Source of the DNA: a virus
Length of the DNA stretch: 26,238 nt
Virus record (IMG/VR): IMGVR_UViG_3300032287_001307
Coordinates: 1 to 26,238 of that record
Direction: 5' to 3' (one strand)
Below, one piece after another: positions 1-26,238 of this stretch. Both the position numbers and the translations under genes were made by a program. The notes below the pieces were generated by a model that saw nothing but the letters and a program-made list of their open reading frames with translations, did no database searches and was not told the origin of the DNA. Positions within the stretch are counted from its first letter, which is position 1; the number at the start of each line of letters is the position of its first letter.

Positions 1-3
1 TCA

Positions 4-174
4 TCAGTCAACAACAGAGTAACAAGCAACCCAGGAAGGAACCCCAGAGAGTGATAGCGAACCATTGCGGGCATCGCAATAATCTTGTGCGTCATCTTCA
101 GTATAGAAAGGACCGATGTATTCTGGAGAATCCAGAGCGTTGGAGTCAAAGCGGACGGTGAAAGTGTTTCTCAT
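4..174 (-). CDS. Hypothetical 56-aa protein
   Basis: I do not recognise this protein. It begins MRNTFTVRFDSN and ends near SWVACYSVVD, is soluble and mildly acidic, and has no signal peptide or membrane segment. I chose the ATG at 174 because the longer reading from 216 runs through the class-1 intergenic repeat. The ATG follows directly after the repeat's TATAGT hexamer with no Shine-Dalgarno sequence, so if that hexamer were a -10 box the start codon would fall outside its own transcript. It probably depends on read-through from upstream genes. It ends three bases from the window edge. Confidence 0.6.
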   Translation of the reverse strand: MRNTFTVRFDSNALDSPEYIGPFYTEDDAQDYCDARNGSLSLSGVPSWVACYSVVD

Positions 175-204
175 ACTATAGAGACAATTTGAAGGCCCCA
201 GAGT
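175..204 (-). repeat. Class-1 intergenic repeat, copy 1
   Basis: First of nine copies of a ~30-bp element between consecutive minus-strand genes. On the minus strand it reads CTCTGGGGCC, then a TTGAAAGTG-like block (here altered), then TATAGT. It sits two bases past the stop codon of the upstream gene (206-208) and touches the ATG at 174. This is the most diverged long copy. Confidence 0.85.
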
Positions 205-205
205 T

Positions 206-379
206 TTAGTAACCATTCATAAAGTCAGCAAGTGCTTGCTGATACTGCTCCTCAGTGTGATAGGTTCGGGCACCAATCGTCAGAGGAAAGGTACGCTTAG
301 GAGCAGAAGATTTGGGCAGGTCACGACCTTTATCGAGAACCTGTTGAGTGTAGGGATTGGAGTTGTAGTTGGTGTTCAT
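206..379 (-). CDS. Hypothetical 57-aa protein
   Basis: An unrecognised small protein (MNTNYNSNPYTQQVLDKG at the N-terminus, ending ALADFMNGY). It has a central basic PKRTF stretch and a C-terminal EEQYQQALADF helix. The ATG at 379 is directly next to repeat copy 2 with no visible Shine-Dalgarno sequence, as in the next gene downstream. The reading frame is open and bounded on both sides by class-1 repeats, which makes it look like a single-gene module. Confidence 0.6.
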   Translation of the reverse strand: MNTNYNSNPYTQQVLDKGRDLPKSSAPKRTFPLTIGARTYHTEEQYQQALADFMNGY

Positions 380-409
380 ACTATAAGGACACTTTCAAGG
401 CCCCAGAGT
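380..409 (-). repeat. Class-1 intergenic repeat, copy 2
   Basis: Close to consensus, with minus-strand core GGGGCCTTGAAAGTGTCC followed by TTATAGT. It lies between the stop of the 415-558 gene and the ATG at 379, which it abuts. Confidence 0.9.
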
Positions 410-414
410 CAGCA

Positions 415-558
415 TCAAAGAAAACTCACATTAACTCCAATAACCTTTGCAGTTGGATTGCGTGCTAAAGCTGTGGCGCGGGCATCTTTAGGATTGTTTG
501 CTTGTACTTCCTCGGTGAATGTTTTTCCACCGACCCACAGTTGAACTTTGTACTTCAT
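415..558 (-). CDS. Hypothetical 47-aa protein
   Basis: A 47-residue protein beginning MKYKVQLWVGGKTFTEEV, with a central DARATALARNP helix and a hydrophobic end (VIGVNVSFL). The pattern of two short strands, a helix and a strand suggests a small alpha/beta fold, and short proteins of this type recur in cyanophages. I cannot assign a function. The ATG at 558 is immediately preceded by a ~90-bp leader that is duplicated before the gene at 5584-5760. The stop is followed by class-1 repeat copy 2. Confidence 0.65.
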   Translation of the reverse strand: MKYKVQLWVGGKTFTEEVQANNPKDARATALARNPTAKVIGVNVSFL

Positions 559-648
559 GGTTTTGTTTATACTTTGGAAAAAATCGTTGATTTCACTGCG
601 GCAGATGAACTATCACACCTCTGCAGTAGAAATGCAGAAAAATCAGGT
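559..648 (-). repeat. Duplicated ~90-bp leader, copy 1
   Basis: On the minus strand this leader shares several blocks with 5761-5844: CTGATTTTTCTGCA, TTCTACTGC, a TCATCTGC block, AAATCA, and GATTTTTT followed by AAAGT. Both copies end at the ATG of an otherwise unrelated small gene. It contains a CTGCA/TGCAG hairpin and a short AAATC/GATTT hairpin followed by T residues, so a terminator, attenuator or promoter role is possible. Confidence 0.7.
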
Positions 649-695
649 TTTTGCTTCAGTGGTGGACAGGGTTCTCACTGAGACGCAAGTGAGAT

Positions 696-890
696 TTAGA
701 GGGTTTGGAAGTGCTGTGCCTCAGTCAAGTTAGAATACTTTTTCTTCAGATACTTTTGCAGAATAGTATCAATGACTGGATACCACTGTTCTTTATTGTT
801 AAGATGTGCAAGTCCTCGTGCATCGTTGAGAAAGAACAGAATACAGTTCTCCTCATCTTGCGTGAGATTAAGTCGGTTGAGAATAGTCAT
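696..890 (-). CDS. Hypothetical 64-aa protein
   Basis: Unrecognised, with N-terminus MTILNRLNLTQDEENCILFF and C-terminus SNLTEAQHFQTL; mostly helical and charged, with no membrane segment. I chose the ATG at 890 because it lies two bases beyond the stop of the upstream gene (893-895), the usual spacing here and compatible with translational coupling; an upstream in-frame start at 923 would overlap that gene. Confidence 0.65.
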   Translation of the reverse strand: MTILNRLNLTQDEENCILFFLNDARGLAHLNNKEQWYPVIDTILQKYLKKKYSNLTEAQHFQTL

Positions 891-892
891 AA

Positions 893-1309
893 TCAGCGAG
901 CGTAAGTATAACCAGACGACCAATCTGCGTTCTCAAACAACCATTCACGATCTTTAATCAAACGCAAATCGTAGCGAACACCTTTGGCGGGAGATTTCCA
1001 ACTGGAACTTTTATACAACTCTCCAGTCTTTTTATCAATAAAGCAATGAACAGAGCGGGAGTTTCCACTGCTGACCATAATGACTTTGTGGTACTTTTTA
1101 CCAGTTTCAATCACATAATCAATGGGACATTCACCATTCTTAAGTTCATCAATCTTGCGCTGATGATACTCTTGATTATCAGCATCATTCACGAACTTTT
1201 GATGACCACGAATAGCATACTGACGATAGTTATCTTTCAGTGCTTCAATCAGCAGATGAGTGTACTTAAGCACGTTATCTGCGATGGTTTGTTGTGCTTG
1301 GAGTTGCAT
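893..1309 (-). CDS. Conserved phage hypothetical, 138 aa
   Basis: A soluble protein with a helical N-terminal half (MQLQAQQTIADNVLKYTH onward) and a beta-rich C-terminal half containing SSGNSRSVHCFIDKKTG and YKSSSWKSPAKGVRYDLR. The second half resembles a module I associate with cyanophage hypothetical proteins, but I know no function for it. The start at 1309 lies 15 bases beyond class-1 repeat copy 3. The stop is two bases before the next start. Confidence 0.7.
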   Translation of the reverse strand: MQLQAQQTIADNVLKYTHLLIEALKDNYRQYAIRGHQKFVNDADNQEYHQRKIDELKNGECPIDYVIETGKKYHKVIMVSSGNSRSVHCFIDKKTGELYKSSSWKSPAKGVRYDLRLIKDREWLFENADWSSGYTYAR

Positions 1310-1324
1310 TGTGGTTGTGCTTAT

Positions 1325-1354
1325 ACTATAAGGACACTTTCAAGGCCCCAGAGT
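1325..1354 (-). repeat. Class-1 intergenic repeat, copy 3
   Basis: Consensus copy whose TATAGT is followed by a short leader of the TATAAGC type before the ATG at 1309. It lies just past the stop (1360-1362) of the DUF6267-like gene. Confidence 0.9.
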
Positions 1355-1359
1355 TACAT

Positions 1360-2262
1360 TCACCAATCCTTTGCGAGAGTGAAGTTCAGTCTGCTAAATT
1401 GATGACGATCCACGATCTTGTAAGAACCAAACTTGTTGTGCATCACATAACCTTCGTGCTCGCTCTCATCATCACCAATCTTGCACGAAATGCTATCGTC
1501 GGTGTGAATGAAGAAGAACAAATCCACCTTGATAGATGCAACAAGTTTCCACAATCGCATCAAGTTCACATCAACATCATAATTTTCTGCAATTTCATGC
1601 TCGTCCACCTCCTTACCCTCGCGGATGTAGGAATTGATGACTTTTTTCAGTTCTTTTGCTTGTTTATCACTCACAAACTCACACAACGTTGACATTTGCT
1701 TAGCAAACTTACAAACGTCTTCAATATCCTCACGATACGGACAGATAGACACATCAGGACGCACAAACTTGCAATCCTTCGTGCTAATCAAATCACCTTC
1801 CAGTGGATGTGCTACCATCTCAGGAAGATAGTCCCCAGTGTAATAGGTATGAGGAGCAATGATAATCTCCTCACGCACAATCTCAGGAAACTTATAGGTG
1901 ATGGTGTTAGGTTTGAAAGTATCCAATCCTTTACCAAAACCAATCCAATCACCTTGGAATACACCTTCAGTTTTAGGCAGAAACTCAAGGCAATAGATAA
2001 GGATTTGCGTTACACGCGGTTGTCCACCAAAATGCGTGAAGATGTCATCTTCATTGTAGCACAGGCGAATCTTTTGCTTGTTAAATGCAGCTTTGGTGCA
2101 GACAAAAAACTCACCATTCTGTGGATTTGTGCCCCAAACAATCGCAGGAGCACCATCAATTTTCACACTGATGTTGCTCTCAGTTTCATACATCCAATCC
2201 AGCACTGATAGATCACCAGTCAGGATGGAATCTTCGGGATGTTCGATGTGTTTGTTTTGCAT
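1360..2262 (-). CDS. DUF6267-like nucleotidyltransferase/ligase-fold protein
   Basis: A 300-aa protein with the pattern of covalent nucleotidyltransferases (RNA/DNA ligase fold). A KIDGAPAIVWG motif near residues 34-44 matches KxDG motif I, with the lysine as the expected AMP-accepting residue. It is followed by NPQNGEFFVCTKAAFNK, as in T4-type phage DUF6267 proteins. Near the C-terminus EGYVM and YKIVDR resemble ligase motifs IV and V. By family analogy it could adenylylate or ligate nucleic acid, but the activity is not established and no OB-fold or other extra domain is evident. The ATG at 2262 lies behind a strong terminator with a TATAGAT hexamer between them. A class-1 repeat follows the stop. 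Confidence 0.7.
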   Translation of the reverse strand: MQNKHIEHPEDSILTGDLSVLDWMYETESNISVKIDGAPAIVWGTNPQNGEFFVCTKAAFNKQKIRLCYNEDDIFTHFGGQPRVTQILIYCLEFLPKTEGVFQGDWIGFGKGLDTFKPNTITYKFPEIVREEIIIAPHTYYTGDYLPEMVAHPLEGDLISTKDCKFVRPDVSICPYREDIEDVCKFAKQMSTLCEFVSDKQAKELKKVINSYIREGKEVDEHEIAENYDVDVNLMRLWKLVASIKVDLFFFIHTDDSISCKIGDDESEHEGYVMHNKFGSYKIVDRHQFSRLNFTLAKDW

Positions 2263-2278
2263 GAATCTATAATGACAT

Positions 2279-2303
2279 AAAAAAAGAGGACTCGCAAGTC
2301 CCC
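2279..2303 (-). terminator. Rho-independent terminator
   Basis: On the minus strand GGGGACT, loop TGCG, AGTCCTC (one G-U pair) is followed by seven T residues. It terminates the transcript of the 2316-2567 gene. A GAGAACTGGTACAAGG block just before it matches the conserved block of the class-2 cassettes, so this is a class-2 relative with a full terminator, and a TATAGAT hexamer lies just after it. Confidence 0.85.
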
Positions 2304-2315
2304 TTGTACCAGTTC

Positions 2316-2567
2316 TCAGACTGTCACACGACGTGCAAACAGTTGCTGATACTTTTCAGTAACATACTCAACCGACTGCTTCACATAAGGAGCAACAGTT
2401 TGAGTGAACTTCACCACATCTTCACGAAGTTTGTTAACTTCATACTGGTGAATTGCCCAACGAACCTTAATGTCTTGCAGGTATTGCTCACGAGTGATAA
2501 GAATCTCAGGAACTTTCACTTCAGGAGCAACAACAGCATCAGCGGTTTGTTTGCGAGTGCGAGGCAT
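2316..2567 (-). CDS. Hypothetical 83-aa protein
   Basis: Unrecognised. A basic N-terminus (MPRTRKQTADAVV) precedes a long amphipathic helical segment with REQYLQDIKVRWAIHQ and VKQSVEYVTEKYQQLFARR. No membrane segment or catalytic motif is visible. The ATG at 2567 lies 18 bases beyond class-1 repeat copy 4. Its stop lies within the GAACTGG-type block that precedes the terminator at 2279-2303. Confidence 0.65.
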   Translation of the reverse strand: MPRTRKQTADAVVAPEVKVPEILITREQYLQDIKVRWAIHQYEVNKLREDVVKFTQTVAPYVKQSVEYVTEKYQQLFARRVTV

Positions 2568-2585
2568 AGAGTCGTTTCAACTTAC

Positions 2586-2615
2586 ACTATAGGAACACTT
2601 TCAAGGCCCCAGAAT
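2586..2615 (-). repeat. Class-1 intergenic repeat, copy 4
   Basis: The core carries GTGTTCC in place of GTGTCC and is followed by TATAGTGTAAG. It lies between the methyltransferase stop (2621-2623) and the start at 2567. Confidence 0.85.
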
Positions 2616-2620
2616 TATCA

Positions 2621-3580
2621 TCAAGTAAAAGACAAAACGTTGGTGCTCTGTTGAGTTGCTTCTGTAACTAATTGAATTGACTGAGGATTCACATCGCATG
2701 TGATACAGTTTCTTCCCAAGAGTTGTGCTGCGATTGCTGTAGTTCCAGATCCAGCAAAAGGATCAAAAACCCAACCATTCTCTGGGCAAGATGACTTAAT
2801 GATTCTCTCCAACAATTTGAGTGGTTTTTGTGTAGGATACTTTCGCTTGTTTGATTCACTGCGAGAGATGAAATACACATCATCCCATAGATTTTGCACA
2901 GGAACACCTTTATTGTCTTCCAGGTAAATCTTCTTGTAGATTGTATTCTTACCGTAGTGCAAGAAGTTGTTATCTTCCAACTCTTTTAGAATGTCCTCAC
3001 TTACTCTCCAACCATACTCAGGATTGTATCCCTTAAACTCAAACTTTCGACCTGGGCGACTCTTTTCTCCTGTAGTTTTAGCAAGAGCATAATACCCACG
3101 TTCATCTTGGTTCTTGAAGCTATTCTTTTCATACTTTGCATCAAGATCAGTATACTCAACCTCAAAGTATGGATTACCCTTTCTCAGCACCATGATTGAG
3201 TCCACAATGTTACCCCAACCATTCTTGATATTGTTTTTAGGACCAGACCTTTTCCACGAAATGTTTGTATAAAAGGCATCACGCACTTTTCGGTCTACAT
3301 GAGACAGAACAAGTGCGTTGCCGATGAAGTTATTATGGAGATAAATCCAACCATCTTTATTCAATTTATCCCAGGCTTTGTCTATAATGCCTGCATACCA
3401 CAAGATGTAATCATCGAAGGACTCCCAGTTATCTGAGAATCCTTTTTCTTCACCATCTTGTTCTAGCATCTTGAAATCGCGTTGCAATCCAAATGGAGGA
3501 TCCATGTAGATGAGATCAAATGACCGATCAATTTCAGTCATTTTCTCTGCTGATTGTTGTAGGATTATGATTTCAGACAT
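2621..3580 (-). CDS. N6-adenine/N4-cytosine DNA methyltransferase
   Basis: A 319-aa SAM-dependent amino-methyltransferase. The catalytic motif IV appears first as MDPPFG (about residue 29) and the SAM-binding motif FDPFAGSGTT lies near residue 270, after YPTQKPLKLLERII, which gives the beta-class order. It should methylate an exocyclic amino group of adenine or cytosine in DNA, protecting phage DNA or acting as half of a restriction-modification pair. I chose the ATG at 3580, which shares one base with the upstream stop (TGATG), over a GTG two codons earlier; the overlap implies translational coupling to the ParB-like gene. The target sequence cannot be read from the protein. Confidence 0.9.
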   Translation of the reverse strand: MSEIIILQQSAEKMTEIDRSFDLIYMDPPFGLQRDFKMLEQDGEEKGFSDNWESFDDYILWYAGIIDKAWDKLNKDGWIYLHNNFIGNALVLSHVDRKVRDAFYTNISWKRSGPKNNIKNGWGNIVDSIMVLRKGNPYFEVEYTDLDAKYEKNSFKNQDERGYYALAKTTGEKSRPGRKFEFKGYNPEYGWRVSEDILKELEDNNFLHYGKNTIYKKIYLEDNKGVPVQNLWDDVYFISRSESNKRKYPTQKPLKLLERIIKSSCPENGWVFDPFAGSGTTAIAAQLLGRNCITCDVNPQSIQLVTEATQQSTNVLSFT

Positions 3581-4644
3581 CAGCACACAGGACGTTCAAT
3601 AAAGTTATTTTCATCTGAGTCATATTCACTATCAATCTGACCCATAGCAACATATTCTATCTTAGCATAAAACTCCTTTCTGGACAATGTAGATAGTTGA
3701 ACCTTGTCGTAAAACTTACTCATGATTCTTGCAGTTTTAACAAATTGCTCATACATTCTCTCAAATCCATCCTTGTGATGTTTAACAATGACTGATGGAT
3801 CGTCTTTTTTAGAATAAGTTTGAATAACTGGAATATATCCATCATCCAGTGCATTTAGAACTTGATTCCACCATTTGGGAGCATCTGCCTTTGCATTATC
3901 AGTACAAACAACGTATCCATAACGTCCATTATTCAGAAGACCAGTTCCATAATGGTTATTTGTTGAGGCACAAATCATGTCTCTCACTTCATCAGTTGAA
4001 AGATTACGAATTTTTTTCCCAGCATATTTGCCTGGTTGTAAAATTCTATTTGTAATCTGAGTAAGTTTTCCCTCCGCAAAAACTTCATGCTGCTTTGTTT
4101 CTCTCAACCACATTCCAATATGAACTTCATCAACAGGAGTTCCTGGACGATAAACATAACTATATTTTTTAATTCTATCCTCGGCAGCACGAACAACACT
4201 ATTCATTGTTGTTTTCTTTTGAGGATTTTTGAGATTGTTAATTACAAATCCAAAGTCAGTTGCCGCTGCCCACAAATACTCCGCATCAATTCCAGTGTAT
4301 TCGTAGACATCCACATACCATTTTTCTTGCTTTAACTTTTTTAATGCGGCAACAAGGTGGTGGTGGTCAATGATGTCATATTTTCCAAACTCATTGACCA
4401 CCACGGCAGCAAGTTGACCATCTTCATCATATCCACCTTCTAAAAGATTATTATAAATTTCATCCACAAGTTCCCAGTCCATATCCTCAGCACGAGGATC
4501 ATTTTCACTAAACTCCAAATCATCAACATTTACTTGGTAAGTTGATGATTTTAGTCTAAAATATGGAGATGATGGTCTTTGACGATCTTTGGCATATTTA
4601 CTAACTTTGGGAAGTTGGGTTGGAACAAATTTGATTTTTGCCAT
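3580..4644 (-). CDS. ParB-like N-terminal domain protein
   Basis: A 354-aa protein whose first ~120 residues resemble the ParB/sulfiredoxin-like fold: QVNVDDLEFSENDPR, then YDIIDHHHLVAALKKLK, where a DxHH-type motif takes the place of the usual D(G)HHR. The remaining ~230 residues are unrecognised and contain a conserved-looking NNHYGTGLLNNGRYGY block. ParB-like domains often accompany DNA methyltransferases. Here the gene overlaps the methyltransferase start by one base and shares its promoter, so a role in DNA modification or cleavage is plausible but inferred. It has a perfect -35/-10 promoter 20-50 bp upstream and no clear Shine-Dalgarno sequence. Confidence 0.7.
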   Translation of the reverse strand: MAKIKFVPTQLPKVSKYAKDRQRPSSPYFRLKSSTYQVNVDDLEFSENDPRAEDMDWELVDEIYNNLLEGGYDEDGQLAAVVVNEFGKYDIIDHHHLVAALKKLKQEKWYVDVYEYTGIDAEYLWAAATDFGFVINNLKNPQKKTTMNSVVRAAEDRIKKYSYVYRPGTPVDEVHIGMWLRETKQHEVFAEGKLTQITNRILQPGKYAGKKIRNLSTDEVRDMICASTNNHYGTGLLNNGRYGYVVCTDNAKADAPKWWNQVLNALDDGYIPVIQTYSKKDDPSVIVKHHKDGFERMYEQFVKTARIMSKFYDKVQLSTLSRKEFYAKIEYVAMGQIDSEYDSDENNFIERPVC

Positions 4645-4670
4645 TTTTTGTCAAAAAGATAATTTACAAT

Positions 4671-4700
4671 ATTATATGGGAAGTTGACAACTTCTGTCAA
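4671..4700 (-). promoter_or_regulatory. Consensus sigma-70 promoter for the ParB/methyltransferase pair
   Basis: On the minus strand a perfect TTGACA (4700-4695), an 18-bp spacer and a perfect TATAAT (4676-4671) stand about 20-30 bases before the ATG at 4644. The -35 box and spacer lie inside a 15-bp perfect inverted repeat. This is the best host-type promoter in the window and suggests early expression. Confidence 0.85.
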
Positions 4701-4709
4701 CTTCCCATA
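4675..4709 (-). repeat. 15-bp perfect inverted repeat overlapping the promoter
   Basis: Arms 4675-4689 and 4695-4709 (TATGGGAAGTTGACA and its complement) are separated by 5 bases. It begins five bases after the stop of the 4714-5469 gene, so as RNA it would form a strong hairpin at that gene's 3' end, but no T-run follows. As DNA it spans the -35 box and spacer and could be an operator. Confidence 0.85.
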
Positions 4710-4713
4710 AGAC

Positions 4714-5469
4714 TCAATACTTATACATTTCAGCGTTGGTTTCGGTGAGTAGTTGATTGATTTTATCTTGCTGGAGTTTGAATACAATAGAGGAGTTTTT
4801 GTTTGCTTTGCTCAGACCAAGAAACGCTGTGACTCCATTGTTACTGGTGACGCGAATCCGAAGACCACAATCATACTCTTTTACTCCATCAGTAAAGAGT
4901 AGACGACGTGATCCCTTTGCACGACCTTTAAGGAAAGGAACGTAACCTTTCTGAATGTAATGAACTGCTGGATGATTGTCTGCATCATAGGTATAGAGAA
5001 TCTTCGCTACAGTATCATTCACAGCAACCTTCATTTGATTGTTTGCATCAATCATTTGAGTCTGAATAAATGAGGTCAACTGTTCTGCAGTGAAAGAGTC
5101 AAGAACGTTGCTGCAGAGATCGGCAAACTCTTTACGAACTTGCTTTACGAAAGATGTAGAGGAGCGTTGAGATGTGGGAAGTTGGCGATATTCTTTGATC
5201 TGTTCAAGAAAGGAAACAAAAGTATCACCAACAACTTCAGAAACCTTTGTTGTGTTGATCCAATCAAAAGAACCGTTTTTGATACCTTTCTTGTGTTTAA
5301 TAGTCCATTTGATGTTACGTTCGGGATCAAATGCGTCTGCTTTGTTCTTTGTTCCCCCAAGAAGAGTAATACTAAAAGACGCCAAGTTAAAGAACTTCAG
5401 AAGTTCAGCAGTATCTGCCTCATTCTTTACGCCTTCATAGTGAACTTTTCCAGTGTTGTCGAAAGTCAT
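4714..5469 (-). CDS. Hypothetical 251-aa protein, possible nuclease fold
   Basis: Unrecognised by full-length similarity. Residues ~10-80 carry GVKNEADTAELLKFF, then GGTKNKADAFDP and IKWTIKHKKGIKNGSFDW. The order of an acidic helix, a lone Asp and an xK-x-K strand is reminiscent of PD-(D/E)XK nucleases, but the canonical E-x-K is not clear. The rest is helical and ends KINQLLTETNAEMYKY. It stands just upstream of the ParB-like and methyltransferase genes, separated by a hairpin and promoter. If it is a nuclease, the three genes could form a restriction-modification-like module; this is speculative. Confidence 0.55.
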   Translation of the reverse strand: MTFDNTGKVHYEGVKNEADTAELLKFFNLASFSITLLGGTKNKADAFDPERNIKWTIKHKKGIKNGSFDWINTTKVSEVVGDTFVSFLEQIKEYRQLPTSQRSSTSFVKQVRKEFADLCSNVLDSFTAEQLTSFIQTQMIDANNQMKVAVNDTVAKILYTYDADNHPAVHYIQKGYVPFLKGRAKGSRRLLFTDGVKEYDCGLRIRVTSNNGVTAFLGLSKANKNSSIVFKLQQDKINQLLTETNAEMYKY

Positions 5470-5551
5470 TTTATTTTCTTGTGGTGTTCCACAGTAGAGT
5501 TTTAGTGATGCTCCGTCTTTATAGGGCGCGGAACTTTCCCATGGTCACATT

Positions 5552-5578
5552 ACTAGGACACTTTGAAGGCCCCAGAGT
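5552..5578 (-). repeat. Class-1 intergenic repeat, copy 5 (shortened)
   Basis: The CTCTGGGGCCTT block and GTGTCC are present but TATAGT is reduced to TAGT. It lies about 80 bases upstream of the ATG at 5469; the stretch between holds no supported gene, only a 7-codon ATG-stop string. Confidence 0.8.
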
Positions 5579-5583
5579 TACTA

Positions 5584-5760
5584 TCAGACTGGAAGTTTAC
5601 CCATCGATACACCTTTCTTATGATCTGTGATATACTTTCGTGCAGAACTTTCAGTCCTACAGAGTTTATCAAGTTGCTGACCATTGTAGATGATGAGATA
5701 CTGACTCCCATAAGGAATAGCAGCATAGGTGTCTTTGAACATCGTGAATCCTTCTTTCAT
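5584..5760 (-). CDS. Hypothetical 58-aa protein
   Basis: Unrecognised, with N-terminus MKEGFTMFKDTYAAIPYG, central QYLIIYNGQQLDKLCRT and a basic C-terminal region (ARKYITDHKKGVSMGK). It has no membrane segment. The ATG at 5760 abuts the second copy of the duplicated ~90-bp leader, and class-1 repeat copy 5 follows its stop. Confidence 0.65.
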   Translation of the reverse strand: MKEGFTMFKDTYAAIPYGSQYLIIYNGQQLDKLCRTESSARKYITDHKKGVSMGKLPV

Positions 5761-5844
5761 AGTTACACTTTCAAAAAAATCAGTGATTTGGTTGCAGCAG
5801 ATGACTCATAGCACCTGCGCAGTAGAATTGCAGAAAAATCAGGG
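5761..5844 (-). repeat. Duplicated leader, copy 2
   Basis: Shares the blocks listed for 559-648. Here the CTGC...GCAG hairpin arms differ from copy 1 but still pair, and the element runs up to the ATG at 5760. It fills most of the 121-bp gap before the helicase gene's stop. Confidence 0.7.
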
Positions 5845-5881
5845 TTTCGGTCCAGTCAGGGCCTTGAGTCTACTGTGAGAC

Positions 5882-7126
5882 TCACCGCCTCACCACCGAC
5901 ACAGCAGGTTCGCCCTTCTCGAAGATCGTATCAACAACTGCCTGAACACTGCGGGCAGTAGCAATACCAACCTTGGAGTACACAGGAATACACACAAGAC
6001 CAAACGATTTGGTATAGGAATCCAGAGCACCTGGTTGAATATTGCCAGCAGCAAGATTACGGGCATCATCGTGATGCAAACGGATGCAGCGTCCGATAGT
6101 CTGACTGATACCAATGTAGTCCATGTTACGCATAAACAACACTGCCTCAAGTCCGCTCACATTGATACCCTCAGCAAGAATACTGTGGTGCAAAACAACA
6201 AACTTCTTGCTATTGTCCTTGCCCCAGGCACTCAGAGTATCGAAGAATACCTCACGATTGACCTTCTTACCGTCAATCACTGCACCAGTCTTAGCAGTAA
6301 TGAACATCCAAGAATAGCCGCGCTGCTCTAGTTCATCGCAGAAATCAGTTTCAGACACCAGAGCAACGATTTGCTTGGTTGCCTTAGCACAAATCAGAAT
6401 CTTACCGACATTGTTCTCGTCAATGGTCTCCAGCAGATTCTCTGCATCGCGGTCGAAGTTGGTCTGCTTACCCTTCACCATCGGCAGTTGCTTGACGACA
6501 ACTTTAGGAGGAACAATGTAACCGCCTTCGACAAGTTCAGGGGCAGGAACTTTACAGATAACCTGACCATAAACCTCAGAGATATTCATCCCTGGTTTAC
6601 CCACAGCAAGAGAATGTTTGGGGGTAGCAGTGAAAAAATAGCAGCGTCGTGCATTAGCAGCGAAGTGCTCAGTTGCAGGGAAAAAGTTACGCTTGACGCT
6701 GTTATGTGCCTCATCAAAGTAGATCGTATCCACATCAACTCCAGTCTGCTCAAGGCGAGACAGGGAATGATAGGTTGTTACAATCAACTTATGACGGGAG
6801 CGATTGTTCTCAACCCACTGACGAATCAGACCAGGACGAGTAGTAGATTCGTGATGAGTTTCACCACTATGAATGTGGAGAACTGCAGCATTGGTGATAA
6901 ACTCCAGGAACTCTGCAGAGAGTTGCTCTGCCAGAAGAATACGGGGAGCAACAACTACAATAGTCTGTGGAGTTTCAGACTGCAACTCTCGCAGAGCATC
7001 GTAAATCATCTTGAGAGTCTTGCCGCCACCAGTAGGCACAATGATCTGACCTTTATCGTACTTTTGCATAGCAGCAACAGCACGTTCTTGGTGAGGGCGA
7101 AGTTGGATTTGCATTTGATTCATCAT
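5882..7126 (-). CDS. DEAH-box SF2 helicase
   Basis: A 414-aa superfamily-2 helicase/ATPase. Motifs in order are the Q-like LRPHQERAV (~9), Walker A PTGGGKT (~31-37), Ia VVVAPRILLAEQ, Ib TTYHSL, Walker B DEAH, III FTATP, and in the C-terminal half QTIGRCIR (motif VI). It should couple ATP hydrolysis to duplex nucleic acid unwinding, in the manner of phage UvsW-type recombination/replication helicases, though it is shorter than UvsW. Two in-frame ATGs (7126, 7123) follow class-1 repeat copy 6 directly; I kept the first. Confidence 0.93.
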   Translation of the reverse strand: MMNQMQIQLRPHQERAVAAMQKYDKGQIIVPTGGGKTLKMIYDALRELQSETPQTIVVVAPRILLAEQLSAEFLEFITNAAVLHIHSGETHHESTTRPGLIRQWVENNRSRHKLIVTTYHSLSRLEQTGVDVDTIYFDEAHNSVKRNFFPATEHFAANARRCYFFTATPKHSLAVGKPGMNISEVYGQVICKVPAPELVEGGYIVPPKVVVKQLPMVKGKQTNFDRDAENLLETIDENNVGKILICAKATKQIVALVSETDFCDELEQRGYSWMFITAKTGAVIDGKKVNREVFFDTLSAWGKDNSKKFVVLHHSILAEGINVSGLEAVLFMRNMDYIGISQTIGRCIRLHHDDARNLAAGNIQPGALDSYTKSFGLVCIPVYSKVGIATARSVQAVVDTIFEKGEPAVSVVRR

Positions 7127-7128
7127 CT

Positions 7129-7158
7129 AGTATAGGGACACTTTGAAAGCCCCAGAGT
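7129..7158 (-). repeat. Class-1 intergenic repeat, copy 6
   Basis: Variant copy (GGGGCTTTCAAAGTGTCCC, then TATACT). It sits between the stop at 7160-7162 and the helicase ATG, two bases away. Confidence 0.85.
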
Positions 7159-7159
7159 T

Positions 7160-7351
7160 TCAGTTATTCTTGTAATAATTCAGGTCATCAATCACACTCT
7201 GCATTGCAGCGCGACTATAACCAACTGCATAACTTGGCGACTGCTCGCTATTTTCTGAATAGTAGTCTACATTATAACACACATCAACACTTTGTCCCAG
7301 TGTTTTGAGAATACGCTCAAAAATGTAATCAGGAATCTCAATGGTTTTCAT
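7160..7351 (-). CDS. Hypothetical 63-aa protein
   Basis: Unrecognised; begins MKTIEIPDYIFERILKTLG and ends QSVIDDLNYYKNN. A strong Shine-Dalgarno sequence (GGAGG) inside the end of the upstream gene points to the ATG at 7351, four bases before that gene's stop-codon boundary, rather than the TTG two codons earlier. It is probably co-translated with the 7354-7551 gene. Confidence 0.7.
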   Translation of the reverse strand: MKTIEIPDYIFERILKTLGQSVDVCYNVDYYSENSEQSPSYAVGYSRAAMQSVIDDLNYYKNN

Positions 7352-7353
7352 TA

Positions 7354-7551
7354 TCAACCTCCGTAAACTTCTTCAGCGATAGGAGTGTCACCGAACATTT
7401 CAGTAAACAACCAATCAGCAGGTTTGTTGAGGTTGCTTTCACACTCTTTCAGGAAGGCAATCTCGCGAGTCCAAAACTCTACACTTTTCTTTGCTTTCAG
7501 ATACTCATTGCGAGCATCATAGAGTTTGCGTTGGATTTCGATGCGGTCCAT
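7354..7551 (-). CDS. Hypothetical 65-aa coiled-coil protein
   Basis: Begins MDRIEIQRKLYDARNEYLKA and continues with a heptad-like helical stretch (VEFWTREIAFLKECESNL), suggesting a short coiled coil, then ends PIAEEVYGG. No function is recognised. It starts 17 bases beyond class-1 repeat copy 7 and is the first gene of a two-gene unit with 7160-7351. Confidence 0.65.
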   Translation of the reverse strand: MDRIEIQRKLYDARNEYLKAKKSVEFWTREIAFLKECESNLNKPADWLFTEMFGDTPIAEEVYGG

Positions 7552-7568
7552 AATGAAGCGGTGTCTAT

Positions 7569-7598
7569 ACTACTGGGACACTTTCAAGGCCCCAGAGT
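7569..7598 (-). repeat. Class-1 intergenic repeat, copy 7
   Basis: Perfect core GGGGCCTTGAAAGTGTCC, but the following hexamer is AGTAGT rather than TATAGT. It lies between the internal-protein candidate (stop 7604) and the start at 7551. Confidence 0.88.
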
Positions 7599-7603
7599 TA
7601 AGA

Positions 7604-8215
7604 TTACTTGGGGCGATAGTCGTGCTTAAGTTGTACTTGTTCTGGTTTCTTACCTTGTTTCTTTGCCTCACCTTGTCTCACAAGTTGCTCAAGTTTTCTA
7701 TGACCCCTTCTAGTAATATCTTTTCTTTGCTCTCTTGACATACCGACAACTGCTCTCTTCGGTTGATCGGCAGGTCTCTTATCTACTTCAGTTTTCTTTG
7801 TTTTAAGAAGTTGAGATGCAGTCTTCGCTACTTCTTTTGCTTTTGGTTTTTCTGCTGCTGGTGCAGATCCACCTTTCTTTGCAGCAATTCTAGCAAGTGC
7901 TGCTTTCTTTCTTTCTTCTTTTGCTGCCGCTGCTGCTTTTGCCTTTACGTCAGTAGAACCACGTTCTTGTGTTGGTTGCTGAACTCTTGTAGATGCTTGA
8001 CGTTGAGAACCAATATCAGAACGTGATTTGTATGAACTTGGAGTCCTTGTTTCACCTGCTTTTGCTTGCTTCATCCTGCGAATTTCAGGAGCAGTTTTCT
8101 TACGCTCAGCACCAATACGACCGCCTTCACCAGTCTTGCGAATTTGAGCAGACTTCATTACATCAGCATCGTATGCTGCTTCAGCAATCAAAACAAACTC
8201 CTGAAATGTCCTCAT
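7604..8215 (-). CDS. Candidate capsid-targeted internal head protein
   Basis: A 203-aa protein extremely rich in Lys, Arg, Ala and Gln, with low-complexity stretches such as KAKAAAAAKEERKKAALARI. Its N-terminus, MRTFQEFVLIAEA, closely resembles the capsid-targeting sequence of T4 internal proteins (MKTYQEFIAEA type), and I-A-E at residues 10-12 fits the gp21 prohead-protease rule (hydrophobic-x-Glu). By analogy it would be packaged in the prohead, trimmed, and injected with DNA. A late promoter (CATAAATA) lies inside a hairpin just upstream. The basic composition could equally suit another nucleic-acid-binding protein. Confidence 0.65.
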   Translation of the reverse strand: MRTFQEFVLIAEAAYDADVMKSAQIRKTGEGGRIGAERKKTAPEIRRMKQAKAGETRTPSSYKSRSDIGSQRQASTRVQQPTQERGSTDVKAKAAAAAKEERKKAALARIAAKKGGSAPAAEKPKAKEVAKTASQLLKTKKTEVDKRPADQPKRAVVGMSREQRKDITRRGHRKLEQLVRQGEAKKQGKKPEQVQLKHDYRPK

Positions 8216-8222
8216 TGTGAGT

Positions 8223-8249
8223 TAAATAAACGCTTCTTGTTTATTTATG
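8223..8249 (-). promoter_or_regulatory. Late promoter inside a 9-bp hairpin
   Basis: Minus strand CATAAATA (8249-8242) fits the T4 late consensus NATAAATA. Its right part belongs to a perfect 9-bp inverted repeat (8223-8231 with 8239-8247). A late transcript starting about six bases downstream would lack the first arm, whereas read-through RNA would carry the full hairpin seven bases from the ATG at 8215. Confidence 0.7.
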
Positions 8250-8250
8250 A

Positions 8251-8457
8251 TTAGTCAGCATCTTTGAGTTTATCTTGAGCGGACTTACTAATCTTGCAAA
8301 CCAAGTCATTATCATAAAAATACTTGACTCGTTCGCGACGGGCAGCAATCAAAATATCGTATTCTTCCTGTTGTTGTTTTGTGAACTTAAAGTCTTGCTT
8401 ACGCCAAGCATCTTTCAGTTCGCGGATGTGAGGAAGAACATTTACAGTTTCAGTCAT
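8251..8457 (-). CDS. Hypothetical 68-aa protein
   Basis: A charged, largely helical protein beginning MTETVNVLPHIRELKDAWRK, with FTKQQQEEYDILIAARRERV in the middle and ending SAQDKLKDAD. It is not recognised and has no membrane segment. A good host-type promoter (TTGATT, 17 bp, TATACT) lies 24-52 bp upstream, inside the 3' end of the neighbouring endonuclease-like gene, so it can be expressed independently. Confidence 0.65.
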   Translation of the reverse strand: MTETVNVLPHIRELKDAWRKQDFKFTKQQQEEYDILIAARRERVKYFYDNDLVCKISKSAQDKLKDAD

Positions 8458-8480
8458 TTGTTTTGTTTGATTACTAATGT

Positions 8481-8509
8481 AGTATAAGTGTTTAGAGCGT
8501 TGAAATCAA
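8481..8509 (-). promoter_or_regulatory. Sigma-70-type promoter
   Basis: Minus strand TTGATT (8509-8504), a 17-bp spacer and TATACT (8486-8481), about 25 bases before the ATG at 8457. The -35 box overlaps the stop codon of the 8506-9012 gene. Confidence 0.65.
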
Positions 8510-9012
8510 GAGTTAGTGGTCACTTTTTCAACTGACCTAATATCTTTGTATTTCTTTCTTTTTCCAGAAAGAAATCTATATAATCCTCGGTCATTATATC
8601 CATTCATTCTACACCATTCAACAATTCCAAATACATACTCAACTCGTCCATCATTAAAAGTAATCACATAATGTTTTTTTCTTGCATTAATTACATTAAG
8701 GTTTCCTTTCATAGATTTTGATACATTTTCTCCATGATGTTTTGGTTTTGGAATTTTTGATATTTTTTTCAAAAACTGCCTTTTCTCTTCATCACATTTT
8801 AATCCTTTATTCCAAGGTATTTGTCCTTTTCGTGAAAGACTCATTTTTTTCTTGGTTTCTTCACTTAAAAAAATAACACCACTCATTCCTTTATTCCAAG
8901 GAGAAATAACTGGAGTAGATAAAATTTCATAGCAATTTGGATCTTCAATAATCCAATTTGAACCATCTACGTTGAAAACTTTATTCAACGATTGAACGTT
9001 AATTTTATTCAT
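8506..9012 (-). CDS. Homing-endonuclease-like protein, DNA-binding part only
   Basis: A 168-aa protein with NUMOD3-type segments (SEETKKKMSLSRKG and two WNKG turns) and a C-terminal NUMOD1/helix-turn-helix-like block (VFGIVEWCRMNGYNDRGLYR then FLSGKRKKYKDI). These are the DNA-recognition modules of phage GIY-YIG and HNH homing endonucleases. No GIY-YIG, HNH or LAGLIDADG core is visible, so it may be a nuclease-less derivative or use a catalytic fold I cannot see in the first 45 residues. It has its own late promoter inside a 14-bp inverted repeat (9019-9096), as the true endonuclease genes here do. Confidence 0.7.
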   Translation of the reverse strand: MNKINVQSLNKVFNVDGSNWIIEDPNCYEILSTPVISPWNKGMSGVIFLSEETKKKMSLSRKGQIPWNKGLKCDEEKRQFLKKISKIPKPKHHGENVSKSMKGNLNVINARKKHYVITFNDGRVEYVFGIVEWCRMNGYNDRGLYRFLSGKRKKYKDIRSVEKVTTNS

Positions 9013-9018
9013 TCTTGT

Positions 9019-9096
9019 CTTAAACGTCGCAATAGTATTTATATTCAGTGAGGAGTATTTCTACTCCTCACCTTGCTTTAAGTTGCGACGCTTAAG
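9019..9096 (-). promoter_or_regulatory. Late-promoter translation lock for the 8506-9012 gene
   Basis: Arms 9083-9096 and 9019-9032 pair over 14 positions with one mismatch; the proximal arm ends six bases from the ATG at 9012. Between them lie a 10-bp hairpin with a GAAA loop (9048-9071) and a perfect late promoter, TATAAATA (9043-9036). RNA entering from upstream would pair the arms and cover the ribosome-binding region. RNA begun at the late promoter lacks the distal arm. Confidence 0.8.
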
Positions 9097-9105
9097 CATC
9101 ACTAT

Positions 9106-9234
9106 TTATTTGCGATAAGGACTCCTCCAATAGGAGCGAAAAGCAGTAACAACAATAAGAAGCGTTGAAGCAACACCAACCAAACCAAGGAAGGTAACAG
9201 CATCACCCGAGAAAGAATACTGGTCAGGAGTCAT
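9106..9234 (-). CDS. Small single-pass membrane protein, 42 aa
   Basis: MTPDQYSFSG, then one hydrophobic segment (AVTFLGLVGVASTLLIVVTA), then a basic tail (FRSYWRSPYRK). The tail would stay in the cytoplasm by the positive-inside rule. Its size suggests a photosystem small subunit, but I cannot match it to any Psb, Psa or Pet protein. The ATG is two bases past the stop of the upstream acidic gene. The stop codon is part of an AATAAATA late-promoter-like string. Confidence 0.65.
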   Translation of the reverse strand: MTPDQYSFSGDAVTFLGLVGVASTLLIVVTAFRSYWRSPYRK

Positions 9235-9236
9235 AA

Positions 9237-9374
9237 TCAAAAATCGTAGTTAGAATTAATCATGCGTTGAAAGGTTTTATCGTCCTCGTTTTCATCAAAG
9301 AGTTCATCATAAACTTCTTCAACAAAATCAGCAGGGTAAAACTCCTCAACTTGAATATCGTCGTAGTGATCCAT
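9237..9374 (-). CDS. Small acidic protein, 45 aa
   Basis: Very acidic (MDHYDDIQVEEFYPADFVEE, then VYDELFDENEDD), with aromatic residues between acidic runs, a composition seen in DNA-mimic and host-takeover phage proteins. No function is recognised. It is preceded by class-1 repeat copy 8 and followed after two bases by the small membrane protein gene. Confidence 0.65.
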   Translation of the reverse strand: MDHYDDIQVEEFYPADFVEEVYDELFDENEDDKTFQRMINSNYDF

Positions 9375-9394
9375 TTTTCAGAATGAACGCTTAC

Positions 9395-9424
9395 ATTATA
9401 GGTACACTTTCAAGGCCCCAGAGT
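9395..9424 (-). repeat. Class-1 intergenic repeat, copy 8
   Basis: Core with GTGTACC in place of GTGTCC and a consensus TATAAT hexamer, followed by GTAAGC. It lies 20 bases before the ATG at 9374. Confidence 0.88.
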
Positions 9425-9426
9425 TT

Positions 9427-9621
9427 TTATCTACGAGACAGGATTGCTTTCATTCTTGCATTTTTTGCTGACTGCTGGGCTCTTGCCTCTCCACCCAATT
9501 CTTGGTGAACGTGCTTAATTTGCGCAGTCTTTTGTGCTGCTTGACGAATTGCAACTTGCTTGCTGTAAAGATTTGGCTCCATATGTGGAGTTTGTTCCAT
9601 AAATTGCTGAAACGTCTTCAT
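9427..9621 (-). CDS. Second candidate capsid-targeted internal protein
   Basis: A 64-aa basic protein whose N-terminus, MKTFQQFMEQ, matches the T4 capsid-targeting pattern, with F-M-E at residues 7-9 fitting the gp21 cleavage rule. The remainder is Gln-, Ala-, Lys- and Arg-rich (VAIRQAAQKTAQIKHVHQEL, ending KNARMKAILSRR). By analogy it would be a small protein packaged and ejected with DNA. Upstream, CTAAATA is one base from a late promoter, consistent with but not proof of late expression. Confidence 0.6.
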   Translation of the reverse strand: MKTFQQFMEQTPHMEPNLYSKQVAIRQAAQKTAQIKHVHQELGGEARAQQSAKNARMKAILSRR

Positions 9622-9649
9622 TTTACCAACACTTTTTGATTATTTAGTT

Positions 9650-9937
9650 TCACTCAAACTCAAATGTCCTATTTACCTTTCGCAGTGGTGGAATTTGATA
9701 TGTTTGAGTGCTTACACCATCAATGTAAACTTCTACATGTGTCTTATCATTCCAATGTCGCACAACTCCAGCAATAATGAAAGCATTGGTAATCAAATAA
9801 GTTGCAAAAATAAAAGTTCGGATAAGAGCAATCTTATCCGATTCTTTATCACATTTACTTGCTTTCTCCCCTATTGCTTTCGCCCACCATCGCCACAGGG
9901 TTTTCTTTTTCATATTTTGATTTCCTTTTTCGGACAT
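9650..9937 (-). CDS. Small membrane protein, 95 aa
   Basis: A cytoplasmic basic N-terminus (MSEKGNQNMKKKTLWRWWAK) leads to one membrane segment (LIRTFIFATYLITNAFIIAG) and an exported-looking tail (THVEVYIDGVSTQTYQIPPL). Not recognised. The ATG at 9937 is supported by a well-placed Shine-Dalgarno sequence (AAGGAG) and means an 83-base overlap with the upstream gene in another frame; a later start at 9913 would still overlap. Confidence 0.65.
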   Translation of the reverse strand: MSEKGNQNMKKKTLWRWWAKAIGEKASKCDKESDKIALIRTFIFATYLITNAFIIAGVVRHWNDKTHVEVYIDGVSTQTYQIPPLRKVNRTFEFE

Positions 9938-10145
9938 ACTTCAACTCCTTCCATTGTTGATGATAACAAACCACAAGCAATCGCTCATTTCTATGTAGAG
10001 AACAGTGTTGATAGTTCTCTTTATCCTTTGGACGCACTGATACTTCAATTGTAATATAATCATTACATTTGAAATACACCCATCCTCGGATGTGTTTCTT
10101 CCACTTCACATAGTCATCTATTTCAGGAATGTAGTCTAAATCCAT
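9855..10145 (-). CDS. Conserved phage hypothetical, 96 aa
   Basis: Begins MDLDYIPEIDDYVKWKKH, followed by IRGWVYFKCNDYITIEVSVR and ENYQHCSLHRNERLLVVCYH. The beta-rich, aromatic pattern looks like a small phage family I have seen among T4-type hypotheticals, but I know no function. Its 3' 83 bases overlap the membrane protein gene. It starts six bases beyond the endonuclease remnant. Confidence 0.65.
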   Translation of the reverse strand: MDLDYIPEIDDYVKWKKHIRGWVYFKCNDYITIEVSVRPKDKENYQHCSLHRNERLLVVCYHQQWKELKYVRKRKSKYEKENPVAMVGESNRGESK

Positions 10146-10151
10146 ATGCTA

Positions 10152-10289
10152 TTAAGGTTTCAATCTACCAAGAACCCAGTTATCACCCGGACATTCTACA
10201 CTTCTTTTGCAATATACTCTATTTTTCTTTCCTTTTCCAATATAGTAAGGAGTTCCGTCTTCCCGCAAATAAGCGTAAGTGTAGTACAT
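10152..10289 (-). pseudogene. Internally deleted GIY-YIG homing endonuclease remnant
   Basis: A 45-codon frame whose first 26 residues ([18 protein letters not shown] then KKNRVY) match the N-terminus of the endonuclease at 21936-22703, and whose next ~14 residues ([14 protein letters not shown]) match that protein's internal zinc-ribbon/NUMOD-like repeat (KRSIECPGEGWVIG). Over 100 intervening residues are missing, including the catalytic Glu region, so it cannot be a working nuclease. The frame is intact with ATG and stop, and it keeps a late-promoter lock, so it may still be translated. Confidence 0.75.
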
Positions 10290-10378
10290 TTGTGTCTTGG
10301 CGATGACTTATTATTTATTATACCAGAAGATGGGGACTTACACAACTATATCCGCCAAGACACAATGTTGCTGCCCCA
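10290..10378 (-). promoter_or_regulatory. Late-promoter translation lock for the remnant gene
   Basis: A 13-bp perfect inverted repeat (10353-10365 with 10290-10302) whose proximal arm touches the ATG at 10289. An AATAAATA late promoter (10319-10312) lies between the arms. The distal arm sits in the loop of another hairpin (TGGGG/CCCCA at 10374-10378 and 10331-10335, plus GCAAC/GTTGT), so the RNA could form a pseudoknot or switch. The layout is shared with 16478-16563, with compensatory stem changes. Confidence 0.8.
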
Positions 10379-10380
10379 AC

Positions 10381-10680
10381 TCACATAAATGCTGCTTCTA
10401 ATGGATTTAATTTTAGAGGCATTGAAGTATAGTTTCTTGTGTCACTAATGTCAACTTCTTTGCCGATTGTGGAACTATTTACAGGACTATAGAACTTACA
10501 CTTTTTGTAGTCGTAGAACCCCCAGATTGTTCTGGTAGGTTTACCCATATTGTAATCAAACTTGCGGTGGCAACGCAACCAAACAGAAAAGACATTACGT
10601 TTGAACTCTTCAACTTCATAAGTGTATCCTTCTGGTGGTTTGTGCTTAAACTTGGGAATAAGGTCAATGGAAAGTTTCAT
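10381..10680 (-). CDS. Hypothetical 99-aa protein
   Basis: Begins MKLSIDLIPKFKHKPPEGYT and includes FSVWLRCHRKFDYNM and IWGFYDYKKCKFYSPVN. It is aromatic and basic, predicted mainly beta, with no membrane segment; not recognised. The ATG at 10680 overlaps the upstream stop (TGATG), so it belongs to the overlapping microgene run that continues to 11951. A TTG two codons earlier is less likely. Confidence 0.65.
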   Translation of the reverse strand: MKLSIDLIPKFKHKPPEGYTYEVEEFKRNVFSVWLRCHRKFDYNMGKPTRTIWGFYDYKKCKFYSPVNSSTIGKEVDISDTRNYTSMPLKLNPLEAAFM

Positions 10681-10847
10681 CAGCAATCGTATTCTTTCAC
10701 ATAAGATAGAAGTTTGATTTGCTCTTGAAGTTGTAAGATTTCTTTCTGCTGTTCTGTGATTTTATCTTGCAGTTGTGTAATCCTTGACTGATATTGTTGT
10801 TTCAGGTCAAAGATCATTTTGTTGGTGTGTGATACGTTCTGAGTCAT
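10680..10847 (-). CDS. Coiled-coil protein, 55 aa
   Basis: MTQNVSHTNKMIFDLKQQYQ continues into RITQLQDKITEQQKEILQLQ, a clear heptad pattern with Ile and Leu at a/d positions, ending YVKEYDC. A homo- or hetero-oligomerising coiled coil is likely; the partner is unknown. The stop shares one base with the next ATG. Confidence 0.7.
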   Translation of the reverse strand: MTQNVSHTNKMIFDLKQQYQSRITQLQDKITEQQKEILQLQEQIKLLSYVKEYDC

Positions 10848-10849
10848 AA

Positions 10850-11083
10850 TCAGGTTGTGAAACTTTCAACGACAGTAGATTCAATGTCTTCTGCAAGAGC
10901 AAACTTCCTTGCGTTGACTACCTTTGCGCGAAGATTTACATAATAATCTTCATTAAGACCTTCATCATAATCTTTAATCAGGTCAAAACATTCATCGTCA
11001 TTTTTAGCAACAACGTTCCAGATTCCACCATATTCCGAACGGGGAAAATCACAAAAATGGTCAACAATATACAGATACTTCAT
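10850..11083 (-). CDS. Hypothetical 77-aa protein
   Basis: Begins MKYLYIVDHFCDFPRSEYGG, then IWNVVAKNDDECFDLIKDYD, and ends ALAEDIESTVVESFTT. A strand-first layout with an NDDECFDLI helix suggests a small alpha/beta domain; function unknown. I chose the ATG at 11083 over an alternative start at 11107 because it avoids a hydrophilic extension and gives normal spacing to the preceding gene. Confidence 0.65.
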   Translation of the reverse strand: MKYLYIVDHFCDFPRSEYGGIWNVVAKNDDECFDLIKDYDEGLNEDYYVNLRAKVVNARKFALAEDIESTVVESFTT

Positions 11084-11109
11084 TTGTTTTTGTAAATTAC
11101 CTCTCAAGT

Positions 11110-11226
11110 TTAATTGTTAATGTTGTCTTCGTCAAGTGGTCCGTTCTGTGCGATTATCTTACCAACAATAGAACCAACCACAAATCCAATCACAATCCAA
11201 GCAAGAATGAAGAGTAGAATACTCAT
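11110..11226 (-). CDS. Small membrane protein, 38 aa
   Basis: A single hydrophobic segment (LLFILAWIVIGFVVGSIVG) with GxxxG-like spacing, followed by a short polar tail (QNGPLDEDNINN). Its ATG overlaps the stop of the upstream gene by four bases (ATGA), so it is translationally coupled. Function unknown. Confidence 0.65.
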   Translation of the reverse strand: MSILLFILAWIVIGFVVGSIVGKIIAQNGPLDEDNINN

Positions 11227-11354
11227 ACAAATTCATCTAGAAAATAATCTACAGTAATTTCAAGTTCGCTTGCACGTTTCTCTGCCCAAGCAAAGAAATC
11301 ATCCATTTCACGCTCAAACTGAAGTTCTTTACGGTCTTTGTTGTAATCAATCAC
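11223..11354 (-). CDS. Hypothetical 43-aa protein, GTG start
   Basis: IDYNKDRKELQFEREMDDFF, then AWAEKRASELEITVDYFLDE; strongly helical and charged. The start is taken as GTG at 11354 because an AAGGAG Shine-Dalgarno sequence lies eight bases upstream and GTGA overlaps the preceding stop by four bases. Function unknown. Confidence 0.65.
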   Translation of the reverse strand: MIDYNKDRKELQFEREMDDFFAWAEKRASELEITVDYFLDEFV

Positions 11355-11518
11355 GTTGTTTGCTCCTTTCTTTGAGTGTAAACATCATCGAACCAACGGT
11401 TTAGAATATCATCACAAATCTGATAATCCTTACCATTAAGTGATGCCTTGTGCATCTGCCAGTATCTTACTGCATGAAAGATAATCTTTCTTTCTTCAGG
11501 GCTCAAATCGTCGTTCAT
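11351..11518 (-). CDS. Hypothetical 55-aa protein
   Basis: MNDDLSPEERKIIFHAVRYW, then QMHKASLNGKDYQICDDILN, ending FDDVYTQRKEQTT. A helical protein with a helix-turn-helix-like spacing, but I cannot support a DNA-binding assignment. A second ATG lies one codon upstream (11521). It overlaps the 11496-11612 membrane protein by 23 bases in another frame. Confidence 0.6.
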   Translation of the reverse strand: MNDDLSPEERKIIFHAVRYWQMHKASLNGKDYQICDDILNRWFDDVYTQRKEQTT

Positions 11519-11612
11519 CATTCGGTCGTATCACTTTGTAATAGTATAGCATGAGAAGTGAGACCAATGCAACCAACATAAGATATGTGAAGATAGCAAG
11601 TCCTACACTCAT
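11496..11612 (-). CDS. Small membrane protein, 38 aa
   Basis: MSVGLAIFTYLMLVALVSLL leads into YYYKVIRPNDERRFEP: one membrane segment with a basic cytoplasmic tail. The ATG at 11612 overlaps the upstream stop (ATGA). It differs from the 11110-11226 protein, so it is not a simple duplicate. Function unknown. Confidence 0.6.
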   Translation of the reverse strand: MSVGLAIFTYLMLVALVSLLMLYYYKVIRPNDERRFEP

Positions 11613-11767
11613 TTGATTGTGTTGCTTGGAGGTTGTTTAATGTTTTCTATCGCTTGCCGACGATAGTATTCTTGGAACATAGATTCATCTCGCTGAATAA
11701 GAAACACATTCCAACCAACAACAGCAACTACACCAAAGAAGATGTAGGTGATGAGTTTAGTGTTCAT
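11609..11767 (-). CDS. Small membrane protein, 52 aa
   Basis: MNTKLITYIFFGVVAVVGWN forms a signal-anchor-like helix, followed by a polar, Gln/Arg-rich tail (DESMFQEYYRRQAIENIKQP). The ATG at 11767 is preferred over a frame open to 11947, because the extension is antisense-like and overlaps the 47-aa gene at 11808-11951. A 15-codon ATG-stop string (11764-11811) links the two and may help ribosomes re-initiate. Confidence 0.6.
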   Translation of the reverse strand: MNTKLITYIFFGVVAVVGWNVFLIQRDESMFQEYYRRQAIENIKQPPSNTIK

Positions 11768-11807
11768 TTGTTCATTTGAAGTGTAGGAACTGGCATACCA
11801 CCTTCGG

Positions 11808-11951
11808 TCATTTGAGTGAATTTTGTCCGATTGTGTGTTGAACTGCTCTTGCTGCCATACGAAAGTTTCCAAAGTCCATAGTTTTATCTTCTTCACAAAA
11901 ATCATCAAAAATCTTTTTGATTTGTTCGTCAGTGATTTGTGGGTCAATCAT
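11808..11951 (-). CDS. Hypothetical 47-aa protein
   Basis: MIDPQITDEQIKKIFDDFCE, then EDKTMDFGNFRMAARAVQHT, ending IGQNSLK. Helical; not recognised. It is the first gene of the microgene run that extends down to 10381 and is served by the class-2 cassette at 11974-12030, whose TATAAT lies 23 bases upstream. Confidence 0.65.
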   Translation of the reverse strand: MIDPQITDEQIKKIFDDFCEEDKTMDFGNFRMAARAVQHTIGQNSLK

Positions 11952-11973
11952 TGGGTTTGTTTCGTATGAAGTC

Positions 11974-12030
11974 ATTATAGTGCATCAGGAGGGTCTTGTG
12001 GGAGTGTAGTGTGCCAGTTCTTAAAGTGGT
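11974..12030 (-). promoter_or_regulatory. Class-2 promoter cassette B
   Basis: Minus strand CCACTTTAAGAACTGGCACA block, then about 30 bases with CACTCCCAC and GATGC, then TATAAT (11979-11974). The block contains the TAA stop of the endonuclease gene (12021-12023). No good -35 box lies at 17 bp, so recognition may depend on the conserved block. Confidence 0.7.
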
Positions 12031-12596
12031 ACCTTGCTTATTATTCTAAAACCTTTGTGCTGTTTATATTTTCCAGTAAAAGTTCTTGTCAAATTTGCTC
12101 TTTTTAAATCATATCTTTTACAGAAATCTCTTAGACTTTTTGTTTTATGTATAGTGTTGTTTTCAAGTTCTATTACACAATATTCATAATCTGCATTTGA
12201 TTCCCTTATTCTTTCCTTCAAATCATTATCAAGTCTTACTCCATATCTTGGGTTATTTTGTTTATATGTCTTCTTTTGTATTTTACTTTTAGTTTCTTCT
12301 GAAAGCAACCTACCATTCATTCCGCCAGTGTCACTATTATATCCATTCTTAAATGTGTCATACTTTTTTACCCAATACATTTCTCTTTCGTTTATAAAAT
12401 CAAAATCACATTCTTCAATCACTCCATAAATGAAGTTATTTTTACCATACTTTTTTATAGCACGATGAAATTTGTATTGGGAGTTAGAAGACCTACAAAA
12501 GTGGTCGTTTATTCGGTATTGTAATTTTTGTATTGTTTGTCCTATGTATTTCTTTCCTGTTGAAATACAATGGACACAATAGATAGTGCCTTTCAT
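12021..12596 (-). CDS. GIY-YIG homing endonuclease
   Basis: A 191-aa free-standing homing endonuclease. The N-terminal GIY-YIG domain shows IYCVHC and GKKYIGQT (residues ~5-22), an Arg-rich helix (LQYRINDHFCRS) and NEREMYWVKKYDTFKNGYN with the catalytic Glu. After it come a NUMOD3-like LSEETKSKIQKKTY and a C-terminal NUMOD1/HTH-like SLRDFCKRYDLKRANLTRTF. It should cut a related phage genome lacking the insert near this locus and spread by repair. A late-promoter lock (12606-12678) lies upstream, and the stop lies in a class-2 cassette. Confidence 0.88.
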   Translation of the reverse strand: MKGTIYCVHCISTGKKYIGQTIQKLQYRINDHFCRSSNSQYKFHRAIKKYGKNNFIYGVIEECDFDFINEREMYWVKKYDTFKNGYNSDTGGMNGRLLSEETKSKIQKKTYKQNNPRYGVRLDNDLKERIRESNADYEYCVIELENNTIHKTKSLRDFCKRYDLKRANLTRTFTGKYKQHKGFRIISKVPL

Positions 12597-12605
12597 TCTA
12601 CTCTA

Positions 12606-12678
12606 ATTTGACCGCATATGTATTTATATTAAAAAGGAGGAGATTTCTCTCCTCCATCCTGATAGATTGCGGTCAAAT
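12606..12678 (-). promoter_or_regulatory. Late-promoter translation lock for the 12021-12596 gene
   Basis: An 11-bp perfect inverted repeat (12668-12678 with 12606-12616), with the proximal arm ending nine bases before the ATG at 12596. Between the arms is a terminator, GGAGGAGA-GAAA-TCTCCTCC followed by TTTTT (12655-12631), and then a perfect TATAAATA late promoter (12628-12621). The terminator stops most upstream transcription, and any read-through would be locked. Confidence 0.85.
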
Positions 12679-12691
12679 CAGGTATTATTAT

Positions 12692-13102
12692 TTATTTCCT
12701 ATCGTAGGAAAGAGTTGGCACAGGAAGACCATTCTCTGTAGGAACATAGATGGTTACATTACCATTCTTGCTGCCATCTTCCAGACCAGTGATATACAGA
12801 TACTGAAGATACTCACGGTTGTCTTTCAGACTATCACCGATGATTTGGTTTGCCTTGGCAACACCTTGAGCACGGATGATTTCAGCATCAGCAAGTTGCG
12901 ATGCAGAATCTTTCTTTGCTTGTGCTTCCAACACTGCTACCTGACGAGTATATTCTGCCTTCTGCAGTTCTGCTTTACCAGCAAGAGATTGCTGCCACAC
13001 ATTATACTGTGGACCACCAATAAAGATGATAGCACCAAGAGTAACAATGCCACCAACTACAACAACAGCAGCAGGGTCAATAAATCCGTTTTGTTTGTTC
13101 AT
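12692..13102 (-). CDS. SPFH/band-7-derived membrane protein
   Basis: A 136-aa protein with one N-terminal membrane segment (AAVVVVGGIVTLGAIIFIGG), then an Ala/Gln/Lys-rich coiled coil (GKAELQKAEYTRQVAVLEAQ and SASQLADAEIIRAQGVAKAN), then EYLQYLYITGLEDGSKNGNV. The latter part matches the C-terminal arm of prohibitin/band-7 proteins, while the SPFH beta domain (usually ~150 residues) is missing. Proteins like this occur in cyanophages and may disturb host membrane scaffolds; the role is inferred. It overlaps the upstream gene by four bases. Confidence 0.75.
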   Translation of the reverse strand: MNKQNGFIDPAAVVVVGGIVTLGAIIFIGGPQYNVWQQSLAGKAELQKAEYTRQVAVLEAQAKKDSASQLADAEIIRAQGVAKANQIIGDSLKDNREYLQYLYITGLEDGSKNGNVTIYVPTENGLPVPTLSYDRK

Positions 13103-13281
13103 TTTGTAGAGACTCCAGTGTTTTTGAAAATAGCGTTAGCAAGAAAGATAATAGCAAAGTTCTGCCAGAAGGTCAAAGATACGTTGAACCAAGACAGAAT
13201 AACTCCAAGCAACCATGCTTCAAAGAATAGACCAGCAGTAGCAAGGACAAGTACAAAAAAGGCAAGACCAAAGATTTTCAT
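13099..13281 (-). CDS. Small membrane protein, 60 aa
   Basis: Two hydrophobic segments: MKIFGLAFFVLVLATAGLFF and, after WLLGVILSWFNVSL, FAIIFLANAIF; it ends KNTGVSTK. Its stop overlaps the ATG of the SPFH-like gene, which suggests that the two membrane proteins are made together and may interact. Function unknown. Confidence 0.65.
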   Translation of the reverse strand: MKIFGLAFFVLVLATAGLFFEAWLLGVILSWFNVSLTFWQNFAIIFLANAIFKNTGVSTK

Positions 13282-13284
13282 AGA

Positions 13285-13671
13285 TCAAACAGCAAGAGCA
13301 CCAGAAGGAATCTCAACGATTTCAGGCAGTTTTCTATCATTGTATTGATTCATATTGTAGCACACCCATTCACCGTTGCGGAAGACGTATGCGAACTCTT
13401 CGCTGTTCTCAGGCAGAAGATACTCACACAGGTCAGCATCAAGACGGGGAGGACAATCTTCACCACGAGCAGAATAATACTCAGGTTGCTTGTCTTCACC
13501 CCAGCAATTGCTCATATCGCCACCATCAATCAGTTCGGCAACAAGTTCTTTACTGTTGTAATGGGTGTGAAGAATACGACCCAACCACTCAGGATAACCA
13601 TCCCAGTGATGATATGCGGAGAGAATAGAACCATCAGCGAGTTCGATACCAATTCGTGAGCGGGTTGCCAT
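13285..13671 (-). CDS. Conserved phage hypothetical, 128 aa
   Basis: Begins MATRSRIGIELADGSILSAY and continues HHWDGYPEWLGRILHTHY, a signature of a family widespread in phages and some bacteria, followed by LVAELIDGGDMS and a C-terminal EWVCYNMNQYNDRKLPE. Several aromatic, His, Cys and acidic residues are conserved-looking, but no activity is known to me. It follows class-1 repeat copy 9 and stops three bases before the membrane protein start. Confidence 0.75.
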   Translation of the reverse strand: MATRSRIGIELADGSILSAYHHWDGYPEWLGRILHTHYNSKELVAELIDGGDMSNCWGEDKQPEYYSARGEDCPPRLDADLCEYLLPENSEEFAYVFRNGEWVCYNMNQYNDRKLPEIVEIPSGALAV

Positions 13672-13690
13672 TTCAAAGTTTGTTGCTTAC

Positions 13691-13720
13691 ACTATAAGAA
13701 CACTTTCAAGGCCCCAGAGT
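13691..13720 (-). repeat. Class-1 intergenic repeat, copy 9
   Basis: Core with GTGTTC in place of GTGTCC, TATAGTGTAAGC after it, and the ATG at 13671 beyond. It lies one base past the stop of the 13722-13889 gene. It is the copy at the highest coordinate; none is seen from here to 26 kb. Confidence 0.9.
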
Positions 13721-13721
13721 T

Positions 13722-13889
13722 TCAGTCAGCACCAACATAAGAAAGTGACCTAACAAACAATTCTGTAAACCTTTCTTGTTTTTCTGGGTGAACTGCTGCG
13801 GGATTGTCGTTAATTGCTTTACGAAGAGCATCAAGTTCATTCCATTCTGCATCACTCAGTTTGTCTTGTTTTCCCGACGCTAACGTCAT
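13722..13889 (-). CDS. Hypothetical 55-aa protein
   Basis: MTLASGKQDKLSDAEWNELD, then ALRKAINDNPAAVHPEKQER, ending RSLSYVGAD; helical and charged, unrecognised. A Shine-Dalgarno-like GAGGG lies nine bases before the ATG at 13889. Three 30-bp direct repeats lie immediately upstream, so its expression may be specially controlled. Confidence 0.65.
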   Translation of the reverse strand: MTLASGKQDKLSDAEWNELDALRKAINDNPAAVHPEKQERFTELFVRSLSYVGAD

Positions 13890-13906
13890 AATTTACCCTC
13901 AATTAT

Positions 13907-13996
13907 GTGTAAATCCTAACATTATTTAAGGGGGAAGTGTAATTCCTTAATATTGTTTTTAGATTGGTGTAATACTTCTTAATCATTCAAAGAATG
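13907..13996. repeat. Three 30-bp imperfect direct repeats
   Basis: GTGT lies at 13907, 13937 and 13967, exactly 30 bp apart, each followed by AA(a/t)(t/a)C and then an AT-rich stretch. The array starts 18 bp upstream of the ATG at 13889 and its last unit reaches 14 bp into the 3' end of the 13983-14204 gene. The period near three helical turns would place bound proteins on one face of the DNA. Confidence 0.6.
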
Positions 13997-14204
13997 TACC
14001 AAAGTTGCCACTGCTGCCTGGTTTCCGCGTTTCAAGCATATCCATAATCTGCTCAAACTTCTTACATTGCTCTATACTCAAAAGAAGTTCTGAGAGTTGT
14101 TTTACCACTAGCGGTTTTTCATTTGTAGCAGCAGACTTAATAGCTGCACGAAGATGTGATTCTGCTTCTAGAAGATGATCTAACGTTTGTTTACTTAGTG
14201 CCAT
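13983..14204 (-). CDS. Hypothetical 73-aa helical protein
   Basis: MALSKQTLDHLLEAESHLRA, then AIKSAATNEKPLVVKQLSEL, ending SSGNFGTFFE. Predicted as two or three amphipathic helices; unrecognised. It overlaps the end of the AbrB-like gene by 14 bases and is probably coupled to it. Confidence 0.65.
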   Translation of the reverse strand: MALSKQTLDHLLEAESHLRAAIKSAATNEKPLVVKQLSELLLSIEQCKKFEQIMDMLETRKPGSSGNFGTFFE

Positions 14205-14715
14205 TTACTTTCCTCACAGTATAAGAACCATTACCATTATCTACCCATTCTACCGTATCACCTTCTTTAAGGTCCGCTACTTCAAGCAAATCATCAGGAA
14301 GGTTGATGTAGCAATCACCAGTAATTTCATCAACATAAACAGGAAGTTGCCACTTTACAACTTTATCTTCCTTTTGATAATATTCTGCTTCTCTTAAAGC
14401 ATATTCTTCTGGGTAATAATTTTGTTCCCAAAAATCTTTCCAAGCACTTTTACATTCTGGTGATAGGTCATCTTTATCACAACTCAGGATTCTATCTACA
14501 CAATCATCATATCCTTTGATGTGTCCAATACCATTACCATTTAACAGAGCAAGAAGTTCGTATGCTTGACCTGTGTAATGTTTGTGATGATAGTATTGTT
14601 CTTCTATAACCTTTTTGATTGTATTATAAATCTCTTCTGGTGTTGCTTCGCCAGCAGACATTGCATCGTGCAACCAGTTTTCAAGGTTTTCAAGTGAATA
14701 CTTTTTATAGTCCAT
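14191..14715 (-). CDS. AbrB-like C-terminal domain protein, 174 aa
   Basis: The N-terminal ~120 residues (MDYKKYSLENLENWLHDAMS, HHKHYTGQAYELLALLNGNG) look like a conserved cyanophage protein of unknown role. The last ~50 residues (CYINLPDDLLEVADLKEGDT then VEWVDNGNGSYTVRKV) resemble the SpoVT-AbrB/MazE-like swapped-hairpin DNA-binding fold. The ATG at 14715 lies two bases past the upstream stop; an earlier in-frame start would overlap. It could be a regulator or antitoxin-type protein, but no toxin gene is visible nearby. Confidence 0.65.
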   Translation of the reverse strand: MDYKKYSLENLENWLHDAMSAGEATPEEIYNTIKKVIEEQYYHHKHYTGQAYELLALLNGNGIGHIKGYDDCVDRILSCDKDDLSPECKSAWKDFWEQNYYPEEYALREAEYYQKEDKVVKWQLPVYVDEITGDCYINLPDDLLEVADLKEGDTVEWVDNGNGSYTVRKVNGTK

Positions 14716-14717
14716 AA

Positions 14718-14921
14718 TCAATCTTTGGGTTTAGGTTTAGAGCACTCATTACAATAATAAGAGAATCCATCACGAAAGTATTTTACGGCAGAGTAGTGAT
14801 AAATGTCAAGTGGTTTTTCCACTCCACATTTATCACAAATCCTGTTCTTTTTTGTAGGATTTTCTTGCTTTTTTGACTCTCTTAAGTTCTGCTTTAATGT
14901 TTTTATAAGCTGTCTCAGCAT
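14718..14921 (-). CDS. Small zinc-ribbon protein, 67 aa (start uncertain)
   Basis: The C-terminal half carries CDKCGVEKPLDIYHYSAVKY and YYCNECSKP, a CxxC...CxxC zinc-binding pair. The frame is open far upstream inside the 14833-15015 gene. The nearest ATG (14921) creates an 89-base overlap in a +1 frame relative to that gene, and the overlapped part (MLRQLIKTLKQNLRESKKQE) is Lys-rich and may not be authentic. A later non-ATG start or frameshifted synthesis from the upstream gene are alternatives. Confidence 0.5.
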   Translation of the reverse strand: MLRQLIKTLKQNLRESKKQENPTKKNRICDKCGVEKPLDIYHYSAVKYFRDGFSYYCNECSKPKPKD

Positions 14922-15015
14922 CAATCTTTCCTCCCATTTCAAGAGCACAGATAATATCCACTCTTGTACCAAAATGAACCAGTGCTGACTCAAAAGTGGA
15001 TAAATCATCGTACAT
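14833..15015 (-). CDS. Hypothetical 60-aa protein
   Basis: [20 protein letters not shown], then IICALEMGGKIDAETAYKNI, and a very basic end (KRVKKARKSYKKEQDL). The ATG at 15015 overlaps the ferredoxin stop by one base (TGATG). The A-rich 3' end contains two AAAAAAG runs and overlaps the zinc-ribbon frame. Function unknown. Confidence 0.65.
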   Translation of the reverse strand: MYDDLSTFESALVHFGTRVDIICALEMGGKIDAETAYKNIKAELKRVKKARKSYKKEQDL

Positions 15016-15305
15016 CAAAGGTTCTCCTCTTGCTCTGTAAGAATTACACAATCACTCAGAGGATATGCTACACAAAGCAATGAGAATCCTTGATCCATTT
15101 GTTCATCATCAAGGAAAGTCTGTTCGCTATTATCAACTTCACCTTCCAGAACTTTACCCGTACAAGCACTACAAGCACCCGCACGACAAGAATATGGAAG
15201 GTCAATTCCTGCATCTTGTGCTGCCTCAAGAATATACTGATCTTCAGCACATTCTACAGTCTGTTCAGTACCATCAGGACTACGAAAAGTAATAGAGTAA
15301 GTCAT
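15015..15305 (-). CDS. petF: Plant-type [2Fe-2S] ferredoxin
   Basis: 96 aa, the usual size for photosynthetic ferredoxin. The cluster ligands are visible as [13 protein letters not shown] (CxxxxCxxC, residues ~40-48) and the distal Cys in [10 protein letters not shown] (~78). N-terminal [15 protein letters not shown] forms the expected beta hairpin. It accepts electrons from photosystem I and delivers them to reductases; cyanophages carry such genes to support host redox metabolism or phage-encoded bilin reductases and ribonucleotide reductase. It overlaps the upstream coiled-coil gene by four bases. Confidence 0.95.
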
Positions 15306-15544
15306 TTGATTTCCTCAGCGGTATTAGGTAATTTATAAGGTTCAGACGAAAGTATATTTATTCTCTCATCAACTGCTTCAATAGAGTTCATCAGTTCATA
15401 GAGAGAATTGGATGTTTCTACATTTTCTTGTTCCAAAATCTCTATGCGTTTTTGCAATTCTACAATCACACCATAGAGGTCAATATGTTCTTCACAAATA
15501 GGAAGTGTTGATGGAGCAAAAAACTTTTTTATAAATTTAATCAT
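15302..15544 (-). CDS. Hypothetical 80-aa coiled-coil protein
   Basis: A short basic/hydrophobic N-terminus ([15 protein letters not shown]), then a coiled coil ([40 protein letters not shown]). Unrecognised. It overlaps ferredoxin by four bases at its end and the upstream gene by eight bases at its start, so it is part of a coupled run. Confidence 0.65.
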
Positions 15545-15722
15545 TATTCTTGATTATTGAGTTGTAGTATCTGTTATATCCAATAAATCTATTCATATTA
15601 GGTTTTACACCTAAACTTTCACAGCATTCAAGATAAGAAAGGAACTCAAAATATGGAGTTGATGCGTCTAGTGCTGGATAGTTTGGACTATAATACCCTA
15701 TAATTTTACGAAAGTCAATCAC
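15537..15722 (-). CDS. Hypothetical 61-aa protein, GTG start
   Basis: Reads IDFRKIIGYYSPNYPALDAS, then FEFLSYLECCESLGVKPNMN, ending [10 protein letters not shown]. Unrecognised; aromatic-rich. The only suitable start is GTG at 15722, eight bases inside the 3' end of the endonuclease gene. That overlap suggests the endonuclease gene inserted very close to this start and may have replaced its original leader. Confidence 0.55.
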   Translation of the reverse strand: MIDFRKIIGYYSPNYPALDASTPYFEFLSYLECCESLGVKPNMNRFIGYNRYYNSIIKNND

Positions 15723-16473
15723 ACATCTTTACCATCCAACTTTTACATCCAGGGACTATTTTACCAGTTTTTATCATATTTCGCATCCCCCAAGAAGAAA
15801 TATTATTTTCATTACAAAACTTTTGAAATCCACCAATAACAATATATTCTTCACCTTTTGGAGAAGTAAATATAAATTTTTTTGCACTTGGGTGATTTTC
15901 TGATTTATATTTATTTTTCCTCCCTTCCTTCATTTTATCTATAACATATTTTGGTCTAGGAACGCCTTTTCTCATTTCACTTAATCTTTTTTTAGCATCT
16001 TCAGAAATAACTGGTCCCTTTTTACCCTTTAATTTTTCACTCAAATTCTTTTTAGCATCTTCGCTCCATTTCCTTCCTTTATTTGCCTCACTTATTTTTT
16101 TCTTTGCTTCATCAGAATGTTTAAAACATTTCATTCTTTCAGAATATTTTTTTCTTACATCTTCAGGAACAATCCAAGTTGTTCCACCATCACCACCAGA
16201 AGTCATATTATATCCTTCAGATAAAGTTTTATATTTTTCAATATAAAAAACTTCTCTTTCATCAAGAATGTTTTTATCACATTCTTCAATTATTCCAAAT
16301 ATAAAGTTATTCCACCCATATTTTCTTACAGCAGAATAAAATTTTGTTACTTTATTATTTCTAACATTTCTGCGATGTCTGGTCAATCTATTAGAAATAG
16401 ATATACTTTTTCCTATGTATTTTTTACCAGTTAAAATACAATGAAAACAGTATATTACTGCGGTTTTTTTCAT
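15715..16473 (-). CDS. GIY-YIG/NUMOD3 homing endonuclease
   Basis: 252 aa. The GIY-YIG domain has VIYCFHC and GKKYIGKS (residues ~5-22), an Arg-rich helix (NRLTRHRRNVRNN) and LDEREVFYIEKYKTLSEGYN with the catalytic Glu. Several NUMOD3 repeats follow (SDEAKKKISEANKGRKWSED, DAKKRLSEMRKGVPRP), then a C-terminal NUMOD1/HTH-like segment (GFQKFCNENNISSWGMRN). It resembles the 12021-12596 enzyme at the N-terminus (IYC-HC-GKKYIG) but has more DNA-binding repeats. I chose the ATG at 16473 because earlier starts would translate the late promoter and lock stem. Confidence 0.88.
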   Translation of the reverse strand: MKKTAVIYCFHCILTGKKYIGKSISISNRLTRHRRNVRNNKVTKFYSAVRKYGWNNFIFGIIEECDKNILDEREVFYIEKYKTLSEGYNMTSGGDGGTTWIVPEDVRKKYSERMKCFKHSDEAKKKISEANKGRKWSEDAKKNLSEKLKGKKGPVISEDAKKRLSEMRKGVPRPKYVIDKMKEGRKNKYKSENHPSAKKFIFTSPKGEEYIVIGGFQKFCNENNISSWGMRNMIKTGKIVPGCKSWMVKMCD

Positions 16474-16477
16474 TTTA

Positions 16478-16563
16478 GTGTCTGGGGAATGACTATTAGT
16501 ATTTATAGTATAAATGTGGGACTTATACAACTCCTATCTCCCCAGACACAAGTTGTTGCCCAC
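16478..16563 (-). promoter_or_regulatory. Late-promoter translation lock for the 15715-16473 gene
   Basis: An 11-bp perfect inverted repeat (16539-16549 with 16478-16488); the proximal arm ends four bases before the ATG at 16473. A perfect TATAAATA late promoter (16507-16500) lies between. The distal arm sits in the loop of a hairpin formed by 16559-16563 with 16516-16520 plus 16551-16556 with 16527-16532. It shares GACTTA(C/T)ACAACT and this layout with 10290-10378, while the lock stem differs at three positions, each compensated. Confidence 0.85.
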
Positions 16564-16573
16564 AAGTTATGTA

Positions 16574-16729
16574 TCACCCATCTTTCTTTATATCTGGATG
16601 AGGTGCATAAAGAGGACCAGGATAATTACCTGCAAACTTTGCAAGTTCTTGCACTGCTTCTATGGTTTCTTGAGTTTCTTCCCACTCAAAAGTAGTACCA
16701 GATTTTGTCGTATAAGTTCGTTGAGTCAT
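16574..16729 (-). CDS. Hypothetical 51-aa protein
   Basis: MTQRTYTTKSGTTFEWEETQ, then ETIEAVQELAKFAGNYPGPL, ending APHPDIKKDG. A short beta hairpin, a helix and a Pro-rich end; unrecognised. It stops about ten bases before the hairpin of the endonuclease cassette. Confidence 0.6.
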   Translation of the reverse strand: MTQRTYTTKSGTTFEWEETQETIEAVQELAKFAGNYPGPLYAPHPDIKKDG

Positions 16730-16752
16730 AGTTAATTTCAATTCGTTGATAT

Positions 16753-16965
16753 TTAGAGTTTATAATCTACACTTCCACTATAGGTTGTTGTAGTTTCCTC
16801 ATATTGTTTCTCTTGCTTAAACTTTAGAAACCACCTTGTTGCTTTAATACATTCTTCTTCAGTAAAAGACGTGATAATACACTTACCTTCTTTATCATAA
16901 GAATCCCAAGTTCCATATTTTTTCTTTTCTACATAGAACTCATCATCAATCAATTGTTTATCCAT
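16753..16965 (-). CDS. Hypothetical 70-aa protein
   Basis: MDKQLIDDEFYVEKKKYGTW, then DSYDKEGKCIITSFTEEECI, then KATRWFLKFKQEKQYEETTT. The pattern of strands plus an EECI-ATRWFLK helix resembles the 21319-21558 protein in style (Trp/Tyr-rich strands followed by an E-E-A/C-x-x-F helix), but similarity is weak. Overlaps the upstream gene by eight bases. Confidence 0.65.
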   Translation of the reverse strand: MDKQLIDDEFYVEKKKYGTWDSYDKEGKCIITSFTEEECIKATRWFLKFKQEKQYEETTTTYSGSVDYKL

Positions 16966-17107
16966 AATGACTTAATTGCCTTTCTAATTCTACTTTCATA
17001 CTAATCAAATGACTATACAAAAATTGTTGATACTCATTCTCCTCCAGTAGTTTTGTAAGATTATCAACTTGCATCAAAGCAAGAATGAGTTTGGTCTTAT
17101 CGTTCAT
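16958..17107 (-). CDS. Hypothetical 49-aa helical protein
   Basis: MNDKTKLILALMQVDNLTKL, then LEENEYQQFLYSHLISMKVE, then LERQLSHYG. Two amphipathic helices with heptad-like Leu spacing; unrecognised. The start overlaps the upstream stop by four bases and its stop overlaps the next ATG by eight bases. Confidence 0.65.
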   Translation of the reverse strand: MNDKTKLILALMQVDNLTKLLEENEYQQFLYSHLISMKVELERQLSHYG

Positions 17108-17421
17108 TTTTTACGCTTTGGATTGCGAGTAGTGTTTCTAGTGGAATCCACGCTGGATTTTCCTTTGCGAACTGCACCTGTACCTCTGTTACTTTTTGGT
17201 TTAGGTGTCTGCTCCACACTTCTCTTGTTTCTTTTACTGGGTTGAATGGATTCTCCATCTCGATAATCAATCTTAATAGTTTTCTTATCTAGTTTATACC
17301 TATTCAGGTATTTTTGCAAGTGCCCTTCGCAGGAAAAGAAGCAAACCGTCTTTTCTTTTTTCTCACCAAACTCTAATCTGTATGGATGATTTTCATACGG
17401 AAACAAAGAGGTTTCAATCAT
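17104..17421 (-). CDS. Conserved phage hypothetical, 105 aa
   Basis: The N-terminal half (MIETSLFPYENHPYRLEFGE, CFFSCEGHLQKYLNRYKLDK) looks like a compact conserved domain found in T4-type cyanophage hypotheticals. The C-terminal 50 residues are disordered and very basic (KSSVDSTRNTTRNPKRKK), consistent with nucleic-acid contact. It overlaps its neighbours by four bases on each side. Confidence 0.65.
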   Translation of the reverse strand: MIETSLFPYENHPYRLEFGEKKEKTVCFFSCEGHLQKYLNRYKLDKKTIKIDYRDGESIQPSKRNKRSVEQTPKPKSNRGTGAVRKGKSSVDSTRNTTRNPKRKK

Positions 17422-17810
17422 CGTGTGAAGGTCTCATGCTCTACTACTTTACCATACTTAAAGTGAATACGGCAACGGGGCCAATCAGCATAGTGTCCGC
17501 TCCACATTGATGGATACACTTCAATATACTTTGTGATTGGATGAACTTTATACTTTCCGTGTTGTCCCGTAGGTATCCATTCATAGTTTAGAAATAGATG
17601 TTTAGGATTATATCGTGGGTCATCCTTCTCAATAATTTCAAAGGTACTTGTTCCCATATAATCAGGACACCACAAATAACCAGCAGGGTCAATCCAAAAA
17701 TGGGTCATAGTTCCACTATAACCCTCTTCTATATCTTTAGTTTGTAGCTCTACATTTGTGAAATCAGGTCCTAAATCATATGAAGACCTTACATAGTCAA
17801 AAAGTCCCAT
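17418..17810 (-). CDS. Conserved phage hypothetical, 130 aa
   Basis: MGLFDYVRSSYDLGPDFTNV, then ELQTKDIEEGYSGTMTHFWI, with a Trp/Tyr-rich beta second half (YPSMWSGHYADWPRCRIHFK). This start is typical of a small family widespread in tailed phages; function unknown to me. It overlaps the upstream gene by 14 bases. Confidence 0.7.
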   Translation of the reverse strand: MGLFDYVRSSYDLGPDFTNVELQTKDIEEGYSGTMTHFWIDPAGYLWCPDYMGTSTFEIIEKDDPRYNPKHLFLNYEWIPTGQHGKYKVHPITKYIEVYPSMWSGHYADWPRCRIHFKYGKVVEHETFTR

Positions 17811-18195
17811 CGTCTAATTCCTCATTTAAATCCACATCAACACCATCAACAAGATCCTCCAATCGTTTCATAAAAACTTCATCCATAGGAATAACTTTCT
17901 CCTTACCAGTTCTCACATCTTCCGCAAGTTGCATCAAATGCTCAAGAAACTCTTTGGGATAAACCTCATCCTCACCTAAACTTCCCCAGAACCATTCAAT
18001 ACATTCCTGCTCTGGGTCATCATCTTTCAATAGACCATAACCCTCATAGTTGGAGCACATCAAATCGCACCAAATACGAAAAGCAATACCAATACTCTGC
18101 CATCCCGTCATCCAAGCGTGACCAATCCAATATTCCCACCAGTTTAAGGTGGTTTTCTCCTTATCTGTTGATAATACTGCTGTAGAGAATATCAT
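17797..18195 (-). CDS. Hypothetical 132-aa acidic protein
   Basis: A Trp-rich N-terminal third (LNWWEYWIGHAWMTGWQSIG, IAFRIWCDLMCSNYEGYGLL) followed by an acidic helical C-terminal part (EDLVDGVDVDLNEELDDGTF). Unrecognised. It starts three bases past the stop of the metalloprotease gene and overlaps the next gene by 14 bases. Confidence 0.65.
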   Translation of the reverse strand: MIFSTAVLSTDKEKTTLNWWEYWIGHAWMTGWQSIGIAFRIWCDLMCSNYEGYGLLKDDDPEQECIEWFWGSLGEDEVYPKEFLEHLMQLAEDVRTGKEKVIPMDEVFMKRLEDLVDGVDVDLNEELDDGTF

Positions 18196-18198
18196 AAA

Positions 18199-18717
18199 TC
18201 ATCCCCACATACCAGTCAAAGCATCATAATCTGCAGTTCTCCATTTTGAAGGATAACCACCTTCTATAGTATAACCCATAATCGTATCTTTTGTAGTTGC
18301 ACTTTCTTTAGGATTTGTACTCAAGTAATAATCACCATCATAAGCACTGAAAGGATGTTCTAATCCTAATGTATGACCAAATTCGTGATTTACTATCCAT
18401 TTTCTTACATTAAGTGGATGATTTTCTCTTACATATACATTCCAATATGTTTGATTATATTCCGCTTTTCCTAACTTGAAAGGATTACCATCAATAAATC
18501 TCATAACCTGATAAAATCTTATATCTGCTTTTTTTGCTTTGTTAACTATTTTAAAATCTACACCAAGCATCCAGTCAGTTGATTCAATCATTTGAGTTGT
18601 ATATGAAGTTAATCCCTTCATACTTTTATCAACGTAAACTGTTAGAATATTATCACTTACTATCGATTTTGTCCATCCTAAAAAAGTAGAATCAGTCAAA
18701 TAAATCGGGTCAAGCAT
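18199..18717 (-). CDS. Metzincin-type zinc metalloprotease
   Basis: 172 aa with the full zinc motif HEFGHTLGLEH (HExxHxxGxxH, about residues 111-121) and a downstream Met-turn candidate, TIMGYTI. Family knowledge says the three His bind Zn and the Glu activates water for peptide hydrolysis, as in serralysins and matrixins. Only the catalytic domain is present, with no signal peptide and no RTX tail. An RTX-repeat protein is encoded two genes upstream (19262-19915), so the pair may be a split serralysin-like enzyme. A NATAAATA late promoter about 50 bases upstream suggests a virion or lysis-stage role. Confidence 0.85.
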   Translation of the reverse strand: MLDPIYLTDSTFLGWTKSIVSDNILTVYVDKSMKGLTSYTTQMIESTDWMLGVDFKIVNKAKKADIRFYQVMRFIDGNPFKLGKAEYNQTYWNVYVRENHPLNVRKWIVNHEFGHTLGLEHPFSAYDGDYYLSTNPKESATTKDTIMGYTIEGGYPSKWRTADYDALTGMWG

Positions 18718-18765
18718 CTTACTTCTCCCAGACAGAATTGGTTATTTAATTTTTAGAATCAGCAC

Positions 18766-18773
18766 TATTTATT
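18766..18773 (-). promoter_or_regulatory. Late promoter AATAAATA
   Basis: Minus strand AAATAAATAGTGCT, overlapping the TAA stop of the 18769-19044 gene, with the metalloprotease ATG about 50 bases downstream and a GGGAG Shine-Dalgarno sequence. A similar string (ATAAATAGT(A)GTGCT) overlaps stops at 22811 and, more loosely, 9106. Confidence 0.6.
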
Positions 18774-19044
18774 TTTTACGTTGGTTATAGGTAATCACAT
18801 ACTTCTCGTGCTCATTATGCAAATCAGAGCATACATAATGCTCCAACTTACCACCAAGTTTATCAGCAACCATCTCCAGTCGTTCTCTGCATTCAATTTC
18901 ATTCTCCTCAATTACTTTATTGCATTCTTTCATAATTGCATTAATGAAATCATCTTCAGTCCAAGTATTGAATACCCATTCAACTGGGTCATTAGGATCC
19001 CAAGAAATCTCAAATGAGTAATCTTCAAGTTCTTTTACTTCCAT
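18769..19044 (-). CDS. Hypothetical 91-aa acidic protein
   Basis: MEVKELEDYSFEISWDPNDP, then VEWVFNTWTEDDFINAIMKE, ending NEHEKYVITYNQRKK. Acidic; a beta-alpha-alpha-beta layout is likely. Unrecognised. The ATG shares one base with the upstream stop (TAATG). Confidence 0.65.
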   Translation of the reverse strand: MEVKELEDYSFEISWDPNDPVEWVFNTWTEDDFINAIMKECNKVIEENEIECRERLEMVADKLGGKLEHYVCSDLHNEHEKYVITYNQRKK

Positions 19045-19265
19045 TATTTCTCACACCTCATAAAATACTTGTACTCGGCAAACATACTATTTTCCCACCG
19101 AATGATATCACATCCTTGATAGTTTGCTACTACCTCAAAGTTAGTTTTAGGTTTCGGTGGTTCTTCTGGTTTGCGGAAACCATCAAAAATAGCAGGCAGC
19201 ATAAAATACAAACCAGCAAGACAGAACCCTGTAAATAATCCAAGTGCGTAGTTAGGAAATCTCAT
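19044..19265 (-). CDS. Small membrane protein, 73 aa
   Basis: An N-terminal membrane segment (YALGLFTGFCLAGLYFMLPA) is followed by a Pro-rich linker (RKPEEPPKPKTN) and a C-terminal soluble part with CDIIRWENSMFAEYKYFMRC, where two Cys could form a disulfide. Unrecognised; overlaps the RTX gene's stop by four bases. Confidence 0.65.
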   Translation of the reverse strand: MRFPNYALGLFTGFCLAGLYFMLPAIFDGFRKPEEPPKPKTNFEVVANYQGCDIIRWENSMFAEYKYFMRCEK

Positions 19266-19915
19266 ACAGTAATAGATTGAATTTGAGACAGAGACAACTC
19301 ACCACCAGTATAGATGGCCTGGAGACTGTGCTTATAGTAGATTTCAATACCAGCAGAAGTTTCAGCAAAGGTAAATTTAGAACCTTTAACATCAATTCGG
19401 TCTTCAATACCAACACTCTTGATTACATCTGCCTTGTTATCCCTCTTCACATAAATGAAGTCAGTCTGTCCGTCAGCAGTACAATAGTAAGTGTTCTTAC
19501 CCTTTGCACCATAAAGTTTATCAGCACCAAGACCATCAATCAAAGTATCATTACCCTGATAACCATAAATCACATCATTCAAATCAGTACCAGTAAGATA
19601 ATCATTATTACGGGTGCCGTAGATGTAGTTTGTGGTTGGATGTGGAGCAGGAGGAAGAGGAGGAACTGGTGCAGGTGGATTGACAATCACATTCTCAATC
19701 ACCGTGTTGATAGTCGTGGTATTATCAATCACCGTAGTATTATTTGTGATATTAACTGTTGGTTGATTGACAACTACATCCACCACACTTGGAGTAGGAA
19801 CTGGTGTTGGAGTAGGAGTTGGAGTCGGGATTACATCATCATCATCGTGATGGTCCTTGCGGTCGTCATCGTCATCTTCATAACGATCGTCGTCATCAAA
19901 TTCATACTTACTCAT
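19262..19915 (-). CDS. RTX (hemolysin-type Ca-binding repeat) protein
   Basis: 217 aa. The N-terminus is an Asp run (KYEFDDDDRYEDDDDDRKDH), then a Thr-Pro spacer and an Asn/Thr-rich stretch with repeating NTTVIDNTTTINTVIENVIV, which could form a beta stalk. Residues ~100-140 hold RTX nonapeptide-like repeats (GTRNNDYLTG, YGYQGNDTLIDGLGADKLYG), followed by a serralysin-like C-terminal beta-roll (GIEDRIDVKGSKFTFAETSA). Such repeats bind Ca2+ and fold outside cells. No signal peptide or catalytic domain is present. A late promoter precedes it, so a virion surface or lysis-released protein is plausible. Confidence 0.8.
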   Translation of the reverse strand: MSKYEFDDDDRYEDDDDDRKDHHDDDDVIPTPTPTPTPVPTPSVVDVVVNQPTVNITNNTTVIDNTTTINTVIENVIVNPPAPVPPLPPAPHPTTNYIYGTRNNDYLTGTDLNDVIYGYQGNDTLIDGLGADKLYGAKGKNTYYCTADGQTDFIYVKRDNKADVIKSVGIEDRIDVKGSKFTFAETSAGIEIYYKHSLQAIYTGGELSLSQIQSITV

Positions 19916-19936
19916 TTTAGTGTCCTATAAAGGTTT

Positions 19937-19956
19937 TATTTATTGGTACTATTATA
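19937..19956 (-). promoter_or_regulatory. Overlapping late and TATAAT promoters for the RTX gene
   Basis: Minus strand TATAAT (19956-19951) inside the near-palindrome GTGCTATAATAGTAC, followed by a late-type AATAAATA (19944-19937), 22 bases before the ATG at 19915. No clear -35 box is seen for the first. Confidence 0.6.
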
Positions 19957-19961
19957 GCACA

Positions 19962-20645
19962 TCAACGCAGGTTATCTCTCATCATCTTCAAACATTTCTC
20001 CCATTCATATCCATTTGTATCGTGAGAAGGTGGAATAAACTGCTTATCAATCCTATCCACCAAATCATCAATACAAGTTTTAGTTTCCAACTCACTATGA
20101 GTTGTGAATACATTATCAGACCAATCGTAAATCACATCATAAAGAGTTTGTCGTTTGGTAGATGAAACCACACCTTGCTTGACTGCTTCCCTGAATGCTT
20201 CTTTTAATCCCTGCTCTACTTGTTCTGGTGTTTGAGGTTTCAACCAATCTAATGGGTCTTTATCTGGATGTTCCTCACACCACTTCACACTCTCACGGAC
20301 AAGTTCTTTCTCTTTCTTCACTTGAATATGATTATAGTAAAGACCTTCCAACAATCGTTCAGTTTCGGCATCATCAACCAGCACAAGAGTAGGAACACGA
20401 TAATTAGCACTCACACCCTTTTTGATATACCAAGAGAAAGCAAATTCACCTCCAACACGATAATATACTTTATCGTGATATGAAACAACAGCATACTCAC
20501 CCTCTTGTTGAAGGTTCATTCTTGGTTGTGGATAAGCATATTTGATTTTATCAAAGACACTCTGGGTCTCATCATTTAACTCAACATACTTATCAATCAG
20601 TTTGAGTTCGTCCAGTGTAAGTTCCAGTGTGATTTTATCAGTCAT
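19962..20645 (-). CDS. Paralog-family protein, 227 aa
   Basis: Begins MTDKITLELTLDELKLIDKY and includes a beta-rich segment (YAVVSYHDKVYYRVGGEFAF). Central PQTPEQVEQGLKEAFREAVK matches a block in the 22811-23410 protein, and the C-terminal GYEWEKCLKMMRDNLR belongs to a motif shared by four proteins in this region. Function unknown. The ATG at 20645 overlaps the upstream stop (ATGA); the longer frame to 20675 lies inside the neighbour. Confidence 0.65.
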   Translation of the reverse strand: MTDKITLELTLDELKLIDKYVELNDETQSVFDKIKYAYPQPRMNLQQEGEYAVVSYHDKVYYRVGGEFAFSWYIKKGVSANYRVPTLVLVDDAETERLLEGLYYNHIQVKKEKELVRESVKWCEEHPDKDPLDWLKPQTPEQVEQGLKEAFREAVKQGVVSSTKRQTLYDVIYDWSDNVFTTHSELETKTCIDDLVDRIDKQFIPPSHDTNGYEWEKCLKMMRDNLR

Positions 20646-21025
20646 TTCAAGTTCTCCCCCAAAACAGTAAGACATTCTTCATATCCTTTCAAATATTCTC
20701 CAGTCATCACATTATGAGTGTATTGAGACATCCATTCTTTTACAATATTACAAAACTCATCACAACTAAGTTTATTCCATTTGTTCTCATAAAACATTTG
20801 ATGAAGAGTTTTGAGTTGTTCTGGTTCTTCTTCTACTACTTTAGCATACTTTACACCATCAATCTCAATAGTGTCTGGGAGTTGTTGTTTCGTCATTTTA
20901 ACTTCCTCTACGGCATTATCTACAAGTTGTTTTGCTATTTTAGCACATTCCTCTTGTTCTTTCTTTCCAAGAGGTCCATAAACTTGTTCCATTAGATTTT
21001 GGAAATCCTTTTCAATACCAAACAT
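20642..21025 (-). CDS. Paralog-family protein, 127 aa
   Basis: MFGIEKDFQNLMEQVYGPLG, a Lys/Glu helical section, TIEIDGVKYAKVVEEEPEQL and the C-terminal motif GYEECLTVLGENLK that is also seen in its neighbours. It starts on the TAATG overlap with the upstream gene. Acidic and soluble; function unknown. Confidence 0.65.
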   Translation of the reverse strand: MFGIEKDFQNLMEQVYGPLGKKEQEECAKIAKQLVDNAVEEVKMTKQQLPDTIEIDGVKYAKVVEEEPEQLKTLHQMFYENKWNKLSCDEFCNIVKEWMSQYTHNVMTGEYLKGYEECLTVLGENLK

Positions 21026-21252
21026 TACAGGTTCTCCAACTCATCACATACAGCATCAATCTGTTTGAGGCAATCAGTCCAACCAAATTCATACATCATA
21101 CCTTGTTCGTCTTCCCAGTTGAGAGTGCTACCAGTCATAAGTTCCCGTAGTTTTTTGAGTGTGTGAATAAGGATTTTAGGTTGTGATAAATCCTTCTCCA
21201 CATCCATATAAGCATAAAGAACTTCTTGTGCCATTTGTTGGTCAGTCATCAT
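21025..21252 (-). CDS. Paralog-family protein, 75 aa
   Basis: MMTDQQMAQEVLYAYMDVEK at the start, and C-terminal FGWTDCLKQIDAVCDELENL, a variant of the shared motif. It is the first gene behind class-2 cassette C, whose leader CTCATAAGCAACC runs up to ATGATG. The second ATG gives the MTD start used by many genes here. Confidence 0.65.
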   Translation of the reverse strand: MMTDQQMAQEVLYAYMDVEKDLSQPKILIHTLKKLRELMTGSTLNWEDEQGMMYEFGWTDCLKQIDAVCDELENL

Positions 21253-21271
21253 TTTGGTTGCTTATGAGAGT

Positions 21272-21328
21272 ATTATAAGGCATCACAGGGGGCTTTGGAG
21301 TGTCCTTGTGCCAGTTCGTCAAGTGTCC
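21272..21328 (-). promoter_or_regulatory. Class-2 promoter cassette C
   Basis: Minus strand GGACACTTGACGAACTGGCA block, CACTCC, a C-rich stretch, GATGCC, then TATAAT (21277-21272). The block encodes the last two codons and stop (GAC ACT TGA) of the 21319-21558 gene. Confidence 0.75.
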
Positions 21329-21558
21329 CTCACAATAGAGCACAGTCCTTGAATACTATACCTTGTAATAAATCCTTTGGTTGTATATTTTACCTTATAA
21401 TTCTCAATAAACTCTTTTGCTTCTTCTTTGGTCTCAAATGTGCCGAAGTTGCGATAGAACAACTCACCACCAGTATAAGTTTTCACAATCCACTTATGAG
21501 AATGTTCTGGGTAAGTATCGTTTTCTTCTATGTGTTTATAGTATTCTTCACGGTTCAT
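21319..21558 (-). CDS. Hypothetical 79-aa protein
   Basis: MNREEYYKHIEENDTYPEHS, then KWIVKTYTGGELFYRNFGTF, then TKEEAKEFIENYKVKYTTKG, ending IVRDT. The beta-beta-alpha layout with EEAxxFI resembles small phage modules, but no function is known. GGAGG just before the ATG at 21558 decides the start. The final Asp-Thr-stop comes from the class-2 repeat. Confidence 0.7.
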   Translation of the reverse strand: MNREEYYKHIEENDTYPEHSHKWIVKTYTGGELFYRNFGTFETKEEAKEFIENYKVKYTTKGFITRYSIQGLCSIVRDT

Positions 21559-21578
21559 TTTTCCTCCATCGGTATTAG

Positions 21579-21857
21579 TCACCATTCCAAAATAACATCA
21601 ACATAAAAACCAAGTTTGTCTTTGAGACATTCTACCATATATTCCTGGAGTTCGTAAGCAGTTGGAGAACATTCCTCAATCAACACACTATAAGTTTCTT
21701 CACCATCCAAGTTAAGATTATAAGAAACATCCCTTACATACAAATCAGCATAATTCACTCCTGCAAATGTTTCTGTGGAGTTCTTATGAGTTTTAAGAAT
21801 TGCATCTGCGACTGCTTTGATTGTTTTGATTTTAATTTTGATAGTGTCAGTCATCAT
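21579..21857 (-). CDS. Hypothetical 92-aa protein
   Basis: MMTDTIKIKIKTIKAVADAI, then SYNLNLDGEETYSVLIEECS, then YELQEYMVECLKDKLGFYVD, ending VILEW. Unrecognised; mixed alpha/beta. It is the first gene behind the best-formed class-2 promoter (cassette D), and its start context (CTCATAAGCAACC then ATGATGAC) is nearly identical to that of 21025-21252. Confidence 0.65.
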   Translation of the reverse strand: MMTDTIKIKIKTIKAVADAILKTHKNSTETFAGVNYADLYVRDVSYNLNLDGEETYSVLIEECSPTAYELQEYMVECLKDKLGFYVDVILEW

Positions 21858-21876
21858 TTTGGTTGCTTATGAGTGT

Positions 21877-21934
21877 ATCATACCAGAAAGGGCACCTGTT
21901 TTCAAGTGCTCCTGTTCCAGTTTGTAAAGTGTCC
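21877..21934 (-). promoter_or_regulatory. Class-2 promoter cassette D with consensus -35/-10
   Basis: Minus strand GGACACTTTACAAACTGGAA block, then TTGAAA (21905-21900), 17 bp, TATGAT (21882-21877). The spacer and -35 box form a GGAGCAC/GTGCCC hairpin with one bulge. It starts one base past the endonuclease stop. It is the only class-2 copy with an obvious sigma-70 -35 box. Confidence 0.8.
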
Positions 21935-21935
21935 T

Positions 21936-22703
21936 TTATGCTATTCTCTTTCTTTTAAAAGTGTCTATGCCTCGTGCTCTTTGATACTTTGTTAGATTGC
22001 CTGGATTAGTAATAAAACCCGTTTTCAAACACATCCATTTTTGTAAATTTGTCGGGTCTCCCTTTTTTTTGTATCCACCACCTTTACCAGGATACCAATT
22101 ATCAGGACATTCAATAGCAAAAATTGTATTTCCATTACCATCATACCACCATTTTTTACCTTTTTTTGCTATATTCATTTTTTCTTTAGTTTTTGGATTT
22201 TTATTTGATACTCTTAATTTTTGTTTATGATTTTCACTTACACCTATAACCCAACCTTCACCAGGACATTCTATTGACCTTTTAGAATTTCCACAACCAT
22301 CATTCCACCATTTTTTACCTTTATTTTTACCTTTATTTGAGTTGCTTTGTTTTCTTTTAGTTTCGGGAGAAATAGTTCTTATTTTATTAGATTGAATTAC
22401 TCTTATTCTATGATATTCACTTCTTACAGTACCAGAAGAACCTTCTCCACCATCAGTTTTATTGCGAAGAATACCTGTTCCCAAATCTTTCCTTCCAAGA
22501 ACAGCAATCATATAGATTTCTTGCTTGAATGCTTCTTCTTCTGTTAGGTTTTGTTTTAGGAATATTATTCTATCTTTAGGAGGTTTATTACAAGGTTTTC
22601 CATTAGTTTGATAAACTCTCCTACCAGTTCCTTTACCAATATAATAAGGTGTCCTATCTTCACGCAAATATGCGTAAGTATAAAACCTATTAGGATTTAC
22701 CAT
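21936..22703 (-). CDS. GIY-YIG homing endonuclease with repeated Trp/Cys modules
   Basis: 255 aa. The N-terminal GIY-YIG variant reads [18 protein letters not shown], followed by an EEAFKQEIYMIAVLGRKDLG helix with the catalytic Glu and NKTDGGEGSSG. The C-terminal half holds two copies of a module, KGKKWWNDGCGNSKRSIECP and GKKWWYDGNGNTIFAIECP, which look like DNA-binding NUMOD/zinc-ribbon-like repeats, plus SPETKRKQS (NUMOD3-like). I chose the ATG at 22703; a TTG at 22730 would lie in the lock stem. The remnant at 10152-10289 derives from this family. Confidence 0.85.
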   Translation of the reverse strand: MVNPNRFYTYAYLREDRTPYYIGKGTGRRVYQTNGKPCNKPPKDRIIFLKQNLTEEEAFKQEIYMIAVLGRKDLGTGILRNKTDGGEGSSGTVRSEYHRIRVIQSNKIRTISPETKRKQSNSNKGKNKGKKWWNDGCGNSKRSIECPGEGWVIGVSENHKQKLRVSNKNPKTKEKMNIAKKGKKWWYDGNGNTIFAIECPDNWYPGKGGGYKKKGDPTNLQKWMCLKTGFITNPGNLTKYQRARGIDTFKRKRIA

Positions 22704-22719
22704 AGTTCTGCTTCTATAT

Positions 22720-22792
22720 TGAGTTCGCAATACTATTTATACAAGAAAAGGTGCCCGAAGACACCCTTTCCACTCTTATGGATGCGAACTCA
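22720..22792 (-). promoter_or_regulatory. Late-promoter translation lock for the 21936-22703 gene
   Basis: A 10-bp perfect inverted repeat (22783-22792 with 22720-22729), a hairpin with a TTCG loop and a T-run (GGGTGTC-TTCG-GGCACC then TTTT, about 22769-22746), and a perfect late promoter TATAAATA (22741-22734). The proximal arm ends 16 bases before the ATG at 22703. Confidence 0.8.
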
Positions 22793-22810
22793 TTAGAGCA
22801 CTACTATTTA

Positions 22811-23410
22811 TTACCTCAACATCTCCTTGATTTTACGCAAACAATCATTAAATCCATCCACAAGCAATTCAGTATCTACATTTTGACTTCCTGCTGCTGA
22901 TTGTTCTTTCGGCAACCATTCGGCAACTGCTTCTACAATATCACCACAGGCATCTTCTGGAAACCCCCATTTATCTTTCAGAATATTCCAAAGTTTTTGT
23001 GCTTGGTGTTCTTTAATTAACCTATCTACAACTTCATCCATAGGTTTTGGATTATCTTTTTCGTCCCAATATGCTTTCACATTCTTATAAGGTTCATCAA
23101 ACACACCATCTTCCTTTGCTTGTCTCATAGCATCACGAAGCCCTTCTGCAACTTGTTCTGGTGTTTGTGGTGATGGTTGAAAGTCAGTCATTGTCTTGAA
23201 GCATCTCCCAGTATTATAACCCGTCAAGAAGGCTGAATGCAACCACTTATACATCAAATCCTTACGAGTATTCACATCTTCTACTTCACAATCACCGAAA
23301 AAATATTCACTACGAAAAGTATAAGGACTATAAAAATCGTTGAACCATTCCTGAAATGCGTCTTCAATTGTATCATCAAAGTCCCAATCTTTTGTAGGAT
23401 GGTCAGTCAT
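22811..23410 (-). CDS. Paralog-family protein, 199 aa
   Basis: MTDHPTKDWDFDDTIEDAFQ and an aromatic N-terminal domain, then PQTPEQVAEGLRDAMRQAKE matching the 19962-20645 protein, a Trp-rich middle, and C-terminal GFNDCLRKIKEMLR, the shared motif. Acidic and soluble; function unknown. The start overlaps the upstream gene by eight bases. The stop codon lies in a TAATAAATAG late-promoter-like string. Confidence 0.65.
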   Translation of the reverse strand: MTDHPTKDWDFDDTIEDAFQEWFNDFYSPYTFRSEYFFGDCEVEDVNTRKDLMYKWLHSAFLTGYNTGRCFKTMTDFQPSPQTPEQVAEGLRDAMRQAKEDGVFDEPYKNVKAYWDEKDNPKPMDEVVDRLIKEHQAQKLWNILKDKWGFPEDACGDIVEAVAEWLPKEQSAAGSQNVDTELLVDGFNDCLRKIKEMLR

Positions 23411-23627
23411 TTTCTTTCATACAAGGGTATTCAAACTTTTCACCAATACATTCTAACATAGTGCGGGCAAAGGTAATCTCACCATAAGCACAACCATCTT
23501 CAAAGGCATCATCATAACTACCAGCACTTGGAGTATAATCATCTCCATATACATCATAGCAGTGTTTTAGCTCTACGTATTCTTTGAGAACTTTGAGGAG
23601 AAGTGTGAGTTTTTCTTCGTTAGTCAT
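23403..23627 (-). CDS. Tandem paralog A, 74 aa
   Basis: MTNEEKLTLLLKVLKEYVEL, then KHCYDVYGDDYTPSAGSYDD, then FEDGCAYGEITFARTML. It is clearly paralogous to 24389-24610 (HCY-x-x-YGDDY-x-PS, SYDDAF, GC-x-YGEITFAR). The Cys/Asp pattern might bind metal, but no known family fits. The ATG at 23627 has GGAG upstream and overlaps the previous gene by eight bases. Confidence 0.7.
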   Translation of the reverse strand: MTNEEKLTLLLKVLKEYVELKHCYDVYGDDYTPSAGSYDDAFEDGCAYGEITFARTMLECIGEKFEYPCMKEND

Positions 23628-23787
23628 CTTTTGCTCCATCAAGGTAATCACCAGTAGTATAAAGAAATAAAACAGCAGTTATAACCAGAGAAGAAATCCA
23701 AAAGTTATCACCGACAATTGAATTTACTCCAAAAACTAAAAAGTAAAGTAGTGGTATTTGAAGTAGATATTTAATTAAGAGTTTCAT
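23620..23787 (-). CDS. Small membrane protein, 55 aa
   Basis: Two membrane segments (KYLLQIPLLYFLVFGVNSIV and FWISSLVITAVLFLYTTGDY) and a short acidic end (LDGAKDD). The ATG at 23787 overlaps the upstream stop (ATGA). Function unknown. Confidence 0.65.
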   Translation of the reverse strand: MKLLIKYLLQIPLLYFLVFGVNSIVGDNFWISSLVITAVLFLYTTGDYLDGAKDD

Positions 23788-23873
23788 TTGAAAATACCAA
23801 CAACATATGCTATTCCCCAACAAAGAATGATTGTTTGATAAGCATTCAGTAAGACAATAGTGTTGAGTTTCAT
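23784..23873 (-). CDS. Micro membrane protein, 29 aa
   Basis: MKLNTIVLLNAYQTIILCWG, then IAYVVGIFK: one hydrophobic helix with hardly any flank. Short, but both its start and stop form ATGA overlaps with neighbours, which supports real translation. Confidence 0.5.
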   Translation of the reverse strand: MKLNTIVLLNAYQTIILCWGIAYVVGIFK

Positions 23874-24199
23874 TTCAGTTCTCCATAAGAAAGTGTTTTG
23901 ATTTCTTCTTTACTCAAAGGTTCTGAAGGATACCAACCAATAGGTTCAGCATCAAAACTAGCATCAAAGATAAACACAGGAATGTTTCGTTCTTTACAGA
24001 TTTGTTTGAACTTTTCTTCATTCAGTTCAAACTTACCAACATACTCAACATTTGGATACTTGTCCCAAGATATTACAAGTCCTCCTGGATAATAACCCCA
24101 CTCAAACTCATCAAGTTCTTGAATGATGTTTTCTACCTCTTGAATGTTCTCTGGATTAGTGTAAATGCGTCCGTATCCTTTGTAAGTGAAGGCAGTCAT
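23870..24199 (-). CDS. Hypothetical 109-aa protein
   Basis: MTAFTYKGYGRIYTNPENIQ, then EVENIIQELDEFEWGYYPGG, then KFKQICKERNIPVFIFDASF, ending KEEIKTLSYGELK. Alternating strands and helices suggest an alpha/beta fold; unrecognised. I chose the ATG at 24199 rather than the longer frame, which would run antisense-like through the upstream gene. Confidence 0.65.
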   Translation of the reverse strand: MTAFTYKGYGRIYTNPENIQEVENIIQELDEFEWGYYPGGLVISWDKYPNVEYVGKFELNEEKFKQICKERNIPVFIFDASFDAEPIGWYPSEPLSKEEIKTLSYGELK

Positions 24200-24200
24200 T

Positions 24201-24392
24201 TCAGTTCTCCTCTTGATGACGGAATACTTTAGCAAACTCTTCTGCTGCCTCAAATGCAAGTTCAGCACCAAACTTGAACACTTCTCGTCGTTCTTGTTCA
24301 GTAGCACTTTGCATATTAGAACAAGTTTTCAACCACTCAACATAGAGTGTTTGTCCCAAATCAACAAATCGTTTTTGAGAGAAGTCAGTCAT
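24201..24392 (-). CDS. Hypothetical 63-aa helical protein
   Basis: MTDFSQKRFVDLGQTLYVEW, then LKTCSNMQSATEQERREVFK, then FGAELAFEAAEEFAKVFRHQ. All-helical and acidic; unrecognised. Overlaps the upstream stop by four bases (ATGA). Confidence 0.65.
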   Translation of the reverse strand: MTDFSQKRFVDLGQTLYVEWLKTCSNMQSATEQERREVFKFGAELAFEAAEEFAKVFRHQEEN

Positions 24393-24610
24393 TTCAAATG
24401 AGGTTCAATTTGTGTTTGAAGTTTAAGTTGTTGGAGCAAATCACGAGCAAATGTGATTTCACCATACTCACATCCCACATCAAAAGCATCATCATAACTA
24501 CCACTTTCTGAAGGTGAGTAATCATCACCATACTCTTCATAACAATGCTTACTGTCTGCAGTTTCTTGAAGTTTGGTGAGAAGGAATTGGAGTTTTTGTG
24601 TGTCGGTCAT
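24389..24610 (-). CDS. Tandem paralog B, 73 aa
   Basis: MTDTQKLQFLLTKLQETADS, then KHCYEEYGDDYSPSESGSYD, then DVGCEYGEITFARDLLQQLK. It shares a near-identical core with 23403-23627, so one is a duplicate of the other, with three genes between them. Function unknown. Confidence 0.7.
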   Translation of the reverse strand: MTDTQKLQFLLTKLQETADSKHCYEEYGDDYSPSESGSYDDAFDVGCEYGEITFARDLLQQLKLQTQIEPHLK

Positions 24611-24619
24611 TTCAGTTCC

Positions 24620-24949
24620 TTAAAATTTCTCTTCAATTTCTTGTTTTGTTGCTATTTCCACAGTAGGATAATTCACATCCTCATAACCATACAATTCAAA
24701 ATTTCTAATCAGGTCTGTAACAAGATTATCGCACAGATAATCAGCAAAAATGTTCGGGTCAAGTTCTCCGTCATCTGTAAGCATATCATTATCTTTATGC
24801 TTTTCAGGGTCAAACCTAATATAAAAAGTTACTTTATAACCTTTTAGATTTTCCAAAGCATCCTTTACCTTCTGTTGTTCCTTATGCTTTTGGATTTGAA
24901 GTTCAAGTTCGTTGAGTTGTTCCTCGGTCAATTGTGTAAGGTCAATCAT
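24620..24949 (-). CDS. Hypothetical 109-aa protein
   Basis: A coiled-coil-like N-terminus (MIDLTQLTEEQLNELELQIQ, KHKEQQKVKDALENLKGYKV) followed by an acidic alpha/beta part (TFYIRFDPEKHKDNDMLTDD, GYEDVNYPTVEIATKQEIEE). Unrecognised. It is the first gene behind class-2 cassette E. Confidence 0.65.
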   Translation of the reverse strand: MIDLTQLTEEQLNELELQIQKHKEQQKVKDALENLKGYKVTFYIRFDPEKHKDNDMLTDDGELDPNIFADYLCDNLVTDLIRNFELYGYEDVNYPTVEIATKQEIEEKF

Positions 24950-24972
24950 CAGGTGTCTGTGTGTATGAAAGT

Positions 24973-25029
24973 ATTATAGGGCATCTGGTGCCCCTGTGGA
25001 GTGCCCTTGTGCCAGTTCTTCAAGTGTCT
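24973..25029 (-). promoter_or_regulatory. Class-2 promoter cassette E
   Basis: Minus strand GACACTTGAAGAACTGGCAC block, then CACTCC, then a GGGCA/TGCCC hairpin, then TATAAT (24978-24973). The block supplies GAC ACT TGA, the last codons of the 25020-25217 gene. Confidence 0.75.
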
Positions 25030-25217
25030 TGGAGTTTTATTTGGGCATTATTCCAACGGCATATCGCACGATGTCTTGTGGAACACTCTTTGGTTGATGT
25101 ATGGTTATTATCGCACATCACCTTCCACATATCACGAAAATCCCAATCAATACATTTTGCTTCTGCACCACACTTTGCACAAGGAACGATGGGTGGAGTT
25201 TTAATTTTCTGTGCCAT
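25020..25217 (-). CDS. Lar-like zinc-ribbon protein, 65 aa
   Basis: PCAKCGAEAKCIDWDFRDMW, then KVMCDNNHTSTKECSTRHRA, then ICRWNNAQIKLQDT. The CxxC...C layout followed by AI-x-x-WN matches the pattern of phage and prophage Lar (restriction alleviation) zinc ribbons, although the second CxxC is replaced by C-x-x-NH. Lar proteins dampen type I restriction in enterobacteria; that function is not shown for cyanophage relatives. The terminal Asp-Thr-stop comes from the repeat. Confidence 0.6.
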   Translation of the reverse strand: MAQKIKTPPIVPCAKCGAEAKCIDWDFRDMWKVMCDNNHTSTKECSTRHRAICRWNNAQIKLQDT

Positions 25218-25246
25218 CAGGTGTCTGTGTGTATGAGAGTATTATA
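25218..25246 (-). promoter_or_regulatory. Truncated class-2 cassette F (leader and -10 only)
   Basis: TATAAT (25246-25241), followed by the same leader as cassette E, ACTCTCATACACACAGACAC. The GGACACTT block is absent; the upstream gene's stop lies directly before the -10 box. Confidence 0.65.
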
Positions 25247-25531
25247 TCAAATAGAATGAGGATAACTTACTTTAGTCCAAGGAAGAGTTTCCAGTTCTGC
25301 ATAGGTGAATGGAATGCCATCATCAAGTCGTGCTTCATTCTTATAGAGATAGAACTGCTTAAAATTAACAACAGTTCCTCTCAAATCACCGTCCTCATCT
25401 ACTTGATAAACAAGAACATCACAATACTTATTTCTATCATAAGTCAGGATTGTTGCCTTACGAATAGGTGCTTGTTTTCCCTCAACATCACCATAAGATG
25501 GAATAGGATAATCAGTAAAGGCATCAAGCAT
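25247..25531 (-). CDS. Hypothetical 94-aa protein
   Basis: MLDAFTDYPIPSYGDVEGKQ, then APIRKATILTYDRNKYCDVL, then YLYKNEARLDDGIPFTYAEL. A small beta-rich domain; unrecognised. AAGGA upstream decides the ATG at 25531 over a frame start at 25561 inside the promoter cassette. Confidence 0.65.
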   Translation of the reverse strand: MLDAFTDYPIPSYGDVEGKQAPIRKATILTYDRNKYCDVLVYQVDEDGDLRGTVVNFKQFYLYKNEARLDDGIPFTYAELETLPWTKVSYPHSI

Positions 25532-25556
25532 TTGGAGTTCCTTTGTGTATGAGAGT

Positions 25557-25613
25557 ATCATACCACTCCCAGAACCACGCAGAGCATCCCCTGTGCCAGT
25601 TCTTCAAGTGTCC
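25557..25613 (-). promoter_or_regulatory. Class-2 promoter cassette G
   Basis: Minus strand GGACACTTGAAGAACTGGCA block, a G/T-rich middle and TATGAT (25562-25557), then ACTCTCATACAC. The block supplies the Asp-Thr-stop of the 25604-25762 gene. Confidence 0.75.
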
Positions 25614-25762
25614 TCACCCAAGTTCTTGTAAATCGCATCCACCCATATCTTATCAATATATTTCCGTTCTTCATCAGTAATCATATTTGCTCTCATATAC
25701 TCTTCAAAGGTGATGTTATTATCATCCAAGAACTTTTGGAGTTCTTCAAGGTTTATAGACAT
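25604..25762 (-). CDS. Hypothetical 52-aa protein
   Basis: MSINLEELQKFLDDNNITFE, then EYMRANMITDEERKYIDKIW, then VDAIYKNLGEDT. Helical; the first 20 residues resemble a short HTH-like or SAP-like fold, but I cannot support it. It overlaps the upstream gene by 17 bases, and its stop is inside cassette G. Confidence 0.65.
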   Translation of the reverse strand: MSINLEELQKFLDDNNITFEEYMRANMITDEERKYIDKIWVDAIYKNLGEDT

Positions 25763-26051
25763 AAACCTCAAATGTCATTTTATTCATATGGTCTCCAAAT
25801 TCCATATTCATACTTACCACCTGTGCTTTATCATTTTGGAGTTGTTCTGCTACTTGTTGAAATGATGCTTTCAAATCATCAAGGTCATAAGATTTGATTT
25901 TACTAACAGGAATAGTTGAAGTATCCCGAAGTTTTTTCAGTTCATCTGCAAATGTTTCTTCACCCTCATAATCTTCTATTCTTGGAAGTTTTGGTTTCTC
26001 TTTCTTTTCGGGGTATAACTCAAAATATTTGTCTATAAGGGGATTGGTCAT
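25746..26051 (-). CDS. Hypothetical 101-aa protein
   Basis: MTNPLIDKYFELYPEKKEKP, then KSYDLDDLKASFQQVAEQLQ, then FGDHMNKMTFEVYVYKP. The final third looks like an alpha-beta pair; unrecognised. Starts on an ATGA overlap with the upstream zinc-finger gene. Confidence 0.65.
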   Translation of the reverse strand: MTNPLIDKYFELYPEKKEKPKLPRIEDYEGEETFADELKKLRDTSTIPVSKIKSYDLDDLKASFQQVAEQLQNDKAQVVSMNMEFGDHMNKMTFEVYVYKP

Positions 26052-26152
26052 TTCTCACACCGATGTAATGGAATACGAAGGAACTGAAAGAACCTTCCAG
26101 TCCATCCTATCTGTTCTCCACATTTTTGACAACGATAAGATGCGTAAGTCAT
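26048..26152 (-). CDS. Micro zinc-finger protein, 34 aa
   Basis: MTYASYRCQKCGEQIGWTGR, then FFQFLRIPLHRCEK. CxxC followed by a distal HRC could coordinate one zinc ion. Its short length is offset by four-base overlaps with both neighbours. Function unknown. Confidence 0.55.
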   Translation of the reverse strand: MTYASYRCQKCGEQIGWTGRFFQFLRIPLHRCEK

Positions 26153-26238
26153 TCTTTATCACCAAAATGTTCAAGTAAAGCACGGGCAAGTCCTCTTACG
26201 ATTTCTTCATCATACCACCAATCTTCACCATCACTCAA
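26149..26238 (-). CDS. Partial hypothetical protein, C-terminal 29 residues
   Basis: The frame enters from beyond the window edge and reads SDGEDWWYDEEIVRGLARAL, then LEHFGDKE, ending on an ATGA overlap with the next gene. A TTG at the edge could be a start, but more likely the gene continues outside. Unrecognised. Confidence 0.5.
   Translation of the reverse strand: MSDGEDWWYDEEIVRGLARALLEHFGDKE

Follow-up and report, generated by a model that had tools for sequence, protein, structure and literature searches.

The stretch of DNA analysed here, hereafter the window, is a 26,238-bp record of an uncultured virus, in which DNA matches to T4-like cyanophages (S-PM2, S-SRM01, S-SM2 and others) cover short stretches. 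All the genes of interest are found on the minus strand and are read in the order helicase, small ORF, nuclease candidate, promoter and palindrome, ParB-like gene, DNA methyltransferase (MTase) gene, 83-aa ORF and DUF6267 gene. An Rfam search of the window and of the locus matched no family.

Table 1. Positions in the window of the genes and features discussed, in reading order.
Feature	Position	Strand	Remarks
Helicase gene	7126-5882	-	start of the reading order, followed by the small ORF
Copy of the phage intergenic repeat CTCTGGGGCCTTGAAAGTGTCC, then a -10-like sequence; candidate phage-type promoter	5556-5577	-	upstream of the nuclease gene
Small hairpin TGTGG-AACA-CCACA; candidate translational operator	5480-5493	-	just before the nuclease start codon
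Candidate PD-(D/E)XK endonuclease (R), 251 aa	4714-5469	-	motif E17, GGT38-40, K43, D45, K58
Promoter and palindrome together	4709-4671	-	between the nuclease candidate and the ParB-like gene
Perfect inverted repeat, 15 bp	4675-4709		arms 4675-4689 and 4695-4709, 100%, 5-nt loop
Sigma-70-type promoter TTGACA-N18-TATAAT	4671-4700	-	12/12 match
ParB-like protein, 354 aa	3580-4644	-	PF08857 ParBc_2, E 2e-5, just above the family cut-off
Beta-class DNA methyltransferase (M), 321 aa	2621-3586	-	PF01555, E 2.6e-39
DUF6267 gene	2262-1360	-	after the 83-aa ORF, end of the reading order

The MTase is of the beta class, since motif IV (DPPF) precedes motif I (DPFAGSGTT), and its relatives in the PDB are the MboIIA, CcrM, DpnA and RsrI MTases. 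Its start and the stop of the ParB-like gene share the sequence TGATG (ATG at 3580), and an alternative longer start, a GTG at 3586, would give a 7-nt overlap of the two genes. The motif order, the PF01555 and PF08857 matches and this junction confirm the first-pass annotation, which had described a beta-class MTase overlapping a ParB-like gene. On PADLOC the MTase was matched by MTase models only, and no model matched the nuclease candidate or the ParB-like protein. A prediction of the MTase recognition sequence was not reached, the MTases of known site being too distant. In IMG/VR, 78 relatives of the MTase were found.

Sequence and predicted fold of the nuclease candidate

The 251-aa protein has no convincing known family. 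The PD-(D/E)XK-like pattern, which had been called weak, is indeed weak in this one sequence but strong across its family, where E...GG..K.D...S.K is conserved. Among 27 divergent members the invariant or near-invariant positions are, in L012 numbering, H9, E16, GG(T), D44, S53/K55 and D66, as well as R201, R203, N-N-G, N220 and K228-x-Q-Q-D, and the spacing of the conserved positions is that of an E...D...xxK nuclease centre carried on a helix-strand-strand-strand arrangement. The AF2 model of the window protein (pLDDT 84.5) shows a predicted helix at residues 17-26 and predicted strands at 35-39, 43-48 and 53-60.

When the model was compared with known structures by VIA-align, the best matches were to HinP1I, with Z scores of 8.1 (over 175 residues) and 7.8, a Z of 8 being near the noise level of which VIA-align warns. 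They were followed by Hjc (6.0), HhaI (5.2), EndoMS, MspI (4.3), a RecU-like protein, MvaI (4.0) and XisH, and the nine highest-ranking matches are PD-(D/E)XK-type proteins. Foldseek against the PDB returned insignificant matches only, mostly tRNA-synthetase-like; given that Foldseek alone gave nothing significant there, the call of a nuclease fold rests on the second aligner. Neither a profile nor a single query found a sequence match in the PDB, no sequence similarity to solved or catalogued restriction enzymes was found, and the likeness to the HinP1I family is structural only. A nuclease-like fold is predicted for the product in which a nuclease had been suspected, and as a property of the model we consider this fold well supported.

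The two best matches of the nuclease candidate in a library of viral structures are proteins of the cultured cyanophages ACG-2014f and S-CAM22, whose UniProt entries were assigned to gp187 and gp186 respectively on the basis of phage and protein length and not of accession. S-CAM22 gp186 (208 aa) overlaps the MTase gene gp185 by 4 nt and carries GGSRTKIDGTDGVNNKSIKN, and ACG-2014f gp187 (433 aa) lies 35 nt before the MTase gene gp188 and carries GGQTTTKVDVYV...NVSLKAG. Both share the motif GG..(T)K.D...S(I/L)K. A profile comparison between S-CAM22 gp186 and the nuclease family aligned only the GG..K.D..S.K core, with no significance. The MTase linkage of these structural matches was not used to build our hypothesis of a restriction-modification (R-M)-like module and is the best independent support for it.

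Relatives were also searched for more widely. Four nuclease queries gave no match by tblastn in 50,697 phage records, and four cyanophage genomes searched by profile gave no match to the family. A bacterial origin of the nuclease was considered and not retained: two short-pattern scans of 84,980 species genomes returned none, which is weak evidence as the patterns were narrow.

Pairing of the candidate nuclease family with the methyltransferase

IMG/VR holds 57 loci for the nuclease family, and its neighbourhoods were counted over 43 clusters at 90% identity, all from uncultured cyanophage contigs. The MTase gene lies directly beside the nuclease gene in 18 of the 43 and is separated from it by a ParB-like gene in 6; neither arrangement is seen in the other 19, some of which are contig fragments. 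In many members the nuclease gene runs into the MTase gene with a start/stop overlap of a few bases, and the pairing is kept in four deep branches (L122-L125), with ~30% identity for the nuclease and ~36% for the MTase. On the tree the state with the ParB-like gene in between needs four changes, which suggests that the cassette gained or lost this gene more than once.

The same MTase could instead be an orphan anti-restriction enzyme that guards the phage DNA, with no relation to the nuclease and ParB-like genes that happen to lie beside it in a variable region rich in genes. Indeed, phages often carry solitary MTases but seldom a complete R-M system, with 143 of the former and 9 of the latter in 831 phage genomes (PMC4176335). 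Many of the MTase relatives also adjoin a helicase or other genes and have no adjacent nuclease, so that the MTase may also act alone. However, the adjacency in 24 of the 43 clusters, maintained across ~30% identity, is far above the random-neighbour level, and the structural relatives of the nuclease elsewhere are MTase-linked as well. A candidate endonuclease, possibly cognate, is one gene away from the MTase in the window and is present in most of the long MTase-bearing records (211, 172, 152, 133, 108, 105 and 98 kb), sometimes about 10 kb from the MTase. We hold the orphan reading to be unlikely and the gene pairing to be solid.

The nuclease of the window groups with six copies, none of which is MTase-adjacent. 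An MTase gene is found elsewhere in the records of L001 and L005, in the latter together with a ParB-like gene, and no MTase was seen in the 84.7-kb fragment of L002, which is of the same clade. Given that these six clade-mates have no adjacent MTase, the neighbourhood in the window may be the product of a recent recombination. This clade, as well as the Hjc resolvase and RecU-like folds among the structural matches, would suit a PD-(D/E)XK nuclease of a non-restriction kind (host-DNA-degrading, recombination or resolvase-type), for which the partnership with the MTase would be coincidental. We consider this quite improbable, since the best structural matches are restriction enzymes, aligned over 175 residues and beyond the catalytic core, and many family members overlap the start of the MTase gene.

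Promoter, palindrome and ParB-like protein

The perfect promoter and the perfect inverted repeat described at first pass were both recovered (Table 1). The -35 TTGACA (4700-4695) and the -10 TATAAT (4676-4671) are separated by 18 nt, the -10 ends 26 nt ahead of the ParB-like start codon, and no second 12/12 site occurs within positions 1-10000 of the window; the chance expectation for such inverted repeats in the window is about 0.0007. The promoter had also been described as embedded in the repeat, which is accurate for the -35 and the greater part of the spacer, but the -10 overlaps the end of the repeat by only 2 nt. In the same way, the view that the module as a whole stands behind this promoter needs correction: it serves the ParB-like and MTase genes, but the nuclease-like gene lies upstream of the switch.

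Within the repeat, positions 4684-4700 form a conserved, operator-like core, TTGnCA-N5-TGnCA[AG], whose first half is the -35 and whose second half falls in the spacer. In the two main ParB-like subfamilies, each gene with available sequence is preceded by this core. Combined with the -10, it occurs 11 times in 1.16 Mb, each time before a ParB-like gene and in both subfamilies, against 0.2 occurrences expected in base-shuffled sequence, and the promoter position is conserved across 11 ParB-like loci. The description of the palindrome as operator-like was therefore well founded. It is very improbable that the inverted half-site is a mere feature of strong early promoters in these phages. The -35 itself does belong to the repeat, but a second half-site is found in only 10 of the 138 near-perfect promoters (at most one mismatch) of the same loci, and the motif search found the half-site only before ParB-like genes.

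The arms reach 12-15 bp in the window, L008, L038 (one mismatch) and L077, and the palindrome is predicted to form an RNA hairpin of -23.6 kcal/mol (z -7.5). The palindrome could thus work as RNA, in the form of a terminator or insulating hairpin that ends the nuclease gene, and not as a DNA operator, a reading which we find rather unlikely. Besides the strong predicted hairpin, it accommodates the arms of the window and L008, which differ in sequence yet stay complementary, and the occurrence of long arms in the four loci where the promoter has no ordinary terminator before it, a T-tract terminator being found instead in L009, L050, L051, L052 and L064. However, no T tract follows the stem, and the invariant core TTGnCA-N5-TGnCA is kept even where extended arms or a stable hairpin are absent. 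The simplest reading of the sequence is that of a DNA operator bound by a dimer, an RNA hairpin being possible for the long-armed cases. The conservation of the operator-like site is solid, and the palindrome is, as far as sequence can tell, an operator-like element that goes together with the ParB-like gene.

The model of the ParB-like protein is reliable for the N-terminal ~140 residues, the C-terminal two thirds being of low confidence. A ParB/Srx fold domain is predicted at about residues 20-142, and this N-domain model matches M. xanthus ParB with a Z of 11.4 and an rmsd of 2.0 over 96 aa; Noc, KorB and sulfiredoxin are further matches. PF08857 was matched in 9 of the 11 ParB-like members at E <= 0.1, and no helix-turn-helix family was matched in these co-conserved ParB-fold proteins of 351-397 aa. 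The two main subfamilies are ~25% identical. A third subfamily exists and adjoins another MTase (L130). No relative of the window ParB-like protein was found by tblastn in the 50,697 phage records, and for the third genes that follow other cyanophage MTase pairs, a relationship to ParB could not be demonstrated. Given that the putative DNA-binding part of the protein escaped modelling, we infer its binding to the palindrome from their strict co-occurrence. The ParB-like protein is probably a regulatory third gene of the module.

Proposed module and comparison with known systems

The nuclease gene is preceded by elements of its own. Before the nuclease gene, the phage intergenic repeat is also clearly recognisable in L008, L016 and L022, and in others it is degenerate or absent. 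Many other lineages have a hairpin CCGTG-TCGAT-CACGG at the nuclease start, 100% paired and with compensatory change in two pairs, from which the hairpin of the window differs. A host-type promoter for the ParB-like and MTase genes and separate elements for the nuclease would fit protection before cutting.

We propose, with moderate confidence, that this locus is an R-M-like module of type II encoded by the phage, with a nuclease of a new family and an optional ParB-like gene under an operator-like site. The 251-aa protein would be a sequence-specific PD-(D/E)XK endonuclease of a new family, and the 321-aa MTase would mark in the phage DNA the same site that this nuclease recognises. The ParB-like gene would be a third, optional member that shares its transcript with the MTase gene and is coupled to it in translation. 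The strong host-type promoter would yield early ParB-like protein and MTase, and the palindrome over the -35 and spacer would act as an operator that later shuts this promoter, the ParB-like protein itself being the most likely factor to bind it. The nuclease would be expressed from the separate phage-type element upstream, with the hairpin preceding its start codon; given this different upstream element and the start-codon hairpin, protection would precede cutting. The module would likely serve to cleave unmarked DNA inside the infected cell, both the host chromosome, as a source of nucleotides, and rival phages. An R-M-like module had already been suggested for this locus; the recurrent MTase coupling and the restriction-enzyme-like model speak for it, but the closest relatives of the window nuclease are not MTase-adjacent.

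Cyanomyoviruses have none of the genes denA, denB and ndd, and they may degrade DNA by a route as yet undescribed (PMC2984593). R-M modules would, if true, answer how these viruses degrade host DNA without these T4 genes, and a candidate restriction nuclease family paired with an MTase makes this question directly testable. The broader idea that T4-like cyanophage R-M modules, timed by a ParB-fold autorepressor and a start-codon hairpin, destroy unmarked host and rival-phage DNA is one that we put forward as doubtful. Candidate cutting and marking enzymes of its own would give a lytic cyanobacterial virus an unusual weapon. The locus also brings to light a restriction-enzyme-like family that is new and, possibly, a ParB-fold protein that regulates the expression of R-M genes.

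With type II R-M systems of the HinP1I, MspI and HhaI kind the locus shares the predicted nuclease-like fold, a separate MTase gene alongside and overlapping genes; in contrast to them, the candidate is carried by a T4-like phage, and no sequence similarity to them was found. Closer at hand are the pairs of 'R.RsaI endonuclease' and DNA adenine methylase in Syn19 and ACG-2014j, where a small gene likewise overlaps a PF01555 MTase gene; Syn2 has the same overlapping pair, with the small gene unannotated. Since the Syn19 and ACG-2014j genes are so labelled, R-M-like pairs in T4-like cyanophages have an annotation precedent, and in the open literature we found no paper describing these three pairs. 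However, their nucleases are unrelated to the present family by search, the MTases are only distantly related (~38% identical over the last 108 residues), and no ParB-like gene behind such an operator was shown for these pairs.

In common with R-M systems under C-protein control, the locus has an operator-like palindrome across a promoter that serves two genes, one of them for the MTase. The C proteins themselves are small and of the helix-turn-helix type, whereas the gene co-conserved here encodes a longer protein with a predicted ParB fold. KorB is a ParB-fold transcriptional repressor, and the predicted N-domain resembles KorB and other ParB-fold proteins in structure (Z 9.0-11.4), but with ~16% identity and with an IDHHH-type stretch seemingly in place of the usual nucleotide-binding motif. 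Type II enzymes 'rarely occur on bacteriophages', and the R-M systems of Chlorella viruses, such as CviAII, to which no homology is known, are similar in that a type II enzyme and its MTase are virus-encoded (PMC4081073), although those viruses infect eukaryotic algae.

Intergenic repeat and other genes of the window

A 22-nt repeat, CTCTGGGGCCTTGAAAGTGTCC, was found in nine copies in the window, against a chance expectation of zero, all of them intergenic and on the minus strand. Most copies are directly followed by a TATAGT/TATAAT-like hexamer, and the repeat looks like a candidate phage-specific promoter class.

Coordinates of features in the window
Feature	Position(s)	Strand
Copies of repeat CTCTGGGGCCTTGAAAGTGTCC	182, 387, 1332, 2593, 5556, 7136, 7576, 9402, 13698	minus
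Leader CCGCGCCCTATAAAGACGG...GTGGAACNCCAC, upstream of nuclease gene	5480-5535	minus
Homing-endonuclease-like gene, NUMOD3 match	8506-9012	minus
Homing-endonuclease-like genes, GIY-YIG-like by eye	12021-12596, 15715-16530, 21936-22730	minus
172-aa protein; by eye, metzincin-type zinc protease motif NHEFGHTLGLEH	18199-18717	minus
217-aa protein, low-complexity acidic/TPTP N-terminus plus RTX-like repeats by eye	19262-19915	minus

Leader and hairpin ahead of nuclease genes

The leader of the nuclease gene is kept between the window and L001-L007, loci that include relatives of the window nuclease, and it gave no match in Rfam. In other loci, a hairpin, CCGTG-TCGAT-CACGG, is found at the start codon before nuclease genes, as at L012:1712-1726, in the locus of a nuclease-family member, and in many further loci, with a conserved loop and a covarying lower stem. 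The same hairpin lies 9-10 nt ahead of small ORFs in L098 (8830), L101 (9111) and L106 (7035), and is a candidate translational operator common to several phage genes.

Methyltransferase-linked genes in other loci

In cyanophages ACG-2014j and S-CAM22, the genes immediately downstream of methyltransferase (MTase) pairs (L133:3409-4608 and L141:3286-4356) encode KKGQHR and IDGQHK stretches recalling ParB/DGQHR proteins. Comparing profiles of their products and of the ParB-like family of the window gave no significant match. A third ParB-like subfamily (334 aa, L130:1192-3001) adjoins a different MTase of 237 aa, in reversed gene order.

In ACG-2014f, gp052-gp053 (L142:36380-38212) comprise a 200-aa protein immediately ahead of a DNA MTase with NPPY. 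This protein carries GADYGVDGFG...VAVQIKYK, judged PD-(D/E)XK-like by eye, and the two genes are possibly another restriction-modification-like pair, here in a sequenced cyanophage.
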